Assembly (NCBI GenBank): GCA_016213105.1 | Contig: JACRBN010000009.1 | Location: 1 to 64,000 of the forward strand | Direction: 5' to 3' | DNA length: 64,000 bases | Source: Chloroflexota bacterium | GTDB lineage: Bacteria > Chloroflexota > Anaerolineae > Anaerolineales > Villigracilaceae | Shown: positions 1-64,000 of the stretch, in pieces | Position numbering within the stretch: the stretch's first letter is position 1 | How the letters are laid out: every line of letters starts with the position of its first letter | Made by a program: the position numbers and the translations under genes | The notes under the pieces: model-generated | Database searches by the model: none | What the model saw: the letters and a program-made list of their open reading frames with translations, nothing else | Told to the model about the DNA's origin: nothing

Positions 1-103
1 ATGTGCGTGGGCGTCCCATTTGGTACACAGGAAAGAATTCCATAATCTCTTGCCATTCGGTATACTTCAAGTCGGTCGGGTAAGTTTGGGTGAATTTGGT
101 CAT
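1..103 (-). CDS. IS5-family transposase, N-terminal part (runs off window start)
   Basis: The first 34 codons on the minus strand start at ATG 103-101 and run off the window edge. They read MTKFTQTYPTDLKYTEWQEI, then a stretch ending in MGRPRT. A start followed by 'PTDL..TEWQEI..F.P' and 'GRPR' is the usual opening of IS5-family (IS402-like, DUF4096) transposases, which bind the element ends and catalyse cut-and-paste transposition. A weak GGGG ribosome-binding site lies just upstream. The catalytic DDE residues would lie outside the window, so activity cannot be judged. The element appears to have landed in the neighbouring DUF5343 gene. Confidence 0.75.
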   Translation of the reverse strand, partial: MTKFTQTYPTDLKYTEWQEIMEFFPVYQMGRPRT

Positions 104-145
104 TCCCCTATCTTACTCGACCACTTTTCATACAGTCTCTTACAG
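1..145 (-). mobile_element. End of an IS5-type insertion sequence
   Basis: The transposase start at 103 is followed outward by about 40 bp that also encode the last residues (DCMKSGRVR) of the adjacent DUF5343 reading frame. On the minus strand GAGACTGTATGAAAAG lies at about 127-142 and would be a suitable terminal inverted repeat. The exact boundary is inferred, because the other end of the element is outside the window. Confidence 0.5.
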
Positions 146-578
146 GAATTTGTGCGTAACCAGACAATGCTGCTAATGCCTGAAACGTAGATGCTTGCCG
201 TTTTCCTACTTGTGCGCTCGATTCATCTGACCCGCGAAAAAAGGAAATTAACTTGCCTGTATCTAGCGTCCAACTTTCGTCTCCGTGCAAACTGAATAAT
301 TCTGAATAGGCATTTTTTACAAGCCCGCTGAATTCTTTGGCAAATTCATCATTATCGTGTTTTGAAAATACACTTGTTATTTCTTTTACTTTGTTACCAT
401 CGTTGTCAATTATGCCGATGAACTTTAACGTGTTTATCAAGTAACTTTCATTGTTTGGAGCAATACCAAGCTTTTTCAAGGTCTCTGCTGTAACTGTCTG
501 CGGAAATGCTTTTCGAAGTTGCTGAATGACTTGAATTAGTCCAGTGTTTCCAAGCGTGTACGGATGTTTGTATGGCAT
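108..578 (-). CDS. DUF5343 domain protein, C-terminus probably truncated by the IS
   Basis: This 156-residue protein begins MPYKHPYTLGNTGLIQVI and continues with the DUF5343 pattern: a winged-helix-like N-terminal half ('LINTLKFIGIIDNDG'), 'AYSELFSLHGDE' in the middle, and 'KRQASTFQALAALSGY' near the end. DUF5343 proteins are often found in accessory and defence-associated loci, but their function is unknown. An AGGAGG site 8 bases before ATG 578 fixes the start. The last 9 or so residues (DCMKSGRVR) look like translation of the insertion sequence end. The domain itself is therefore nearly complete, but any C-terminal extension has been lost. The gene is clearly more AT-rich than the window average, in keeping with acquired DNA. 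Confidence 0.65.
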   Translation of the reverse strand: MPYKHPYTLGNTGLIQVIQQLRKAFPQTVTAETLKKLGIAPNNESYLINTLKFIGIIDNDGNKVKEITSVFSKHDNDEFAKEFSGLVKNAYSELFSLHGDESWTLDTGKLISFFRGSDESSAQVGKRQASTFQALAALSGYAQIPVRDCMKSGRVR

Positions 579-1031
579 GAGATTATCCTCCTGAAAATAT
601 ATTTTTTATCATTGATTACTTAGCAACCCAACTAGTGTTTCGGACGCCATTTCGTGTCCCAATTCCTTATCTACCTCTTGGATTCTAACGCCTACATTAA
701 TTTGGGGTTTTAGCCCGCCACAGATTAAAAGACCCTGAACCATTTTGCCCATTCTAACACTCTGTGGGATACCCTGCAATATCCACAAACATACTGAGCA
801 GGGTTTAGCAAAGTCCAGTTTGTGTTGCTCTCCCAAAGCGGAGTCCCTTTGGGAGAGCAACACCTGCATCCCACGCTCCAAACTGCCAGACAATTGTAAA
901 GAAGGGCATGTATTCCTCTATTTATGCTGTTGATATTGCTGCAAAGGGTCTCACTTAGGGACTAAAGAGCGCAACATACATCAAAAACTCAATGTATTTA
1001 TGTATTAAGAGGCCTTCATCGTCAAAAAATA
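579..1031. other. Gene-poor AT-richer spacer
   Basis: No convincing gene is visible. Short open frames on both strands (609-893 minus, 745-933 plus) lack a ribosome-binding site and recognisable motifs, and they cross the large palindrome at 822-863. The stretch probably belongs to the accessory patch bounded by the insertion sequence. Confidence 0.5.
822..863. repeat. Perfect 17-bp inverted repeat, dispersed palindrome family A
   Basis: The arm GTGTTGCTCTCCCAAAG (822-838) and its exact complement (847-863) flank an 8-base loop. Read on the minus strand, the loop and second arm (CTCCC.AAGGGAC.CCGCTT.GGGA) match a diverged copy at 2943-2989, so this is a dispersed repeat and not a single terminator. 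Confidence 0.7.
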
Positions 1032-1087
1032 GTGTTAATTAGAGACAAAATTAGCTTGCTCAGCCATAAAATGGGACTACAAGGCCA

Positions 1088-1297
1088 TTTTGTAACGTCA
1101 AGCAACCTTATTGCAGCATCAAGCAACCTCTTTGTAACGTCAAGCAGCCTTGTTGCAGCATCAAGCAACCTCGTTGCAGCGTCAAGTAACCTCGTTGTAG
1201 CACAGAGCAGCCTCGTTGCAGCATCAAGCAGCCTCGTTGTAACGTCAAGCAGCCTCGTTGCAGCGTCAAGCAGCCTTTTTGAAACAGGCAGCAGCCT
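1088..1297. repeat. Ten-unit 21-bp tandem repeat
   Basis: Ten consecutive 21-base units follow the consensus CGTTGCAGCRTCAAGCARCC plus T. Spacing is exact and divergence is 1-7 bases per unit. The period is a multiple of three, so both strands stay open. The plus frame reads a seven-residue repeat rich in Ser, Asn and Leu. The minus frame reads a heptad close to LLDAATR, which could form a coiled coil. The array lies between the IS-associated patch and the transglutaminase gene, upstream of that gene's ribosome-binding site, so it is more likely an intergenic minisatellite than part of the protein. Confidence 0.85.
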
Positions 1298-1415
1298 TCC
1301 AGTAGGTCTGCGCCTCATCCAGGCTTGTACGGTAGAGAAGAGTCCGAAACATTTGTGCGGTCTTTTCGTACATGGATTACAATTCAATCCTCCCAACCAC
1401 ACAACTGGAGACAAA

Positions 1416-2294
1416 ATGGACTCAACCCTAACAACCTTCTCCCAGCAAGGGCCGATCTCTGACCCTGGCACCTATGCCTCCCTCTTCGACAATCTCCCCA
1501 CATCCATTTATGACCTGGTGCGCATCGTGCAAGGCACCACCATCCACGTGTTCTGGGCCGAGCGTTACGGCGTGAAGCACACGCCTGAGCGCCAGGCAGA
1601 GGTGCAACTGCGCACCATGCCACGCCGTCTGGAGCGCACGCTCGAACTGGACCCACGTCCCTTGACCGAGCCGCGCGCGTTGGAGCAGAAACTGGTCGGC
1701 AACTGCCGTGACCATTCGCTGCTGCTGGCCGCCATGCTGCGCCATCAGGGTGTGCCTGCGCGCGCCCGCTGTGGTTTCGGCGCGTACTTCATGCCGAATC
1801 ATTACGAAGACCACTGGGTGGTCGAGTATTGGAATCAGGAGCAATCGCGCTGGATCCTGGTCGATGCCCAGCTCGACGCGTTGCAATGCGACGTGATGAA
1901 GATCCCCTTCAATCCGCTGGACGTGCCGCGCGACCAGTTCATCGTCGGCGGCGCGGCCTGGGCCATGTGCCGCTCGGGCGGGGCAGACCCCGAACAGTTC
2001 GGCATCTTCGATATGCATGGGTTGGGATTCATCCGCGGCAACCTGGTGCGCGACGTGGCCTCGCTCAACAAGATCGAGCTGCTGCCCTGGGACTGCTGGG
2101 GCGTGATCCTGACCGAAGCACTGGATGACCCATCCGACCTGGCGCTGCTCGATGAAGTGGCGGCCTTGACCTCAGGCGATGTCCCCGAGTGGGAGACCGT
2201 CCGCGCCCGCTATGAGGGTGATCCCCGCTTGCGTGTAGGCAACACTGTCATGAGCTATGTCGACGGTGGGATGGTTTCGATTGCGATTGGATGA
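1416..2294 (+). CDS. Transglutaminase-like domain protein
   Basis: This 292-residue protein has a transglutaminase-like (papain-fold) core. The catalytic triad is visible as Cys97 in GNCRDHSLLLAAMLR, His133 in YEDHWVVEYW and Asp150 in WILVDAQLD. Related bacterial proteins act as thiol proteases or amidases, and the substrate cannot be inferred here. ATG 1416 is chosen over a GTG at 1032 because GGAG sits 5 bases upstream and the conserved fold begins shortly after. The longer frame would only add translation of the 21-bp repeat array. The stop is 3 bases before the next start, so the two genes are probably co-transcribed. No signal peptide is seen, so a cytoplasmic location is likely. Confidence 0.8.
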   Translation: MDSTLTTFSQQGPISDPGTYASLFDNLPTSIYDLVRIVQGTTIHVFWAERYGVKHTPERQAEVQLRTMPRRLERTLELDPRPLTEPRALEQKLVGNCRDHSLLLAAMLRHQGVPARARCGFGAYFMPNHYEDHWVVEYWNQEQSRWILVDAQLDALQCDVMKIPFNPLDVPRDQFIVGGAAWAMCRSGGADPEQFGIFDMHGLGFIRGNLVRDVASLNKIELLPWDCWGVILTEALDDPSDLALLDEVAALTSGDVPEWETVRARYEGDPRLRVGNTVMSYVDGGMVSIAIG

Positions 2295-2297
2295 ACC

Positions 2298-2858
2298 ATG
2301 ACTGCTGAACATGAAATTCACGAATTGTTGAATGTCTTCCAGGCGGGTTACACCCAGCGTGACCTGTCTCAGGTGGACGCCTTCCTCGACTTGTTCACCG
2401 AGGACATTGAAGTCATCGGCACGAACGGCATCAAGCCTGGGGTGGACGAGTGGTACATCGACCGCAAGACCGCCCGCGAGATTGTCCATGGCGACTGGGA
2501 AGGGTGGGGCGATCTGCGCCTCGACCTGGAGGCCGCCTCCATCCATGCCCGCGGCGACGTGGGCTGGATCGCCGCCTCGGCCACCGTCAGCCAGACCATC
2601 GGCACAGACAACTATGATTCTTATCTGAACTTTGTGCGCAAGTTCCTGGATGAGTCCGCGCTGCCCGCCCAGCAGAAGCTGCAAACCATCCTGCGCGGCG
2701 GCACCAACACGGTTTACGAGATCAGCCGCGGGGAAAAGTTCGTTTGGCCGCTGCGCCTGACGGCCGTGGTGGTGCGCGAGGCGGCGGGCTGGAAGTTCGC
2801 CCAGCTCAACTTCTCCTTCCCGACGGTGTACTTCCCTGACGTGCGCATTCTGGAGTGA
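2298..2858 (+). CDS. SnoaL/NTF2-like protein
   Basis: This 186-residue protein has an NTF2-fold pattern: an N-terminal helix pair (HEIHELLNVFQAGYTQRDLS), then 'VDAFLDLFTEDIEVIGTNG', and paired strands ending 'REAAGWKFAQLNFSFP'. This matches the SnoaL-like or DUF4440 superfamily, whose members are small-molecule-binding enzymes or ligand-binding modules with little conserved catalysis. It starts 3 bases after the transglutaminase-like gene, which suggests translational coupling and a shared role. Nothing in the sequence defines the ligand. Two further small-ligand-fold proteins occur in the window (19895-20293 and 40584-41015), but they are not close homologues by eye. Confidence 0.7.
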   Translation: MTAEHEIHELLNVFQAGYTQRDLSQVDAFLDLFTEDIEVIGTNGIKPGVDEWYIDRKTAREIVHGDWEGWGDLRLDLEAASIHARGDVGWIAASATVSQTIGTDNYDSYLNFVRKFLDESALPAQQKLQTILRGGTNTVYEISRGEKFVWPLRLTAVVVREAAGWKFAQLNFSFPTVYFPDVRILE

Positions 2859-2942
2859 TCTGACGACTCTATAGCGTGTCACCCTGAGCGGAGCGAAGGG
2901 TCTCTAACACGGGGCAGAGACTCTTCGGTCGCGAAAAGCACG

Positions 2943-3038
2943 CTCCCTCACACCGTCCCGAAGCGGTGTCCCTTCGGGAGAGTGACACAAATATATCAAT
3001 CCGCCCACCTTGCGAATCATCAAGGTTGGGCGGATTGA
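2943..3038. repeat. Diverged palindrome A copy plus a leader hairpin before prfC
   Basis: 2943-2989 repeats on the minus strand the core of the 822-863 palindrome. It is followed by a separate inverted repeat: TCAATCCGCCCACCTTG (2996-3012) pairs with 3021-3038, with one bulged base. The second hairpin has no T-tract on the plus strand, and it lies just upstream of a possible -10 (TAAAAT, 3047-3052) for prfC. It could act as a terminator for the upstream pair or as an operator-like site. Confidence 0.45.
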
Positions 3039-3083
3039 ATTTATGCTAAAATGGAGCGCCCCTTTATCGGGTATGGAGAAAAA

Positions 3084-4706
<1,623 letters not shown>

Positions 4707-4710
4707 ACGG

Positions 4711-4744
4711 AAACAGGCTCCCGCACGGGGGCTTGTTTTTTTTG
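4711..4744 (+). terminator. Intrinsic terminator of prfC
   Basis: The stem AACAGGCTCCC / GGGGGCTTGTT (with G-U pairs) is followed by an unbroken run of T residues starting 5 bases after the prfC stop codon. Confidence 0.85.
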
Positions 4745-4781
4745 CGTGATGCTCGTCCAACAAATGAAGCGGCCGTGATTT

Positions 4782-4800
4782 GGCGGGATACCATCCCGCC
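4782..4800. repeat. Short palindrome GGCGGGATACCATCCCGCC
   Basis: An 8-bp inverted repeat around ACC lies between the convergent ends of prfC and the amidohydrolase. A near-identical palindrome with A/T changes on both arms occurs at 41191-41211. The compensatory changes suggest that the hairpin itself is conserved. Confidence 0.6.
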
Positions 4801-4813
4801 CCACCCACACTCC

Positions 4814-5974
4814 TCACGAATCCCGTAAAAACCTCAGGGCCGTCTCGGCCAGCAGGGCCGCGCCAATCGGCAGGGCGCGCTCGTCGATGTCGAAGCGCGG
4901 ATGGTGCAATGCCCGTTCGTCGCCCTCGATCAATGTTCCCAACGTAAACATCGCGCCAGGCACGGTCTCGATGAAGGAGCCGAAATCCTCCGAGCCCAGG
5001 GTCGGCGGGATGGGCAGGACGTTTTCCGCGCCGACCAGGTCGGCCGCCGCGGCCTGGATCAAATCCGCCGCCAGGGGGTGATTGACCAGCGGCGGGCATC
5101 CGAAGACGAATTTCAACTGGTAATCGCCGCCCAGTGCGCGCGCCACCTCGAAGGCGCGGCGCATCTCGGCCTCGATCTTCCGGCGGGCGGCCTCGCTCGT
5201 GAAACGCAGTGTGCCGCTCAAGTCCACTTTTTCGGGGATGACGTTCTCGGTGAAGCCGCCGTGGATCTGCCCGATGCTGACCACGGCCGGCTCGAAGGGA
5301 TGCAGACGGCGTGAGACCACACCGTTCAAGCCGACGATGACCTGGCTGAGCAGGAAGAACGGATCGACCGTTTCGTCGGGATAGGCCCCGTGCCCGCCGA
5401 CGCCGACGATGGTCGCGTACCAGGTGGTGACCCCTCCGCCCGCCACTCCCGCGTTGATGCCGATCCGCCCGACGGGCGCATGCGGGTCGACGTGCTGGGC
5501 GATGACCAGGTCGACGCCTTCGAGCGCGCCGTCCTGCACCATGCGCGGCGCGCCGCTGATGCCCTCCTCGTCCTCGGTCTCCTCCGAGGGCTGGAACAGG
5601 AAGCGCACGCGGCCGGGGAATTTCTCTTTGGCGAGCAGCGCCGCCGCGCCCAGCGCCATGCTGGTATGCGAGTCGTGCCCGCAGGCGTGCATCACGCCCG
5701 GGTTCTGCGAGGCGTACTCGCGGTCCTGCGACTCCAGAATGGGCAGCGCGTCCATGTCCGCGCGGATGGCGAGGGTGCGGCCGTTCCCGTCGCCGAGGTC
5801 GGCCAGCACGCCCGTGCGTCCCACTCCGCGGCGGACGCGGTAACCGAGTTTCTCCAGTTCCTGCGCGACGATCTCGGCTGTGCGCGTTTCGTGGAAGCCC
5901 AGTTCGGGGTGCATGTGAAAATCGCGCCGCCAGTGGACGAGGTCTTCGAAAATGGCATGGGCGGGTTTGAGCAT
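4814..5974 (-). CDS. M20 family amidohydrolase (N-acyl amino acid or peptide deacylase)
   Basis: This 386-residue metal-dependent hydrolase belongs to the M20D amidohydrolase group (hippurate hydrolase, IAA-amino acid hydrolase, N-acetyl-diaminopimelate deacetylase types). Metal-site motifs are IRADMDALP (70-78), MHACGHDSH (95-103), QPSEE (128-132), an internal 'GGHGAYP' dimerisation-domain motif, and 'LGSEDFGSF' near the end. It would hydrolyse the amide bond of an N-acylated amino acid or dipeptide in the cytoplasm. The exact substrate is not decidable from sequence. ATG 5974 is preceded by AGGAG, so an upstream in-frame extension is rejected. It stands alone, facing prfC and a DUF4184 pseudogene. 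Confidence 0.88.
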   Translation of the reverse strand: MLKPAHAIFEDLVHWRRDFHMHPELGFHETRTAEIVAQELEKLGYRVRRGVGRTGVLADLGDGNGRTLAIRADMDALPILESQDREYASQNPGVMHACGHDSHTSMALGAAALLAKEKFPGRVRFLFQPSEETEDEEGISGAPRMVQDGALEGVDLVIAQHVDPHAPVGRIGINAGVAGGGVTTWYATIVGVGGHGAYPDETVDPFFLLSQVIVGLNGVVSRRLHPFEPAVVSIGQIHGGFTENVIPEKVDLSGTLRFTSEAARRKIEAEMRRAFEVARALGGDYQLKFVFGCPPLVNHPLAADLIQAAAADLVGAENVLPIPPTLGSEDFGSFIETVPGAMFTLGTLIEGDERALHHPRFDIDERALPIGAALLAETALRFLRDS

Positions 5975-6042
5975 GGGAGTCTCCTGGATGGGATGGTGAC
6001 GGGAGTATAGCATGGGCGAAACGGGGAGTTCGGGCCGAAAGT

Positions 6043-6836
6043 TTAGGCGGCCTTTTGGGGTTCGGCGACCCGTCGATGCCACCAAAACGCAAAGCCGAGC
6101 AGGACGATTCCGAACACGGAGAACACGGTCACGACACCGTTTCCAACGGCAATCTCCACACCGCGCGGGGTGGGGGGCAGGGAAAGATGCGCGAGCGCGG
6201 AACCGAGTCCGCCCAGGGCTGGGATGCCGAGCAGGCAGGCATAGGCCGCCACGCGCTCCGGGGCGGACAGGGGCGGCGTAGACGGGTCAGATCCGGGCGC
6301 GGATTGTCGAAGCCAGCGCAGGCTCCACAGGCCAAGGATCAGTAGCCCCAGGGCGGAACTGAAATGCTGCAGGACCTGATAGGCGTAGATGTGGTAGCTT
6401 CCCAGTGTGAACAGGCGGTTTGCAGGATGGGCAGGGCGGTCACGCCCGGGGCGCCTTCGTGCGTAAAGGCATCCCAGGCGAGATGGGTGGCCGCGCCGAT
6501 CAGCAGACTGGCCGTCACCGCCAGCCAGGAGACGGACGGCAGACGCGTTGTCCCGATGAGCCGGTTCAGGCGGCGGGAGATTGCGGCGGGGAGCAGATCC
6601 AGGATGGGATGTTTCAGGAAGAGATGGTAGATCAGGTAGACTATCCAGCCCAGCGGTAGGCTGAAACGGAGCAGCCCCGCCAGGCTGTGGCTTCCTCCGC
6701 GCGAGAGGGCCACGGGCAGGAAGTAGACGAAGTCTGGGGCGATGCTGCCGATGACCAGCGCCGAAGGGACGGCCCATTTTCGGAGCAGGCGCGGCAGGGG
6801 CAGGATGGCGGCGGGATGCGCGGGGGTAAAGGGCAT
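6043..6836 (-). pseudogene. DUF4184 family membrane protein, single-base frameshift
   Basis: The N-terminal part (MPFTPAHPAAILPLPRLL, then 'GSIAPDFVYF', 'THLAWDAFTHEGA') is the DUF4184 signature, a family of polytopic membrane proteins of unknown function with conserved His and Asp residues. At about 6417 the frame shifts. After 'ALPILQT' the expected 'RLFTLGSYHIYAYQVLQHFSSALG' is found in another frame, and it continues to a stop at 6043 ('EPQKAA'). Adding one G to the GG pair at 6417-6418 (a C on the coding strand) restores one 264-residue frame with six to seven membrane spans. This is either a recent mutation or a homopolymer sequencing error. Confidence 0.8.
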
Positions 6837-6956
6837 AAGCCCCTATCATACCCGACCAGGGCAAACCAGACAGGCCTTGCTGTCGCCAATTAAATGAAAC
6901 CTGCCCTTGGGTATTTTTCCCAAGGGCAGTGGATTTTGACAAAACGCTCGAATTGC

Positions 6957-8696
6957 TTACTTCTCGAGGGGCAGGCTTTCAGCGTTCCAGCCGTTGATGC
7001 CCTTGGCCAGGCTGTTGACATTTGTGTAGCCAATCATGCGCAGGGCCATCATGAACAGGGCGCCGCGGTGGCCCGACTGGCAGATCGAGATGATCGCAGC
7101 GGCCTTGTCGGTGGGTAGCTTGGTCAGGTCCTTCATCACTTCGGTAATCGGGATGTTGACCGAGGTCTTGATGTAGCCGGAAGCGAATTCGTCCGGGGTG
7201 CGCAGGTCGATGACCACGGGCGGGGTGGCCGAGTCGACGGCAGCTTGCACATCGGCAGCCTTCATGCTGTAGAAGCCATCCGGCAGGGTCGAGAGGAAGG
7301 CATCCAGGTCGCGCAGGCGCAGCGCGTCAACGGTGGGGGCGGTGCCGGCAACCGGTTCGGCGGGGAGCGTGCCCTTTTCGACCGGGAACTCAGCCTTCAG
7401 CCAGCCGCCCAGACCGCCGCCCAAGTTGCGAACGTCGGTGTAGCCCAGCATGCGCAGGGCGGCCATGATCATCGCGCCGCGATGTCCGGAGCCGCAGTAA
7501 ATGACGATGGGCTGGTCCTGGGCGGGGAGTTTGTCCAGGTTCTTGAGCACATTGCGGACGGGGATGTTGACCGCGCCGGCGATGTAGCCGTTTTCTTCGA
7601 GTTCACTGGCTTCGCGCACATCCAGCAGGAAGGGGGCGCTGGCGGCGTCGATCTGGCCCTTGAGCACGTCAGCCTTGACGGTGTAGTAGTCTTCGGGCAG
7701 GTTGGTGAGGAAGTCGGTCCAGACCGCAGTCCAGTCAACAACGCCTTCCACGGCAAAGCCGGCAGTCTTCCAGGCTTTGAAGCCGCCGCCCATGTTCAGG
7801 ACGTTGGTGTAGCCCAACAGGCGCAGTCCTTCGATGGCGATGGAGCCGCGCAGGCCGGAGCCGCAGTACAGCACGATGGCGGCATCCTTGGCGGGCAGTT
7901 TATCCAGGCTGGTGAAGAGTTCGCCAACGGGGACGTTGATCGAATCCTTGATGTAGCCTTCCTTCTCGCGTTCCTCGGGGGTGCGCAGGTCGATCAGGGT
8001 GGGAGGCGTGGCGCCCGCCAGGGCTTCGTTGACCTTGTCGGCCTTGGTGCCGAGGAAGCCGTCGGGCAGGGTGGACATGCTTTCGTCGAGCGCGGTGAAG
8101 AGCGCCTCGTCGGCAACGATGGGGGTGCTGATGGAAGCGGGAGCTTCGGGCATGGAGCCGGTTTCGACCGGCAGTTCAGCGGTCTTCCAGGCACCCAGGC
8201 CGCCGCTCATGTTGAATACGTTGGTATAGCCCAGGACGCGCAGAACGCCCATGAGCATGCCGCCGCGCTGGCCGGAGCCGCAATAGATGATGATCTTTTC
8301 ATCGAGGCCGGGCAGTTTGTCCAGGTTCTTCAGGACTTCGCGCACCGGAATGTTGATGGCGCCCTTGATGTAGCCGTCCTTCTCCAGTTCGGTGACATCA
8401 CGCACATCCAGCAGGAAGGGCGGGGTGGCCTCGGCCATGGCAGCGCTGACGTCGGCAGGTTTGATGCCGGCATAGCCCTGCGGCAATGCGCCGATCATTT
8501 CGGCGTAAAGCGTGGCAAAGTCGATGGCAACGGGGGCTTCGGTCGCCGGCGGTTCAGTGGCGACGGGGGCCTGGGTGGCGGGGGCCTCGGTGGGAGGGAC
8601 AACCACGACTTCAGTCGCCTGGGCGGGTGCGCAGGCGGCCAGGATCATGCTGAAGAGCACCAGCAGGATCAAGGACATTTGCAGCTTGGTTTTCAT
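6957..8696 (-). CDS. Lipoprotein with four tandem rhodanese domains
   Basis: This 579-residue exported protein has a lipoprotein signal peptide ending in LAAC (lipid-carrying Cys22) and a Pro/Thr/Ala-rich linker to about residue 57. Four rhodanese repeats of about 120 residues follow. Active-site loops are YCGSGQRG (Cys139), YCGSGLRG (Cys278), YCGSGHRG (Cys401) and ICQSGHRG (Cys539), so all four catalytic cysteines are kept. Rhodaneses carry sulfane sulfur as a cysteine persulfide. Here the enzyme would be anchored outside the cell membrane. ATG 8696 has AGGAGA 8 bases upstream. It diverges from the ArsR gene and the respiratory operon, which suggests handling of sulfur compounds in the same physiology. 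An isolated four-domain arrangement is unusual, since most rhodaneses have one or two domains. Confidence 0.88.
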   Translation of the reverse strand: MKTKLQMSLILLVLFSMILAACAPAQATEVVVVPPTEAPATQAPVATEPPATEAPVAIDFATLYAEMIGALPQGYAGIKPADVSAAMAEATPPFLLDVRDVTELEKDGYIKGAINIPVREVLKNLDKLPGLDEKIIIYCGSGQRGGMLMGVLRVLGYTNVFNMSGGLGAWKTAELPVETGSMPEAPASISTPIVADEALFTALDESMSTLPDGFLGTKADKVNEALAGATPPTLIDLRTPEEREKEGYIKDSINVPVGELFTSLDKLPAKDAAIVLYCGSGLRGSIAIEGLRLLGYTNVLNMGGGFKAWKTAGFAVEGVVDWTAVWTDFLTNLPEDYYTVKADVLKGQIDAASAPFLLDVREASELEENGYIAGAVNIPVRNVLKNLDKLPAQDQPIVIYCGSGHRGAMIMAALRMLGYTDVRNLGGGLGGWLKAEFPVEKGTLPAEPVAGTAPTVDALRLRDLDAFLSTLPDGFYSMKAADVQAAVDSATPPVVIDLRTPDEFASGYIKTSVNIPITEVMKDLTKLPTDKAAAIISICQSGHRGALFMMALRMIGYTNVNSLAKGINGWNAESLPLEK

Positions 8697-8788
8697 GTTT
8701 CTTCTCCTGTTTCGAATCTCATGCAGAGGGAATTCCCTCGAAGGTTTGCTCACTGGTAAAAGTGTAGTGGGTTAATTTCCAAATATGT

Positions 8789-8804
8789 AGTGACAACCAT
8801 CACA
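8789..8804. promoter_or_regulatory. Candidate CRP/FNR-superfamily binding site
   Basis: AGTGACAACCATCACA matches the CRP-type consensus TGTGA-N6-TCACA at 9 of 10 positions. It lies 92 bases before the rhodanese start and 130 bases before the ArsR start, inside the divergent spacer. No CRP-family gene is in the window, so the regulator is unknown. Confidence 0.4.
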
Positions 8805-8808
8805 ATCA

Positions 8809-8841
8809 TCTATTTGAAATATTTATCGAAATGCATAAATA
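8809..8841. promoter_or_regulatory. AT-rich imperfect palindrome, possible ArsR operator
   Basis: CTATTTGAAAT and ATGCATAAATAG form an imperfect inverted repeat (outer 6 bp perfect) in the spacer between the rhodanese gene and the ArsR gene. AT-rich imperfect dyads are the usual form of ArsR/SmtB operators, and autoregulation is common in the family. The assignment rests only on position and symmetry. Confidence 0.3.
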
Positions 8842-8933
8842 GAAACTATGGATGGAAGTGACACCAGACACTATTATGGAGAATTCCGCAATGGTACGAT
8901 GTCCATGCGTTTTATTGCATAAAGAGGCCGTTT

Positions 8934-9230
8934 ATGACTTATTTACCCACCACTCATGAAAATTCCATCCACGAAGCGGATGTTTGCTTTGCCCTGGCTG
9001 ACCCCAAACGCATCGACATCATCCGCGCGCTCGAAAAGCATCCCTATAATGTCAACGAATTGACGCTGGAATTGGGCATCCCGCAGCCGATGACTTCCCG
9101 CCACTTGAAGATCCTGCGGGAGCGCGGCCTGGTCCACTCGACCCGCCACGGAGTTTCCGTCACCTACGCCCTGTCTGACCCGCGCCTGATTGAGGCGCTT
9201 GAGTTGTTGAACAATATTTCGAGCAAATGA
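8934..9230 (+). CDS. ArsR/SmtB-type winged-helix regulator
   Basis: This 98-residue DNA-binding protein has a classic ArsR fold: 'CFALADPKRIDIIRAL' (helix 2), 'NVNELTLELGIPQPMTSRHLKILRERGLV' (recognition helix-turn-helix, about residues 39-67) and 'RHGVSVTYALSDPRLIEAL' (wing and last helix). Family members repress genes until a metal, metalloid or reactive sulfur species is sensed. There is a single cysteine (in ADVCFALAD) and no CXC metal site, so the sensing chemistry is not the classic ArsR type. A sulfur or redox signal would fit the adjacent rhodanese and respiratory genes, but that is inference from context. It is probably the first gene of the operon or its local repressor. Confidence 0.82.
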   Translation: MTYLPTTHENSIHEADVCFALADPKRIDIIRALEKHPYNVNELTLELGIPQPMTSRHLKILRERGLVHSTRHGVSVTYALSDPRLIEALELLNNISSK

Positions 9231-9234
9231 CTAT

Positions 9235-9318
9235 GTCATTGCAAGGAGGGCGCGCTCCCCGATGAAGCAATCCCCTAATCATTTGGAGATTCCCTCGGGC
9301 TACCGCTCTCGCAATGAC
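9235..9318. repeat. 84-bp MITE-like repeat with 8-bp terminal inverted repeats (family B)
   Basis: The element is bounded by GTCATTGC and GCAATGAC, perfect inverted termini, and contains 'AGGAGGGC' and 'GAAGCAATC' blocks. Related copies lie at 17932-17997 (diverged) and 54365-54492. It is wedged between the ArsR stop and the ribosome-binding site of the cytochrome gene, so it is transcribed with the operon. Confidence 0.7.
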
Positions 9319-9343
9319 GGACAGAAAAACATCGGAGGATCGC

Positions 9344-10072
9344 ATGCAAAGGAAGAACACGTTCATTGTCCTGATTTTCATCGGAATGGCGATGGTGATG
9401 ACAGCCGGTCTGTGGCTGGCAACCGCCCAGCCCGTCAGTGCGCAGTGCGGGTCGCAGGCTTCGACCTGCAAGGATTGTCACGAGGTCCAGGGACAGATGT
9501 CCGTCAATGCCGACGGGACCGGCTGGCACCAGTCGCATGCCTTCGGCGATTTCTGCTACATCTGCCATGCTGGGAATCAGCAGGCGACGGACAAGGACAC
9601 CGCCCACACAGGCATGGTGCCGCCGCTCTCGGATGCGAAAGCCTCCTGTCAGCAGTGCCACCCCAAGGATTTGGCCGACCGCGCCAAAGTCTACGCTGAT
9701 ATTCTGGGCGTGGAAGTGGGTGGAATCGAAGGCTCCGCCCCGTCAGCGGGTCCCGCAACCGATCCTGCCGCCGGTGCCGCGGCGCAGAACCCGGTCATGA
9801 TCTGTGAGCCACAAAACAATGTTCCCGAGGATAAGACCCTGGTGCTGGCGCAGCCCGCCGAACCAGTGGACTATGTTGCCCAATACAACCGAAACGTGCT
9901 TGGCATCCGCGAGGTGAACTGGGGCATGATCGGGTTGATGGCGCTCATCGCAGTGATCGTCCTCGGCGGCGCGGGATTCGCGGCGATCAAAACAGGCTGG
10001 CTGGTCGTGACCTTTGAAAAACCCGTCAAGGAAGAACCGAAAGCAGAATCCACCGAAGAGCCGAAGGCATAA
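9344..10072 (+). CDS. Membrane-anchored triheme cytochrome c (QrcA/ActA-like position)
   Basis: This 242-residue protein has an N-terminal signal segment (residues 7-33), then three CXXCH haem sites: CKDCH (42-46), CYICH (71-75) and CQQCH (102-106). A low-complexity linker follows, with one C-terminal transmembrane helix (about 195-217). It should sit on the outer face of the membrane and pass electrons to or from the molybdopterin subunit that follows 11 bases downstream. GGAGG 7 bases before ATG 9344 sets the start. Qrc and alternative complex III operons also begin with a multihaem c subunit, but with five or six haems, so this is a reduced version or a different complex. Haem ligation beyond CXXCH is not evident. 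Confidence 0.85.
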   Translation: MQRKNTFIVLIFIGMAMVMTAGLWLATAQPVSAQCGSQASTCKDCHEVQGQMSVNADGTGWHQSHAFGDFCYICHAGNQQATDKDTAHTGMVPPLSDAKASCQQCHPKDLADRAKVYADILGVEVGGIEGSAPSAGPATDPAAGAAAQNPVMICEPQNNVPEDKTLVLAQPAEPVDYVAQYNRNVLGIREVNWGMIGLMALIAVIVLGGAGFAAIKTGWLVVTFEKPVKEEPKAESTEEPKA

Positions 10073-10083
10073 CGGGAGCAACC

Positions 10084-12249
10084 ATGTCAACCATCTCCCG
10101 ACGTGATTTTCTGAAAGTAGGCGGCGCGGCTGCAACAGCGCTGGCAGTGGGACAATTCATCCCCGCGCCAGTGGCTCAGGCGGCGCGTGACGCTGGACAT
10201 CTCAACGCACAAGGTGACGGCGAGATCGCCACCATGTGCGAAATGTGCGTATGGCGCTGCGGCGTGCTTGCAAAAGTTGTCAACGGCAAAGTCGTCAAAC
10301 TGGACGGCAACCCCGACCACCCACACTCGAACGGCAAACTCTGTCCGCGTGGACAAGCTGGGCTGGCAACCACCTACGACCCCGACCGTGTGTTGACTCC
10401 GCTGGTGCGGGTTGGCAAACGCGGCGAAGGCAAGTTCCGACAGGCTTCGTGGGAAGAGGCAATCGAAATCGTCGCCTGGAACATGCTCAACATCAAAGAC
10501 AAGTACGGACCTGAGGCAATGGTCTTCTCGTCCACGCATAATTTGTCACAGGTTCAATTCGAGAATTTATTGCAGGCATACGGTTCGCCAAATTATGGCA
10601 CGCAGCGCTCGCTGTGTTTCAACGCCATGATCGTCGCCAACCAGATGACCTTCGGCATGGAAGAACCTGGGCGCAGTTATGCGGGCGTGAAATACATCCT
10701 TCTGACGGGGCGCAACCTCGCCGAAGCCATCTCCAACTCCGAGACAGGGGACTTGATCCACGCGATTGATCAAGGCGCGAAGATGGTTTACATCGACCCG
10801 CGCTTCACCAAGACCGCGGCGAAGGCGACCGAGTGGCTGCCCATCCGCCCTGGCACTGACCTAGCCCTACACCTCGCCTTTATCAACGTCATCATCAGCG
10901 AGGAACGCTACAACAAGGAATTTGTCAGCAAGTACACTGTTGGCTTCGATGAACTTGCCGCGAGCATCGGTCAATACACTCCCGAATGGGCGGCGGAAAT
11001 CACTGGCATTTCAGCGGAGACCATCCGCCGCATCGCGCAGGAATTCAGCGCTGCCGCTCCCAACGCGCTGGCGCACAACGGCTGGCGCACGTCGAACTTC
11101 ATCAACTCCTTCCAGACCGAACGTGCCATCACCATCTTGAATACGCTGGTCGGCAATTGGGGCGTGACCCTGCTGCCTACGGGCGGCGAGGAAAGCGGTT
11201 GCTTTGGCAAGCCGCCCCAGCCTGGGTATCCGCGCAACTCAGCCCTCCGCTTGGATGGTGTGCCGTGGAAGTATCCCTTCGTGCCGCTCAAACTCGGCGT
11301 CTTCCAGGAATTGCGCGACAACATCCTGAAAGATGATCCGTATGCGGCGCATGGCTGGTTCATCTCGCGCCAGAATCCGATTCAATCCATCCCCGACCGA
11401 CGGAAGACCTTGCAAGCCTTCGCCAAGATGGACTTCATCGCCACGGTGGATGTCATCATGAACGACTCTTCGTGGTTCGCGGATGTCGTCCTGCCCGAAG
11501 CGTCGTACCTCGAACGCTACGACCCGCTCATGCCCATCGGCAGCAAGGGCTTCATTCGTCAGCCTGTGATCGAGCCGCAGGGCGAAGCCAAATCCGCGTT
11601 GTGGATTTTCAAGCATCTCGGTGAGCGGCTGGGACTGAGCGACTTCTTCCAATACAAGGATGAAGAAGATTATCTCAACCAGCAGTTGGCTCCACTTGGC
11701 GTGCCGTTGGAGGAAGTGAAAGCGAAGGGTTACGTCGAACTTCCCGAAGCCGAGACGGAAGTCTTCAAGTGGAACACGCCCAGCGGCAAGATCGAAATCA
11801 AATCCGACACGCTTGGCAACGCTGGCTTCTCCGCGCTTCCCGCTTGGGAGGAACCGCCCGCCCCGAAGCAAGGCGAGTTCTACCTGCTTACTGGCAAGGA
11901 CGCGCGCCAGACTCAGTTCGCCACGCAAAATAATCTGCTGTTGAAAAAATATGATGACGAACCGCGCATTTGGATGAATCCCAAATCTGCCGCCGCGAAT
12001 GGATTGGCAAACGATGATCTGGTGGAAGTGACCAGCGAAGTGGGCAAGGTGAAAGTTCATCTGGAAGTGATCGAAGCCATCCGCCCCGACTGCGTTTACA
12101 TGACGCCTGGGTTTGGTCATCTTTCATTGGGCTTGACCACCGCCTATGGTTTGGGCGCAAGCGACTCCGACCTGCACGTCACCTACACCGACCCCGTCAG
12201 TGGCGGACAGGCGCTCAGCCAGACCTTTGTCAGCGTAAGGAAGGCGTAA
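10084..12249 (+). CDS. Molybdopterin oxidoreductase catalytic subunit (Psr/Phs/Qrc-like)
   Basis: This 721-residue subunit is exported by the Tat system (SRRDFLK at 5-11, hydrophobic stretch, AQA cleavage site near 33). A [4Fe-4S] cluster site is formed by Cys52, Cys55, Cys59 and Cys87 (LCPRG). Cys178 in RSLCFNA aligns with the Mo-ligand cysteine of polysulfide and thiosulfate reductases, so unlike QrcB the protein may truly carry Mo. The C-terminal 'MNPKSAAANGLANDDLVEV' block is the molydopterin-dinucleotide-binding domain. Length and features fit the PsrA/PhsA group. Substrate candidates are polysulfide, thiosulfate or a related sulfur oxyanion, or quinone-linked electron transfer as in Qrc. 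It is second in an operon of four. Confidence 0.88.
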   Translation: MSTISRRDFLKVGGAAATALAVGQFIPAPVAQAARDAGHLNAQGDGEIATMCEMCVWRCGVLAKVVNGKVVKLDGNPDHPHSNGKLCPRGQAGLATTYDPDRVLTPLVRVGKRGEGKFRQASWEEAIEIVAWNMLNIKDKYGPEAMVFSSTHNLSQVQFENLLQAYGSPNYGTQRSLCFNAMIVANQMTFGMEEPGRSYAGVKYILLTGRNLAEAISNSETGDLIHAIDQGAKMVYIDPRFTKTAAKATEWLPIRPGTDLALHLAFINVIISEERYNKEFVSKYTVGFDELAASIGQYTPEWAAEITGISAETIRRIAQEFSAAAPNALAHNGWRTSNFINSFQTERAITILNTLVGNWGVTLLPTGGEESGCFGKPPQPGYPRNSALRLDGVPWKYPFVPLKLGVFQELRDNILKDDPYAAHGWFISRQNPIQSIPDRRKTLQAFAKMDFIATVDVIMNDSSWFADVVLPEASYLERYDPLMPIGSKGFIRQPVIEPQGEAKSALWIFKHLGERLGLSDFFQYKDEEDYLNQQLAPLGVPLEEVKAKGYVELPEAETEVFKWNTPSGKIEIKSDTLGNAGFSALPAWEEPPAPKQGEFYLLTGKDARQTQFATQNNLLLKKYDDEPRIWMNPKSAAANGLANDDLVEVTSEVGKVKVHLEVIEAIRPDCVYMTPGFGHLSLGLTTAYGLGASDSDLHVTYTDPVSGGQALSQTFVSVRKA

Positions 12250-12250
12250 C

Positions 12251-13021
12251 ATGCCAAACAAACACAATGCTTATCTCTTCGACGCCACGCGCTGTATCGA
12301 CTGCCGCGCCTGCATGATCTCGTGCAGCGTCGAAAACAAAATCGAAATGGACAAGACCCGCATTTGGGTCGCGGGCGTTGGACTCACGGGCGAATATCCC
12401 GAACTGCAACGCAGCACGATGGTCTACCACTGTATGCACTGTCTCCATCCTGACTGCATGTCGGCTTGCCCTGTCGGCGCATACACCCAGGCAGAAGATG
12501 GTCCCGTCACCTACAACCCCGACCTGTGCATCGGCTGCCGCTACTGCATGAATGCGTGTCCGTTCGGCGTGCCGCACTTCGATTATGACAAGGGACTTGT
12601 GGAAGGCGCCTTCATCGACAAATGCACCTTCTGCCCACAACGCATCTACAACGGAGACAAACCCGCCTGCGTGGGAACTTGTCCCACCGACGCGCTGGAG
12701 TTTGGCGAACGCGATGAACTGTTGAAGAAGGCTCATGAACGCATCGCCGCGCATCCTGACCGCTATATCAATCATGTCTACGGCGAACACGAAAACGGCG
12801 GCACTTCCTATCTCGTGCTTTCGCATGTCCCGTTCAGTGAATTGGGTTTGCCCGAACTGCCCGAAGAACCCATCAACGAAGTCAGCGAAAAGGTGATGGA
12901 AATGACCATCCCCTTCGCCCTGAGTTGGGGCGCGGTGCTTACGGCTGTTACCGTTGGCGTTGCCGCCTATGACAAGAAGAAGAAAGCCGCCAAGGAAAAA
13001 GAAGCGGAGGTTGAAAAATGA
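12251..13021 (+). CDS. Four-cluster ferredoxin subunit with C-terminal membrane helix
   Basis: This 256-residue electron-transfer subunit has four [4Fe-4S] sites: CIDCRACMISC (15-25), CMHCLHPDCMSACP, CIGCRYCMNACP and CTFCPQR plus CVGTCP. This is the PsrB/HybA/QrcC arrangement. A hydrophobic helix near the C-terminus (about 216-234) is followed by a Lys/Glu-rich tail, so the protein is membrane-anchored as in HybA-type subunits. It lacks its own Tat motif and should be exported with the molybdopterin subunit. It starts 1 base after the preceding stop and overlaps the next gene by 4 bases, so coupling is tight. Its role is to bridge the catalytic subunit and the NrfD-type quinol subunit. Confidence 0.9.
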   Translation: MPNKHNAYLFDATRCIDCRACMISCSVENKIEMDKTRIWVAGVGLTGEYPELQRSTMVYHCMHCLHPDCMSACPVGAYTQAEDGPVTYNPDLCIGCRYCMNACPFGVPHFDYDKGLVEGAFIDKCTFCPQRIYNGDKPACVGTCPTDALEFGERDELLKKAHERIAAHPDRYINHVYGEHENGGTSYLVLSHVPFSELGLPELPEEPINEVSEKVMEMTIPFALSWGAVLTAVTVGVAAYDKKKKAAKEKEAEVEK

Positions 13022-14205
13022 AAATCAAACTAAGACTTCCCGAATTCCTCCGCATGGGGACATTGCCCGTCGTCTTGATTGTTTTGATGGCGATTGCTTT
13101 TGTGGTCGCGATGGTTCGTTACGCCATCGGCATCGGCGCGATTAGCGACTTGAGTTATTCCTACCCCTGGGGCTTCTGGATCAGCTTCGACCTGTTCACG
13201 GGCGTGGTCATCTCCAGCGGCGGCTTCCTCATGGCGGGCACGGTTTACATTCTCCGCATCGAAGAATTCAAACCCTTGCTTCGCCCCTCGGTGTTGACCG
13301 CCTTCCTCGGCTACATGATGGTTGCCATCGCCCTGCTCGTTGACCTTGGTCAGCCGCTGCGCATTTGGTATATGATGATCCACTGGAATCACACCAGCGT
13401 TCTGCTTGAAATCGGCATCTGTGTGATGAGTTACCTGACCGTGCTTGCCATCGAATTTGCGCCTGTGGTTTTGGAGAGTTTTCCCAAACTACAAAAAGTT
13501 GCCCATCTCATTCACCGCTTTATCATGCCGTTCGTCATCTTCGGCGTGGTGCTCTCGACCCTGCATCAATCCTCGCTTGGTTCGCTCATGCTTATTGAGC
13601 CGACCAAGCTTCATCCGCTCTGGTGGACGCCCATCCTGCCCATTCTGTTTTTCGCATCCGCGATTTCGGTTGGCATCTCGATGATTATCTTGGAGTCTTC
13701 GCTCAGTTCCCGCTACTTCCAGCGCGGATTGGAGACGCACCTGCTGGCTAAACTGGCGAAGGCTCTGCCGATTACTTTGGGCGTGTATCTCGTCATCAAA
13801 ATCATTGACCTGGCAGTTGCTGGCGACTTCGGCTATCTCTTCTCCAGCGGATTGATGAGCATCCTCTTCTGGGCTGAAATCCTGATCGGAGTCATCTTCC
13901 CGATGGTCTGGTTCTCCATCGAAAAGAATCGCAACACCCCCAACGGACTTCTCACGGGCGCAATCGTCACCCTGCTTGGTCTAATCCTCAACCGCTTCAA
14001 CGTCAGCTGGTTTGGCGTTACGCATCCCGACCCACTGTTCTACATGCCGAGTTTTATGGGGCATGTGGATTACTTCCCGACCATCCCCGAAGTTGCCGTC
14101 TCCATCGGCATTTTCTCCGCTGGCATCATGGCGTTTGGTCTGCTTGCCAAATACTTCCCCGTTTTTGAAGCGGAACATCATCACGAGGCGCAGGCGGCAG
14201 ATTGA
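13018..14205 (+). CDS. NrfD/HybB-type integral quinol-interacting subunit
   Basis: This 395-residue protein has about ten transmembrane segments and belongs to the NrfD/PsrC superfamily. The motif 'YSYPWGFWISFDLFTGVVISSGGF' (here shown by its PWGFW and SSGGF parts, about residues 44-63) is close to the HybB branch. The subunit exchanges electrons with the quinone pool and completes a membrane-bound CISM-type complex with the three preceding proteins. It ends with a His-rich tail (EAEHHHEAQ). The operon order cytochrome c, Mo protein, FeS protein, NrfD is that of Qrc complexes. A strong terminator follows, separating it from the cytochrome b gene. Confidence 0.88.
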   Translation: MKIKLRLPEFLRMGTLPVVLIVLMAIAFVVAMVRYAIGIGAISDLSYSYPWGFWISFDLFTGVVISSGGFLMAGTVYILRIEEFKPLLRPSVLTAFLGYMMVAIALLVDLGQPLRIWYMMIHWNHTSVLLEIGICVMSYLTVLAIEFAPVVLESFPKLQKVAHLIHRFIMPFVIFGVVLSTLHQSSLGSLMLIEPTKLHPLWWTPILPILFFASAISVGISMIILESSLSSRYFQRGLETHLLAKLAKALPITLGVYLVIKIIDLAVAGDFGYLFSSGLMSILFWAEILIGVIFPMVWFSIEKNRNTPNGLLTGAIVTLLGLILNRFNVSWFGVTHPDPLFYMPSFMGHVDYFPTIPEVAVSIGIFSAGIMAFGLLAKYFPVFEAEHHHEAQAAD

Positions 14206-14234
14206 GCAAGTACAAGGTAGACAGGTAAACAAGT

Positions 14235-14275
14235 AAACACGGAACACGCTATACTTGGGGCGTGTTCCGTGTTTT
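14235..14275 (+). terminator. Strong terminator after the Qrc-like operon
   Basis: AAACACGGAACACG (14235-14248) pairs perfectly with 14261-14274 and runs into T residues. It also excludes a GTG at 14269 as the start of the next gene. Confidence 0.85.
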
Positions 14276-14313
14276 GTAATACTTCAATTTTCTCTCTTTC
14301 ATCCTTTCCGCAA

Positions 14314-15342
14314 ATGCGTCCTTCCTTCTTCCACCACCTCCACCCTCCGACCATCCCAGCCGCACAAGCGCGCTGGCGATATACGCTGGGCGCGGGTGGG
14401 ACGGCGATCTTCCTGATGATCATCCTGGGTGTGACGGGGATTTTGGAGATGTTCTATTATGCGCCCAATCCGCAGGACGCGGCGCTCTCGGTGCAGACCA
14501 TCACCTATCACGTTCCGCTGGGTTGGCTGGTGCGCAACCTGCATTACTGGTCGGCGCAGTTGTTGTTGATCGTCTCCGCCATTCATCTTCTGCGGGTCAT
14601 CTTTACGGCGGCATACCACCGTCCGCGGCGCTTCAACTACCTGCTTGGATTGGCCCTCTTCGTTCTGTCCATCCTGCTGGATTTCACGGGCTACATCCTG
14701 CGCTGGGATATGGATATCTGCTGGCCGTTGACCACGGGCACCAACCTGCTCAAGACCATCCCCTGGATCGGAAATTTTCTTTTTCGCGTGGCCATCGGCG
14801 GCGGGGAGGCCTGCTCCACGGCGCTGCTGCGCTTTTACACCTGGCACATCTTCGGCTTGACCATCCTGGTCGTCATCCTCGGCTTCTGGCACGCCTTCCG
14901 CGTTCGCCGCGATGGGGGGATCGCCGTCCCGCCCGCCAGGCTGCGCGCGGATAACACCCGCATTTCCCGCAACGAACTGGTGCGCCGCGAAGTGTTGGCG
15001 GTCTTGATTGTCGGCATCCTGCTGCTTCTGCTTTCCAGCTTCTTCCCGGCCCCCATCGCCCCCGCCATGACGGGCAAGCCCTCTGCTGTCGAGAATGCGC
15101 GCGCGCCCTGGTTCTTCCTTTGGGTCCAGCAAATGCTCACATGGGGCGATCCGTTTATCTTCGGCGTGCTCATTCCGCTTGGCGTTCTCGCGCTGCTGAC
15201 CCTCATCCCGTATATTTTCCCCAAACCCAATGAAGCCGAAATCGGAAGCTGGTTCCCGAAATCCAATCGCCTTGCGCAGATTGTGGTCAGCGTGATTGTC
15301 ATTCTTGTGATTTTCCTGACCCTGCTTAGCTATGCAAACTAA
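14314..15342 (+). CDS. Cytochrome b of a bc-type complex
   Basis: This 342-residue cytochrome b has a continuous N-terminal four-helix haem domain and a C-terminal domain fused in one chain. Haem-ligand pairs are visible: His in 'YHVPLGWLVRNLHYW' with 'SAIHLLRV' (helix B), and 'FYTWHIFGLTILVV' with 'FWHAFRVRRDGG' (helix D). The protein would oxidise quinol and hand electrons to the Rieske protein two genes downstream. ATG 14314 is used because the earlier GTG lies in the terminator stem. No clear Shine-Dalgarno site precedes it, so the start is the weakest point. It overlaps the next gene by 11 bases. Confidence 0.88.
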   Translation: MRPSFFHHLHPPTIPAAQARWRYTLGAGGTAIFLMIILGVTGILEMFYYAPNPQDAALSVQTITYHVPLGWLVRNLHYWSAQLLLIVSAIHLLRVIFTAAYHRPRRFNYLLGLALFVLSILLDFTGYILRWDMDICWPLTTGTNLLKTIPWIGNFLFRVAIGGGEACSTALLRFYTWHIFGLTILVVILGFWHAFRVRRDGGIAVPPARLRADNTRISRNELVRREVLAVLIVGILLLLLSSFFPAPIAPAMTGKPSAVENARAPWFFLWVQQMLTWGDPFIFGVLIPLGVLALLTLIPYIFPKPNEAEIGSWFPKSNRLAQIVVSVIVILVIFLTLLSYAN

Positions 15343-16564
15343 CCGACCTTTGACCTTCGACTTTCGACTTTTACTCGGTTCGGGACTCCTGTTTGTGGTT
15401 CTATCTCTCGCCTGGTTCCTGGATGCGCGCCAGCCTGACGCCGTTGAATTAATTCCCACGCTGACAGGGAAACCCGAATACTGCCTCACCTGCCACGCGG
15501 ATTTGCCCGAGATCAGCGCCTCGCATCCCGTTGAAACCTTCGGCTGTGTATCCTGCCACGGCGGGGAGCGGCTCGCCCTCGATGCGGACCTGGCGCACAG
15601 CACCATGCGCGGCGGGGCGAACCCGTCCGATCTGTCGGTGGCCGAAGCCTCGTGTGGAGGAAGCAGCTGTCACTCCGGCAGCGAAGCGGATGACCGTCAC
15701 CATATCCAACGCGTGATGACCAGCATCCAATCCACGTATGCGGGCGCGATTGCCGGCATCCGCTACACCTTTGGCGCGCAGACCGATTTGAATGCCCATC
15801 TCGGCATCCGCGCCGTGACCGATGAAGAAACCAAAACAGGCATCACGTCCCTTTCCTCATTCGACCCGGCCAGCGAGGAAAATCCGTTTGTACAGAAATT
15901 TGGCGAAAACTGTTTGACCTGTCACATCAATGCAGCGCCGCGCGAAGGGGAGGCATACGCGCGCGGGACTGGCTGCGCCGCGTGTCATTCGACGGGCGAG
16001 CATACGCTCTCGACCGCCATTCCCTATACCCAGTGTAACGCCTGCCACAACCGCGGCAACTACGACCTGCGCACGATGACCTTTATCGAACGCAGCGACC
16101 ACCCGACCCAGCGCATCGACGATTACTACCAGCCGATCGGCTTGTTCACGCGCTGCGAATACACCCTCGACTGCGTGGACTGTCACACCCGCTCCGAGGT
16201 CATGGGCGACGGCGACATCCACAAGGACCAGGCCTCCATCGAGTACGTGCAGTGCAGAACCTGCCATGGCACGCTGGAGGAACTCCCGCTGACCCGAACC
16301 TTGACCGACCCGAACGACATCGCCTTCAAGCTCGATTTTCTCAACCCTGTTATGGATTTGAAACTGGGCGACACGATCCTCGTCACCGAAAAGGGCGAGC
16401 CGCTTTGGAACATCCGCGTCCTGCCCGACGGCACCTACGAGATGATCGGCAAGGCCACCCGACAATATTTCACCTTCCGCCCCGTGATGGGCACCGCCTG
16501 CGAGCAAAAGCCCGACGAGCAGGAATCACATTACTGCCACGAGTGCCATGCCGTGGAAAAATAA
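15332..16564 (+). CDS. Nine-haem cytochrome c, membrane-anchored
   Basis: This 410-residue protein has an N-terminal signal anchor (about 12-30) and eight CXXCH sites at residues 51, 72, 194, 215, 235, 281, 308 and 402, plus one CX4CH site (CGGSSCH, 108-114), so up to nine haems c. The last sits four residues from the C-terminus (CHECH). A cysteine and haem-free stretch (313-400) looks like a small beta domain. It overlaps the cytochrome b stop, so the two must be co-translated. It would replace cytochrome c1 as electron acceptor of the b/Rieske complex. It resembles no standard named family that I can assign. Confidence 0.85.
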   Translation: MQTNRPLTFDFRLLLGSGLLFVVLSLAWFLDARQPDAVELIPTLTGKPEYCLTCHADLPEISASHPVETFGCVSCHGGERLALDADLAHSTMRGGANPSDLSVAEASCGGSSCHSGSEADDRHHIQRVMTSIQSTYAGAIAGIRYTFGAQTDLNAHLGIRAVTDEETKTGITSLSSFDPASEENPFVQKFGENCLTCHINAAPREGEAYARGTGCAACHSTGEHTLSTAIPYTQCNACHNRGNYDLRTMTFIERSDHPTQRIDDYYQPIGLFTRCEYTLDCVDCHTRSEVMGDGDIHKDQASIEYVQCRTCHGTLEELPLTRTLTDPNDIAFKLDFLNPVMDLKLGDTILVTEKGEPLWNIRVLPDGTYEMIGKATRQYFTFRPVMGTACEQKPDEQESHYCHECHAVEK

Positions 16565-16631
16565 TTTTGGACTCCGTCGGCTTGCCGATGGGCATTGCAG
16601 GCAGCAAGCTGCCTGACTCCAGAGCCAACCA

Positions 16632-17048
16632 ATGACCAACCTCTCCCGCCGTGATTTTCTCAAACTCGCCCGCGCTGGATTTCTCTGGCTGAGCGGCGCG
16701 CTGACCCTCGGCGGCCTGATCCGCTTCCTGGACTTCGAGCCGAATCCCGCGCCCAAAACGGAATTCGACCTGGGACCTGCCGCGAATTATCCGCTGCCAT
16801 CACGTACCCTGCTCGCCGATCCGCCCGCGGTTCTGTGGCACACGGAAAGCGGATTCTCGGCCATGAGCCTGGCTTGCACGCACCTGGGATGCACGCTCGA
16901 AGATGGCGCGGACGGCTTCACCTGTCCCTGCCACGCTTCGCGCTTCGACGCGGACGGCAGGGTGACGCACGGCCCCGCCGCGCAACCCTTGTCCGCGCTG
17001 CGCATCGAAATGACGGATGACAACAACCTGATCCTGCACACCGACTAA
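16632..17048 (+). CDS. Rieske [2Fe-2S] protein
   Basis: This 138-residue protein has a Tat signal (SRRDFLKLAR, residues 5-14) that probably stays as a membrane anchor. Rieske cluster motifs are CTHLGC (about 84-89) and CPCHASRF (about 100-107). It forms the high-potential arm of the quinol-oxidising complex with cytochrome b and the multihaem protein. It is short for a Rieske subunit and has lost little apart from the long flexible linker. A 67-base spacer with a small palindrome (GGCAGCAAGCTGCC) separates it from the cytochrome gene. Having both a Qrc-like complex and a b/Rieske complex side by side suggests one connected chain. Confidence 0.92.
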   Translation: MTNLSRRDFLKLARAGFLWLSGALTLGGLIRFLDFEPNPAPKTEFDLGPAANYPLPSRTLLADPPAVLWHTESGFSAMSLACTHLGCTLEDGADGFTCPCHASRFDADGRVTHGPAAQPLSALRIEMTDDNNLILHTD

Positions 17049-17054
17049 TTCGCA

Positions 17055-17258
17055 CATTCTCCGAAGCCTGACTGCCTTCGAGTCTTCTCATGGGAATCAG
17101 GCCGATCATAACCGTGATCCGGGATGTGGTGGAAACGCCCCGTCCTCCCCGCCTCACCCCTTCCTCTCCCAGAGGGAGAGGGGGCTGGCATTGGAAAGGA
17201 GACGCCCTCGCTCTGCCTGCGCGGCTGTCTCTTATCCATGAGACAGCCTTTTTGTTTT
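17055..17258 (+). promoter_or_regulatory. Structured leader RNA, candidate Moco-type riboswitch with terminator
   Basis: The leader of the FmdE gene folds into nested helices: P1 TCTCC (17058-17062) with GGAGA (17198-17202); GCCTGA (17066-17071) with TCAGGC (17097-17102); GATCA (17104-17108) with TGATC (17115-17119); and a hairpin CCTCTCCC / GGGAGAGG (17163-17181). The closing block GGAAAGGAGAC (17193-17203) and the opening CTCCGA recall the molybdenum/tungsten cofactor RNA motif (RF01055). The 3' strand of P1 (GAGAC, 17199-17203) could also pair with GTCTC (17227-17231) in the terminator. The alternatives are mutually exclusive, as in an OFF switch. The Moco identity is from memory of the motif and needs a covariance search. 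Confidence 0.6.
17223..17258 (+). terminator. Regulated terminator in the FmdE leader
   Basis: GGCTGTCTC (17223-17231) pairs perfectly with GAGACAGCC (17240-17248) and is followed by TTTTTGTTTT. The T-tract ends directly at the GGAG ribosome-binding site of the FmdE gene, which points to transcription attenuation and not simple termination of the Rieske operon. Confidence 0.8.
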
Positions 17259-17270
17259 GGAGACACCGAT

Positions 17271-17906
17271 ATGGATATTCAATCCCTGCTCGAAAAATCC
17301 ACCCGCGACCACTCGCATCTCTGCCCGCGCCAGATCCTGGGCGTGCGCATCGGGCTGGCAGGCCTGCGTGCGTTGGGCTTCGAGGAACCCCCGACGAAAA
17401 AGCAAATGCTGGCCATCTCTGAAACGGACGGCTGTTTCGTGGACGGCGTCAGCGCCGCGACCGGCTGCACCGTCGGGCACCGCACCCTGAGGGTGGAGGA
17501 TTATGGCAAGGTGGCGGTAACCTTTGTGGAGGTGCGCAGCGGGCGGGCGGTGCGCATCGCTCCCAGGCTGGACATCCGCGAGCGCGCCAGTGCCTTCGTC
17601 CCCGCGGAAGACCGCCCCTACTTCGCGCAGATGCAGGCCTATCAAAGCATGCCCGACGCGGAGTTGTTGACCATCTCGCCAGTGCAGTTGGTTGTCCCCG
17701 TGGAGGAGATCGTCTCGCGGGCGGGCCTGCGCGTCAACTGCGAGGCGTGCGGGGAGGAGGTCATGAACGAAAGGCAGGTGCATCGCAACGGAACGACGCT
17801 GTGCCGCTCCTGCGCGGGCGAAGCTTATTATCGAACGGCCCTGCTGGATCCCTCCGTTTTGATGTCGAGCCTGACTCTGTCAAAATTGGATTCCTCGACC
17901 ATATAA
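17271..17906 (+). CDS. FmdE family (formylmethanofuran dehydrogenase subunit E-like) protein
   Basis: This 211-residue protein has an N-terminal FmdE domain with the signature HSHLCPRQILGVRIGL (14-29, Cys18), Cys55 and Cys66 in 'GCFVDGV..TGCTVG', and a C-terminal zinc ribbon with Cys157, Cys160, Cys178 and Cys181. FmdE proteins outside methanogens are often near molybdenum or tungsten genes and are proposed to work in pterin-cofactor or metal handling, but no activity is established. ATG 17271 has GGAG 8 bases upstream, directly after the regulated terminator. The gene follows the molybdopterin operon by 5 kb, which supports a link to Mo or W supply. A TAA/TAG-free C-terminal tail adds about 25 residues beyond the ribbon. 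Confidence 0.8.
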   Translation: MDIQSLLEKSTRDHSHLCPRQILGVRIGLAGLRALGFEEPPTKKQMLAISETDGCFVDGVSAATGCTVGHRTLRVEDYGKVAVTFVEVRSGRAVRIAPRLDIRERASAFVPAEDRPYFAQMQAYQSMPDAELLTISPVQLVVPVEEIVSRAGLRVNCEACGEEVMNERQVHRNGTTLCRSCAGEAYYRTALLDPSVLMSSLTLSKLDSSTI

Positions 17907-17931
17907 GCCAGACATGATCGGCAATAACGAT

Positions 17932-17997
17932 GTCACTGCGGGGAGGGCATTCCTTTCCCGACGAGGTGTGCCACGAAGTCGTAAACAGTCTCCCAAA
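17932..17997. repeat. Diverged copy of the family B element
   Basis: GTCACTGCGGGGAGGGC, CCCGACGA and GAAGTCGTAAACAGTCTCCC follow the same order as in the 9235-9318 element, with several changes. It lies in the 164-base spacer between the convergent FmdE and GH2 genes. Nothing else is seen in that spacer. Confidence 0.5.
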
Positions 17998-18070
17998 GAC
18001 CAGTAGACCTCTTGCGTAAATGACAAGAGAAACGTGTGAAAAACCTGCGCGCTGGGACTTTTGCAAGAGG

Positions 18071-19876
18071 TCAATTGAACAGACTGTACAGTCTGGCGTG
18101 CGCCTGCCTGAGTTTCTCCGCATCCATCTTCTCGACCTTGCGGTCATAGGTCAGGTAGCCGTTGATCTCGATCTCCACGTCGGTGGTTTGGGTGTAGATC
18201 GCGGCGGTCAATCCCCTGGCGATGAGCGGCATTAATTCGTTTTCCAGCAGCGCCAGGTAGGCGTCGGTCAACTCCGCGCTGGTCTCGTAGAAACGATAGC
18301 CGAACTTCTTCGTCTCGTCCCACACGTGCGCGGGGATCTTCAAGCTGTACCCGCCGAACTCCGTCAGGGCAAAGGCGCGGCGGCCGCGCGCGGGGGCCTT
18401 CAACTTTTTGACGTAGATGTGTTTGCTGTTGAAATCCCCGCCGCCCTGGTCGAACCAGCCCGAGGCGTGATCCACCAGGCGCGTCGGGTCATACTGCTTG
18501 ACCCAGTCCCCGACCTCCTTGGCGTGGAACTGTCCCCAGCTCTCGTTGAACGGAACCCAGACCGCGATGCAGGCCGCGTTGTGCAGGTGGTCGAGCATGC
18601 CCTGCAGCTCGGCGCGATATTCGGCGCGCACCGCCTCATCCGCGCGGCCGAAGCGCCCCAGCCAGCGCGTGTCGTTGCGGTGGAAGCCGAGGATCAGCGA
18701 CAGGATCGCCACCGTCTCGCCGTCGATGCGCCCGCCGTTGGGCATGTCCTGCCAGACGATCATCCCCAGGCGGTCGCAGTGGTAATACCAGCGCAGCGGC
18801 TCGACCTTGATGTGCTTGCGGATCATGTTACAGCCCAGAGCCCGCGTGTACTCGATGTCAAACAACATTGCTTCTTCCGAAGGCGGCGTGTACAGCCCAT
18901 CGGGGAAAAAGCCCTGGTCGAGCGGACCGTACAAAAACAGCGGTTCGCCGTTCAACGCAAAGCGCAGATAGCCGTGCGAGTCCTTCACCAGGCCGAACTT
19001 GCGCATTGCAACGTAACTGCCGACTTCATCCAATGTCTGACCATCGTGGACGAGTCGCACGCGCAGATCATACAGATGCGGATTGGACGGATTCCACGCG
19101 ATGGGATTTGGCACCGCAACCTGGATCGGACCTGGGGCCTGCCCGCCGCCCGACGAGATTTTTTCCCCGCCTGAGAACGCCTCCGCCTCCACGCGGACGC
19201 CGCCGCCCGCGCCCCTGACCCTGACCTCCACCATCAGCGACCCGCCGTCCAGGTCGGGGGTCAGCTTGAGCGACTCGATGCTGACCTCGGGCACAAGCTC
19301 CAGCCAGACCGTCTGCCAGATGCCGGAGATGGGCGTGTACCAGATGCCCTTCGGCTGCAAGACCTGCTTGCCGCGCTGCTGCAAACCCGTGTCGGTCGGG
19401 TCCCAAACGGAGACGAGTAACTCATTTTCGCCAGCGACGAGCGCATCCGTGACATCGAAGGTGAAGGGCAGGTAGCCGCCGCGGTGCGAGCCGATGGGGC
19501 GGCCGTTGAGGAAGACGGAACATTCGTAATCGACGGCGCCGAAATGCAAGAGCGCCCTCCCCCCGCCTTCGGCACCCCTTCGCGAAGCACCCCCGTGGGG
19601 CTCCCGCGCCCGGGAGAGGGGCAGGGGGTGAGGGAAAGTTCGTCGATACCAAAGCCTCTGCTCGGGCAGGAGCGATTTCTGCACGCCTGAGAGCAGGGAC
19701 TCGACTGGGTACGGAACGAGGATCTTTCCGTCGAAGGTTTTCGGCGCGGGGGCGTCCTTGGGGAGGATGGCGTAATCCCATTCGCCGTTGAGGTTGAGCC
19801 AGTCGGGCCGCGTCAACTGCGGGCGCGGATATTCGGGCAGGGGCGTGGGAGTGGATGGTGTCCAGGGCGTTTGCAT
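18071..19876 (-). CDS. Glycoside hydrolase family 2 enzyme
   Basis: This 601-residue protein has the GH2 order: an N-terminal jelly-roll sugar-binding domain ([20 protein letters not shown] to about 180, including '[26 protein letters not shown]'), an immunoglobulin-like middle domain, and a TIM barrel. The acid/base is Glu445 in FNESWGQF and the likely nucleophile is Glu506 in ALTEFGGY. Beta-galactosidase, beta-mannosidase or beta-glucuronidase activity is possible. No signal peptide is seen, so it should act on imported oligosaccharides. CGGAG precedes ATG 19876. Residues of about 82-104 are a Pro/Arg/Gly-rich insert that is translation of a dispersed repeat. It is last in an operon with an MFS carrier and GH127. 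Confidence 0.88.
19601..19634. repeat. Dispersed GC-rich repeat inserted in frame in the GH2 gene (family D)
   Basis: On the minus strand the sequence CCCTCACCCCCTGCCCCTCT followed by CCCGGG and a GGGAG arm matches the block at about 17152-17185 (CCTCACCCCTTCCTCTCCC and its return arm). In GH2 relatives 'WYRRTF' is followed by a short loop and 'LLHFGAVDY'. Here about 20 extra residues of unusual composition intervene. Confidence 0.6.
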
Positions 19877-19894
19877 GATAACTCCGGTTGAAAA

Positions 19895-20293
19895 TCAGTT
19901 TCCGACGATCGCGGGATGGCGCGTGTATGACCAATGCGTCTGGATGATGCGCCAGCCGTCTTCACGCCAGCAATAGACCTCGGTGCAGTTCCAGGAGGTT
20001 TTTTTGTCGCCGACATACGAGGCGTAGTTGAAGGTCAGCACGGCCAATTCGCCGCCGACCTGCGCGCAGGGATCGAGCAGTTCGAATCGGTCGAAACGCA
20101 CCTGCCCCCAGAATCCCCGATAGTATTGGATCAGGGCCTCCAGCCCGTCGATTCGTTTTTCCAGATAGGGATCGAAGTAGACCACATCCGCGGCGCAGAT
20201 TTCGATGAAACCTGACGGGTCGCCGTCTCCCCAGCGCCTCAGGGCGGCGCTCTCCATGGCGACAAGGATTTCCTTGACTTCTTCGTTCGACAT
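19895..20293 (-). CDS. SnoaL/DUF4440-like small protein
   Basis: This 132-residue protein has the NTF2-fold pattern of ketosteroid-isomerase-like proteins: 'ILVAMESAALRRWGDGDPSGFIEICAADVVYFDP' at the N-terminus, then 'GLEALIQYYRG' and a C-terminal 'EDGWRIIQTHWSYTRH'. DUF4440/SnoaL proteins include small-molecule isomerases and many orphan binding proteins. AGGAG lies 6 bases before ATG 20293, which excludes an upstream in-frame start inside a repeat. It is placed 18 bases before the GH2 gene in the glycan operon, so a role in sugar or glycoside handling is possible but unproven. Confidence 0.72.
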   Translation of the reverse strand: MSNEEVKEILVAMESAALRRWGDGDPSGFIEICAADVVYFDPYLEKRIDGLEALIQYYRGFWGQVRFDRFELLDPCAQVGGELAVLTFNYASYVGDKKTSWNCTEVYCWREDGWRIIQTHWSYTRHPAIVGN

Positions 20294-20307
20294 TGTTTCT
20301 CCTGTTT

Positions 20308-20352
20308 TATACCGCACTCGGTGGAATGTGCAATTTTCACCCGTGGGTATTA
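20308..20352. repeat. Family C palindromic element, short copy
   Basis: TATACCGCACTCGG, GCAATTTTCA and CCGTGGGTATTAT match the ends of the full element at 38537-38605. The last residues and the stop codon of the GH127 gene (ending NAYNTHG) are encoded by this element. Confidence 0.65.
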
Positions 20353-22349
20353 TATGCGTTCACCCAGACGGTCATGGTCGATGCGCCGCGGTTGCCCCAC
20401 AGGTGATAGGGGATGAAGGTGAGGGGATGTCCATCTTGGGATTTACCTTCGATCTTCATGACGCCACCGAGCAGGGACGCGTCGAAGATGGGTTTAAGGG
20501 ATGTTGGATCGAACTTTACATTGAAGATGTCAGTAGATGGGTTGTCAATACTTTCGAGACAATAAACCAACGGTCCGCGTATGATTGCATATTTGCCATC
20601 AAGCCCTTTGACTTTTGGATGGGCGCGGCGTAGTTGAATTGACATATTAAGATTAAGTTCCACAATGTCGCCAGGCGCCCAGGTTCTGTTGATCAAAGCA
20701 AACCATGCCCGCCGCGAGTCGATCATAAAGTTTCTAGTCTCGATAATATATTTCAGGGAATTGTTGTAATTTTTCCAACTAACCGTATGTGAAAAATTAG
20801 TTCCTTGAGCAGACATTTGTTTATATACAGATTCGTGCGGCTTAATTGGTATCGATGGACTCCATGATGGTATGCGTACATTTATTTTGAATTCTCTGTT
20901 TTCAGAAGGATCAACATGGATCAAAACCTTTCCATTCCAAGGTAGTTCAGATGCGATTTTGATCTTAACAGGAATCCCAACATCCAACGTTGTTTCGCTA
21001 TTGATATATTGATGAACGTAGATCTGGTTTTCGTTCTTTGAATAAATATACTTTCCCAAATCTGCCCAGGTGCGCGAGAGGTTGGAGGGACAGCAGGGCA
21101 CGGCGTACCACGGTTTGCGCGTCACGCCGCCGCGGCAGGTGAGGGGGTTGTTGTAGAGGTAGGTTGTGCCGTCTGCGCCCATGCCAACGGCCGCGGCGTT
21201 GTAGAGTTGCCATTCGAACAGGTCACTGTATTTGGCCTCGTGGGTAAGTTGCACCATCTCCCAATTCCAGAACATGCTGGCGAGGGCGGCGCAGGTTTCG
21301 GCGTAGGCGTATTCGGGATCGAGTTCGTAGTCGTTGCCGAAGCCTTCGAGCGCGGGCAGGGAGCCGATGCCGCCTGTGACGTACATGCGACGCGTCACCA
21401 TGTGTTCCCAGGCGCGTTCCAGGGCAGGGACGAGAGTCTGGTCGCCTGTTTCGCGGGCGAGCATGGCGATGGCGGTTTCGAGATACGCAAAGCGGACAGA
21501 GTGTCCGACGGGCACCGTCTGTTTACGGACAGGCGCGTGTTGCTGAAAATATTTTCCGTTCAGCGCGTTGATCTGCCAGCGCAGCGTCGCGTTCCACGGT
21601 TTCTTGGCAGCGTTGCCTGGCGGGAGTTGGAAGGGTTTGAACTCGGGATGCGCGGCGAGATATTCGTGTTTCTTTTGCTTCACGGTTTTGCCACGCGCTT
21701 CCACGCTGGAATTTTGTTTCAGGAGCGAGAAAGCGAAGAAGGGATTCTGTCCGCGTTGTTCGATGAACTGGCGCGCCATCTCCAAATAGGATTTCTCGTC
21801 CGTGACTTGGTACAACCGCAGGAGCGCGATCTCGATCTCCTCGTGACCTGGGGTGTGGTCTGCGCCTTTGCCGCGGAAATCGTCCACGATGCGGTCGGCG
21901 GCACGGCGGGCGATGTCGAGCAGGTCTGCCCGTCCCGTCGCTTGGAAATGAGAGACGCCCGCTTCGATGAGATGCCCGTGGCAATAGAGTTCGTGCTCGA
22001 TCTGGAGATTCGTCCAGCGCGTGTTTGGGAAGTGGATCTGGTTGTAGGTGAAGAGGTAGCCGTCGGGTTGCTGGGCGCGCGCTAGAAGGGCGATAAACGC
22101 GTCGATACGCGCGGCCAGTTCGGGGTCAGGTTGTGAAGCGTAGATGCGGGAGGCCGCGTCCAGCCACTTGTGCGCGTCCGAGTCGGCGAAGAACCAGCCT
22201 TCGCGGAAGCCGTCCACATCCCCCGCGGCAATGCGAAAATTTTCGATGCAACCCGAAGCCTCGAGTTGATCCCATTGATGGAAGATGGCGCGGCGCGCGT
22301 TCACATCGAGTCGGTCGCGCCAGAAACCGTCGGAGATGCTGGTGGTCAT
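20337..22349 (-). CDS. GH127 family beta-L-arabinofuranosidase-like enzyme
   Basis: This 670-residue protein (formerly DUF1680) has an alpha/alpha-barrel with the zinc-thiolate site of GH127: Glu351 and Cys353 in AETCAAL, and Cys419/Cys420 in VPCCPSN. In the Bifidobacterium enzyme the matching cysteine is the nucleophile. It would remove beta-L-arabinofuranose or related residues from imported plant-type oligosaccharides. ATG 22349 overlaps the MFS stop (ATGA), so the carrier and the enzyme are coupled. The C-terminal third (about 20640-21060) is clearly AT-richer than the rest, which suggests a mosaic gene. The extreme C-terminus lies in a dispersed repeat. Confidence 0.88.
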   Translation of the reverse strand: MTTSISDGFWRDRLDVNARRAIFHQWDQLEASGCIENFRIAAGDVDGFREGWFFADSDAHKWLDAASRIYASQPDPELAARIDAFIALLARAQQPDGYLFTYNQIHFPNTRWTNLQIEHELYCHGHLIEAGVSHFQATGRADLLDIARRAADRIVDDFRGKGADHTPGHEEIEIALLRLYQVTDEKSYLEMARQFIEQRGQNPFFAFSLLKQNSSVEARGKTVKQKKHEYLAAHPEFKPFQLPPGNAAKKPWNATLRWQINALNGKYFQQHAPVRKQTVPVGHSVRFAYLETAIAMLARETGDQTLVPALERAWEHMVTRRMYVTGGIGSLPALEGFGNDYELDPEYAYAETCAALASMFWNWEMVQLTHEAKYSDLFEWQLYNAAAVGMGADGTTYLYNNPLTCRGGVTRKPWYAVPCCPSNLSRTWADLGKYIYSKNENQIYVHQYINSETTLDVGIPVKIKIASELPWNGKVLIHVDPSENREFKINVRIPSWSPSIPIKPHESVYKQMSAQGTNFSHTVSWKNYNNSLKYIIETRNFMIDSRRAWFALINRTWAPGDIVELNLNMSIQLRRAHPKVKGLDGKYAIIRGPLVYCLESIDNPSTDIFNVKFDPTSLKPIFDASLLGGVMKIEGKSQDGHPLTFIPYHLWGNRGASTMTVWVNAYNTHG

Positions 22350-23620
22350 GATCGTCTGTTATTGATGAAGGCGAGCGGAATGAGCGAGAGTAGGGCGATG
22401 ACTGAGCCGACCTGGAAAATGATCGGCACGGGGACGAAGCCCGCCTGACCGTTGAGCGTGGTGGGGATGCCGAAGGTTTGGATGAGCGTCGAGCCGATCC
22501 AGGGTCCGATGACCATTGGGATGGCGATCCAGAAGATCATGCGGATGCCGAGGAACTTGCCGCGGCTTTGCTCAGGCAAGAGGTCTTTGAGCCAGGCGAC
22601 GGAAGCGATGGAGGCCGCGACCGAGAAGGCTTGCCAGAGCAGACCCGTGAGGGCGAGCAGTGGCAGCAAGCGGACGAGCGAGAGCAGGATACCGCCGAGA
22701 CTTGAGGCGACAATGGCGACCGCTATCATGTTGCGCTTATTCCATTTGTCGGCCAGGATGCCGAAGGGAATGGCGAGCGCCGCGCTGCCGACCATGACCG
22801 CACCGCCGATGATGCTGAACTCGGACTTGGTCACGCCGACGAAGTTGTTGAGGTAGACGATGAGATACGGGAACGAGACTTGCATGCCGATACTGCTGAC
22901 CATGATGAAAAGTAGCAGGATGAAGAGCTGACGGTTTTGTCGGAGCGTGTCGAGGTTGAAGAGCTCGGCGAACTCCGCCCAGAAGGAGCGTGTGGGCTTG
23001 TCGAGCGGGGCGTCCGCGTCGTGGAGCAGACTGCCCGCGATCAGGCCGACCACGGTCACGATGCCGCCAAGCAGATAGAAGAACGTGAAGTAGCCGAGGC
23101 TGTCGATCAACATGCCCGCCGCGACCATCGCCACGATCTGTGCCAGGAAGACGCTCAGATTGAGTACGCCTTCCACGCGGCCGCGCGTGTCGCTGGCGGC
23201 CACGTCGGCTGTCCACGCGTTGAAGGCCGCGTCGTTGGCGGTGGAGCCAAAGAAGGTCATCAGCGAGTCGGCGGCCACCACCATGAAGATGGCGAGGCTG
23301 GAGATTTTGATGTAGGCGACGGTTGGAAAGAGAATGGTCGAGATGCCCCACAAAACGTAACCGAACAAAATGAACGGGCGGCGGCGTCCCCAGCGCGAAC
23401 GCGTGCGGTCGCTGAGCGTACCCATCAGCAGCGTGGTCAGTGTGGCGGTGATTGCGCTGGCGGCGGTCATCCATGCCACGGGACGCGGGTCGGGAGTCAG
23501 CGTGTCGTAGACAAAGGTGTTGAACCAGGAGTTTTCGACTGCCCAGGCGATCTGTCCTGTCAGGGCGAGGGCGAGCATGACGAACCAGGTGCGGGAGGTG
23601 ATGCGGGAGGAGGAGGACAT
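22346..23620 (-). CDS. MFS transporter, probably for glycosides
   Basis: This 424-residue protein has twelve predicted membrane spans with the MFS loop motif 'GTLSDRTRSRWGRRRPFILFG' after helix 2-3, typical of glycoside-pentoside-hexuronide type symporters. It is the first gene of a four-gene operon with GH127, an NTF2-like protein and GH2, so the natural substrate should be an arabinose- or galactose-containing oligosaccharide. AAGGA lies 8 bases before ATG 23620. The upstream spacer (23621-23877) has a set of short AATTGGT direct repeats at about 23717-23745 and no clear promoter. Confidence 0.85.
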   Translation of the reverse strand: MSSSSRITSRTWFVMLALALTGQIAWAVENSWFNTFVYDTLTPDPRPVAWMTAASAITATLTTLLMGTLSDRTRSRWGRRRPFILFGYVLWGISTILFPTVAYIKISSLAIFMVVAADSLMTFFGSTANDAAFNAWTADVAASDTRGRVEGVLNLSVFLAQIVAMVAAGMLIDSLGYFTFFYLLGGIVTVVGLIAGSLLHDADAPLDKPTRSFWAEFAELFNLDTLRQNRQLFILLLFIMVSSIGMQVSFPYLIVYLNNFVGVTKSEFSIIGGAVMVGSAALAIPFGILADKWNKRNMIAVAIVASSLGGILLSLVRLLPLLALTGLLWQAFSVAASIASVAWLKDLLPEQSRGKFLGIRMIFWIAIPMVIGPWIGSTLIQTFGIPTTLNGQAGFVPVPIIFQVGSVIALLSLIPLAFINNRRS

Positions 23621-23713
23621 GGGTATTCCTTCCGTGTCCCCGGCGGGATGGCAGCTTGTGCCAGGGGATGCACGATTGCCGCTGATTATAATGGTGAACG
23701 CTGTGGGGCTGTT

Positions 23714-23751
23714 GGGGACTGGTAATTGGTGATTGGTAATTGGGGAGTTGG
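23714..23751. repeat. Short direct repeats upstream of the MFS gene
   Basis: GGTAATTGG, GGTGATTGG and GGTAATTGG follow each other within 35 bases. Such low-complexity spacers often arise by slippage, and no function is evident. Confidence 0.5.
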
Positions 23752-23877
23752 GGTCTGTTTTCAGGCGTTGCCCGGCAGCAATAAACCTTCACCCAATCAA
23801 TACCTTCGCCAAATTAGGCAAATGAAATAGGGCAAATCGAGTAAAGTTGTGTCTCTCACAACCCAAAATTACTCGAG

Positions 23878-24300
23878 ATGCCCATGACAGAGATTTTAGC
23901 ACTTTTACAAAGCATTGCCCCTCTGCTTTCAAGAACGAGTTTGCGCCAGATGAGCCAGGTTATCTTTGGGATGTTGGCTGCCAACGGACGGATCACCATG
24001 CTGGGTCTTTCGCGCTGGACAGAAAAAGGTGGCAGTTACCGAACAATCCAGCGGTTCTATTCGAGTGAATTATAGCCTGGGAAACCATTCACTGATTGTA
24101 CGTTCGCTTGAAGTTTCTGAAACCAAGCGGCCAATACTTCATAGCAGGTGATGAAGTTGTAGACAGCAAAGCGGGCAAAGAAACCTATGGATTGGATCGG
24201 TTCTTCTCCAGTATCCAACAGCGCGTGATTTCTGGCTTGGCATTTTTCACCTTTTCGCTGGTGGAAGGTATGCTGCACAATGAGTTGCCCATCAGATCAG
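23878..24300 (+). pseudogene. Remnant of an IS701/IS4-type transposase
   Basis: The first frame reads 'EILALLQSIAPLLSRTSLRQ', 'MLAANGRITMLGLSRWTEKG' and 'SYRTIQRFYSS', the N-terminus of an IS701-like DDE transposase. The next pieces are in other frames: 'VNYSLGNHSLIVRSL' and then 'FIAGDEVVDSKAGKETYGLDRFF', which contains the first catalytic Asp. At least two frameshifts are needed, and the rest of the enzyme is missing after about 24250. The gene is dead and cannot move itself. It may mark the border between the glycan operon and the membrane glycosyltransferase genes. Confidence 0.8.
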
Positions 24301-24499
24301 TCAAGGCCATGTTCTTCGTTTTTGTGGAGGGTGTCTGGGTTTCCCCCACAGGTTGACGCGTTGATAGCCCTGTTCTTTTTTGCTGTCAATGCGGGAAATG
24401 GCCCCCATTCCGCGCCTCCCCCACAGGCCGGCAAACGCGGAATTGGGGGGAGGAGAAGGAGAACTTGGATGATTGGGCGCCAACGCCGTCGAATATCAT

Positions 24500-24546
24500 G
24501 TTTTTTAAGAGGGAAAAATGCAATCCATGACCGTGGGTATTATATA
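24500..24546. repeat. Family C palindromic element, half copy
   Basis: GTTTTTTAAGAGGGAAAAATGCAAT and ACCGTGGGTATTATAT match the right half of the full element at 38537-38605. It ends 10 bases before the next start codon and so provides that gene's upstream region. Confidence 0.6.
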
Positions 24547-24555
24547 ATTATCCCC

Positions 24556-25806
24556 ATGGACTCACCCAAACAATCTTCCTTCATAGCCGCCTCCGTGCCT
24601 GCATTGGACAGGCCGCTGCCTGTGTTCCTGTTCTTCCTGGCGATCTATTTTCTGCTTTCCTTTTCGGGCGGCTCCCCGTTTCGACAGTCGGAATACGCAT
24701 ACTTCAACTATTTGGCGGATGCCTTTCTGCACGGTCAACTGCATTTACGCCTTTTGCCTTCCAGTTTGCATGACCTTTCCTATTTCAACGGAAAATATTA
24801 CCTATATTGGCCGCCCATGCCGGCGGTGGTGCTGATGCCTTTCGTGGCGCTCTTCGGCGTGGGATTCAGCGATGTATTCTTCAACGTGGTATTGGCCTCT
24901 GCCAATGCGGCGGTGGTGGCGGCGCTGCTGCGCGCGGCCGACCGCAGGGGGCTGATCCGCCTGGAAGTGCGCTATCGCGCGGCCCTCGTGTTTTTCTTCG
25001 CGCTGGGGACGGTCCACGTGGTGCTGGCGCCCTTTGGGAAGGTGTGGTTTACCGCGCAACTGCTGGGCTTTCTGCTGGTCGGCCTGGCCTATCTGTGCGC
25101 GCTCGAACTAAACGGGGCGGTCTCGTTCCTGGCGGTCGGCGCGCTCATGGCCTGCGCCATGCTCACCCGCAACCATCTGTTGTTCACCGGTATCTGGCCG
25201 GCCTATTACCTGCTGTCCAGGAACTGGCGGGAGCGTCCAAAACTATACGGTTACGTTGCCCTGGCCCTGCTGCCCCCGTTGTTGCTGGGATCGTTATTCC
25301 TCGGCTATAACTTTGCGCGCTTTGGGAGTCCATTCGACCTGGGAATTGCCTATCACCGCATGTCCCCGATGTTTCTCGCCGACTATCAAAAATACGGCGC
25401 GTTCAACCTGTATTATGTTCCCATCAATTTTTACTATCAGTACATCCATTATCCCATCCCCGCCTTTTTCGGAGCCAGGCAGGATGTGTTGATGGGGGGA
25501 AGCCTTTTTCTGTTGAGCCCGGTTTTCTTTTTTGCCTTTCGGGGAATCTTCCGCGAACGGGGCAATTCCAATATGTGGGCGATGCTGGTATCGGTGCTCG
25601 CCACCAGTGTCCCGATCCTGTTGTTAATGGGAACCGGCTGGGTGCAATACGGCCCGCGCTACACCATCGACTTCACCATACCGCTGCTTTTGCTGACCGC
25701 GTACGGAATTCAACCTGCATCCAGGCGGGTATTGGCATGGCTGATTGCCGCATCCATCGCGCAATACATTCCCGGCATCCTCCTTTTTGCGACCCTAAAA
25801 ATATGA
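24556..25806 (+). CDS. Polytopic membrane protein, GT39-like type
   Basis: This 416-residue protein has an N-terminal signal-anchor helix and about nine further membrane spans. 'SPFRQSEYAYFNYLADAFLHGQL' and 'GKYYLYWPPMPAVVLMPF' in the first loop are usual in GT-C-type membrane glycosyltransferases of Chloroflexota, which use lipid-linked sugars outside the membrane. A catalytic Asp/Glu pair is not clear, so a transferase function is only suggested. ATG 24556 is chosen because an upstream in-frame region is repeat and IS debris. No clear ribosome-binding site is seen. Its stop overlaps the methyltransferase start (ATGA), so three genes form one operon. Confidence 0.65.
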   Translation: MDSPKQSSFIAASVPALDRPLPVFLFFLAIYFLLSFSGGSPFRQSEYAYFNYLADAFLHGQLHLRLLPSSLHDLSYFNGKYYLYWPPMPAVVLMPFVALFGVGFSDVFFNVVLASANAAVVAALLRAADRRGLIRLEVRYRAALVFFFALGTVHVVLAPFGKVWFTAQLLGFLLVGLAYLCALELNGAVSFLAVGALMACAMLTRNHLLFTGIWPAYYLLSRNWRERPKLYGYVALALLPPLLLGSLFLGYNFARFGSPFDLGIAYHRMSPMFLADYQKYGAFNLYYVPINFYYQYIHYPIPAFFGARQDVLMGGSLFLLSPVFFFAFRGIFRERGNSNMWAMLVSVLATSVPILLLMGTGWVQYGPRYTIDFTIPLLLLTAYGIQPASRRVLAWLIAASIAQYIPGILLFATLKI

Positions 25807-26483
25807 CTTCCAACCTGCCCTATTACGATAAGTCCAGCCGCTGGTCGAGCCACTCCCGTCTCGTTGCGCGCCTGAACCAACTTCCCGCCCGCAGCAAGGT
25901 CCTGGATGTGGGGACGGCCACCGGCATGTTGGCGCGGATGTGCCAAAACGATATGTTGCGTTTCTTCGGCGTGGAGTCCAACGCCGACTGGGCGCAGAGC
26001 GCTTCTCCATTCTACGAAAGGATCTGGGTCCGATCCATTGAAGAGATGAACGCGGACGATTTGCGGGGGTATGACGCCGTCGTGCTGGGCGACGTGCTGG
26101 AACATCTGCGCGAGCCTGAGGTTGTTTTGCAGAGACTGGTCGATTTGCAGGCCCCGAACGGATTGTTCCTCGTTTCCGTGCCGAATGTCGCCAATCTTTG
26201 GGTGCGACTCAATCTGCTCTTCGGGCGCTGGGATTACAGCGACCGCGGAATCCTCGACCGCACGCATTTGCGGTTCTTCACGCGCAGGACCCTGCTTGCC
26301 ATATTGGGAAAGGCCGGCCTGGAAGTGATCACCCTCCAGGCCACGCCCATTCCACTGGAACTGGTCTCCGCTTTTTTTGCCACAGGTCTCGGCAGGACAA
26401 TCCATGCCGCCCTGGCCTGGCTTACTCAACTCCTGCCCAGCCTGTTAGGTTATCAATTCATTGTGGAAGCCAGGAAGCCATGA
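25803..26483 (+). CDS. Class I SAM-dependent methyltransferase
   Basis: This 226-residue protein carries the Rossmann motif VLDVGTATGMLA (about 33-44), an acidic residue at 'GVESNADW', and 'DAVVLGDVLEHLREP' (motif II). It ends with a hydrophobic C-terminal segment ('LVSAFFATGLGRTI', 'LLPSLLGYQFIVEA') that may touch the membrane. It resembles methyltransferases that act on lipid-linked sugars or cell-surface glycans. It overlaps both the upstream membrane protein and the downstream GT2 gene by 4 bases. The three together look like a small surface-glycan or glycolipid module. Confidence 0.82.
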   Translation: MTSNLPYYDKSSRWSSHSRLVARLNQLPARSKVLDVGTATGMLARMCQNDMLRFFGVESNADWAQSASPFYERIWVRSIEEMNADDLRGYDAVVLGDVLEHLREPEVVLQRLVDLQAPNGLFLVSVPNVANLWVRLNLLFGRWDYSDRGILDRTHLRFFTRRTLLAILGKAGLEVITLQATPIPLELVSAFFATGLGRTIHAALAWLTQLLPSLLGYQFIVEARKP

Positions 26484-27232
26484 CCGTTATAAATGACAAG
26501 ACCATCTACATCATTCTGCCGGCTTACAATGCCGCAAAAACATTGATGCGCACGCTGGACGAGATTCCGTTGGAATATCGCAGCCATATCATCCTGGTGG
26601 ACGACGCCTCCAGGGATAATACGGTGGAGGTCGCGCGAAAGGCCGGTTTGACCGTCTTCGTCCACGAGAAGAATCGGGGATATGGCGGGAACCAGAAGAC
26701 GTGCTACACCCAGGCGTTGAAACTGGGGGCCGACCTGGTCGTCATGCTGCATCCCGATCACCAGTATGACGCGAAGGTCATTCCGCGCATGATCCAGCCC
26801 ATCCTCGACGGCGACTCCGACGCGGTGTTCGGCTCCCGCATGTTGGGAGGGCGGCCGCTGGAGGGCGGCATGCCCTGGTGGAAATACGCAGCCAACGTTC
26901 TGCTGACGGCTGCGGCCAACCTGGCCTTCCGCCGCTACCTGACCGAGATCCACTCGGGTTTTCGCGCCTACTCCCGCACCTACCTGGAAACCGTGCGCTT
27001 CCTTGAAAACAGCGACGATTTCATCTTCGATACGGAGATCATCGCCCAGGGAATGATGAACAACCTGACCTTCCAGGAAACGCCCATCGATACCCGCTAT
27101 TTCCCCGAGGCCTCCTCCATCAATTTGCGGCGGAGCATTGTGTACGGTTTCGGCATTCTGGGAGTGTTGATCCGTTTCTGGCTGCACCGCGCCGGCCTGA
27201 TGCGATTCAAACAATTCGAGCCGTCGAAGTAA
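26480..27232 (+). CDS. Family 2 glycosyltransferase, DPM1/DPMGT-like
   Basis: This 250-residue GT-A enzyme starts 'IYIILPAYNAAKTLMRTLDEIP' and has 'HIILVDDASRDNT' and 'LHPDHQYDAKVIP' (the DxD-like site replaced by PDHQYD), with 'GSRMLGG' and 'HSGFRAY' downstream. This pattern is that of polyprenol-phosphate glycosyltransferases (dolichyl-phosphate mannose synthase group) lacking the C-terminal membrane domain. It would charge a polyprenol phosphate with a sugar for use by membrane transferases such as its neighbours. It is the last gene of the operon and is followed by a strong bidirectional terminator. Confidence 0.85.
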   Translation: MTVINDKTIYIILPAYNAAKTLMRTLDEIPLEYRSHIILVDDASRDNTVEVARKAGLTVFVHEKNRGYGGNQKTCYTQALKLGADLVVMLHPDHQYDAKVIPRMIQPILDGDSDAVFGSRMLGGRPLEGGMPWWKYAANVLLTAAANLAFRRYLTEIHSGFRAYSRTYLETVRFLENSDDFIFDTEIIAQGMMNNLTFQETPIDTRYFPEASSINLRRSIVYGFGILGVLIRFWLHRAGLMRFKQFEPSK

Positions 27233-27298
27233 CTGCGGAACCCAGGACAAGAGGTCTGTATGCTGAGTTGTGCAGGACGGGTTTTCAGGAGCAACCAC

Positions 27299-27334
27299 GA
27301 CAAAACGAGACCTCCCGCATGGTCTCGTTTTGTC
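27299..27334 (+). terminator. Perfect 14-bp stem terminator, works on both strands
   Basis: GACAAAACGAGACC (27299-27312) pairs exactly with 27321-27334. The arms carry AAAA on one side and TTTT on the other, so it can end transcription from the GT2 operon and from the convergent gene at 27402. Confidence 0.85.
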
Positions 27335-27401
27335 ATGTGATTATGCCCATCACCGGTTTGATCGTCGGCACGCGCATTGGCATCGAAGTTGTTGGAAGTG
27401 G

Positions 27402-27902
27402 TTAGGTCCGAGTACGCGCAGCCATTGCATGTTTTACAAGCAAATCATTGTATTCCCGTTGGGCCAACAATAAATCCCGCTTGTACATTTGAAACTCAAA
27501 GCTTCCGAAATATGGTTCGATCTGACCAAGATACGTTTTTACTAAACCTGCCAGTATCTCAAGTTGTTTCCCAGTGCTTCGGTAAGTTTCCTCGTCGAAT
27601 ATCCCTATGAATCTCTCCCCTTTGCTCAGATAATAGATCATGACTTGGATGCAGATTTGATCCTCCATCCTAATTTCCCCATTTCCTTCGATGGCATTAT
27701 GAGGAGCAAATGTTAAAACTACTTCGTTGAGTTCTTTATAGATGTTAAGGAGGCAATGGGGCGACTCGAATATGATGTTCCAGAATAACATGCCATGCCC
27801 CCTTAAATTTTTACTCCTAATTTTGTAACCACTGCTGAGCAGGAAATCAAAGTTGTGATTTATGGCTCTCATTACGGGATGCAGATTAACGATTGTGTTC
27901 AT
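27402..27902 (-). CDS. Protein of unknown function
   Basis: This 166-residue soluble protein begins MNTIVNLHPVMRAINHNFDF. It has no signal peptide, membrane span or motif that I recognise. It is rich in aromatic and charged residues ('SPHCLLNIYKELNEVVLTF', 'QICIQVMIYYLSKGERFIG', 'EFQMYKRDLLLAQREY'), and the C-terminal half looks alpha-helical. ATG 27902 is supported by AGGA 6 bases upstream. An ATG 24 bases earlier has no site. The gene is notably AT-rich beside its neighbours, as for recently acquired DNA, and it sits alone between two repeat-rich spacers. Confidence 0.6.
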   Translation of the reverse strand: MNTIVNLHPVMRAINHNFDFLLSSGYKIRSKNLRGHGMLFWNIIFESPHCLLNIYKELNEVVLTFAPHNAIEGNGEIRMEDQICIQVMIYYLSKGERFIGIFDEETYRSTGKQLEILAGLVKTYLGQIEPYFGSFEFQMYKRDLLLAQREYNDLLVKHAMAARTRT

Positions 27903-27948
27903 TGTTCCTAATCCTTGTATATTCATTGGACACCGAAAAGACAGACAG

Positions 27949-28056
27949 TGTTTTCAGCGTGACGAACGCCTGTTTACAGACAGACCGCGCCTTGTTTGTG
28001 TAGCGCAAGTCTATAGACTTGCGCTACGGCACTTGCACGCTGTATGCACATGAGCC
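27949..28056. repeat. Family E element with a 28-bp perfect palindrome
   Basis: The ends 'GTTTTCAGCGTGACGAACG' and 'GCTACGGCACTTGCACGCTG' match those of the element at 30561-30690, while the centre differs. Here the centre holds a perfect palindrome at 28000-28027 (arm GTAGCGCAAGTCTA). The spacer 28057-28201 shows nothing further. Confidence 0.7.
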
Positions 28057-28201
28057 AAAGACGTATTGATACTGGCCCACTTCCCCAACCTATTGAATTG
28101 CGGTTTCCTCAAAGTCTACATTTCTTCCTTTCGTGCCTCCTCCGATTCTGATGAGCGCGGAAGCTGGAGAGGCACGGGAGAGGATTGAAAATGGGGAAGG
28201 G

Positions 28202-29617
28202 TCAGCGGGTGAGAATTACCGCCTGTTTATCTTCGAATTCAACTTTCCATCCGTTGGCTTTCAACACGTCGATGATCGGCCAGTGCGGTTCGAGCAGGAT
28301 CACCTTCACATCCCAGTCATCGAGGATGGCAGGAGCGTTTTCCTCCGCGTTGATCACATCGTGCCATTGACCGATCAGGTCATCGCCGTACAGGTCGGCG
28401 CGGCCGTCGATGAAGACGGGGTATTCGGGCAGCGTCCACAGCAGATAACCGCCCCAGTTATAGGAATTGAACAGTCTGCCTGCGGGATGATGGGTCTGCA
28501 TCCATTTCACCGCGGCGACGGGATAGTTCTCATCCACGCGCTCGGGCTGGGAGACCAGGTACAGGTTGCCCAGTATCGCCAGCGAGAGGACGACGATCAG
28601 CACGAGGTTGAGGATGGAGGTCAACCGGGGACTCAAATTTTGCGGCGGGCGGCTTGTCCTGTGCGGGAGAGACTGGATGAAGGCATCGATCCATTCGCTG
28701 AGCAGGGGCGCGGCGGCGATGGCGAACAGGGCGATGTTGCGCTGGGCCACGAAGGTCAGGTAGGCAAAGCCCAGAGCCTTGAAGACCTGCGGCCAGTTCA
28801 ACGGTTTTTTCGCGAAGGGCGCGGACAGCAGCAGCAGAAACAGCATCCACAGCAGGGGGTGAAAGTCCACGCGGTGAAAGTCGGGCGAGAGCCATTCCTG
28901 GATTTGCAGCGAAACGTTCACCTGCTGGAAGGGCAGCGCCCAAAGGGTGAGTCCGCTTGGATTCAGGCCGACGGCCAGGGCGGAGAGGGCGGTCCAGCCC
29001 AACAGGCGCAGGGCCTGCCGCTGAAGCGGAGTCCTTTCCTCCCCCTGAAAAAACGATTGAACGAAGAGGCCTGCGATGTGGGCGGCCAGCAGTAAAAATC
29101 CCCAGATCCAGCCGCCGTGCAGGTTGGCCCACAAGGCAAAGAAAGGAACCAGCATCCAGAGCCTGCGGGGGGAACGCCTCAGCCAGGCGTCCAACAGGGC
29201 GACCAGCAGGAAGGAGAGTATCTGCGGGCGCGGCCCCCAGATCGGCGCGGCGGTGACGACGGCCAGCAGGACGATGAAGCTGTCCACGAAGGGATGGCCT
29301 TTGAGGTTCCGCGAGACCACGTGAAAGGTCAGCCCGCCGAGCAGCGCCACGAAGGCAGCCAGGGCAAAATATCCGCCCAGGCTGTAAAGCTCATATAATA
29401 GAAGCTCGGACAGCCAGAACGCGTTGATCCACGGCGCGCCTGCCCGCGTGTAGCTGAAGACGTCACTGAGCAGGATGCTTTTCTCCGCCCACATGGTCTG
29501 GCCTGCGCGCAGATGCCACCACAGGTCGGCATCGACGGGCGCGCGGCTGAGCAGGAAGACCGCCAGGAGAAAAGTGAGCGCGGTCAGCAAGCGTTGGATG
29601 GTGGAAGGTTTTTGCAT
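28202..29617 (-). CDS. Polytopic membrane protein, possible GT-C-type transferase
   Basis: This 471-residue protein has about eleven membrane spans and a soluble C-terminal domain. The first loop 'SRAPVDADLWWHLRAGQTMW' with an Asp pair and 'YTRAGAPWINAFWLSELLLYEL', plus the C-terminal 'NSYNWGGYLLWTLPEYPVFIDGRADLY', are usual in a widespread bacterial group of unknown transferases. The ending 'LLEPHWPIIDVLKANGWKVEF' resembles such proteins across Chloroflexota. ATG 29617 is chosen, but there is no good ribosome-binding site. A TTG 33 bases earlier is possible. It diverges from the gene at 29627 with only 9 bases between the two starts. Confidence 0.68.
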   Translation of the reverse strand: MQKPSTIQRLLTALTFLLAVFLLSRAPVDADLWWHLRAGQTMWAEKSILLSDVFSYTRAGAPWINAFWLSELLLYELYSLGGYFALAAFVALLGGLTFHVVSRNLKGHPFVDSFIVLLAVVTAAPIWGPRPQILSFLLVALLDAWLRRSPRRLWMLVPFFALWANLHGGWIWGFLLLAAHIAGLFVQSFFQGEERTPLQRQALRLLGWTALSALAVGLNPSGLTLWALPFQQVNVSLQIQEWLSPDFHRVDFHPLLWMLFLLLLSAPFAKKPLNWPQVFKALGFAYLTFVAQRNIALFAIAAAPLLSEWIDAFIQSLPHRTSRPPQNLSPRLTSILNLVLIVVLSLAILGNLYLVSQPERVDENYPVAAVKWMQTHHPAGRLFNSYNWGGYLLWTLPEYPVFIDGRADLYGDDLIGQWHDVINAEENAPAILDDWDVKVILLEPHWPIIDVLKANGWKVEFEDKQAVILTR

Positions 29618-29626
29618 GGAGGCCTG

Positions 29627-30556
29627 TTGAAACAATTTTCCCGTAATCAAAAGTTGAGTTGGATCGCGGCGTTGGGCGCGGCGCTTGGGCTGGCGGCGGC
29701 GTCCTTCCGCCTGCCTGGCGGCGACGATCTGTATCGCTATTACCTGCCCTTCATACAGGGCTGTTTCGATTGCGGCTACGTGCCGTACTTCGCGCAGTGG
29801 ACTCTTGCGGCGCTGCGCCTGCTGCCCGATTATCCGCTGGCCTGGCCCATCTGGACCCTGGTCAGCGTGGTGGGCTTTCTGACGCTGGCCTACGTCACCG
29901 AGGTCAACCCGTTCCTGCTGTTGATCTCCTTCCCGATGTTGGGCCAGGTCTGGCTGGGGCAGGTGGACGTGCTGGTGGCGCTGGGCTTGGCGCTCTTCCT
30001 GTTTGGGAAGAATCCCTATCTGCGCGGGATGGGTCTGATTCTAGCACTGACCAAGCCGCAGTTGACAGGATTGCCGATCCTGTTTGGCCTGCTGCTGGAA
30101 TCTCCGCGCCTGTGGCCCAAGCTGCTGCTTGCTCCTGTTTTGACGATGACCCTCAGCCTGTTCATCTACGGCCCCGACTGGCCCATGCGCTGGATCGCCA
30201 ATTCCACGGCGGGATTGCCCGTCCACGTCTGGCGCCTGGCCAGCATGGACATCTGGCGGTTCGGGCTGTTCCTCGCGCCCCTGCCGTTGTTCTTCCGCGG
30301 CAAGCGCGAACGCCTGCTTTCGGGACTGCTGGTGTCTGCGCTGGCGACTCCGTTCTATGGCGTGTACTCGTATGTGGTCTTCCTGCTGTTCGACGTGAAA
30401 TGGTGGATGGCGCTGCTTTCCTACGCCTGGCTGCTGGGATTTTTCCTCTGGCGCGAGGAGGCCATGCGCCTGGCCTGGGTGCTGCCCGTGGGGATGTTGC
30501 TCGAAATGGGAATCGTGGAGTGGAAGAGGAGGGCGAAGGGAGTTCACAGTCCCTGA
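29627..30556 (+). CDS. GT87-like polytopic membrane protein (TTG start)
   Basis: This 309-residue protein has about eight membrane spans. 'GDDLYRYYLPFIQGCFDCGY' in the first outer loop and 'LGLALFLFGKNPYLRGMGLILALTKPQ' are typical of GT87/DUF2029 polyprenol-phosphate-mannose transferases. TTG 29627 is used because GGAGG (29618-29622) is ideally spaced and because no ATG gives a full first helix. That site overlaps the start codon of the divergent gene. The catalytic Asp of the family is most likely within GDD. The function is inferred from the fold only. Confidence 0.65.
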   Translation: MKQFSRNQKLSWIAALGAALGLAAASFRLPGGDDLYRYYLPFIQGCFDCGYVPYFAQWTLAALRLLPDYPLAWPIWTLVSVVGFLTLAYVTEVNPFLLLISFPMLGQVWLGQVDVLVALGLALFLFGKNPYLRGMGLILALTKPQLTGLPILFGLLLESPRLWPKLLLAPVLTMTLSLFIYGPDWPMRWIANSTAGLPVHVWRLASMDIWRFGLFLAPLPLFFRGKRERLLSGLLVSALATPFYGVYSYVVFLLFDVKWWMALLSYAWLLGFFLWREEAMRLAWVLPVGMLLEMGIVEWKRRAKGVHSP

Positions 30557-30560
30557 CTTT

Positions 30561-30690
30561 GTTTTCAACGTGACGAACGGCGGTTTACAACCCACTCGCA
30601 AGAAAAATCTTGCGGTGCCGAAATCCTGGTTTTGTGCTCGATCATTTTATTAAGTTGCTACGGCACTGGCACACTGTTTGCGCGTGGGCC
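30561..30690. repeat. Family E element, second copy
   Basis: 'GTTTTCAACGTGACGAACGG' and 'GCTACGGCACTGGCACACTG' repeat the ends of 27949-28056. The centre differs and holds a smaller hairpin (CGCAAGA / TCTTGCG, about 30597-30613). The last residues of the GT87 gene (…ANSVPVP) are encoded by the element. Confidence 0.65.
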
Positions 30691-31890
30691 GCCTTTTTTT
30701 GTGAGCTTATCGTGAAAGAACAGCCCATAAGCAAGCGCGAGCATGACAAGATAAACGAGCGGATATTTTAACGCGCCGCCGCCTAAAAAACCGATCATCA
30801 AAAATAATGATACAGCGAGAGGCGCTATGGCCAGGTAGTTGGCGGGGATCACATCCTTATCCTTGAGCAGGTGAATCATGCAGTAAATCGGGATCAGGAG
30901 AAGCGTTAATTCGTGATAATGAGCGTAAGGCACGAAAAAGAGCGCGGCAAGCGTCAACAGCCCGGCTTGTTTTGCTCCGAATTTGCGGCTTCCTCCCAGC
31001 CAAAAAGTGACCAGGGTCAACCCGACGAGGTACCCGCCCAGCATGACGGAGCGAAAAACGTTTTTATCCAGCGCTTCGGTGTTTCTGCGTAGAATGCCTG
31101 AGATCGTGGGCATATCCAGGGAATGTGGGAGCCGCCAAATGTCTCCTTCCACAACCCCCAATATATCTATGTAACGCGATAAACCGTCCTGCCCGATCAG
31201 CGCCAGGCTGACGATTGCAAGTATCCCACCGCTGATGACCGCCCCCCAAAGAAGTTTGCGGTGCCGCATCAGAAAGGGAGCCATCAATAAAATTGCGCTT
31301 TGGGGACGGATCACGGCCAGCCCCAGCCCAAGCCCGGCAGTGAAGGGTTTATCTTCCAATAGAAAATAGAACCAGATGGAGGCGCCCAACAAAAGCAAAA
31401 TTGCATCCTGCCCGTTCATAAATCCTGAAAATGTGGGCCAGAACAGAAAGGTACCCGCGGCGAGCAGCCAGCGCTGCTGATTTGTGAAATTTAGCCGGGC
31501 GGTACTTTTTATCAAGAGGAAGACCGCAATGCCATTGAACAGCAGGATTACGACCGACCAGCGGATGAGCGATGCCACGTAATTTTCATCCGAGATCAAC
31601 ATTCCCAGCGGGACGATAAAGGGCGGATGCGTGAAATACGGGATGTGCTCATTGGAAAACTCATATCCAGCCGCCCGGGTTTGGATTTCGATTTGGAGCG
31701 CCATGTCGTACATGGATCGAAAACCGTACTCCTGGGCGATCCTTGCGCCGGCATACAACCCCATAAAATCGGAACCACCCCGCTCCCCCGGAGTCATGAT
31801 CATCCTGGTCCAAAACAGTGAATAGATCAGGGTCAGGGACAAGATGCCAGTGAAGGAAAAAACAACGAAAAAACGAATGCCTTTTTTCAC
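30658..31890 (-). CDS. GT87/DUF2029 family membrane glycosyltransferase
   Basis: This 410-residue protein has about ten membrane spans. The first outer loop has 'RGGSDFMGLYAGARIAQEYG' with the probable catalytic Asp, then 'FTHPPFIVPLGML' and 'GQDAILLLLGAS', the usual marks of GT87 mannosyltransferases that use polyprenol-phosphate sugars. It has a long Leu/Ile-rich composition and is AT-richer than the neighbouring rpoD gene. The start ATG 31890 shows no strong site. A 140-base spacer with the rpoD terminator lies upstream. Its 3' end is encoded by a family E repeat. Confidence 0.78.
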   Translation of the reverse strand: MKKGIRFFVVFSFTGILSLTLIYSLFWTRMIMTPGERGGSDFMGLYAGARIAQEYGFRSMYDMALQIEIQTRAAGYEFSNEHIPYFTHPPFIVPLGMLISDENYVASLIRWSVVILLFNGIAVFLLIKSTARLNFTNQQRWLLAAGTFLFWPTFSGFMNGQDAILLLLGASIWFYFLLEDKPFTAGLGLGLAVIRPQSAILLMAPFLMRHRKLLWGAVISGGILAIVSLALIGQDGLSRYIDILGVVEGDIWRLPHSLDMPTISGILRRNTEALDKNVFRSVMLGGYLVGLTLVTFWLGGSRKFGAKQAGLLTLAALFFVPYAHYHELTLLLIPIYCMIHLLKDKDVIPANYLAIAPLAVSLFLMIGFLGGGALKYPLVYLVMLALAYGLFFHDKLTKKGGPRANSVPVP

Positions 31891-32000
31891 GCAGAACCAT
31901 CTCCTGGCTGATGTGCAGCTTCGATGCCTTCAAGGAACAGCCCTGGTGCGGATGACTGTTCCTTGTGTCCCGTTTTTGCCGAGCAGAAAAGAAAGGTATC

Positions 32001-32029
32001 AAAAAGCGCCACGGATGTGGCGCTTTTTT
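32001..32029 (-). terminator. Terminator of the sigma factor gene
   Basis: AAAAGCGCCAC / GTGGCGCTTTT stem with a 5-base loop, six bases after the stop codon. On the minus strand it ends in a T-run. Confidence 0.88.
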
Positions 32030-32034
32030 GGTGA

Positions 32035-33246
32035 TTATTCGCCCAGGTAATCGCGCAGTTTCCTGCGGATGGACGGGTGGCGCAGGCGGCTGAGGGCCTG
32101 CGCCTCGATCTGGCGTACACGCTCGCGGGTGACGCCCATCTTGCGGCCCACTTCTTCGAGGGTGTAGGCCTGGCCGTCGAGCAGGCCGTAGCGCAATTGC
32201 AGGATGCGCACCTCGCGCGGCGGCAGGCCGTTCAGCACCTCGCCGAGGTGTTCGCGCAGCAGGTTGTAGGTGGCCGAGTCGTCGGGCGGGGGTGCCTCGT
32301 CATCCTCGATGAAGTCGCCCAGGACGGAGTCTTCCTCGTCGTCGGTAGGGGTCTCCAGCGAGAGGGGACGGCGCGCCACCTGGATCATGTTCTCGACCTT
32401 CTTGGGCGGCACATCCAAAGCAACGGCCAGTTCCTCCACGGAAGGCTCGCGGCCCAGGCGCTGGGTGAGCTGATGCTGTACGCGCAGGAGCTTGTTGATC
32501 TGGTCGCCCATGTGGACGGGCACGCGGATCGTGCGCCCCTGGTCGGCGATGGCGCGGGTCACGGCCTGGCGGATCCACCAGGTGGCATAGGTGGAGAACT
32601 TGTGTCCGCGGCGGTAATCGAACTTCTTGGTGGCGCGGATCAAGCCGATGTTGCCTTCTTGAATCAAGTCGAGGAAGGGCACACCGCGTCCCATGTATTT
32701 CTTGGCGACCGAGATCACCAGGCGGGAGTTGGCCGTGATGAGATGTTCGCGGGCGGCCCAGCCGTCCTCGATCAGCTTGCGCAGTTCGGCGCGGCGGCGC
32801 GGGTTGACGTTGCCGTGCGCCAGTTCCTCGCGGGCCATGCGGCCCCGTTCGATGCGCTGGGCCAGGGCCACTTCCTCGGAAGCGGTCAAAAGCGGAACGC
32901 GGCTGACCTCCTTGAGGTACAGGCCGATGGTATCGTCGGTGTCGATATTGGCGAGGTAGTCATCCAGGCTCAGGTCGGGCTCGGGTTCGGTCTCGATCTC
33001 CTCGACCGCCACAAGCTCATCCTCGGTCGGCTCATTGGTGAGGGTATCCTCCACGAAGGGGATACCCGCGCTCAAAAGAGCCGAAAACGCTTCCTCCAGT
33101 TGCTCCACATCCTGTTCGGCTTCGGGGAAGAAGTGCAGAATGTCGTCCAGAGTGACATAGGACTTTTGGCGCCCCAACTCAATTAACCGCGCGATGGCGG
33201 AAAACTCTTCTTCCTCGTCCTCGATAAGTATTTTTTCTACATCCAT
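32035..33246 (-). CDS. rpoD: Primary RNA polymerase sigma factor (RpoD/SigA type)
   Basis: This 403-residue sigma-70 factor directs RNA polymerase to housekeeping promoters. An acidic N-terminal region 1.1 precedes region 1.2 ('[15 protein letters not shown]'). Region 2 contains '[33 protein letters not shown]' and the -10-reading '[18 protein letters not shown]'. Region 3 has '[12 protein letters not shown]'. Region 4 has '[12 protein letters not shown]' and the -35 recognition helix '[20 protein letters not shown]'. ATG 33246 is preferred because GGATGGA precedes it, while ATG 33279 lacks a site. Both cannot be excluded. A good sigma-70-type promoter lies about 150 bases upstream, which fits autoregulated housekeeping expression. 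Confidence 0.93.
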
Positions 33247-33398
33247 TCTTCCATCCAGGGTTTGAAATTCTGTAATCATTCAGCGCGGCGAAGGCTGTAT
33301 CCCATATCAAATATGTTCTCAGGAGCGTTGGACCAAGCTGCCGTTTCGCAACATCCCAAACCTTCCAGGCCTGGCTGAATTGTTACAGGGTCGTTTTC

Positions 33399-33427
33399 AG
33401 AATACACAGTTTCAGGGCAAAAATCAA
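33399..33427 (-). promoter_or_regulatory. Promoter of the sigma factor gene
   Basis: On the minus strand TTGATT (33427-33422) and TATTCT (33404-33399) are separated by exactly 17 bases. The transcript would have a leader of about 145 bases in which no strong structure is apparent. Confidence 0.6.
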
Positions 33428-33479
33428 TACCCTTACAAAATTCTCGATGATTTGTAATGTGATTGTTTTACTAACACAA

Positions 33480-34106
33480 CTACGGCGCGGGAGTGACGCT
33501 TTCCGTGGGAATTGGGGTTGCCGTGGGCGTTTCCGTCCCTGTCGGCGGGGGCGGGGAGGCGGTGGGCGTCGCGAAGTAGGGCGGGAACGCCATGAACGTG
33601 AGCAGGCTCTCGATGGCGAAATTCTCGACAACCAGGAGCCTGTCCCCATCCAGACGGGCGTAATAGCCTGTTTCGGAGGGAGTTTTGTCGCCAATCTCGA
33701 GGACGTGCTTCGCGCCGCTCTTGAAGTGGAGCGTGAGCACATAGGCGGGGGGCGCCAGCCCAAGATCGGACGGCGGCACGTCCGTGATCTCGTTGATGAA
33801 GCGCATTGTGTCGATCTCGGTCACGACGGCTTCGACGTTGCCCTGGTTGGCCGCGCCTTCGAAGGGCAGGATTACTTCCCAGTCGGCCTGCAGGTTGAGC
33901 GCCACCTCGACCACTTCGCCGGTGGCGGCCTCGATTCTGATGCGGCTGGCCGTACCGTCCCCGTCGGGGATGACCGTGCGGGAGGGCAGGGTCGGGAAGG
34001 CTTCAGCCACTTCCTCGACCACCTGCTGCTCCCGGTTCATGTAAAAGAGGACCCCAGCCAGGATTGCGACGACGACCAGGGCAACCCAGGTGGAACGTCG
34101 GAACAT
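33480..34106 (-). CDS. DUF4340 domain protein
   Basis: This 208-residue protein has one N-terminal membrane helix ('WVALVVVAILAGVLFYM') and an outer DUF4340 domain ('ASRIRIEAATGEVVEVALNLQADWEVILP'), which ends in a Pro/Thr-rich tail. DUF4340 proteins usually accompany Gld-type ABC systems, as here. It starts immediately after the stop of the GldG-like gene (TAAATG), as the last gene of the operon. It may be the outer accessory subunit of that system, but no activity is known. Confidence 0.75.
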   Translation of the reverse strand: MFRRSTWVALVVVAILAGVLFYMNREQQVVEEVAEAFPTLPSRTVIPDGDGTASRIRIEAATGEVVEVALNLQADWEVILPFEGAANQGNVEAVVTEIDTMRFINEITDVPPSDLGLAPPAYVLTLHFKSGAKHVLEIGDKTPSETGYYARLDGDRLLVVENFAIESLLTFMAFPPYFATPTASPPPPTGTETPTATPIPTESVTPAP

Positions 34107-35702
34107 TTATCCCCTCCTGCGGCGCGTAAACCAGCTTACACCGCCGGCGATGACCACCAGGCCGGGCAGGATGAAGACCGAGAAGAGCAGCACCATCAGC
34201 CAGGTCGGCGAGTCGATCAGCTTGAGGGTGCGTTCGGTGGTGGTGTAAGGCGTCAGCGAGATCTGATTTTCCTGCTGGGCGGCCCAGTCCACCGAGTTGA
34301 TGATGAGGTCGCCGTTGCCGTAGGCGTCGAAGTTCAAGTCGAGTGCGAAGGAGGACGAGCCAAAGACAACCAGGCGTCCGCCATTGACGGTGTTCTCGCC
34401 CGCCATGGCCAGGGTCAACGGACCGATCAGGTCGGCTCCCTCGTCGAACTGGACGCGGGCGCCTTGCATGTTGGAATAGTCGGTTTCGCCCCACGAGTCC
34501 TGGGTGGTTTGCGCCAGGGAGGTGACGGTCGCTTCGGCGGGGACGGTGCCCAGGGACAGGCTGCGGGTATTCGGCAGGATGGCCACCTGACTCATGCCGC
34601 GGGTCACGGGATGCTCGGGCGACAGGCTGTTGGTGACCGCCAGCAGTTCGTTGCCGGGGTTGCTCATGTCGATGACGATATTGTCATCGAACAGGATGCC
34701 CCACGCAGAGGTGAGGTAATCGGCCAGGGGATCAGGCTCGTCGTTGAAGTCGGTCAGGGGCAGCGGATCCTGGGCGACGATCAAGCCGCCGCCACTTTCG
34801 AGATATTGTTCGAGCAGTTTGACCTCTGCCGCCGACAAGGGTTTGAGCGGCCCCATGACGACAATGGCCAGGGCGTCTGCGGGAATCTTGTTTTCCGCCA
34901 GCAGGTTGAGCACCTTGACGGTGTAGTTCTTGCCTTCGAGCGTGGTCTTGACGCTGCTCATGGTGGCCTCGCCCGAAGTGGTGATATCCACCTCGCCGTG
35001 GCCGGTCAGGAAGTAGACCACACGTGTGCCCGGGTTGATCAGGCGATTCAAGGCGCGCACCAGTTCGGTCTCATCGGCGTAGGAGGCAACTTCCTTGCGG
35101 GCGCCCAGGGTGAGCAGGATCTTCCCGTTGCCCGTGATGCCCGCGTTGTGGACGGTGACCGGGTCGGTATCGGGGTCACTGAAGCGATAATCGAAGTTAC
35201 CATTGCTGTTCGATTTGAAATTGCTCAACAGGTCGTCCGCCTGGCTGGTGGATGAACCGGCCGTGAAGTAGGCTGTGGCGGCCACCTTCCCAGGCAGGTT
35301 TTCGAGAACCTGCAGGGTCTCGGGCGCCAGGGTATGGGATTTGTCCTCGGTCATATCTCCCACGGTGACGGGATTCTGATAGGCAAGGACATTGACCATG
35401 ACCAGGATGCCGATCACGGCCAGCAGCAGGATCGCGGAGTTCGAGCCGTAGCGGGTCTGACGGCGCGAGAGGAAACGGCGCACCTGGTCGGGCAGCAGGA
35501 TGCCGTACACGCTGACGCCGATGCCGATGAATACCAGGCTGGTCCAGAAGGCCTGCTTCCACGGCTCGATATTATTCGGCAGGAACCATCCCAGGGAGTT
35601 CAGGCCGATCAGGAGGCCGATCACAACCGTGGCCGCGCAAGCCAGGGCTGAGATGCCCAGTGCGATCAGGGCATAGGTGCGGATGTTCTTCTTCTCAGTC
35701 AT
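34107..35702 (-). CDS. GldG-like ABC transport auxiliary protein
   Basis: This 531-residue protein has two N-terminal membrane helices (about 11-33 and 49-67, then another near 85-100), a large outer domain related to IFT52/GldG ('VVYFLTGHGEVDITTSGE', 'LLEQYLESGGGLIVAQDPLP', 'FDDNIVIDMSNPGNELLAV') and a C-terminal helix followed by Arg-rich residues. In gliding Bacteroidota GldG works with GldF and GldA. Elsewhere homologues are of unknown role in cell-envelope or export tasks. ATG 35702 is chosen with GGAGG 8 bases upstream. It overlaps the permease stop (TAATG). Confidence 0.82.
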   Translation of the reverse strand: MTEKKNIRTYALIALGISALACAATVVIGLLIGLNSLGWFLPNNIEPWKQAFWTSLVFIGIGVSVYGILLPDQVRRFLSRRQTRYGSNSAILLLAVIGILVMVNVLAYQNPVTVGDMTEDKSHTLAPETLQVLENLPGKVAATAYFTAGSSTSQADDLLSNFKSNSNGNFDYRFSDPDTDPVTVHNAGITGNGKILLTLGARKEVASYADETELVRALNRLINPGTRVVYFLTGHGEVDITTSGEATMSSVKTTLEGKNYTVKVLNLLAENKIPADALAIVVMGPLKPLSAAEVKLLEQYLESGGGLIVAQDPLPLTDFNDEPDPLADYLTSAWGILFDDNIVIDMSNPGNELLAVTNSLSPEHPVTRGMSQVAILPNTRSLSLGTVPAEATVTSLAQTTQDSWGETDYSNMQGARVQFDEGADLIGPLTLAMAGENTVNGGRLVVFGSSSFALDLNFDAYGNGDLIINSVDWAAQQENQISLTPYTTTERTLKLIDSPTWLMVLLFSVFILPGLVVIAGGVSWFTRRRRG

Positions 35703-36463
35703 TAGCGCCACCTCCGCATTTCGACCGCCGAAGTGCCAACGAACAGGCCCAACACGGTCAGGCTCACATAGTAGATGATGTCGGCCAGCATGATCCTGCC
35801 CGTATTGAACGTGTCGTAAAAGTGGGCCTTCATGTCAAGGTATTCGAAGATGCTCGAATTGCCCTGAACCAACCCGGCGGGGAAACCGATCAGCCACCAC
35901 AGGAAGATGAAGACGCCCATGGTCAGAAAGAAAGCCGCGATCTGATTGGTGAACATGGAGGAAATACCGACGCCCAGGCCCAGCAGGGCGGCCGCCACCA
36001 GCATGACGCCGATGTAGGAGGCCAGCAGCTTGCTCTGGTCCAGGCCGTTTTCGACCAGGCCATTCAGGATCAGCGGATAGACGAGGGTCAGCGCCACAAT
36101 GGTCAGGATGAATAGAAAAGCCCCCAGCCATTTGCCGACGACCAATTCCCAGTCGCGCACGGGGGCGGTCAGCAGCAACTCCATGGTGCCCATGCGCATC
36201 TCATCCGAAACCAGGCGCATGGTCAGGGCGGGGATGGAGAAGACCAGCAGAAAGACGATATTGCCCGTGATGGGCGAATTATCGGGCGCGGACATGGAAC
36301 CGCCGTACATCTGCGATTGCAGGGCGGATTGCATCGAGGAGCGCACGACGATGGCAAAGATGATGCCCAGCACCAGCATGATCATGAACATGACCACGTA
36401 GGCGATGGGACTGTTGAAATACTGGTTGTACTCACGCTTGGCTATGGTCCACAGGGTTCTCAT
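35702..36463 (-). CDS. ABC-2 type permease (GldF-like)
   Basis: This 253-residue permease has six membrane helices in the ABC-2 pattern. It begins MRTLWTIAKREYNQYFNSP (the usual short amphipathic start), has 'MRMGTMELLLTAPVRDWELVVGKWLGA' between helices two and three, and 'NQIAAFFLTMGVFIFLWWLIGFP' in the second half. It forms the membrane channel with the ATPase encoded just upstream (overlap ATGA at 36460-36463) and the GldG-like partner downstream. The substrate is not known. Confidence 0.85.
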   Translation of the reverse strand: MRTLWTIAKREYNQYFNSPIAYVVMFMIMLVLGIIFAIVVRSSMQSALQSQMYGGSMSAPDNSPITGNIVFLLVFSIPALTMRLVSDEMRMGTMELLLTAPVRDWELVVGKWLGAFLFILTIVALTLVYPLILNGLVENGLDQSKLLASYIGVMLVAAALLGLGVGISSMFTNQIAAFFLTMGVFIFLWWLIGFPAGLVQGNSSIFEYLDMKAHFYDTFNTGRIMLADIIYYVSLTVLGLFVGTSAVEMRRWR

Positions 36464-37401
36464 TTGGCGCCTCGCTCGTCGGTGCGGGTCTCGCTGTTGG
36501 TCAATTCAAGGAAGATTTCCTCGAGGCTCATGCCCATCGGCCGCATTTCGAGCAGGTCGTAGCCGGCGCCGATGACGGCCTTGGCCACCTCGGGGCGGAT
36601 GTCCTGCCCGGGTGCAAACTGGAATTCCAGCACGCCTTCTTCCCTGACATCCACGGTCTGCACGCCCTTCACCTTTTCGATCAGGGCAGGCAGGTCATCC
36701 ATCTCGCCGCGGATGCGCAGCATGACGCGCTCGGCGCCCAGCAGGCGGGCTTGCAGTTTCTCGGGGGTATCCTCGGCCACGATCCTGCCCTTGTTGATGA
36801 TCAGGACGCGGTCGCAAATGTTCTGGGCTTCGCTTAAGATGTGGGTGGAGAGCAGGACGGTGCGTTCCTTGCCGATCTCGCGGATCAGCTTGCGGACTTC
36901 CACCACCTGGCCCGGGTCGAGGCCGATGGTCGGCTCGTCGAGGATCAGCACCTCGGGGCGGTGAAGCAGGGCCTGGGCCAGTCCGATGCGCTGGCGCATA
37001 CCCTTGGACAGGTTGTGAACCATCCCGTCGGCGCGGTCGAGCAGGCCGACCTGTTCCAGCACCTCGTCCACGCGGTCTTCGACATTGGGCAGGTGACGCA
37101 GGTCGCCCATGAACTTTAAATACTCAAAAACCGACATGTCAGTATAAAGCGGCACGGTTTCGGGCAGGTAACCGACACGGCGGCGCACCTCGATGGATTC
37201 CTCCATCACGTTGTAGCCGGCCACGAAGGCTTCCCCTTCGGTGGGCGGCATGTATCCCGTCAGGATACGCATGGTGGTTGTTTTTCCTGCGCCGTTTGGC
37301 CCAAGGAACCCGAGAATTTCCCCTTGCTGGGCATCGAAGGTTAGCTGGTCGACAGCGCGACGACTGCCATAATCCTTGGTGAGACCGTTGACTCGAATCA
37401 T
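36460..37401 (-). CDS. ABC transporter ATP-binding protein (GldA-like)
   Basis: This 313-residue ATPase has Walker A GPNGAGKTT (34-42), a Q-loop, the signature LSKGMRQRIGLAQAL, Walker B 'VLILDEPTIGLDP' and the H-loop His in 'LLSTHIL'. The C-terminal regulatory domain ('RVMLRIRGEMDDLPALIEKVKGV') is that of GldA/DrrA-type exporters. ATG 37401 has AAGGAG 7 bases upstream. An ATG 45 bases earlier lies in the leader. It is the first gene of a four-gene operon driven by a near-consensus promoter and preceded by a terminator-like hairpin. Confidence 0.9.
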   Translation of the reverse strand: MIRVNGLTKDYGSRRAVDQLTFDAQQGEILGFLGPNGAGKTTTMRILTGYMPPTEGEAFVAGYNVMEESIEVRRRVGYLPETVPLYTDMSVFEYLKFMGDLRHLPNVEDRVDEVLEQVGLLDRADGMVHNLSKGMRQRIGLAQALLHRPEVLILDEPTIGLDPGQVVEVRKLIREIGKERTVLLSTHILSEAQNICDRVLIINKGRIVAEDTPEKLQARLLGAERVMLRIRGEMDDLPALIEKVKGVQTVDVREEGVLEFQFAPGQDIRPEVAKAVIGAGYDLLEMRPMGMSLEEIFLELTNSETRTDERGAK

Positions 37402-37433
37402 TGGCTCTCCTTGAAAAGAGTGTGTGTTCATAC

Positions 37434-37470
37434 AAAAACGGCACACCAGCCGTTCGGCGGGCCGTGCCGT
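37434..37470 (-). terminator. Attenuator-like hairpin in the leader of the ABC operon
   Basis: On the minus strand ACGGCAC (37470-37464) pairs with GTGCCGT (37444-37438). There is a secondary inner stem, and TTTTT follows at once. It lies between the promoter at 37488-37516 and the start at 37401, so transcription must pass it to enter the operon. Confidence 0.65.
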
Positions 37471-37487
37471 GAATTAGACCGAAAATT

Positions 37488-37516
37488 ACTATACAAAATT
37501 TGTGACGCGAAGTCAA
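37488..37516 (-). promoter_or_regulatory. Promoter of the Gld-like operon
   Basis: TTGACT (37516-37511) and TATAGT (37493-37488) on the minus strand, 17 bases apart. This is the best match to the sigma-70 consensus in the window. The transcript would start near 37481 and have a leader of about 80 bases. Confidence 0.75.
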
Positions 37517-37542
37517 GCAGGCTGTGAGACTCTAATCAAACG

Positions 37543-37971
37543 CTAATCTGTGGGCCGATTCGGGAAAAGGAAGGCCGCCCACACATCCCGCAAGCCCAGT
37601 AGGCTGCCCATGACCATCCCCGCTCCCATCACGATCATGCTGAAGAAGTTGCGCGGGATATTGGCAGATTCATCTTCCACGACCCACTCGGCCGGGACCC
37701 ATCCCAACAAGTTGAGCAGGATAAAGGCCGCGTATCCCAGAAATGTCACGCCGCCCAGGAAGGTGAAGAAGGCCACCATGGTCAGGAGGGGCGACTGCCG
37801 CCGCAGGATCTCGTCGCCGCGGTGGTTCTGGGTTGCGTAGACCAGCGCGGAGGCTTCCTTCCAGGACTTGCCCGTGACCTCGCACACGGCAGGGATGAGG
37901 TCATCGGGGTCCCTGCCGCCGCTGAGCTGGTCGATGATCCACTCGTTGAGTTGCTGATCGTCCATGCTCAT
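37543..37971 (-). CDS. Small membrane protein of unknown function
   Basis: This 142-residue protein has an N-terminal soluble part ('LNEWIIDQLSGGRDPDDLIPAVCEVTGKSWKEASALVYATQ', a helical pattern seen in a number of Chloroflexota proteins), then two membrane helices ('LLTMVAFFTFLGGVTFLGYAAFILL' and 'FFSMIVMGAGMVMGSLLG'). I assign no family. ATG 37971 overlaps the upstream stop (ATGA), so translation is coupled to the EF-hand-like gene. No separate ribosome-binding site is seen. A second ATG is 6 bases downstream. Confidence 0.68.
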   Translation of the reverse strand: MSMDDQQLNEWIIDQLSGGRDPDDLIPAVCEVTGKSWKEASALVYATQNHRGDEILRRQSPLLTMVAFFTFLGGVTFLGYAAFILLNLLGWVPAEWVVEDESANIPRNFFSMIVMGAGMVMGSLLGLRDVWAAFLFPNRPTD

Positions 37972-38483
37972 AGCTGTGTGTAGAGGATATAAAAGGCGAC
38001 TGCGCCCAGGCACAACAGGAACAGGAGCGCTGCCGACAGAATACCGAAACGCAGACCCGTGCGTTCAGGCTCGATGGTCGGGGAAACGGGGATTGACGGG
38101 GATTGGGAGAAGGTCGGTTCCTGCATGGGCTGGCTGGAGGGTGGATTCGCGGGCGTTGGGGCAGACCCGCCCATGAGTTTTTCCGCAAAGTCGGGCAGGC
38201 CGTTGTGGTCCGTGTCCCATTTGCCCATGAAGGCTTCATATTTGGCGCGCGCTTCGGGGGGCAGTTCGTCCAGGTGATCGTAGGACTGGCCGTTGTAGAC
38301 AATGTTGGTTGTGCGTGTGCTTCGGACCTGCCTGGTGAGCTGACCTTCGAATAGATCGGGGACGCCATTCTGATTCTGGTCTGCCATGATCTGCATGAGC
38401 GACTCATAGGTTTCGCGCACTTCGGGCGGCATGTCTTCCACGCTGCGATATGTTTTTCCGTTGAAGAGAATGTTTCCTTCCAT
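37968..38483 (-). CDS. Tail-anchored protein with two EF-hand-like repeats
   Basis: This 171-residue protein has two copies of a 45-residue repeat: 'NILFNGKTYRSVEDMPPEVR' with DQNQNGVPD (35-43), then 'NIVYNGQSYDHLDELPPEAR' with DTDHNGLPD (90-98). Each ends with an acidic, Ca-binding-like loop as in dockerin or EF-hand motifs. A Pro/Ser-rich linker follows, and one C-terminal membrane helix ('GILSAALLFLLCLGAVAFYIL'). The protein thus has a cytoplasmic sensor-like head on a tail anchor, or the reverse. It is coupled to a two-helix membrane protein. The Ca role is inference from loop spacing. I know of no matching family. Confidence 0.68.
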   Translation of the reverse strand: MEGNILFNGKTYRSVEDMPPEVRETYESLMQIMADQNQNGVPDLFEGQLTRQVRSTRTTNIVYNGQSYDHLDELPPEARAKYEAFMGKWDTDHNGLPDFAEKLMGGSAPTPANPPSSQPMQEPTFSQSPSIPVSPTIEPERTGLRFGILSAALLFLLCLGAVAFYILYTQL

Positions 38484-38536
38484 GACACCTCGCTTTGGTA
38501 TGTGCGCATTGTACCCTTTTTATGGGGTCGTGCGGC

Positions 38537-38605
38537 TATACCGCACTCGGTTGAAAATTGCGTTTTTTAAAGGGCGGGAAGCGCAATTTTCAACCGTGGG
38601 TATTA
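38537..38605. repeat. Family C palindromic element, full copy
   Basis: TATACCGCACTC, then GGTTGAAAATTGCG (38549-38562) and its perfect complement CGCAATTTTCAACC (38582-38595), then GTGGGTATTA. The whole 69 bases are one imperfect palindrome. Related copies are at 20308-20352, 24500-24546 and 40495-40544. The form is that of a miniature inverted-repeat element without its own gene. Confidence 0.75.
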
Positions 38606-38627
38606 ACATCTTGCAAAAGTCAAAAGC

Positions 38628-38969
38628 CTAACCGCTGAGCCACGAAGACACAGAGAAAACCAATAAAAAACTCCGTGCCTCAACGTCTCTATGTCCTGGT
38701 TTCAAACGACAATCATCGTCAGTCGGAACGACGTGCTTGATCGCGATTTCGTTTTCTCCGACCACAACATGATCAATTAACAACCGAATAACTTCCTGCT
38801 TGAGTTGCGGCGTAGGGTTTTCCAAATTTGCTTTGATCTTATGGCAAAAGGCGGCGAAGTCTTCCAGCATGGTTTGCTTGACGCGCTCTTGTTGCACCAG
38901 CCGATTGAATTGTTGTTCGATAACAAGTTTACTGGGGGTATGTTCAATAATTTTTGCCATATCGCTCAC
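38628..38969 (-). pseudogene. C-terminal fragment of a serine recombinase
   Basis: Residues about 35-90 ('LEDFAAFCHKIKANLENPTP', 'LKQEVIRLLIDHVVVGENEI' and 'KHVVPTDDDCRLKP') match the C-terminal region of large serine recombinases and resolvase-type integrases. The catalytic N-terminal domain is absent, and the first 30 or so residues look foreign. The tail (GHRDVEARSFLLVFS…) is translation of a dispersed 'cacagagaaaac' repeat. It is probably a dead trace of an excised or decayed mobile element. Confidence 0.6.
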
Positions 38970-39152
38970 TTCCTTTGAAGATTCTAACCCAACGCCCCAA
39001 CGGTTTCCATTAGTGGCAGTGGGCGGGCGTGGATTCTGCTTGGGAGCAGAAAAATCTCGAGAATTTATCCTGCCCGCAGCCGCAATGGGAACAATTTTCC
39101 CTTCGAGCGGAGCGATTTACAGCACCTCTTTCAAGCGGAGTTGCATCCCCAG
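38970..39152. other. Spacer without a gene
   Basis: No open frame with support is visible between the recombinase fragment and the lipoprotein hydrolase. A short GC-rich stretch (CTCCGAGGAT-type) follows the hydrolase stop. Nothing else is seen. Confidence 0.4.
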
Positions 39153-40310
39153 TCACTTATTTTGCACTCCCCATACCAAATCGTCGTACTGCGCGACAAA
39201 ATCCTCCGAGAAGTACTTTGCATACTCGTCGCGTCCCTGGAGATGGTAACCCAAAAAGGCCACTGCAAAATGTTTCATGCGCGCGACCTGTTCAGGATAA
39301 TAGATCATCATATGCCCCTCGTCCACGAAGGAGATCATTGTCCGGTCTGGTGTGCCTAGATTTTCGAAGATGTAGGCGGCTTCCAGGCTATAGATATTAA
39401 TATCATCGGCAGTTGCGCCAATGATCAAGGTGGGGCGGTCCACCGCCGCCAATCCACGCTCACCGAACAGCCAGGCCCCTTCTGGAGCCATCGGTATGAC
39501 GGCCCGTATTCGCTCGTCTGTCATCGCTTTCCATAACCCATCGCTGCTGGTTGTAACGGTCGGGCCAGCATTGCTAACAAGTTCATCCCAGCCCTCCGTC
39601 GGATTGCAGATGTAATCAATCCACCACGCAGGCGGCGCTGGATTCATGGCAGCGGCATTGCCGCATTGCGCTAGATAGAATTCTGGATCAACGCGCGCGC
39701 CGCTCAAGGCCAGTGAGGTGTAACCATCGAAAGAATAGCCCATGGCTGCGGCGCGATTGGCATCCATCACGTTTTCCAAACCCGCCAAAGGATTGGAGGC
39801 AATCTGGTTCAGCACGAAGACGATATCAAGCGGGTAATCGGTCAACCACGGTCCCCAATGATCCTTGGAATCCTGTCCATTGACGCCCACATAGACGAAG
39901 CCGTACGAGACGAGATGTGGAGCAAAGATAAAGCCCACTTTGGTTGACGACAGGATGACTGGATAGGGGGCATGGGTCAGATCGGGCAATACGTCCGCAA
40001 TGGGAGCGCCGCTGGCTGCTTCTTGAGGCTGGATGGCTGGGTACCAGATCGTTATGGTGATTTTGCGTCCATCGCGGGCGGGGTCTTCGTACACAATATT
40101 TCGCTTTAAACCCACATCGTACGATCCTGTTTCTGATAGCGGGAGACCGAGGCTCTCCTGGGTTGGTGGGACTGTGGATTCTAGGGTTGCGCCTGGGTTG
40201 ATCGTTGGGGTTGTCGTGGAGGGGATGGAAGTCGGTGATGCGATTGGCGCGCCGCATGCCGATAACAGAATTACGCAAACAACGATGCGTATCGAATTTA
40301 TGAGTTTCAT
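39153..40310 (-). CDS. Lipoprotein alpha/beta hydrolase (PAF-acetylhydrolase-like)
   Basis: This 385-residue protein has a lipoprotein signal (VILLSAC, Cys19) and a Thr/Pro/Ser-rich linker. Its alpha/beta-hydrolase fold carries 'YEDPARDGRKITITIWYPA' near the start, which is typical of the PAF-acetylhydrolase/dienelactone-hydrolase group. The nucleophile is Ser193 in MGYSFDGYTS, and a likely late His is in 'VDEGHMMIYYPEQ'. It would hydrolyse ester or acetyl groups of extracellular lipids or small esters. GGGAGG precedes ATG 40310 by 7 bases, which supports the lipoprotein start over an in-frame ATG 78 bases upstream. The gene stands alone beside repeat-rich spacers. Confidence 0.82.
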   Translation of the reverse strand: MKLINSIRIVVCVILLSACGAPIASPTSIPSTTTPTINPGATLESTVPPTQESLGLPLSETGSYDVGLKRNIVYEDPARDGRKITITIWYPAIQPQEAASGAPIADVLPDLTHAPYPVILSSTKVGFIFAPHLVSYGFVYVGVNGQDSKDHWGPWLTDYPLDIVFVLNQIASNPLAGLENVMDANRAAAMGYSFDGYTSLALSGARVDPEFYLAQCGNAAAMNPAPPAWWIDYICNPTEGWDELVSNAGPTVTTSSDGLWKAMTDERIRAVIPMAPEGAWLFGERGLAAVDRPTLIIGATADDINIYSLEAAYIFENLGTPDRTMISFVDEGHMMIYYPEQVARMKHFAVAFLGYHLQGRDEYAKYFSEDFVAQYDDLVWGVQNK

Positions 40311-40494
40311 GTTAGCCCTCCCGGCAACTGAAACAAAAGGCGCCCTGGGAGTTGCCGCGATCCTGTACACGGACGCAATGGATGTCACGGATTCGCACGG
40401 AAAAAGCCTTTAGAGCCCCTTATTTTTCCGTGTTTTGCCTGCCGAGGGTGCGTGTCCCAAAGGTTTTTTCACAGCGATTCCCAGCACAGTTACT

Positions 40495-40544
40495 ATTGCG
40501 CTTTTTTGAGAAGGGAAAATGCAATTTGTATCCGCGGGTCTTAT
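40495..40544. repeat. Family C palindromic element, diverged copy
   Basis: ATTGCGCTTTTTTGAGAAGGG, AAAATGCAATTTG and CCGCGGGTCTTAT follow the order of 38561-38605. The left half is lost. It lies in the 273-base spacer between the hydrolase and the SRPBCC gene, where no gene is seen. Confidence 0.6.
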
Positions 40545-40583
40545 GTCAACCCGCAGACTGCTGAAAACAGGAAACCGACAGGC

Positions 40584-41015
40584 TTAGTTTTGCTCCGCTC
40601 TTGCTTTCAAGGCCTTATCCATCGCCTCGAAACCCTGTTTCGAGTTGGTGTCGATATCCCTGGCTTGCAAGGAAACGAGCCAGCCGTTGAATATCTCGCA
40701 GTCGATGAAGCGAGTCTTGTTGCCTTCGATCTGTTCGATGATGAAGCTGTGTTCACCGCTGAACAGAATGGGCAAGGCGATGTGATATTTCCAGCGTAGT
40801 TCCTTGTTTGGCTCTGCCTTGACGACTGTGCAGTGCAGCGTCATCTCTTTCGACCCCGACTTGAAGGTGATGTCCACTTTTTCGCCCGACCTGGCTTTCC
40901 CAATCGCATGGTGAATGAATGGATTCCACTCTGGATACTTGTCAAGACTCGTCAGGATCTGCCATATTTTATCTGGCGCGGCCTGTATCTCGATTTCGGT
41001 GCGAAGCTCCTTCAT
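40584..41015 (-). CDS. SRPBCC (START/Bet v1-like) protein
   Basis: This 143-residue protein has the SRPBCC pattern: 'EIEIQAAPDKIWQILTSLDKYPEWNPFI' at the start, then 'GKARSGEKVDITF', a beta-rich centre ('LRWKYHIALPILFSGEHSFIIEQ') and a C-terminal helix ('SKQGFEAMDKALKARAEQN'). Such proteins bind hydrophobic ligands or act as small enzymes of the polyketide-cyclase type. AAGGAG 6 bases before ATG 41015 sets the start. No partner gene is adjacent. Confidence 0.85.
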   Translation of the reverse strand: MKELRTEIEIQAAPDKIWQILTSLDKYPEWNPFIHHAIGKARSGEKVDITFKSGSKEMTLHCTVVKAEPNKELRWKYHIALPILFSGEHSFIIEQIEGNKTRFIDCEIFNGWLVSLQARDIDTNSKQGFEAMDKALKARAEQN

Positions 41016-41190
41016 GTTGACTCCTTTTCCGAAATTTAACCCGTTTTTACACTCTTCAGGCTCATTCCCCGCGCTCTTGGCTGTTGCAACAAAATTGTAG
41101 CATTTCCGCCATGCACTTTCAATCCATTGAACATGCGAGGGTGGGGTCCAAAGTTTCGGAAGGCGGGATCGGAATAAAGTCAATAGCGTG

Positions 41191-41211
41191 GGGCGGAATA
41201 CCATTCCGCCC
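41191..41211. repeat. Palindrome GGGCGGAATACCATTCCGCCC
   Basis: 9-bp arms around ACC. The sequence matches 4782-4800 with base changes that keep pairing. It lies in the 315-base spacer 41016-41330, which otherwise holds only an inverted pair (GCCGTTCA / TGAACGGC) around the transposase remnant start. Confidence 0.6.
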
Positions 41212-41330
41212 TCCAATAATCGTTTTTTCCTGTGTGCTCTATCTTTGGGTTTTAATATCAGCCTACCGGTACCTTGTCAAAAGGCCGTTCAAGGATACTC
41301 TTTGTATGTCTCACTACACAAGGAGTGGTC

Positions 41331-41546
41331 ATGAACGGCTTTACCAAATAAATCACGGAACATCCTTGGGAAGATATCGTCACGCAGTGGTTTGTTTTGG
41401 TAGACGATGCAATCCAGCGAATTCTCGCCAAGCGTGGATGCCCGTTTCGCGCCGGCGGACCTGCGCTGGTGCACGGTGCGCTCTCCCTGCCGCTGTACGG
41501 AATCCACCGCCTGCTGACGCGGGTCACGGGGTTGGATGTGAGGTAG
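41331..41546 (+). pseudogene. Transposase remnant with in-frame stop
   Basis: AAGGAG precedes ATG 41331. The frame reads MNGFTK, TAA (41349-41351), then ITEHPWEDIVTQWFVLVDDAIQRILAKRG (given here as two parts: 'ITEHPWEDIVTQWF' and 'VLVDDAIQRILAKRG') and a short C-terminal piece ('YGIHRLLTRVTGLDVR') to a TAG. The middle pattern resembles the opening of IS transposases, while the end looks joined from another part. It is too short to be active. Confidence 0.5.
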
Positions 41547-41855
41547 TTACATTGTCGACCAAATGAGGAAGATCGCCCAAGCCACGCATATGATCATCGT
41601 CAAAATTCCGCCCACAAAACTGCTCCAGGCGAAAAAGACCAATTTTTCGGAATTATCCATCATAACTTTGTAAGTATGGTCAGCTGCTTCCGCTCCTCTC
41701 AACACACGAGTCATTGCAACCAAGACCTGCTGGTTGAGGTGGAGAGAGGGTTCTTTATAGCGTAATACCCTCCATCCGCGATGAATCTCGACCACAGCAT
41801 AAAGGATCGCTATCGGCAAGATGCAAAACGCCCAATTCGCTTGATATGTATCCAT
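41547..41855 (-). CDS. Small two-helix membrane protein, unknown function
   Basis: This 102-residue protein has an N-terminal membrane helix ('ANWAFCILPIAILYAVVEI'), a charged middle segment with 'LRYKEPSLHLNQQVLVAMTRVLRG', and a C-terminal helix ('LVFFAWSSFVGGILTMIICVAWAIFLI'). GAGGTGAC lies just before ATG 41855. I recognise no family. It directly abuts the transposase remnant on the other strand, so its 3' region may have been reshaped by the insertion. Confidence 0.65.
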   Translation of the reverse strand: MDTYQANWAFCILPIAILYAVVEIHRGWRVLRYKEPSLHLNQQVLVAMTRVLRGAEAADHTYKVMMDNSEKLVFFAWSSFVGGILTMIICVAWAIFLIWSTM

Positions 41856-41876
41856 GTCACCTCTTGAAGTTGAAAA

Positions 41877-41940
41877 CTAGATTTTCTTCCATCTTGTAAT
41901 CAACATCTTCACCCACACGCGCACGTTGATGTTCACCAAA
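41877..41940 (-). pseudogene. 3' fragment of a second methyltransferase copy
   Basis: The minus strand reads VNINVRVWVKMLITRWKKI followed by TAG. This is almost the same as the last residues of the methyltransferase at 42633-43370 (ARVQVPVKMLITRWKKTE). At the DNA level 'TCTTCCATCTTGT.ATCAACATCTT' is shared. It indicates an old duplication of which only the tail is left. Confidence 0.65.
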
Positions 41941-41985
41941 TCCATGGGGGTGGATTTGCAGTAGGCCTATTCAGTAGGTATTGGC

Positions 41986-42549
41986 TTATCTCAATGTAAC
42001 TATAAAATCCCATTCGTATTCCACAATTTCTCCAGACAAAGTGAATATTTCAATTCTGGCGATGTGGTTGCCCAAGGAAATGTTTGGACTCCAATTGATG
42101 ATGTAGACACCTGGGCCTATCAGAGAGTTTGCCTTGACCCCCTTCGCCACTTCTCCAAAACTTTTTGCCGTCATGGCTGATGCGGGGATTTTTTCTCCAT
42201 CCAAATACAGATTCACTCTTTCATTCAGAGGATGATCCCATTCGTTTTTCGATTCGTCTATAGGAAAAGGTGGCACGAAATCAACATCCATGAGATACAA
42301 GCCATCAACTTTTATCCCTATACGCTTTGCTGTTAATCCTGAAATATTTGAAGTCGACCAGGGAATTATGGATGAGGTGTAATAACAGGCAAGGTTTGTT
42401 TTTTCTTGTGGCCATACCTCGCTAATTAGCTTCGGAGGCATATTAGACGAACTTAACATGGACAAGTCATAAGCGCAAGGCGCAAACAACCAATAAAAAA
42501 ACAGAATAATAATGAAAATAACAGAAATGATTGCTGATTTTTTCTTCAT
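41986..42549 (-). CDS. Exported or membrane-anchored protein, unknown function
   Basis: This 187-residue protein has an N-terminal hydrophobic segment ('KKKSAIISVIFIIILFFYWLFAPC', with a Cys at 25, so a lipoprotein-like or signal-anchor start) and an outer beta-rich domain ('LYLMDVDFVPPFPIDE', 'VNLYLDGEKIPASAM', 'GPGVYIINWSPNISLGNHIARIEIF', ending 'EYEWDFIVTLR'). No family is recognised. The gene is strongly AT-rich compared with its neighbours, which suggests transfer. It sits between the two methyltransferase traces. Confidence 0.65.
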   Translation of the reverse strand: MKKKSAIISVIFIIILFFYWLFAPCAYDLSMLSSSNMPPKLISEVWPQEKTNLACYYTSSIIPWSTSNISGLTAKRIGIKVDGLYLMDVDFVPPFPIDESKNEWDHPLNERVNLYLDGEKIPASAMTAKSFGEVAKGVKANSLIGPGVYIINWSPNISLGNHIARIEIFTLSGEIVEYEWDFIVTLR

Positions 42550-42632
42550 CGTATATCTCGTTACAACACTTCATTCTGAACCGACGCTCTGGTTCTTGGG
42601 CAACGCAGCATCCTGATTTTTGCGTGAAATTA

Positions 42633-43370
42633 TTATTCCGTCTTCTTCCATCTTGTGATCAACATCTTGACCGGCACCTGTACGCGCGCGTCGGCGTTTG
42701 CCACAGCCCACGTCGATTGCGCGGACTGGTAGACGCTCTCCTCCAGTTTCTCGATGCCTTCCCACTCGTCTTCCATGAATTCCTTCATCTCGGACGGCCT
42801 ATCCCACGAATAGACGTAGCTGAAGATCTCCTCGCGCTCGCGGACGAACCATCCGTGTGACTCGGCCTCCTGCATGGCACGGGTGGCAGCTTCGTCGTCT
42901 GCGACGGCGATGGGCAGGTCGGTCAGGCGGCCCACTTCCACGGTCGAGGCGGCGGATGCAACCTCCACGGGCCAGCGCGCCTCGAGCGGACGCAGGTCGA
43001 TCAGCACGCCGTCGGATTGGAGCACTCTTCGGATTTCAGCCAGAGCATGCACCATGCTCGCATATTCGATACATCAGAGCGACCAGGCCAGGAGGGCGAT
43101 ATCGAATTTCTCGTGTGGGAAGGGCAGATGTCGGGCGCTGGCCCCCGTGAATGTGACCCTGGACTCGAGCCGCACGGGACAGTCGGTGCGGGCCACGCGC
43201 AGGGCGTCCACGTCCGGGTCGAGGGCAGTGACGCGGCGGGCCGAGTCGGCGTACAACCAGGTCAGCCGTCCTTCGCCGCAGCCGACCTCCAGCACGTGTT
43301 TGCCGCTGAAGTCGACAAAGCGATTCAACATCCTGCGTTCGAGTCCCTGTGGGTCGCGCTGAAGGGTCAA
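42633..43370 (-). pseudogene. SAM-dependent methyltransferase with in-frame TGA
   Basis: The first part (MTLQRDPQGLERRMLNRFVDF, 'HVLEVGCGEGRLTW', 'VTALDPDVDALRVA', 'HLPFPHEKFDIALLAWSL') is a class I methyltransferase. A TGA at 43076-43074 follows, and the same frame continues 'CIEYASMVHALAEIRRVLQSDG' and 'LIDLRP', the rest of the Rossmann fold. A restart at ATG 43055 would give only the second half. Relatives have a residue such as Cys or Trp here, so this is probably a nonsense mutation. Selenocysteine readthrough is unlikely but not excluded from sequence alone. Confidence 0.75.
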
Positions 43371-43521
43371 AGTCGATCTCCTGTCTTCCCAAACCGAAAG
43401 AATGCGATATCCGTCGAAGCCTTTTGCCTATTGTAGCATGGCGCATCATCCGCTTGAGCGGGTCGGGAGGGCCGCTTTCGCGGCCGACTCTGGATGATTT
43501 TGCAAGATGATTCCCCAATTA

Positions 43522-43551
43522 TTTCCCGTATTATTTTATGTAAGGTATAAT
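43522..43551 (+). promoter_or_regulatory. Possible promoter of the conserved pair at 43599
   Basis: A perfect -10 TATAAT (43546-43551) is preceded at 18 bases by a weak -35 (TTTCCC). The start codon is 48 bases downstream, which fits a short leader. Confidence 0.4.
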
Positions 43552-43598
43552 TACATGCCGACACTCTGTGTTGTATCATAAAATCGATAAGGCAATTC

Positions 43599-45170
43599 AT
43601 GAGCCCCAATTCCATCTTTCCCACTGATTACTGGACCGAACTCCAGATTTCCCGACAGGACGTTGAATATCTTCATAGTCATCTGTTCGAACAGGAGGTG
43701 CCGCTCACCACGGGTGAACTGGTGCCGGTGTTCGTGCAGGAGCGCATTCGCTTCGAACGCGCTGCCGCGCTGGCCAGGCGTCAGGCCGCGGGCAGGACCT
43801 ATCTCCCCAAGGATGCCTATCAGCCCGGTGACGACCTGGCCTTCCCTGCCTTCAACTGGCAGAAGGGCAAGGTGACCACCGTGCGCGCGGGGTCGAATCC
43901 AGCCATCGGGGAATTCGAGGTGCTCTCGGTTCTCATGGAGGACGGCGTCGAACGCACCTTTGCTGCCAGCCTGTCCGCCCACGCGCTCAACGAGGCTCCC
44001 GCGGTTTCGGCCGAGGATCAGGGCGTCACCACCGAATCCGTCGTGGACGAATACGGCGATGAAATCGAGGAGAAGATCGAGGAAGCCTTCCAGGCCGATG
44101 ACGGTCTGGTACGCATCGCGGGACGCTGGTTCCCGCGCGCCCTGCTGGTGGACGTGAACATCGGACATCTCAACCTGGCCGAGGCCGTGCTCGACATGTC
44201 GGGTGGCGAACCCCAACTCACCGCCGCCCTGCTGAAGGATGTCGAACTGGCGGCGGGCGTGAACCCGAAGCTGGCCGAATTCTCCCTGAACTGGGCCCTG
44301 CAGGAGGACGAGCGCTTCGACGAGGTCGGCCCGGCGGGACAGGTGCTGTGGTGCCTGCGCCGCCTCGAGCCCGAGGGTGTGCGCGAAACCCCGCTCCATT
44401 TGCGCTATGAGACGATCGAATATGATCGCGCGCTGCTGACCCCCCAGATGATCGCGCTGGAAACCCAGGTGGACGATGAGTTGAATCCCACGCCCGCCTC
44501 TCCCGTCAGCGACAAGATCAATTCCGTGACGATCAGCCTGATCTACCCGCACCTGCGGGCTGGCACCCTGCCCCTTTCACCGCGGGCGCGCGCCTTTTTT
44601 CCGACCGCCTACGAGTCGCCCCGTGTCCGCTTTACGCTGGTGGACGGCAGGAGTGGGCTGAAAATGCCCGCCTGGGTGGTGCGCAGCGGCGGTTACGTGC
44701 ACGGCCTGCGCGAATGGTACAAATCCCAGAGCCTGATGCCCGGCAGTTTGATCGAAGTCAAACGCGGCAACAAGCCCGGTGAGGTCATCGTGGTAGCCCG
44801 CACCCAGCGTTCCACCAAGGATTGGGTGCGCACGCTGATGGTCGGCGCGGACGGCGGCATGGTTTTTGCCATGCTCAAGCAGCCGATCACGGCCGAGTTC
44901 AACGACCGCATGGCCATCTACGTCCCTGATTTCAAACTGCTCGACCCGTTGTGGGGCCGCCAGCGTTCTTTCCGTGACCTGGTGTTCTCGATGATGCGCG
45001 AGTTGACCAAGCTGACCCCCCAGGGTCACGTGCATGCCCAGGAACTGTATGCGGCCCTCAACCTGGTGCGGCGCGTCCCGCCTGCGCCGCTGCTGGCCCT
45101 GCTGTCAGAAAAGCCGTTCAATCACGTTGGCGACATGCATTTCCGAATTGATGAGGATGCGGCATCATGA
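43599..45170 (+). CDS. Conserved protein of unknown function
   Basis: This 523-residue protein has no signal peptide or membrane span. An acidic N-terminal part contains 'VEYLHSHLFEQEVPLTTGELVPVFV' and a predicted small beta domain ('DDLAFPAFNWQKGKVTTVRAG', resembling SH3-like folds). 'GPAGQVLWCLRRLEP' in the middle and 'GHVHAQELYAALNLVRRVPPAPLLALL' at the end look like winged-helix elements. The gene overlaps the next by 4 bases and the pair forms an operon. Such pairs occur in Anaerolineae, but I can assign no function. A nucleic-acid-binding role is only a guess. Confidence 0.72.
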   Translation: MSPNSIFPTDYWTELQISRQDVEYLHSHLFEQEVPLTTGELVPVFVQERIRFERAAALARRQAAGRTYLPKDAYQPGDDLAFPAFNWQKGKVTTVRAGSNPAIGEFEVLSVLMEDGVERTFAASLSAHALNEAPAVSAEDQGVTTESVVDEYGDEIEEKIEEAFQADDGLVRIAGRWFPRALLVDVNIGHLNLAEAVLDMSGGEPQLTAALLKDVELAAGVNPKLAEFSLNWALQEDERFDEVGPAGQVLWCLRRLEPEGVRETPLHLRYETIEYDRALLTPQMIALETQVDDELNPTPASPVSDKINSVTISLIYPHLRAGTLPLSPRARAFFPTAYESPRVRFTLVDGRSGLKMPAWVVRSGGYVHGLREWYKSQSLMPGSLIEVKRGNKPGEVIVVARTQRSTKDWVRTLMVGADGGMVFAMLKQPITAEFNDRMAIYVPDFKLLDPLWGRQRSFRDLVFSMMRELTKLTPQGHVHAQELYAALNLVRRVPPAPLLALLSEKPFNHVGDMHFRIDEDAAS

Positions 45171-45598
45171 CCGAGACCAAACGCCCGAGCCTGCTCAAGC
45201 CCACCGTCCGCACCCCCTTCCACATCGACTTTCAGTGGTGGAAGCAGAACGAACGCGACTGGCATATCTTCCTGCGCTCGTTGTTGTGCCCCGAACACCA
45301 GATCGCCTTTGCCGGTTATGAGGAAGGCCAGTTGATCGACTGGGTCGACCCCATGACCGCCGAGGTCAAGGCCGTCGACGGCATCGAACATGCGCTGATG
45401 AGTCACTGCGCCCTGCAGCCTGATTTCGTCAATGAGCATACCGCGCTGGTCGAGGCGGTCTTCCGCCTGTTCCTGGTCAACGGCAACTCGCCCATGTCTG
45501 CCGAGGACCTGTCGGCGCGGCTGAACCGTCCCGCGGATACGATCCTGCGCACGCTGGCGGGACCGCGCGTGTACCGAGGTTTGAGACCCAGGCAGTAA
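45167..45598 (+). CDS. Conserved protein partner of 43599-45170, unknown function
   Basis: This 143-residue soluble protein reads 'TPFHIDFQWWKQNERDWHIFLRSLLCPEH' at the start. The C-terminal half 'NSPMSAEDLSARLNRPADTILRTLAG' looks like a winged helix or HTH. It starts inside the stop of the previous gene (ATGA), so the two products are probably made in fixed ratio and may interact. It is followed by the tRNA-Arg gene after 35 bases. No family is recognised. Confidence 0.7.
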   Translation: MTETKRPSLLKPTVRTPFHIDFQWWKQNERDWHIFLRSLLCPEHQIAFAGYEEGQLIDWVDPMTAEVKAVDGIEHALMSHCALQPDFVNEHTALVEAVFRLFLVNGNSPMSAEDLSARLNRPADTILRTLAGPRVYRGLRPRQ

Positions 45599-45633
45599 CG
45601 TCCAGCCGCTGTCCGCATCGGCTGGCATCACAA

Positions 45634-45706
45634 GCCCCCGTAGCTCAATGGACAGAGCACCAGCCTTCTAAGCTGTTGGTTACAGGTTCGAATCCTGTCG
45701 GGGGTA
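45634..45706 (+). tRNA. tRNA-Arg (anticodon TCT)
   Basis: A 73-base cloverleaf. The acceptor GCCCCCG (45634-45640) pairs with CGGGGGT (45699-45705) and is followed by discriminator A. There are a D-arm GCTC..GAGC, an anticodon loop CTTCTAA with anticodon TCT, and a T-arm ACAGG TTCGAAT CCTGT. CCA is not encoded. It reads AGA and AGG-type codons, which are rare in this GC-rich genome. Confidence 0.95.
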
Positions 45707-45804
45707 CTTGCTTCCCTCGATTGCGGGACAGCAGCCCGCAGCGAGAGCATTATGTAATATTTTTGGATTGTCAAATAATACAGGTAAAAGGAGATGAATC
45801 GATT

Positions 45805-46329
45805 ATGGTAATGGAACGCAAAGGCATCATCAAGTTCTCGGGCATGGAACAAACCGTGGTCGGCGGGGACATCCAGGTGGGGCAGAAGGCTCCGAATTTC
45901 ACCATTCAAAAAAATGATTGGACGATCAGCAAGGGCTTGAAGGAAACCCGCCGCAAGGTGCGCATCATCCTTTCGGTGCCCTCGCTCGATACGGGTGTGT
46001 GCGACCGCGAAACCCGCCGCTTCAACGAGGAAGCCGCCGGGCTGGGCAAGGGCATCGCCGTGCTGGTTGTGAGCATGGACCTGCCTGCGGCCCAGAGGCG
46101 CTGGTGCGGCGCGGCGGGCGTGGAAAACGTGATCACCGTGTCCGATACCATCAAGGCCGATTTCGGCAAAAAGTACGGTACACTGATGAAGGAAGTCCGC
46201 CTCCTGCGGCGCGCCGTGTTCATCGTCAACAAGCAGGGCCTGGTGACCTACGCGGCCTACATGCCGACCAACGGCGACGAACCGAATTATGACGAAGTGC
46301 TCACTGCGGCCCGCGCCGCGCTTGGTTAG
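45805..46329 (+). CDS. tpx: Thiol peroxidase (Tpx)
   Basis: This 174-residue atypical two-cysteine peroxiredoxin reduces peroxides with thioredoxin. The peroxidatic Cys66 is in 'SVPSLDTGVCDRETRRF' and the resolving Cys101 in 'AAQRRWCGAAG', with 'DFGKKYGTLM' and 'RRAVFIVNKQGLVTYAAY' completing the fold. Length and order fit the Tpx family (about 165-170). AAGGAG lies 12 bases before ATG 45805. A second ATG 6 bases downstream is also possible. It is cytoplasmic and part of a stress cluster with Hsp20 and Lon. Confidence 0.93.
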   Translation: MVMERKGIIKFSGMEQTVVGGDIQVGQKAPNFTIQKNDWTISKGLKETRRKVRIILSVPSLDTGVCDRETRRFNEEAAGLGKGIAVLVVSMDLPAAQRRWCGAAGVENVITVSDTIKADFGKKYGTLMKEVRLLRRAVFIVNKQGLVTYAAYMPTNGDEPNYDEVLTAARAALG

Positions 46330-46373
46330 TGTTTGACAGGGCGGGGCAAGTCCGCCCGCAAGGAGAACGCAAC

Positions 46374-46772
46374 ATGACGACAGTGGTTCGCAAATCCAGT
46401 GTTTCCCTCGTGGAGAGCAGGCGCGAGATTCTGCATTCCATCAGTTGGCAGGTGTATTCCAGCGTCTGGAGTCCGCCGACCGACATGTACGAGACGGAGG
46501 ATGACCTCGTCGTGCGCGTGGAGATCGCCGGTATGAAGGAGGATGACTTCGAAGTCGTCCTGGAAAATAATATCCTCATGATCGGCGGGACGCGCGCGGA
46601 TTCATCCGACCGTCGCGCCTATCATCAAATGGAAATTCGTTTCGGAAAATTCGCCACCTCGGTGGCCCTGCCCGTGCCTGTCGATACGGAAACCGCCCGC
46701 GCGGAATACAAGGATGGTTTCCTGACCGTTACGTTACCGAAAACAAAACCAAACCAGATCAAGGTTGATTGA
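46374..46772 (+). CDS. Small heat-shock protein (Hsp20/alpha-crystallin)
   Basis: This 132-residue chaperone has a short N-terminal arm and an alpha-crystallin domain ('[32 protein letters not shown]', '[33 protein letters not shown]'). The A-x-x-x-G-L motif appears as AEYKDGFL. Such proteins bind unfolded proteins to stop aggregation. AAGGAG 7 bases before ATG 46374 sets the start. It is placed 44 bases after tpx and 4 bases before Lon, so this is probably one stress operon. Confidence 0.92.
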
Positions 46773-46776
46773 ACCC

Positions 46777-49434
46777 ATGCCTGCATCCCGCTGGCAATCC
46801 AGCATTGGCGATTTTTTTCAATGGATCGGCGAATCGGATGATGAGCTGCTTTCGATGCTCATGCCATCCATGTTTTCGCATTTCCAGAAAAAGGACTCCG
46901 AATCAGAAGACGCGCCCGAACAGCCCACGGAGATGTCCAAGTACCCCGACGTCCTGCCCATCCTGCCCCTGCGCGGAGTGGTGGTCTATCCCCAGACCGC
47001 CGTCCAGTTGACGGTGGGCCAGCCGCGCTCGATCAAGCTGGTGGATGACGTTGTCGCGGGCGACAAACTCGTCGGCCTGGTGGCTGCTGTCAATCCCGAG
47101 CTTGAAACCCCGGGACCTGCCGACCTGTACCGCGTTGGGACGATTGCCACCGTCCACCGCCTGCTGCGCGCACCGGATGGCACCGTGCGCCTGCTGGTGC
47201 AGGGCATGGCGCGTTTCCGCCTGGGCGACTTTGTCACCGAGGAACCTTATCTCAAGGCGCACATCGACCTGGCGCCTGAACATATCGAGGCGGGCATCGA
47301 GCTGGATGCGCTGGCGCGCAACGCCCGCGACCAGTTCCAGCAAATTACGCAGATGATTCCCTCCTTCCCCGAGGAACTGGCGGCTTCGATCACCTCGGTC
47401 GAGGATGCGCTGCAAACAGCCTATACCATCGCCAACTTCCAGCGCATCGATTTGAAGGACGCGCAGAATATCCTCGAGATCGACTCGGTCACCGAAAAGC
47501 TCAAGAAGCTGATCGGCCTGCTGGTGCGCGAAGCCGAAGTGCTGACCATCGGACAGAAGATCCAGAACGAGGCGCGCGGCGAGATCGAAAAGGTGCAGCG
47601 CGATTACTTCCTGCGCGAGCAGATGAAGGCCATCCAGAAGGAACTCGGCGAGAAGGATGAACAGGCCGCCGAGACGGAAGAGTTCCGCAAGAAGATCGAC
47701 GACTCGAAGATGCCCGAGGAGGCCGGGAAACAGGCCCGCCGCGAGTTGGACCGCCTCTCGCGCCTGCCGACCGCCGCCGCCGAATACGGCGTCATCCGCA
47801 CCTACCTGGACTGGCTGACGACCCTGCCCTGGTCGAAATCCACCCCGGACAACCTCGATATTCCGCATGCCCGCACGATCCTGGACAAGGATCACTACGG
47901 GCTGGAGGATGTCAAGGAACGCATCTTGGAATTTTTGGCCATCCGTAAACTGCGCCTCGATCGCAAGGATGAGGCCAGAACGGAATCCGACGATGCCATC
48001 CGCCGCGAACGCGAGGGCGTGATCCTGTGCTTCGTGGGGCCGCCCGGTGTGGGCAAGACCTCGCTGGGACAATCCATCGCGCGCGCCATGGAACGCAAGT
48101 TCATTCGCATTTCGCTGGGCGGTGTGCGCGACGAAGCCGAGATCCGCGGACATCGCCGCACCTACATCGGCGCCATGCCCGGGCGCATCCTGCAGGCTCT
48201 GCGCCGCGTGGAAACCCGCAATCCCGTCTTCATGCTGGATGAGGTCGACAAACTGACTGCCGATTTCCACGGCGACCCGGCTTCGGCCCTGCTCGAAGTG
48301 CTCGACCCCGAACAGAACAGCGAATTCCGCGACAACTACCTCGAAGTGCCCTTCGACCTCTCGCAGGTCTTCTTCATCACCACCGCCAACACGCTCGAAA
48401 CCATCCCGGGTCCGCTGCGCGACCGCATGGAGATCATCTTCCTTTCGGGCTATACCGAGAGCGAGAAGACCGCCATCGCGCGCGGCTACCTGATCCCGCG
48501 CCAGATCCGCGAGAACAGCCTGCACGATGATGAGGTCACTTTCAAGGACGAGTCCCTGCAGAAGATCATCCGCCAGTACACGCGCGAGGCAGGTGTGCGC
48601 AGCCTGGAGCGCCGCATCGGCGCGGTCTGCCGCAAGGTGGGCACGCGCATCGCGGAGGGCAAGGGCGGCAAGTTCGAGATCACGCCCGAGCTGGTGGAGG
48701 AGTTCCTCGACCACCCGATCTTCCTCGGCCCCGAGGAATTGAACCAGCGCACCTCCATCCCTGGCGTGGTGCCCGGCCTGGCCTGGACCGCCTTCGGCGG
48801 CGACATCCTCTTCATTGAATCCACTTCCATGCCGGGTGGGCGCGGCTTCCAGATCACGGGCTCGCTGGGCAACGTGATGCAGGAATCGGCGCGCGCGGCC
48901 CTGTCCTATGTGCGTTCGCGGGCCGATTCGCTGCACATCAACCCCGCATTCTTCGCGAAAAACGATATCCATATGCACGTGCCTGCGGGCGCGCAGCCCA
49001 AGGACGGCCCCTCCGCGGGCGTGACCATGGCCACCTCGCTGGTTTCGCTCATCTCGGGGCGCAAGGTCAAGCCGCAGGTCGGCATGACCGGTGAGATCAC
49101 GCTCAGGGGCCAGGTCCTGCCGATTGGCGGCGTCAAGGAAAAGGTCCTGGCGGCGCATCGCAACGGCCTGAGGACGGTCATCCTGCCGAAGCGCAACGAA
49201 CAGGACCTCGAGGATGTGACCGCTGAAGTCCGTGAAGCCATGAAGTTCGTGCTGGTCGACACCGTGGACGACGTGCTCCAGGCCGCCCTCGAGCCGCCCA
49301 AGCCCGCCAAGGCGGAGCCCGCCAAACGCGCGACCAAATCCAACAAAGCCGCTGGGAAGAAGCCAGCCGTTAAATCCAAATCTGTAAAGGCGAGTACAAA
49401 GAATAATGCCAAAAGTTCTGCTGGCCGAAGATGA
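46777..49434 (+). CDS. lon: ATP-dependent protease Lon
   Basis: This 885-residue hexameric protease has an N-terminal substrate domain, an AAA+ module with Walker A GPPGVGKT (421-428) and Walker B 'FMLDEVDK', and a protease domain with the Ser-Lys dyad Ser746 (GPSAGV) and Lys787 ([11 protein letters not shown]). It degrades misfolded and regulatory proteins. About 55 N-terminal residues before '[15 protein letters not shown]' are extra relative to the usual start. The last 45 residues are a Lys/Ala-rich tail ('[18 protein letters not shown]'). The tail overlaps the response regulator gene by 29 bases. ATG 46777 is preferred over a TTG 12 bases earlier, which is nearer an AAGG site. Confidence 0.93.
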
Positions 49435-49765
49435 CACCATCATGGTGTCCCTGTTGAAAACACTCCTGAAAATGGAGGGCTACCTGGTGGTGGCCGTGGA
49501 TGCCGATGCGGACGTGCCCGCCGCGGTGCGCTCGGAGAATCCCGACGTGCTGCTGCTGGATGTGTACCTTTCCCGCCAGGATGGCCTGGCCATTCTGGAC
49601 ACCCTGCGCGGCGACGCCGCCACCCGGACGATTAGCGTGGTCATGACCTCGGGCATGAACCTGCGCGAGGAATGTCTCAGGCGCGGCGCGACCGAGTTCC
49701 TGCTCAAACCCTACATGCCCGATGATTTGGTAAGCACCCTCAAAAGGGTGACCAGCCCAGCGTGA
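49406..49765 (+). CDS. Single-domain response regulator
   Basis: This 119-residue receiver domain stands alone. The acidic pair Asp9/Asp10, phospho-acceptor Asp52 (LLLDVYLS), Ser82 and Lys101 (LLKPYMP) are all present, so it can be phosphorylated. There is no output domain, so it should act by protein contact or as a phosphate shuttle. No histidine kinase is in the window. The start is inside the lon 3' end, so it is translated from the lon mRNA. It overlaps the GNAT gene by 4 bases. Confidence 0.9.
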
Positions 49766-50193
49766 CCGTCATTTCCATCCGCCCCTATCGTCATCCGTAC
49801 GATTACCCCGCGGTGCGCGCCCTGTGGGAAAGCATGGAAAAGGGCGTGCATGTCGGCCGTTCAGACAGTCTGGCCGAGATCGAAAAGAAATCCGCTCACG
49901 ACCCCGATCTGTTCCTGCTGGCCGAAGCTGACGGCGGGATCGTCGGCTCGGTCATCGGTGGGTACGACGGCCGCCGCGGCTTGATCTATCACCTGGCGAT
50001 CAACGCGGACTTTCGCAAGCAGGGCCTGGCCTCCCGTCTGATGGATGAGGTCGAGTCCCGGTTGCGCGCCAAAGGCTGTTTGAAATGTTACCTGCTGGTG
50101 CTGAACGATAACGAGGACGCTGCGCACTTCTACGAAAAACGCGGCTGGAGTGAGATGAAGAGCGTGCGCCTGTTCGGCAAGGAATTGTCCTGA
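49762..50193 (+). CDS. GNAT family N-acetyltransferase (GTG start)
   Basis: This 143-residue acyl-CoA-dependent transferase has motif A 'LAINADFRKQGLASRLMDEVE' and motif B 'YLLVLNDNEDAAHFYEKRGW', the pattern of RimI-like and aminoglycoside-type acetyltransferases. The substrate is unknown. GTG 49762 overlaps the response regulator stop (GTGA), so the gene is coupled. A later ATG would cut the first beta strand. It is followed after 2 bases by mogA. Confidence 0.88.
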   Translation: MTVISIRPYRHPYDYPAVRALWESMEKGVHVGRSDSLAEIEKKSAHDPDLFLLAEADGGIVGSVIGGYDGRRGLIYHLAINADFRKQGLASRLMDEVESRLRAKGCLKCYLLVLNDNEDAAHFYEKRGWSEMKSVRLFGKELS

Positions 50194-50195
50194 CG

Positions 50196-50681
50196 ATGGA
50201 AATCCGCTTCGGAATTTTGACCGCCTCCGACCGCTCCGCGCGCGGCGAACGCCCCGACACGTCGGGCCCTGCGCTGGCCGACCTGGTGCGCGCGGGGGGC
50301 GGATCGGTGGTCCAGATGGCGATCCTGCCCGATGACCGCTCCGCGCTGGCCGCGGCGATGCGCGCCTGGGCCGACAGCGGCGAAGTGGATGTGATCCTGG
50401 TCACGGGCGGGACGGGTTTTGCCCCGCGCGACGTGACCCCCGAAGCGACCCGCGACGTGATCGAAAAGGAAGCGCCCGGTCTGGCTGAGGCGATGCGCGC
50501 CGCCAGTTTGAAAATCACCCCGCACGCCATGCTCTCGCGCCTTGCGGCCGGTATCCGCGGACGGACGCTGATCATCAACCTGCCGGGCAGCCCCAAGGGC
50601 GCGGTCGAAAATCTCCAGGTCGTCCTGCCCGTGCTGGAACACGCCATAAAGCTCCTGCGCGACGAGGATGCGGGGCATTAG
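50196..50681 (+). CDS. mogA: Molybdopterin adenylyltransferase (MogA/MoaB type)
   Basis: This 161-residue enzyme of molybdenum cofactor synthesis adenylylates molybdopterin before metal insertion. The binding loop 'GGTGFAPRDVTPE' (71-83) and 'LSRLAAGIRGRTLIINLPGSPKGAVEN' (113-139) are diagnostic of the MogA/MoaB group. The length fits a single-domain enzyme. MoaB-like proteins with other roles cannot be fully excluded. It supplies the cofactor for enzymes such as the molybdopterin oxidoreductase at 10.1 kb. It is the last gene of the lon-led run, and a hairpin (GGGCGGATT / AATCCGCCC, 50691-50711) follows. Confidence 0.9.
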   Translation: MEIRFGILTASDRSARGERPDTSGPALADLVRAGGGSVVQMAILPDDRSALAAAMRAWADSGEVDVILVTGGTGFAPRDVTPEATRDVIEKEAPGLAEAMRAASLKITPHAMLSRLAAGIRGRTLIINLPGSPKGAVENLQVVLPVLEHAIKLLRDEDAGH

Positions 50682-50736
50682 CTCCCCATCGGGCGGATTG
50701 CAAATCCGCCCGGAGCAGCCATCGCTGCGCGGGGAC

Positions 50737-50766
50737 TTGCCTTCCCTGCTAACCTTGGGCTATAAT
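50737..50766 (+). promoter_or_regulatory. Promoter of efp
   Basis: TTGCCT (50737-50742) and TATAAT (50761-50766) are 18 bases apart. The start codon lies 42 bases downstream of the -10, after a GAGGAAAG site. Confidence 0.6.
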
Positions 50767-50807
50767 CCGCCCCGTTTGCAATTTCACAAGATGAGGAAAG
50801 AAGAAAC

Positions 50808-51365
50808 ATGATCGACGTAAATGAACTACGCAAAGGCGTAACCTTCGAAATGGACGGCTCTCTCTACAAGGTGCTGGATTACAGTCATAACAAGACCGGC
50901 CGCGGCAATGCCAACATCCGCATCAAGGCCCGCAATCTGCTGACGGGCGCCAACATCGAGCGCACCTTCTCCTCGGGCCAGTCTGTGCAGGACGTGCGCC
51001 TCGACTTCCACAATGTCCAATACCTTTACACGGACGGCGATTTCTATCACTTCATGGACAATGAGACCTTCGAACAGCCCGCCATCAAGGCCGAGATGCT
51101 CGGCGACGATGCGCTCTATCTCATCCCCGAGATGGAAGTCAAACTGACCTTCTACAAGGGCGAACCGCTCGACATCGAACTGCCTACCTCGGTCGACCTC
51201 GAAGTGACCGATGCCGAAATGGCCATCCGCGGCGACACCGCCACGGGCGTGACCAAGAAGGTCACCACCAACACCGGCCTGCAGGTGCAATGCCCGCAGT
51301 TCGTCAAGGTGGGCGACCGCATCCGCGTCGACACCCGCACGGGCGAATACGTCACCCGCGTCTAA
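50808..51365 (+). CDS. efp: Elongation factor P
   Basis: This 185-residue factor relieves ribosome stalling at proline runs. The three domains are KOW-like 1 (1-65), OB 2 and OB 3 ('QVQCPQFVKVGDRIRVDTRTGEYVTRV' at the end). The tip of the loop that reaches the peptidyl-transferase centre reads NKTGRGNANIR, with Arg32 where the E. coli group has a modified Lys. A rhamnosylated Arg is known from EarP-type systems with a different loop. GAGGAAAG precedes ATG 50808. It has its own promoter and terminator. Confidence 0.95.
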   Translation: MIDVNELRKGVTFEMDGSLYKVLDYSHNKTGRGNANIRIKARNLLTGANIERTFSSGQSVQDVRLDFHNVQYLYTDGDFYHFMDNETFEQPAIKAEMLGDDALYLIPEMEVKLTFYKGEPLDIELPTSVDLEVTDAEMAIRGDTATGVTKKVTTNTGLQVQCPQFVKVGDRIRVDTRTGEYVTRV

Positions 51366-51371
51366 TCTTCA

Positions 51372-51418
51372 AGCCAGGCGACAGTCTCCCCGCTTCGTGG
51401 GTGGCTGTCGCCTTTTTC
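51372..51418 (+). terminator. Terminator of efp
   Basis: AGGCGACAG (about 51375-51383) pairs with CTGTCGCCT (51404-51412), and TTTTT follows. It ends 13 bases before the next start, so the Cys-rich gene needs readthrough or its own start signal. Confidence 0.8.
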
Positions 51419-51430
51419 CAAGAGAAACCC

Positions 51431-51760
51431 ATGCGCACTCCTGCCGGCAAAGAATGCACGTATTTTTTCGGGGATTATTATCGCGGCCGCAACGTGGAAG
51501 AGTGCCGCCTGCTCAAGGCCTCCAACCAGCAGTGGACTCCCGACCTGTGTAAATCCTGTCCCGTGCCGTTGATTGAGATGGCCAACGCCTGCCAGTTCAT
51601 GCGGCTGCGGGCCACGGTCGCGCGTCCGCTGACGGCCTTGTTGCAGCGGCGGGTGCAGATCACGGCCTATTGTGAAAAGACCCATCGCAACGTGGTGGAG
51701 CCGCACGTCGGCTGCGGAGAATGTCACGGCCTGCCCCTTAACTTCAAAATCAAAGAGTAG
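51431..51760 (+). CDS. Cysteine-rich protein of unknown function
   Basis: This 109-residue soluble protein has eight cysteines: 9, 25, 40, 43, 54, 81, 95 and 98. They form a C-x2-C pair near the middle (LCKSC) and another at the end (GCGEC). The pattern suggests one or two bound zinc ions or an Fe-S cluster. No known family is evident. The N-terminal part 'ECTYFFGDYYRGRNVEECRLL' is strongly aromatic. It has only a weak AAGAGA site, and it is 2 bases from the HAD-DinB gene, so the two form a unit behind the efp terminator. Confidence 0.7.
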   Translation: MRTPAGKECTYFFGDYYRGRNVEECRLLKASNQQWTPDLCKSCPVPLIEMANACQFMRLRATVARPLTALLQRRVQITAYCEKTHRNVVEPHVGCGECHGLPLNFKIKE

Positions 51761-51762
51761 CC

Positions 51763-52956
51763 ATGCTCACATTACTGCTCGATCTGGACGACACCCTGTT
51801 GGACACCAACATGGACGCCTTCATCCCTGCCTACTTCCAGTCGTTGTCGGCGCACATGGCCGCATACGTCGCGCCCGAGTTGATGCTGCCCGCGCTCGTT
51901 TCGGGGACGCGCGCCATGATGGCCAGCGAGGATCCCTCCCGCACCCTGCGCGAGGTCTTCAACGAAAAATTCTTCCCCAAACTCGGCATGGACCGCGAAA
52001 CCCTGGGGGCGGTTATCGAGCAGTTCTACGATGAGGTCTTCCCCAATTTGGGCGCGCTGACGGGCAAACGTTCCGAGGCAGTCGAGCTGGTGAAATGGGC
52101 CTTCGAAAAAGGCTATCGTGTAGCCGTCGCCACCGATCCATTCTTCCCACTCAAGGCCACCCTGCACCGCCTGCGCTTTGCCGATCTCGCCCCCGAGGTT
52201 TACGACTTCACGCTGGTTTCCTCCTACGAAACCTTCCACTTCACCAAATCGCATCCCATGTACTTCGCCGAATTTCTGGGTCAGTTGGGCTGGCCCGAGG
52301 GTCCCGTGCTGATGGTGGGCAATGACGCCATGCGCGACCTGGCACCCGCGCGGGCGCTGGGCCTGCCGACCTTCTGGGTCAACACAGATGCGCCCAAGGC
52401 GGATGATCCCGCCTCGACCGGCCGCGGCTCAATTGCCGACCTGCGCCGCTGGCTCGAGTCAGTGGATGTGACAAGCCTCGAAGCGGATTTCAGCTCAACG
52501 GGCGCCATCCTGGCCCTGTTGATCTCCACCCCCGCGACGATTGCCTCCCTGCTGGAGGAAGCCCCCGCCCAGGCCTGGACCTCGCGGCCCGCCCCCGCGG
52601 AATGGGCATTGACCGAGATCCTGTGCCACCTGCGCGACTCCGAGCGCGAGGTCAACCAGCCGCGCCTCACCCGCCTGCTGACCGAGGATGAGCCTTTCAT
52701 CTCCTCGCGCAATACGGACGCCTGGGCCGACGAGCGCAACTACCTCGGGCAGGACGGCCGCGCCGCCTTCCAGGATTTCCTGGCCGCGCGCCTGGAGACG
52801 CTCTCCACGCTCAAATCCCTCTCCGAGGCGGACTGGCTGCGCAAGGCGCGTCACTCGATCTTCGGCCCGACCACCCTGCAGGAACTGATCGGCTTTATGT
52901 CCACGCACGACCGCATCCACATCCAGCAGATGTGGAAGTTGATCCATTCGCGGTAG
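51763..52956 (+). CDS. HAD hydrolase fused to a DinB-like domain
   Basis: This 397-residue protein has an N-terminal HAD phosphatase domain (DLDDTLLDT at 7-15, 'AVATDPFFPLKATLHRL', 'KSHPMYFAEFL', 'MVGNDAMRDLAPARALGL'), to about residue 225. A C-terminal DinB/YfiT-like four-helix bundle follows ('LICHLRDSEREVNQPRL' in altered form, 'LQELIGFMSTHDRIHIQQMW') with metal-binding His candidates. HAD enzymes remove phosphate from small molecules, and DinB-like bundles bind metal and thiol cofactors. A fusion of the two is uncommon. It may deal with a phosphorylated or thiol-bound metabolite. The terminator at 52995 follows. Confidence 0.82.
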   Translation: MLTLLLDLDDTLLDTNMDAFIPAYFQSLSAHMAAYVAPELMLPALVSGTRAMMASEDPSRTLREVFNEKFFPKLGMDRETLGAVIEQFYDEVFPNLGALTGKRSEAVELVKWAFEKGYRVAVATDPFFPLKATLHRLRFADLAPEVYDFTLVSSYETFHFTKSHPMYFAEFLGQLGWPEGPVLMVGNDAMRDLAPARALGLPTFWVNTDAPKADDPASTGRGSIADLRRWLESVDVTSLEADFSSTGAILALLISTPATIASLLEEAPAQAWTSRPAPAEWALTEILCHLRDSEREVNQPRLTRLLTEDEPFISSRNTDAWADERNYLGQDGRAAFQDFLAARLETLSTLKSLSEADWLRKARHSIFGPTTLQELIGFMSTHDRIHIQQMWKLIHSR

Positions 52957-52994
52957 CGCGAATTGCCCATTTGCGCCACAGCCAAACCCGCCCA

Positions 52995-53019
52995 CGCCGC
53001 CGTCCCCGGCGGCGTTTTT
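52995..53019 (+). terminator. Terminator after the HAD-DinB gene
   Basis: CGCCGCC (52995-53001) and GGCGGCG (53008-53014) form a GC-rich stem, followed by TTTTT. Confidence 0.85.
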
Positions 53020-53124
53020 ATTGGAAAATCCAGACCGCATCGCTTTTCAGAAGCCCGTGTTTATACACCTGTAACCTGTGGGACAAGATGACCTCTTGTC
53101 CCACACCTTAATGAGGAGTCCTAC

Positions 53125-54363
53125 ATGCAGTCAAGAGTTGTGGTAACAGGCCTGGGGTGTATCAGCCCGGTGGGCAGCACCATGAACGAAACCTGGGAAG
53201 CCCTGCTGGCGGGCAAATCGGGCGCGGCCCCCATCACCCTGTTCGATTCCAGCCGTCACAAGACCCGTTTCGCCGCAGAAGTGAAGGGCTTCGATCCCGT
53301 GGCCCAATTTGGACCGCGCGAGGCGCGCAAAATGGATCGCTTCACCCAGTTCGCCACCGTTGCGACGCTGGAAGCCCTGGCGCACGCCGGCCTGATTATT
53401 GACGAGTCTAACCGTGACCGCGTCGGCATCGTGATCGGCACGGGCATCGGCGGGATCGGTACCCTGCTCGAACAGGCCGAGGTTCTGCGTGAGCGCGGAC
53501 CCGAGCGCGTCAGTCCCTTCCTGGTGCCGATGATGATCTCGGACGGGGCGGCCGGCGCGATTGCCATCCGCGTGGGCGCGCGCGGCCCCAACATGGCCGT
53601 CGTCACGGCCTGCGCCACGGGCACCAATGCCCTGGGCGAGGCGGCCGCCATGATCCGCCGCGGCGCCGCCGACGCGATGATCGCGGGTGGGGCCGAAGCG
53701 GCCATCATCTCACTGGCCATGGCGGGCATGAACGTGATGGGCGCACTCTCGGCCCGCAACGAGTCGCCTGAGACGGCCTCGCGTCCGTTTGACAAGACCC
53801 GCGACGGCTTTGTCATGGCCGAGGGCGCGGGCATCCTGATCCTGGAGTCGGAACAGCACGCCCTGGCGCGCGGCGCCAAGATCCTATGCGAGTTCAAGGG
53901 CTACGCCACCACGGACGACGCGCATCATATTTCCGCACCGGCCGATAACGGCGCGGGCGCGGCCCTTTCGATGAGCCTGGCCCTCAAGGACGCGGGACTG
54001 AAGCCCGAGGACATCGGTTACATCAACGCGCACGGCACCTCCACGCCCCTGAACGACAAGAGCGAGACGGCTGCCATCAAGACCGTCTTCGGCGAATATG
54101 CGTACAAGGTGCCCATCTCGTCCACCAAATCCATGACGGGGCATATGCTGGGCGCCTCGGGCGCGGTGGAAGCCGCCGCCTGCGTGAAGGTCTTCGAACA
54201 CAATATCCTGCCGCCCACCGTGCATTACTCGACCCCCGATCCCGATTGTGACCTGGACTACGTGCCGAACCAGCCGCGCGCGGCCTGGCCCGATCACGTC
54301 ATGTCCAATTCCTTCGGCTTTGGCGGCCATAACGCCACGCTGATTTTGAGCCGATACAAATAA
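53125..54363 (+). CDS. fabF: Beta-ketoacyl-ACP synthase II
   Basis: This 412-residue elongation condensing enzyme of fatty acid synthesis has Cys163 (TACATGTNA) and the two His of the triad in 'NAHGTSTPLND' and 'SNSFGFGGHNA'. The order and length fit FabF exactly. It condenses malonyl-ACP with acyl-ACP in the cytoplasm. GAGGAG 8 bases before ATG 53125 fixes the start. It precedes FabH, from which a dispersed repeat separates it, so the two may no longer be in one operon. Confidence 0.95.
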   Translation: MQSRVVVTGLGCISPVGSTMNETWEALLAGKSGAAPITLFDSSRHKTRFAAEVKGFDPVAQFGPREARKMDRFTQFATVATLEALAHAGLIIDESNRDRVGIVIGTGIGGIGTLLEQAEVLRERGPERVSPFLVPMMISDGAAGAIAIRVGARGPNMAVVTACATGTNALGEAAAMIRRGAADAMIAGGAEAAIISLAMAGMNVMGALSARNESPETASRPFDKTRDGFVMAEGAGILILESEQHALARGAKILCEFKGYATTDDAHHISAPADNGAGAALSMSLALKDAGLKPEDIGYINAHGTSTPLNDKSETAAIKTVFGEYAYKVPISSTKSMTGHMLGASGAVEAAACVKVFEHNILPPTVHYSTPDPDCDLDYVPNQPRAAWPDHVMSNSFGFGGHNATLILSRYK

Positions 54364-54364
54364 C

Positions 54365-54492
54365 CGTTATTGCGAGGCTGGTGGTTGAGCTGCGCTTTGG
54401 ACGCATTGAAACCTCCAGCTCGAAGCAGTCTCCCATTCCCAGGGCAGGTTGCTTCGCCGCCCTCCTTGCGTCGGAACGGCGGCTCGCAACGA
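54365..54492. repeat. Family B element, long copy between fabF and fabH
   Basis: Starts GTTATTGCGAG and ends CTCGCAACGAC, which pair imperfectly. The inner block 'GAAGCAGTCTCCC' matches copies at 9235-9318 and 17932-17997. The 154-base spacer contains nothing else except the fabH site. Confidence 0.65.
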
Positions 54493-54517
54493 CATGGTAA
54501 AAAGTTTTGAGGTAATT

Positions 54518-55621
54518 ATGCCGTTTGCACATATCACGGGCTGGGGTGTGTCCGTGCCCGAGGCGGTCTTGACCAATGATGACCTGGCCAAGATCGTGGA
54601 CACCAACGATCAATGGATCCGCGAGCGCACGGGCATTCGCGAACGTCACATCGCCCGCGAGAACCAGTTCCCGTCGACCCTGGGGGCGGAGGCGGCGCTG
54701 AAGGCCCTGGAAGTCGCCAATGTCAAACCGAGCGAGGTGGATTTGATCATCTGCGCCACCTCCTCGCCGGAGCATATCTTCCCCGCCACGGCCTGCCTGA
54801 TCCAGGACCTGATTGGCGCGGACAAGGCGGGTGCCTTCGACCTTTCCGCGGCTTGCACGGGTTTCGTCTATGCGGTCAACCTGGCGGCCCAGGCCATCAA
54901 GAGCGGATCATCGAAGACCGTACTGGTCGTCGGCGCGGAGACGTTGTCGCGCTTTGTCAACTGGAAGGACCGCAACACCTGCATCCTGTTCGGGGACGGG
55001 GCGGGCGCCTTCGTCCTGCAGGCCAGCGACAAGCCCGGGGGCGTGCTCTCGTCGGTCATGCGCTCGGACGGCTCGGGCAGCGACCTGCTCTCCATCCCGG
55101 CGGGCGGCAGTCATCAACCCGCCGCCGAGGCCACCATCCACGCGGGCAGCCACTTCATCCACATGGACGGCCGCGAGGTCTTCCGCTTCGCCACGCGCGT
55201 CATGGCTTCGTCCACGCGCGAGGTGGTCGAGGCCTCGGGGCTGACCCTCGAACAGGTGCAGTGGATCGTGCCGCACCAGGCCAATATCCGCATCATCGAG
55301 GCCGCGGCGCGCGGACTCAAACTGCCGATGGAGCGCTTCATCGTCAACCTTGAGCGATATGGAAACACCTCCACCGCCTCCATTCCCATCGCCGCGGTGG
55401 AAGCCGCCGCGGACGGCAGGATCAAGCCCGGCGACCGAATCGTCATGGTCGGCTTCGGGGGCGGCCTCACCTGGGGCGCCGTGGCCGTCGAGTGGACGGG
55501 TCCGCTGCCCTCGGAGCGCAAGGTGCGCCCGCAGCGTTATCGCACCCTGGGACGCATCCGCTCCTTCCTGCGCCGCATGGCCCGCATGTTGGAGGGCCTC
55601 ATCTGGGGCAGCAAGGCATAG
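54518..55621 (+). CDS. fabH: Beta-ketoacyl-ACP synthase III
   Basis: This 367-residue initiating condensing enzyme has Cys113 (SAACTGF), His253 (VPHQAN) and Asn283 (YGNTS), the FabH triad. It condenses acetyl-CoA or another short acyl-CoA with malonyl-ACP. The C-terminus has an extra 40 or so residues rich in Arg and hydrophobics ('YRTLGRIRSFLRRMARMLEG') beyond the usual end, which could contact the membrane. GAGG 6 bases before ATG 54518 sets the start. TatA follows after 54 bases. Confidence 0.94.
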   Translation: MPFAHITGWGVSVPEAVLTNDDLAKIVDTNDQWIRERTGIRERHIARENQFPSTLGAEAALKALEVANVKPSEVDLIICATSSPEHIFPATACLIQDLIGADKAGAFDLSAACTGFVYAVNLAAQAIKSGSSKTVLVVGAETLSRFVNWKDRNTCILFGDGAGAFVLQASDKPGGVLSSVMRSDGSGSDLLSIPAGGSHQPAAEATIHAGSHFIHMDGREVFRFATRVMASSTREVVEASGLTLEQVQWIVPHQANIRIIEAAARGLKLPMERFIVNLERYGNTSTASIPIAAVEAAADGRIKPGDRIVMVGFGGGLTWGAVAVEWTGPLPSERKVRPQRYRTLGRIRSFLRRMARMLEGLIWGSKA

Positions 55622-55675
55622 CCAAAACCCCGCGAGGGTGGTATAGTTGCCACCGAAATCTAGTAAGGAGAAACC

Positions 55676-55858
55676 ATGTTCACACGTTTTGGCTTGCCTG
55701 AAATTCTAATCCTGCTCGTGATCGTCCTGCTGTTGTTTGGGCCTGGCCGCATTGGCAAGATTGCCGGCGAACTTGGCCAGGGCATCCGCAACTTCCGCGA
55801 AGGACTGACCAAGGACGACGGGAAGAAGGATGAAGAACAGAAGGAAGAAAACAAATAA
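55676..55858 (+). CDS. tatA: Twin-arginine translocase subunit TatA/E
   Basis: This 60-residue protein has the TatA form: one N-terminal helix ('EILILLVIVLLLFGPGRIGKIA') with the FGP hinge, an amphipathic helix ('ELGQGIRNFREGL') and a charged tail. It forms the pore for folded proteins with TatC, whose gene is not in the window. The respiratory island has two Tat substrates (SRRDFLK proteins at 10084 and 16632). AAGGAG precedes ATG 55676. It has its own terminator. Confidence 0.92.
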   Translation: MFTRFGLPEILILLVIVLLLFGPGRIGKIAGELGQGIRNFREGLTKDDGKKDEEQKEENK

Positions 55859-55860
55859 AA

Positions 55861-55890
55861 CAAGGCCCCGCAAGGGGCCTTGAATTTTTA
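55861..55890 (+). terminator. Terminator of tatA
   Basis: CAAGGCCCC (55861-55869) and GGGGCCTTG (55874-55882) with a GCAA loop, then AATTTTT. Confidence 0.9.
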
Positions 55891-55923
55891 AGGCTCTCTG
55901 GTTTTGAGTGGGGTAAAACTCCT

Positions 55924-55998
55924 GCCCACCACAGAGTACACAGAAAACACAGAGATTTTTAGAGGTTTTTCTCAGTGAACTCTGTGGTCTCTGTGGTG
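55924..55998. repeat. Family F element (CACAGAG type)
   Basis: CACAGAGTACACAGAAAACACAG with a partial return arm CTCTGTGG..TCTCTGTGG, which forms a loose hairpin. Relatives are at 59023-59095 and, reversed, in the tail of the fragment at 38628. It fills most of the spacer between tatA and the SLH gene. Nothing else is seen there. Confidence 0.6.
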
Positions 55999-56079
55999 AA
56001 ATGTCGGGTGCCCCACCGAATACCAATGAACCATTTTTTAACATCCAAAGTCGGGAGACTTTGGACTCCAACAAAGAGG

Positions 56080-58836
56080 TTATGGCAGCGGCAGGCCGAA
56101 CGTGATTTGCAGGAAGACCGCCATTTGGGCGCGGGTGACGGCCTGGGTGGGACAATAATTCCCGCCGCCGCAGCCGCCGGTGATGCCTTCCGCGGCCAGT
56201 TGCTTGATCCAGGCGGCGGCCCAGTGATCGACGGGGACATCGTTAAAGCCCGTGCCATCGCCCACTGCGGGCGGAGTGTATCCGGGGCCGTGTTCGGCGC
56301 TCAAAAGGAAGACGGCCATTTGCGCGCGGGTGACTTGCAGGTCGGGACAGTAATTCCCGTTTCCGCAGCCGCCCGTGATGCCATCGGCGGCAAGTTGTTC
56401 GATCCATGCGCCCGCCCAGTGATCGGCGGGAATGTCGTTGAAAATAGTGCCGGTGGCGGGTGGCGGCGTGTAGGTCGAGTCGTTCATGCCGCGTTCGAGG
56501 AAGACGGCCATTTGGGCGCGGGTGACGGCCTGGTTTGGGCAATAATTCCCGCCGCCGCAGCCGCTTGTGATGCCCGCCATATACATGCTCTGGATCCACT
56601 GCCAGGCCCAATGATCGAGGGGCACATCCGCGAAGGTGGACTGGCCGACGGTGTAGACTTCGCCCGCGGTAAAATCTCCGTTGCCTGGATCGTACCCGCC
56701 CAATCGTCGTTGACTTGTGTCTCGGATGCTGTCATCGTCCAGCAGATCCAGGCGCAGTGTGCCGCCCGCGCTGGTGATGTCGACCAGCACGCTCCACGTG
56801 TCGTCCGAGCCGCTCACCTCGACCACGGAGGCATCGAGGGCCCCGTGGGTGGTCAGGACGAAATCGCTCACATCCACGCCTGTCACGGATTCGTTGAAGA
56901 CCACGGTATAAGCCACCTGGCCGATTCCGCCGGGGGTGGGCGAGGCGCGTTGAATGGCCAGCACGACCGGGTATTTTTCGATGGGCACGTAATACTCGAG
57001 GTAGAGATAGGGCTGGTCGCCGGCGGCCGCGTCGCCGCTGAACAGCTTCAGGAAGTCCGCTTCGCCGTTGTCGTTATCGCCCTGGTTGAAGCGCAGGCGG
57101 AATTGGGTTGCGCCGTAGGGGTGGATGAAGGCGATGGCTGACGGGTCCAACGCGGCGGTGTACCAGCCTCCGCTCAAGCCCGAGCCGACGGCGCCCGCCG
57201 CGTCCAGGCTGGCGGCCGCCTCGAAGTCGGAAATCTCCAACTCCGCGGCGGGACCGAAGAACGGCTTGCGGATGTCCACCCACAGCACGCCCAGCGTGTT
57301 GAACGGATTGCCGCCCGTCAGTCCCTGCTTTTTGATCTTGAGCACGGCCTGGATGATGACGGCATTGTTCGGCAGCGAGGCGGTGTCGAAGTGCAGCAGC
57401 GCGCGATACTGTTGATCGTTGGCGGCGTCGCCCACGTAAAGGGTCGTGGAATTGGAATCCGCGTGCCCGCCCTCCCCGCTGTTCTCGCTCGATTCGATGA
57501 TCCAGCCGTCATAACTCTCGTTGGACTGGTAGGTCTTGACGACGGGCGTGTACACTTCCCGTTCGAAAACGTCCCTAGCGTCATTGGCATCGTCGGGAAC
57601 AAGATAATTGGCATCGGAACTGAAGGCCAGGAAGCGCCCGTCGCTGGAGATGGCCGGGCTGTGGGAGGAATCTGTTTCATCGTAGCCGGGCGCCACGCTC
57701 ATGGTCGCGCCCGTGACGCAATCGTGCAGGTAAATTTGACGCCCGGGCAGGCCGTCGCCCTTCTCGTCGAATTCGAAGGCCACGTAGCGCCCGTCCGCCG
57801 AAACGACGGGCACCTCCCCCCAGCCGACCAGGGGGCCGTAATCCTCGTAGGAGGAGACCAGTGTCGTTGCGCCTGTCTGCCGGTCATGACGGAAGACCTG
57901 GGGGTAGCCGTTATTGTCCTCGCTCATCAGGTTGTTCGCGGCGGAGGAGAAGACCACGTAGCGGCCATTCGCGGAAATGTCGGGTTCCCCGCCGCCCCGG
58001 TCCGCCTCTTCGCCGTTCGAGTTGACCGTGACGCGGGTTGTAGTGCCTGCCGCGCGGTCGCGCACGAAGACATCCCAACTGTTGTTGTTGTCCCCGCTCA
58101 CCAGATTGGTGGAGCGCGAGGAGAACGCCGCAAAATTTCCATCCGCCGAGATGGACAGGTCCCACACGCTGCCCTCCGCTTCCACCTCGTCGCTGGAAAC
58201 GGAGACCCGTTCCGTGCTGCCGCCCTGAAGGTCATGCACGAATGCGTCGACCATCAGGTTGTTATCCCCATCCACCAGGTTGCTGGCCTCCGAGAGAAAG
58301 GCGACGAAACGGCCGTTGGCCGAGAGGGCGGGGGAGCGGTCGCTGTGATTGTTTCCCTGTTCGCCGAGCGAACTGACTGAGACGCGGATCGTGGTGCCCG
58401 CCTGGCGGTCGCGCACGAAGACATCATCCACGCCGTTGGTGTCTCCCTGCACCAGGTTGGTGGCGCTCGAAATGAAGGCCACATAGCGCCCGTCGCCCGA
58501 AACGGCGGCGTAATTCGAACCACCGTTTGCCTGCTGCCCATCCCAGGCGAGGGAGACGCGGGTGGTCTCGCCCGTCACCCGGTCATGGAGGAAAATGTCG
58601 GGGGCGTCGTTGGTATCCCCGTCGACCAGGTTGGTGGCGCCCGACTCGAAGGCCACGTAGCGCCCATCCGCCGAAATGGAGGAACGACCCGAGTCGGCGT
58701 TTGCTTCCACGCCGTCCGAGCTGACGGAAACGCGGAAGGACGGGGAGAGCGCCGCGCTGGTCCCGCCCGGGAGGGCCAGGATCAGGCTGACCAGGAGGAG
58801 CAGACAGGCCAGCAAGCCTGCATTGTGTTTGCGCAT
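56080..58836 (-). CDS. Surface protein with PD40 repeats and three SLH domains
   Basis: This 918-residue exported protein has a signal peptide (1-29). Seven or so TolB/PD40-like repeats follow, with the motif 'SADGRYVAF.S.ATNLV.GD.N...D.F..D' (about 52 residues each, to about 430). A lectin-like or beta-sandwich domain with 'DQQYRALLHFDTASLPNNAVI' (DNRLRE-type) follows, then a beta domain ('FNESVTGVDVSDFVLT'), and three SLH domains from about 735 ('FADVPLDHWAWQWIQSMYMAGITSGC') to the end. The SLH domains should hold the protein at the cell wall or S-layer. The repeats form a beta-propeller for binding. Function is unknown. Confidence 0.85.
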   Translation of the reverse strand: MRKHNAGLLACLLLLVSLILALPGGTSAALSPSFRVSVSSDGVEANADSGRSSISADGRYVAFESGATNLVDGDTNDAPDIFLHDRVTGETTRVSLAWDGQQANGGSNYAAVSGDGRYVAFISSATNLVQGDTNGVDDVFVRDRQAGTTIRVSVSSLGEQGNNHSDRSPALSANGRFVAFLSEASNLVDGDNNLMVDAFVHDLQGGSTERVSVSSDEVEAEGSVWDLSISADGNFAAFSSRSTNLVSGDNNNSWDVFVRDRAAGTTTRVTVNSNGEEADRGGGEPDISANGRYVVFSSAANNLMSEDNNGYPQVFRHDRQTGATTLVSSYEDYGPLVGWGEVPVVSADGRYVAFEFDEKGDGLPGRQIYLHDCVTGATMSVAPGYDETDSSHSPAISSDGRFLAFSSDANYLVPDDANDARDVFEREVYTPVVKTYQSNESYDGWIIESSENSGEGGHADSNSTTLYVGDAANDQQYRALLHFDTASLPNNAVIIQAVLKIKKQGLTGGNPFNTLGVLWVDIRKPFFGPAAELEISDFEAAASLDAAGAVGSGLSGGWYTAALDPSAIAFIHPYGATQFRLRFNQGDNDNGEADFLKLFSGDAAAGDQPYLYLEYYVPIEKYPVVLAIQRASPTPGGIGQVAYTVVFNESVTGVDVSDFVLTTHGALDASVVEVSGSDDTWSVLVDITSAGGTLRLDLLDDDSIRDTSQRRLGGYDPGNGDFTAGEVYTVGQSTFADVPLDHWAWQWIQSMYMAGITSGCGGGNYCPNQAVTRAQMAVFLERGMNDSTYTPPPATGTIFNDIPADHWAGAWIEQLAADGITGGCGNGNYCPDLQVTRAQMAVFLLSAEHGPGYTPPAVGDGTGFNDVPVDHWAAAWIKQLAAEGITGGCGGGNYCPTQAVTRAQMAVFLQITFGLPLP

Positions 58837-59165
58837 ATGGGTTCCTTTGGGGCCGGGTTGGACCGCTGCCGCGAATGTCTTCGATGATGACCCAACCCTG
58901 TTTCATTGTAGGATGGCGATGGGGGAAATTCAAGTGCATTTTCCCTTGCGGTCCTTCCCTGCCTCGGATGAGTCGAAAAAGATTTAGGTCTTTGGTGTTT
59001 AGTGGGGATGCCCATATTTCACCACTGAGATCACTGAGTCCACAGAGACCCACCTTTTAAAATCTCTGTGCTCTCTGTGCGCTCCGTGGTGAGAGTTTCC
59101 TATCGGTATAATTCCGCTGTTTCTGATCGTCAGGGTTTCACAAAATCAAGTTTCGGGAGGCGCTT
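58837..59165. other. Spacer with a family F repeat and a possible promoter
   Basis: The only structure is a second CACAGAG-type element (59023-59095, with CCACAGAG and CTCTGTG blocks) and a -10-like TATAAT at 59107-59112 before the CruF operon. A clear -35 is not seen. Most of the stretch upstream would be the leader of the divergent SLH gene. Confidence 0.45.
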
Positions 59166-59921
59166 TTGCTGCGGCGGGTACATATGAATTCATTGTGGAC
59201 GGGTGGATGGGTCGTGATCTTCCTGTGGGTGCTGACCATGATCCTCACCCCGGTTGTCGGCTGGACCTGGGGCGGGGCGGCGTTGACGTGGGCCATTCAG
59301 GCAGGCGTGCTGCTGCAGGTGGCTTCGGTTCTGGCGGCGTTCCAGGTCCGCGGCTGGCGGCGGATTCTGCCGCTGGCGGGTGTCCTGCCGCTGGCCTGGC
59401 TGGCGGAATTCATCGGCAGTCACACCGGCCTGCCGTTCGGACGCTACTCCTACACAGACGTGCTCCAGCCGCAGGTGGGCGACGTGCCCCTGCTCATCCC
59501 GCTGGCCTGGTTGATGATGCTCCCGCCTGCCTGGGCCGTGGCGGACCTGTTGACTCCGCGCCAGCCGCGCTGGATCAAATCCCTGGCCGCCGCGCTGGCC
59601 TTCACCGCCTGGGACCTGTTCCTCGACCCGCAAATGGTCGCCTGGGATTTCTGGCGCTGGCACGAGCCCGGTTTGTACTTTGGCATTCCCCTGCTCAACT
59701 ATTTTGGCTGGCTGCTGGTTTCGTTCATCATCTCCTACGGTTCGATGCCCGACGATCTGCCGCATGGAAGCCTGTTATCCATCTACGTCATCACCTGGAT
59801 TTTGCAGACCATCGGGCAGGCCTTTTTCTGGTCCCTGCCCGGGCCGGCCGCCTTCGGCTTTGTGGGCATGGGCCTTTTTGCGGTGTTGGCAATGCGCGCC
59901 CATTTCCAGGAAACCCAATGA
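59166..59921 (+). CDS. CruF-like carotenoid hydratase-type membrane protein (TTG start)
   Basis: This 251-residue protein (DUF422/CruF family) has seven or so membrane spans. 'EFIGSHTGLPFGRYSYTDVL' and 'WDLFLDPQMVAWDFW' are the family's conserved loops. CruF and the archaeal homologue add water to the psi end of carotenoids to give a C-1' hydroxyl, which is then glycosylated. The TTG 59166 with GGGAGG five bases upstream is a better start than ATG 59184. Stop and the next ATG overlap, so three genes form one operon. No phytoene synthase is in the window. Confidence 0.75.
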   Translation: MLRRVHMNSLWTGGWVVIFLWVLTMILTPVVGWTWGGAALTWAIQAGVLLQVASVLAAFQVRGWRRILPLAGVLPLAWLAEFIGSHTGLPFGRYSYTDVLQPQVGDVPLLIPLAWLMMLPPAWAVADLLTPRQPRWIKSLAAALAFTAWDLFLDPQMVAWDFWRWHEPGLYFGIPLLNYFGWLLVSFIISYGSMPDDLPHGSLLSIYVITWILQTIGQAFFWSLPGPAAFGFVGMGLFAVLAMRAHFQETQ

Positions 59922-60514
59922 ACCCTTCCCTGTTCTTAATTGCTCTCTACATCCTGTTCTCTTTTCTCTGCGGCTCGCTGCCCTTTTCCGTCTGGCTCAG
60001 CCGTTCGGCGGGACGCGACGCGCGCGAGGTCGGGGATCGCAACCCGGGCGCGACCAACGCTTTCAAGGCCGGCGGATGGCGCGTGGGCATCCTGGCTTTT
60101 GCGCTCGATGTTGCCAAGGGCGCCTTCCCGGTCGGCCTGGCCTGGTTCGTCTTCGGCTGGCGCGGCTGGGAGATCGTCCCCATCGCCCTGGCGCCCATGT
60201 TCGGTCACGCCTTCTCACCCTTCCTGAACTTCCGCGGCGGCAAGGCGCTGGCAGTCTCGCTCGGCGTGTGGATCGGCCTGACCCTCTGGCAGATGCCGCT
60301 CTTCATTTTGCCGCCACTGATCCTGGCCTTCCTGCTGGTGGACAACTCGGGTTGGGCCGTGTGCGCCGCCCTGCTATCCCTGGCCGCGGGCCTGTGGCTG
60401 ACCGCGGAGCCGTTCTTCTGGGGCGTCTATTTCCCCATGGCCGCCTTCCTGCTTTGGAAGCATCGCGCCGAACTCGCCCGTCCCGTCACCCTGCGTTTCG
60501 CTCTCCGCAAATGA
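59918..60514 (+). CDS. plsY: PlsY family acyltransferase
   Basis: This 198-residue protein has five membrane spans and the PlsY motifs 'GSLPFSVWLSR', 'GDRNPGATNAFKAGGW' and 'HAFSPFLNFRGGKA'. PlsY transfers acyl from acyl-phosphate to glycerol-3-phosphate. Because it is fused by 4-base overlaps to CruF-like and GT2 genes, a role as acyltransferase on a carotenoid glycoside is a possible alternative, as CruD does in green sulfur bacteria by unrelated chemistry. It could equally be the housekeeping enzyme. The symbol follows family and not proven function. Confidence 0.82.
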   Translation: MNPSLFLIALYILFSFLCGSLPFSVWLSRSAGRDAREVGDRNPGATNAFKAGGWRVGILAFALDVAKGAFPVGLAWFVFGWRGWEIVPIALAPMFGHAFSPFLNFRGGKALAVSLGVWIGLTLWQMPLFILPPLILAFLLVDNSGWAVCAALLSLAAGLWLTAEPFFWGVYFPMAAFLLWKHRAELARPVTLRFALRK

Positions 60515-61632
60515 TCTTCGATCTCCTTCTGTTTTTCATCACCTCTGCGTTGACTCTGATCGCGCTGATTGCCATCCTCAATGCGCTGACCTTTCCACGC
60601 CTGGATGCGCGCGAGACGGACGCTAACCCGCCCTTCGTCTCGATCCTGGTTCCCGCGCGGGATGAAGCCCCCCGCATCGCGCGGACCGTCGGCCTGCTGC
60701 TGGCCCAGGCGTATCCCCGCTTCGAGTTGATCCTGCTCGACGACGCCTCGACCGACGGCACCGCTGAACGGGCGCTGGAGGCCGCCCGGGGCGACTCCCG
60801 TTTCCGCCTGCTGCGCGGACAGCCCCTGCCCCCAGGCTGGATCGGCAAGAATTGGGCCTGTCACCAGTTGTCAGAGGCGGCGCGCGGAGAGGTGCTGCTC
60901 TTCACCGATGCAGACGTGTTCTGGTCGCCGCAGGCCCTGGCCGCCATCGTCGCCAGGTTGACCCGCTCCCGCGCCGATTTGCTGGCCGTCTTCCCCACCC
61001 AGCAAACTGAAAGTTTTGCGGAACGACTGGTGGTGCCCCTGATGGCGATGACCGTCCTGGGCTACCTGCCGGTCTGGGCCGTGCATTTCATTCCCTGGCC
61101 TGTCTTCTCCGCCGCCAACGGACAATGCCTCGCCTTTCGCCGCGCCGCCTATGAGCGCATCGGCGGCCACGCCGCGGTCCGCGCGGTGATCGTGGAGGAT
61201 ATGGCCCTGGCTGGCAGAATAAAGCGCGTGGGCCTGCGTCTGCGTCTGGTGGATGCGGCCGGGTTTGTCGTCACGCGCATGTACGCGAACTGGTTCGAGG
61301 TACGGAACGGTTTCGCCAAGAACATCATCGCGGGCCACGGCGGAGTCGCGCCACTGCTGCTCTCGACCTTGTTCCATTGGACGGTGTTTCTCCTGCCGTG
61401 GGCCTGGCTGTTCAGCGGAGATGGGCGCGCCTTCCCTCCGATCCTGCTCGGCCTGACGCTGCGCGCCCTGACCGCCGCAGTGACCCGCCAGCGCCTCGCG
61501 GATGCGCTGCTCCTGCCCGCCTCGGTCCTGGCGATGACGGCCATCGCATTCCAGGCGCTCGTCTGGCACGTCCGTGGCGGCCCGGCCTGGAAGGGACGTT
61601 CGTATGACAGGGCTGGCAGGTCCCATCGGTGA
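60511..61632 (+). CDS. Family 2 glycosyltransferase, CruC/HpnB-like
   Basis: This 373-residue protein has an N-terminal membrane helix, a GT-A domain ('FVSILVPARDEAPRIARTVG', 'ELILLDDASTDGTAE', 'LFTDADVFWSPQAL', 'RRAAYERIGGHAAVRAVIVEDMALAGRIK') and three C-terminal membrane helices. This is the layout of the terpenoid glycosyltransferases (CruC, CrtQ) and of HpnB. The operon with CruF argues for glycosylation of a hydroxylated carotenoid. It starts inside the PlsY-like stop (ATGA). A spacer without a terminator follows. Confidence 0.82.
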   Translation: MIFDLLLFFITSALTLIALIAILNALTFPRLDARETDANPPFVSILVPARDEAPRIARTVGLLLAQAYPRFELILLDDASTDGTAERALEAARGDSRFRLLRGQPLPPGWIGKNWACHQLSEAARGEVLLFTDADVFWSPQALAAIVARLTRSRADLLAVFPTQQTESFAERLVVPLMAMTVLGYLPVWAVHFIPWPVFSAANGQCLAFRRAAYERIGGHAAVRAVIVEDMALAGRIKRVGLRLRLVDAAGFVVTRMYANWFEVRNGFAKNIIAGHGGVAPLLLSTLFHWTVFLLPWAWLFSGDGRAFPPILLGLTLRALTAAVTRQRLADALLLPASVLAMTAIAFQALVWHVRGGPAWKGRSYDRAGRSHR

Positions 61633-61758
61633 ACCGATCCCTCATGCGTTTGATGGGGGGCAGGACACAAGAAAAAGCCAAAAATTTGCTTCCTCCGTGT
61701 ACAGAAATCCCGTCGACTCTGGGAGAATCCATAGGGCTTGCCCGACTTCAGGAAAGTC

Positions 61759-61808
61759 GTAAACGTTTACACGTCAGAGATTGACATCCTGTCAAATCGA
61801 ATTACAAT
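61759..61808 (+). promoter_or_regulatory. Promoter with an upstream palindromic operator-like site
   Basis: TTGACA (61781-61786) and TACAAT (61803-61808) are 16 bases apart. A perfect 12-base palindrome GTAAACGTTTAC (61759-61770) sits 10 bases upstream of the -35, the size and composition of a LacI-type or similar operator. The only gene it can serve is the SET-domain gene, 370 bases downstream. Confidence 0.55.
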
Positions 61809-62177
61809 TGCGCCTGTTTAAAAAATCCTGCTGGAGACATCCTATTTCCAAACTTGCACGAGTGTGAATGCAATACCCCTTGTGCCCCTTCTTCAATCCG
61901 CCCCGCCAACATTAACCTGGCAGCCGCCGCCCTTCGTTTTTCAGCGAAGAGGCGGCGGGCATGCTTAAGGTCATTGGAAATTTCACCCGGAGGTTCTATG
62001 TTTTCCAAAGAAGATGACAGATGCACCACCTTCTCCACCCGCACCTTGTCCTGCTTTGTGGCCTGTGCTGTGATGACAGGCAAAGTGTCGAGTATCGACT
62101 TCCTTGGCATCGACGCGTATGCCGAGGATGACCTGGGCGATGCGCCCTCGTAGCTGCCGTAAGACGAAAGGATAAAA
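61809..62177 (+). other. Long leader of the SET gene
   Basis: The 370-base stretch from the promoter to the SET gene has no supported gene. The frames at 61802-62110 (minus) and 61854-62153 (plus) lack motifs. A strong hairpin with two nested stems (GCCGCCGCC with GGCGGCGGG, and CTTCG with CGAAG) covers about 61922-61960. It has no T-tract, so it may be an RNA structural element or a small RNA. Confidence 0.45.
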
Positions 62178-62708
62178 ATGACCGGTCAGTACCACTCCTA
62201 CATGAACCCGAAGTGCCAGTCGGGACAGCTTGACGAAAAGGGCGGATGCGGTGTGTTTGCCCGAGAACCCATCAGCAAGGGCGAATTGATCTCCATCTGG
62301 GGCGGGCGGATCGTGGCCGAGCACGAATTGGACCCGAACATGCCCGACTTTACCCAGCGCATTATCCAGATCGAGGAAGGCCTGTATCTGGAGACCCCCA
62401 AACTGCTCGAACCGACAGATTGTTTCAACCATTCCTGCGAACCCAATATCGGGTTCAGCGGACAGATCGTCCTGGTAGCCATGCGCGACATTGCAGCCGG
62501 CGAGGAATTGAATTTCGATTACGCCATGTGCGACGGCACGCCCTACGACGAGTTCGTCTGCTATTGCGGCGCGGAGAATTGCCGCGGCAACGTCAGCGGG
62601 GATGATTGGAAGAATCCCGAATTGTGGGAGCGATACGACGGTTATTTCATGCCGTACCTCGCCCGCCGCATCGAAGCCCTCAAGGTCGAGATGCGTGTCC
62701 ACGCGTAG
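62178..62708 (+). CDS. SET-domain protein methyltransferase
   Basis: This 176-residue protein is a minimal SET domain: 'GCGVFAREPISKGELISIWGG' (24-44), the active-site 'NHSCEPN' (84-90) and 'AGEELNFDYAMCDG' (107-120), then a post-SET zinc site with Cys128, Cys130 and Cys135 plus Cys87. SET enzymes transfer methyl from SAM to lysine. A bacterial protein substrate is unknown, and the enzyme has no membrane or targeting part. AAAGGA precedes ATG 62178. Its own promoter, palindrome and long leader suggest regulated expression. Bacterial SET genes often come from eukaryotes or archaea. Confidence 0.88.
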   Translation: MTGQYHSYMNPKCQSGQLDEKGGCGVFAREPISKGELISIWGGRIVAEHELDPNMPDFTQRIIQIEEGLYLETPKLLEPTDCFNHSCEPNIGFSGQIVLVAMRDIAAGEELNFDYAMCDGTPYDEFVCYCGAENCRGNVSGDDWKNPELWERYDGYFMPYLARRIEALKVEMRVHA

Positions 62709-62756
62709 TATGTTTGCTCCCGCTGGAGTTGCCACCCGGCAGCCCGGCTGCGACGG

Positions 62757-62815
62757 CAGCGGATTAAAAATCCGCCGTGAGCAATGTGCTCCCGCTGGAT
62801 TTGCAATCCAGCGGA
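62757..62815. repeat. GC-rich direct and inverted repeats after the SET gene
   Basis: 'GCTCCCGCTGGATTTGCAATCCAGC' (hairpin around TTGCAA) and a similar 'GCTCCCGCTGGAGTTGCCACCCGGC' lie 70 bases apart. They resemble the hairpin after mogA (50691-50711), so this is another small repeat family. Confidence 0.5.
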
Positions 62816-62846
62816 ACTGCAAACGTATATCTGGATGAGTATCGAG

Positions 62847-62876
62847 GGCGCGGAGTTTAACTCCGCGCCGTTTTTC
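62847..62876 (+). terminator. Terminator between SET and the membrane protein
   Basis: GGCGCGGAGTT (62847-62857) and AACTCCGCGCC (62859-62869) with a one-base loop, then TTTTT. Confidence 0.85.
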
Positions 62877-62896
62877 TTTATGGTAAACTGCCTGTC

Positions 62897-64000
62897 ATGA
62901 CGCCCCCATCGCGGAAATTCATGGCAGGGATCTATTGCGCGGCCTTGTTGCTGCGCCTGATCCCCGTGCTGTTGACCAGCAGCCTGGGCATCGGCCTGGA
63001 CGACATGTTCCAGTACGACATGCTGGCACGCAGCCTGACCTCGGGCAATGGCTATCGCTGGTACGCTCGCGAGGATTTGAGCCTGCTCGAACCCTACGTC
63101 GACTTCGACCTGACCTCCACCGATTACGATCCAGTGCATGGCGTGCCGACCTCCTTCCGCGCGCCGCTGTACCCAGCCTTCCTGGCCCTGGTCTATTCCA
63201 TCGCGGGTGCGGGCGCCTCGCGTTTCTTCGCCGCCCGCTTGGCGCAAGCCGTTCTGCTGGGAGCGCCGCTGGCCCCGCTGACCTACCTCAGCGCGCGCAG
63301 CCTCCTGCCTGCGAACGAGCGGGCCGCCCGCATCTCCGCCTGGATCGCGGCCGCCTACCCGATGCTGTTAATCTTCCCCATCGGCCTGGGCACCGAAAAT
63401 CTCTTCTTCCTGCTGCTGCTGCTCTCCTTCCTTTTTCTTCTTTCCATCATCGAACACCCCGCCATTTCCCGTTTCCTGCTGGCGGGTTTGCTCCTCGGCC
63501 TGACCGCGCTGACGCGCTCGGTGGTACTGCCCTTTGCGGGGCTGGCTGTGTTGTGGGCCTGGTTCGTGCTCAAGCAAAAGCGCGGCGCGCTGCTCATGGC
63601 CCTGGCGTTGACCGTCACCATCCTGCCCTGGGTCGTGCGCAACTCCCAACTGCACGGACGCTTGACGGGCATCGAGACCTCGATGGGTTATAACCTGTAC
63701 GTAGGCTATCACCCCGAGAGCTCGGGTACCTTCACCTTCGGCCCCTCGCTCGACCTGATCCCCATCCTCGACGATTCCGTCCGCGACAGGCTGGGGACGC
63801 AGAAGGCGTTTGAATTCATCCAGGCCGCCCCCGGGCGTTTCGTTCCGCTGGCCGCCAGCCGCCTGGGACATTTCTTCCGCCTTGAACTGCGCGTGCTGAC
63901 ATATTTCTACTCCAGCAATTTCTTCGGTTTCGTTCCCGCGCCCCTGCTGCTGGCTTTGTTGGCGCTGTTCGGCCTGCCCTTCGCGATCCTGTCCATCTCG
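62897..64000 (+). CDS. GT39-like membrane glycosyltransferase, C-terminus outside window
   Basis: The frame from ATG 62897 stays open to the window end (368 residues, no stop). It has a first membrane helix and an outer loop with 'LGIGLDDMFQYDMLARSLTSGNGY', the Asp pair of GT39/ArnT-type (GT-C) transferases that use polyprenol-linked donors. 'FRAPLYPAFLALVYSIAG' and 'RVAQ'-like helices follow, then 'GLTALTRSVVLPF' and 'PWVVRNSQLHGR', as in that family. It should glycosylate a protein or lipid on the outer face. It resembles in type the membrane proteins at 24556 and 28202. Confidence 0.8.
   Translation, partial: MTPPSRKFMAGIYCAALLLRLIPVLLTSSLGIGLDDMFQYDMLARSLTSGNGYRWYAREDLSLLEPYVDFDLTSTDYDPVHGVPTSFRAPLYPAFLALVYSIAGAGASRFFAARLAQAVLLGAPLAPLTYLSARSLLPANERAARISAWIAAAYPMLLIFPIGLGTENLFFLLLLLSFLFLLSIIEHPAISRFLLAGLLLGLTALTRSVVLPFAGLAVLWAWFVLKQKRGALLMALALTVTILPWVVRNSQLHGRLTGIETSMGYNLYVGYHPESSGTFTFGPSLDLIPILDDSVRDRLGTQKAFEFIQAAPGRFVPLAASRLGHFFRLELRVLTYFYSSNFFGFVPAPLLLALLALFGLPFAILSIS

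Follow-up and report, generated by a model that had tools for sequence, protein, structure and literature searches.

Several described systems resemble parts of the locus analyzed here. Qrc and alternative complex III share the order multihaem cytochrome c, Mo-family protein, ferredoxin and NrfD protein, and their QrcB and ActB subunits are devoid of Mo. The ferredoxin and NrfD modules of Hmc and hydrogenase-2 (HmcBC, HybAB) serve a 16-haem cytochrome c or a NiFe hydrogenase and no Mo enzyme. In Geobacter, the ext cluster (extHIJKLMNOPQS), which is named for selenite and tellurite reduction, unites a Rieske protein, a b6/IV-form cytochrome b, an ExtM-related multihaem cytochrome c and a rhodanese (PMC5877670). 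In the anammox Rieske/cytochrome b complexes, a multihaem cytochrome c replaces cytochrome f/c1 (PMC12954380).

The window, a stretch of 64,000 nucleotides from an Anaerolineales genome of the Chloroflexota (contig JACRBN010000009.1, positions 1 to 64,000), contains a cluster of seven open reading frames, all on the plus strand and in the order and span originally predicted. The cluster and its neighbors comprise the following features.

6957 to 8753 (likely start near 8696), minus strand: divergent neighbor, lipoprotein composed of four rhodanese domains of the PspE type (thiosulfate sulfurtransferase) (PF00581 in four stretches, E 1.4e-72)
8934 to 9230, plus strand: regulator of the ArsR family, heading the cluster (PF01022)
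9344 to 10072, plus strand: membrane-anchored three-haem cytochrome c (three CxxCH)
10084 to 12249, plus strand: Mo catalytic subunit of the PsrA/PhsA family with TAT signal, Cys178 and one 4Fe-4S cluster (profile matches, alignments)
12251 to 13021, plus strand: four-cluster ferredoxin of the HmcB/HybA type (NCBIfam HmcB 223 bits, HybA 198 bits; Pfam Fer4_11)
13018 to 14205, plus strand: NrfD-family quinone-interacting anchor of the HmcC/HybB type (PF03916)
14314 to 15342 (reading frame opens at 14269), plus strand: cytochrome b, b6 with a subunit-IV-like C-terminal half (PF00033, ExtP/ExtQ similarity, alignment A3)
15332 to 16564, plus strand: membrane-anchored nine-haem cytochrome c, ExtM-related (nine haem motifs; ExtM 124 bits)
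16632 to 17048, plus strand: Rieske 2Fe-2S protein, TAT/TM-anchored (PF00355, alignment A4)
17223 to 17258, plus strand: terminator-like hairpin just 3' of the Rieske gene, 9 bp stem and T-run (pattern match)
17271 to 17906 (reading frame opens at 17124), plus strand: FmdE-domain protein with zinc ribbon (PF02663, PF01258)

The Mo subunit matched the PhsA profile with 592 bits and PsrA (2VPW) over its full length with an E-value of 1e-136, Cys178 being aligned with the PsrA cysteine. It carries a TAT signal; the Mo ligand Cys178 and the FeS-site residues Cys52/55/59/87 were invariant in alignments of 11 to 14 orthologs, as had been predicted in contrast to QrcB. The score of 591.9 bits stayed below the cut-off of 694 for the PhsA equivalog (thiosulfate reductase, NF012032), and scores for ArrA (166 bits, cut-off 1600), TtrA (99 bits, cut-off 1750) and YnfE were far below that for PhsA. 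In phylogenetic trees, the second of which was calculated with DmsA left out, the Mo sequences of the cluster formed a group of their own outside the PsrA clade proper (support 80/98) with the motif WRTSNF; PsrA of T. thermophilus (motif RH..WYG) grouped with the 40% paralogs (support 100/100). Judged from these comparisons, in which its full-length similarity to PsrA/PhsA exceeded that to other CISM families, the Mo subunit is a separate group inside the PsrA/PhsA (polysulfide/thiosulfate reductase) family. Its Arg/His dyad reads WR as compared to RH or HR in PsrA/PhsA; because it differs from both, the substrate may differ as well. MobA-like genes adjoin the cluster in two loci (L140 and L154).

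The gene order had suggested kinship to Qrc and alternative complex III. Both identities were rejected on profile scores: QrcB, QrcC and QrcD profiles gave 176, 65 and 149 bits (cut-offs 440, 400 and 570), far less than PhsA, HmcB (223 bits) and HmcC/HybB (305/295 bits, obtained with the 395 aa anchor), and Cys178 is kept. Furthermore, alternative complex III requires two NrfD proteins, but the cluster encodes one, and the Mo ligand is present. The QrcB/ActB-like gene of this genome is located on another contig (L173). The ferredoxin possesses 16 cluster cysteines. The predicted three haems of the small cytochrome c were verified; translation starts at ATG 9344, as in the orthologs (alignment A5), and the protein is present in every one of the 63 loci that extend 3.5 kb or more upstream, with three haems in 67 of 69 sequences. 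Across loci, three types of quinone anchor replace one another without loss of the remaining genes: HybB-like as in the window, PsrC-like in a minority of loci, and cytochrome b561 in others.

For cytochrome b, the start at 14314 appears more likely than that at 14269. The protein contains four invariant His ligands and the Qo motif APWF (alignment A3). A PEWY-type Qo Glu was not found: 37 of 42 cytochrome b sequences carry APWF and two APWI, at a motif position that varies with quinone type (PMC9162462). The Rieske protein shows the motifs CTHLGC/CPCH with the Ser kept and the Tyr replaced by Phe. Two bis-His b haems, CxH/CxxH cluster motifs and a periplasmic c-type acceptor place these proteins among the Rieske/cytochrome b complexes in the broad sense (alignments A2, A3 and A4). 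Ext scores remained below the curated cut-offs, with 202 of 290 bits (NF040969) and 45 of 150 (NF040970) for cytochrome b and 124 of 800 (NF040943) for the nine-haem cytochrome. The latter contains eight CxxCH motifs and one CX4CH, and among the 50 orthologs found, 47 have nine haems. For the nine-haem and three-haem cytochromes, AlphaFold gave models with mean pLDDT values of 47 and 56, which were excluded from fold searches.

Conservation of the cluster was surveyed in 298 genomes of the class Anaerolineae. The Mo subunit was found in 30, the nine-haem cytochrome in 29 and both in 28 of them (Fisher p ~7e-36), a linkage far beyond chance; the three exceptions, two with the Mo subunit only and one with the nine-haem cytochrome only, are draft genomes. 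The nine-haem cytochrome accompanied the Mo subunit in a further 11 of 11 genomes. The 80 closest named relatives all belong to the Chloroflexota, and their usual gene order is ArsR, three-haem c, two YeeE/PmpAB halves, Mo subunit, FeS protein, quinone anchor, cytochrome b, nine-haem c, Rieske and FmdE. Outside the class Anaerolineae the full gene set was not found; the nine-haem cytochrome alone leaves a trace there (G369/L183). In line with the original prediction of a linked chain, the seven genes form one set that is widely conserved in uncultured Anaerolineae and matches no standard named complex. At the 3' end, the terminator-like pattern has the longest stem and the best T-tail of 11 such patterns, with 9.8 expected by chance; 20 of 80 loci have an FmdE gene in the vicinity.

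At least seven genomes contain the Mo/nine-haem set without this cytochrome b. Furthermore, cytochrome b and Rieske are missing from some loci, and cytochrome b lies apart or inverted in several genomes. The nine-haem cytochrome is the constant partner of the Mo subunit, and the cytochrome b/Rieske pair is usually present but optional. Because it is retained with the Mo subunit where this cytochrome b is absent, the nine-haem protein would serve the Mo complex first. The original proposal that it takes the place of cytochrome c1 is thereby weakened. Its gene overlaps that of cytochrome b by 11 nt, including the cytochrome b stop codon.

The original prediction had included neither the exchange of anchors nor the sulfur context of the cluster, namely the YeeE/PmpAB halves of the relatives, the rhodanese lipoprotein and ArsR. 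In about 62 to 65 of 80 loci, the three-haem c gene is separated from the Mo gene by two genes for YeeE halves (PF04143). Each is of half length with one invariant Cys (61 of 61 and 25 of 25 sequences), which is the pattern of the sulfur half-transporters PmpA/PmpB (PMC11582611). The pair is missing from the window, and the only other YeeE halves of this genome are about 30% identical. The clade of the window carries the rhodanese lipoprotein in its place (lipobox LAAC, a Cys in all four active loops; NCBIfam PspE 134 bits, cut-off 102). This gene is also found next to ArsR in loci L086-L089 and L187, and a homolog (44%) adjoins a paralogous Psr-like Mo enzyme. ArsR is located directly 5' of the three-haem gene in 54 collected sequences; a two-Cys sulfane-sulfur sensor of the SqrR/BigR/SoxR type is unsupported because just one Cys is kept in 52 of these. 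SoxB above the cut-off was found in none of 48 genomes tested, 24 of them cluster-bearing; therefore, no Sox pathway can be invoked.

We lean towards the view that the cluster encodes an extracytoplasmic oxidoreductase for sulfane sulfur that is connected both to menaquinone and to a nine-haem hub, and to which a Rieske/cytochrome b module can be added. On the external side of the cytoplasmic membrane, the Mo site would handle sulfane sulfur (sulfide, polysulfide or thiosulfate), with electrons passing via ferredoxin and anchor to menaquinone and from the three-haem to the nine-haem cytochrome. Where present, cytochrome b/Rieske would oxidize menaquinol by a Q-cycle and deliver the high-potential electron via the same hub to an oxidase or another acceptor. 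The YeeE pair may carry the sulfur product, a role that the rhodanese lipoprotein would take over in the lineage of the window. On energetic grounds, the direction is probably oxidative: flow from sulfur via quinone to a high-potential acceptor is favored because a Rieske-fed chain would be too high in potential to reduce polysulfide or thiosulfate. A stricter version, with the Mo and bc-type complexes physically coupled through a common nine-haem cytochrome, is unlikely. Menaquinol formed at the anchor would then be re-oxidized by the adjacent complex, and the two branches would converge on the hub; if true, this would constitute a self-contained sulfur respiration module, possibly sending the two quinol electrons to different acceptors.

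The nearest characterized enzymes are reductases, and anchors of the HybB, PsrC and b561 types all serve quinone-linked enzymes. It is possible, if rather doubtful, that the Mo site works as in Psr/Phs and reduces polysulfide or thiosulfate with menaquinol supplied via the anchor, and that cytochrome b, Rieske and nine-haem c form a separate respiratory branch that merely shares the operon. The loci without cytochrome b and Rieske and the origin of several hosts from sediment, sludge or groundwater would fit such a respiratory reductase. However, the nine-haem cytochrome can hardly be a mere bystander because it accompanies the Mo subunit even without cytochrome b, and haem-copper oxidases occur in most cluster genomes (COX1 in 27 of 30 as compared to 178 of 268 others, p 0.007, a weak difference as the statistics ignore phylogeny).

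Detoxification or respiration of selenite, tellurite or arsenate, with electrons passing from quinol through cytochrome b, Rieske and nine-haem c to the Mo site, appears improbable. Energetically, electrons could run this way to high-potential acceptors, YeeE/YedE-type proteins can also move selenium, cytochrome b and the nine-haem cytochrome score to ExtP/ExtQ and ExtM, and the pairing with a rhodanese recurs in the ext cluster (PMC5877670); but the Ext, ArrA, YnfE and TtrA scores given above argue against it, and no porin-type family was recognized among recurrent neighbors in the general neighbor tally. We consider it equally improbable that the Mo/NrfD and bc-type complexes form one physical supercomplex around the nine-haem cytochrome: conserved gene order and co-occurrence would agree with it, but cytochrome b is dispensable, separate or inverted in several genomes and the anchor type is exchanged while the rest is retained.

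Anaerolineae are common in sludge, sediments and groundwater, and their sulfur metabolism is poorly assigned. The sulfane-sulfur reading makes the cluster a candidate sulfur module with the Mo subunit and the nine-haem cytochrome as diagnostic pair. It also represents a bioenergetic natural experiment, in which one catalytic subunit is combined with three anchor types, with or without Rieske/cytochrome b, and the nine-haem cytochrome is constant.

The components are of known kinds. The literature searched (open PMC text) contained no Anaerolineae system joining these parts and no description of their combination and wiring as one system. With PsrABC/PhsABC the cluster shares the Mo subunit family with Mo-Cys and 4Fe-4S cluster, the four-cluster ferredoxin, the extracytoplasmic Mo side (TAT) and, in a minority of loci, the PsrC-like anchor; it differs by its own Mo clade with the WR(TSNF) dyad, the extra three-haem c, the constant nine-haem c, Rieske and cytochrome b in the operon and, in the window, the HybB-like anchor. 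The Geobacter ext cluster lacks a Mo/NrfD complex, has other haem counts and contains a porin and a split cytochrome b. The anammox complexes share the Rieske Ser and the exchange of Tyr by Phe, as in Kustd1480 (PMC12954380), but possess an NAD(P) oxidoreductase subunit and hexa- or octahaem c and no Mo complex. The ferredoxin and NrfD subunits match those of Hmc and hydrogenase-2 best, but in the cluster they are combined with a Mo enzyme.

The seven genes of the original prediction were all found in the predicted order and span. The tightest spacing between them is an overlap of 11 nt, and the widest gaps measure about 110 nt. Alignment of orthologs placed the start of the three-haem cytochrome c gene at 9344 and that of the cytochrome b gene at 14314; a 9-bp hairpin with a T-run lies 3' of the Rieske gene.

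Features of the cluster region
9344-17048, + strand: seven-gene cluster in the order three-haem cytochrome c, Mo subunit, four-cluster ferredoxin, NrfD, cytochrome b, nine-haem cytochrome c, Rieske protein
Upstream of the cluster: ArsR regulator
Upstream of the cluster, divergent: lipoprotein with four rhodanese domains
Downstream of the cluster: FmdE-zinc-ribbon protein

At window positions 18071-23620, genes for glycoside hydrolases of family 2 and GH127 (beta-L-arabinofuranosidase) accompany one for an MFS sugar transporter. They apparently form a locus for arabinose oligosaccharides that has no relation to the Mo/nine-haem cluster.

Profile searches with the Mo subunit yielded 592 bits for PhsA (cut-off 694) as compared to 176 for QrcB, 166 for ArrA and 99 for TtrA; ferredoxin and NrfD matched HmcB/HmcC and HybA/HybB best, and Qrc partners much more weakly. 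The predicted likeness to Qrc was therefore abandoned. The best solved relative of the Mo subunit is T. thermophilus PsrA, matched over the full length of the subunit. Mo-ligand Cys178 and the 4Fe-4S ligands Cys52/55/59/87 are invariant among orthologs; the original prediction described Cys178 and an FeS site as retained. Trees revealed a group of cluster Mo sequences separate from PsrA and from PhsA (support 80/98, with sparse sampling), and PsrA grouped with 40%-identical paralogs. Arg-His of PsrA and His-Arg of PhsA correspond in the cluster clade to Trp-Arg, followed by TSNF.

Two Psr-like Mo subunits of the class (loci L168:749-3046 and L169:8331-10646) contain one in-frame TGA each, as do other Psr-like relatives of ~40% identity. 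In both genes it takes the place of the Cys in a GGC motif that locus L170 and T. thermophilus PsrA possess, and not that of the Mo ligand; such subunits are candidates for selenoproteins in which a second site holds Sec.

Among 298 genomes of the class, 30 encode Mo orthologs (≥60% identity), 29 nine-haem orthologs and 28 both; in the sole nine-haem-only genome the contig (L081) stops short of the expected Mo position. A scan of named genomes gave at least 80 loci, with 61-98% identity among the matches listed, all from Chloroflexota/Anaerolineae records. The three-haem cytochrome was present in 63 of 63 loci with enough upstream sequence. Downstream (loci with ≥6.5 kb), the nine-haem cytochrome occurred in 41/45, Rieske in 34/45, cytochrome b in 31/45 and all three in 29/45. 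All 11 genomes behind the exceptions encode the nine-haem cytochrome, and in 7 of them the only cytochrome b is distant (best hit ≤290 bits versus 449-526 for the cluster type). The Mo subunit thus has the nine-haem cytochrome as its constant partner, whereas cytochrome b is optional. An additional three-haem cytochrome, weakly similar to the ExtS lipoprotein, lies directly 5' of one cluster (L078:1940-2500). In another class of the phylum (genome G369, locus L183), a 17-kb contig encodes a nine-haem ortholog (43%) with no Mo, cytochrome b or Rieske gene recognised.

The anchor, i.e., the quinone-interacting membrane subunit, varies among the ≥80 loci listed, and the Mo subunit and both cytochromes c remain. 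HybB-like NrfD occurs in ~52 loci, PsrC-like NrfD in 7 and b561 (PF01292) in up to 16 by sequence clustering, or 10 plus one locus with both by strict motif. The two charge-moving modules in common use are anchors of the NrfD type and of the dihaem b type (PMC8076601).

The four His of cytochrome b are invariant. At the position of the b6 haem-ci Cys it has Thr, and its Qo motif is APWF, not PEWY; the second residue of this motif varies with quinone type (PMC9162462). Rieske sequences keep Ser, and in most Phe replaces Tyr; an anammox Rieske protein with the same residues still has a measured potential of +335 mV (PMC12954380). Two genomes (loci L130, L140) lack cluster-type cytochrome b yet keep Rieske; near their nine-haem genes, Rieske proteins (L130:5176-5730, L140:15721-16122), read by eye, have no evident N-terminal membrane helix.

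In most loci, genes for a pair of half-size YeeE proteins separate the three-haem gene from the Mo gene, and each of these proteins has one invariant Cys; this is the PmpA/PmpB arrangement. The YeeE family imports thiosulfate or sulfane sulfur (PMC11582611). In the window's clade (L085-L089, L187) the pair is missing, the rhodanese lipoprotein occurs instead wherever the contig reaches, and the only other YeeE halves in the window genome are ~30% identical. Within the class, Psr-like Mo/FeS/b561 operons distinct from the cluster are likewise accompanied by a homolog of this lipoprotein (44% identical). SoxB scored over cut-off in none of 48 genomes tested.

Reduced sulfur would be oxidised at an outward-facing Mo site, with electrons passing via FeS and ferredoxin to the anchor and menaquinone. 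A second branch may lead through the three-haem to the nine-haem cytochrome, which would also receive electrons from menaquinol re-oxidised by cytochrome b/Rieske and pass them to an oxidase or other acceptor. We prefer the oxidative direction because, by established potentials, reduction of polysulfide or thiosulfate is out of reach for a chain fed by Rieske, and because COX1 is commoner in cluster genomes (27/30 versus 178/268 others, raw counts ignoring kinship).

Additionally, the window genome encodes a TtrA-like complex at L172 (C25:940000-956000), made up of a Mo protein (452 bits to TtrA), ferredoxin and NrfD. An ArsR gene precedes it, and the FmdE protein encoded downstream shares 62% identity with that of the window. 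L173 (C13:279000-295000) is an ACIII/Qrc-like locus whose Mo-family protein matches QrcB best (285 bits) and lacks the Mo Cys; the locus also encodes an NrfD and two cytochromes, one with five haems and one with two. L171 (C28:100000-116000) encodes a further Nrf/Hmc-like membrane complex with eight-haem and nine-haem cytochromes, ferredoxin and NrfD.

Psr/Phs enzymes with differing anchors are already known. The literature searched contained no description of a Psr/Phs-family Mo enzyme combined with a nine-haem cytochrome, an optional Rieske/cytochrome b and a PmpAB-like pair, in agreement with the original view that this is not a standard named complex; the cluster is built from known kinds of parts and is new in their combination. 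In profile searches the nine-haem cytochrome was related to ExtM and cytochrome b to ExtP and ExtQ of Geobacter, all scores being below cut-off. A multihaem cytochrome c instead of cytochrome c1/f is already known from anammox complexes (PMC12954380) and, together with rhodanese, from the Geobacter ext cluster (PMC5877670).
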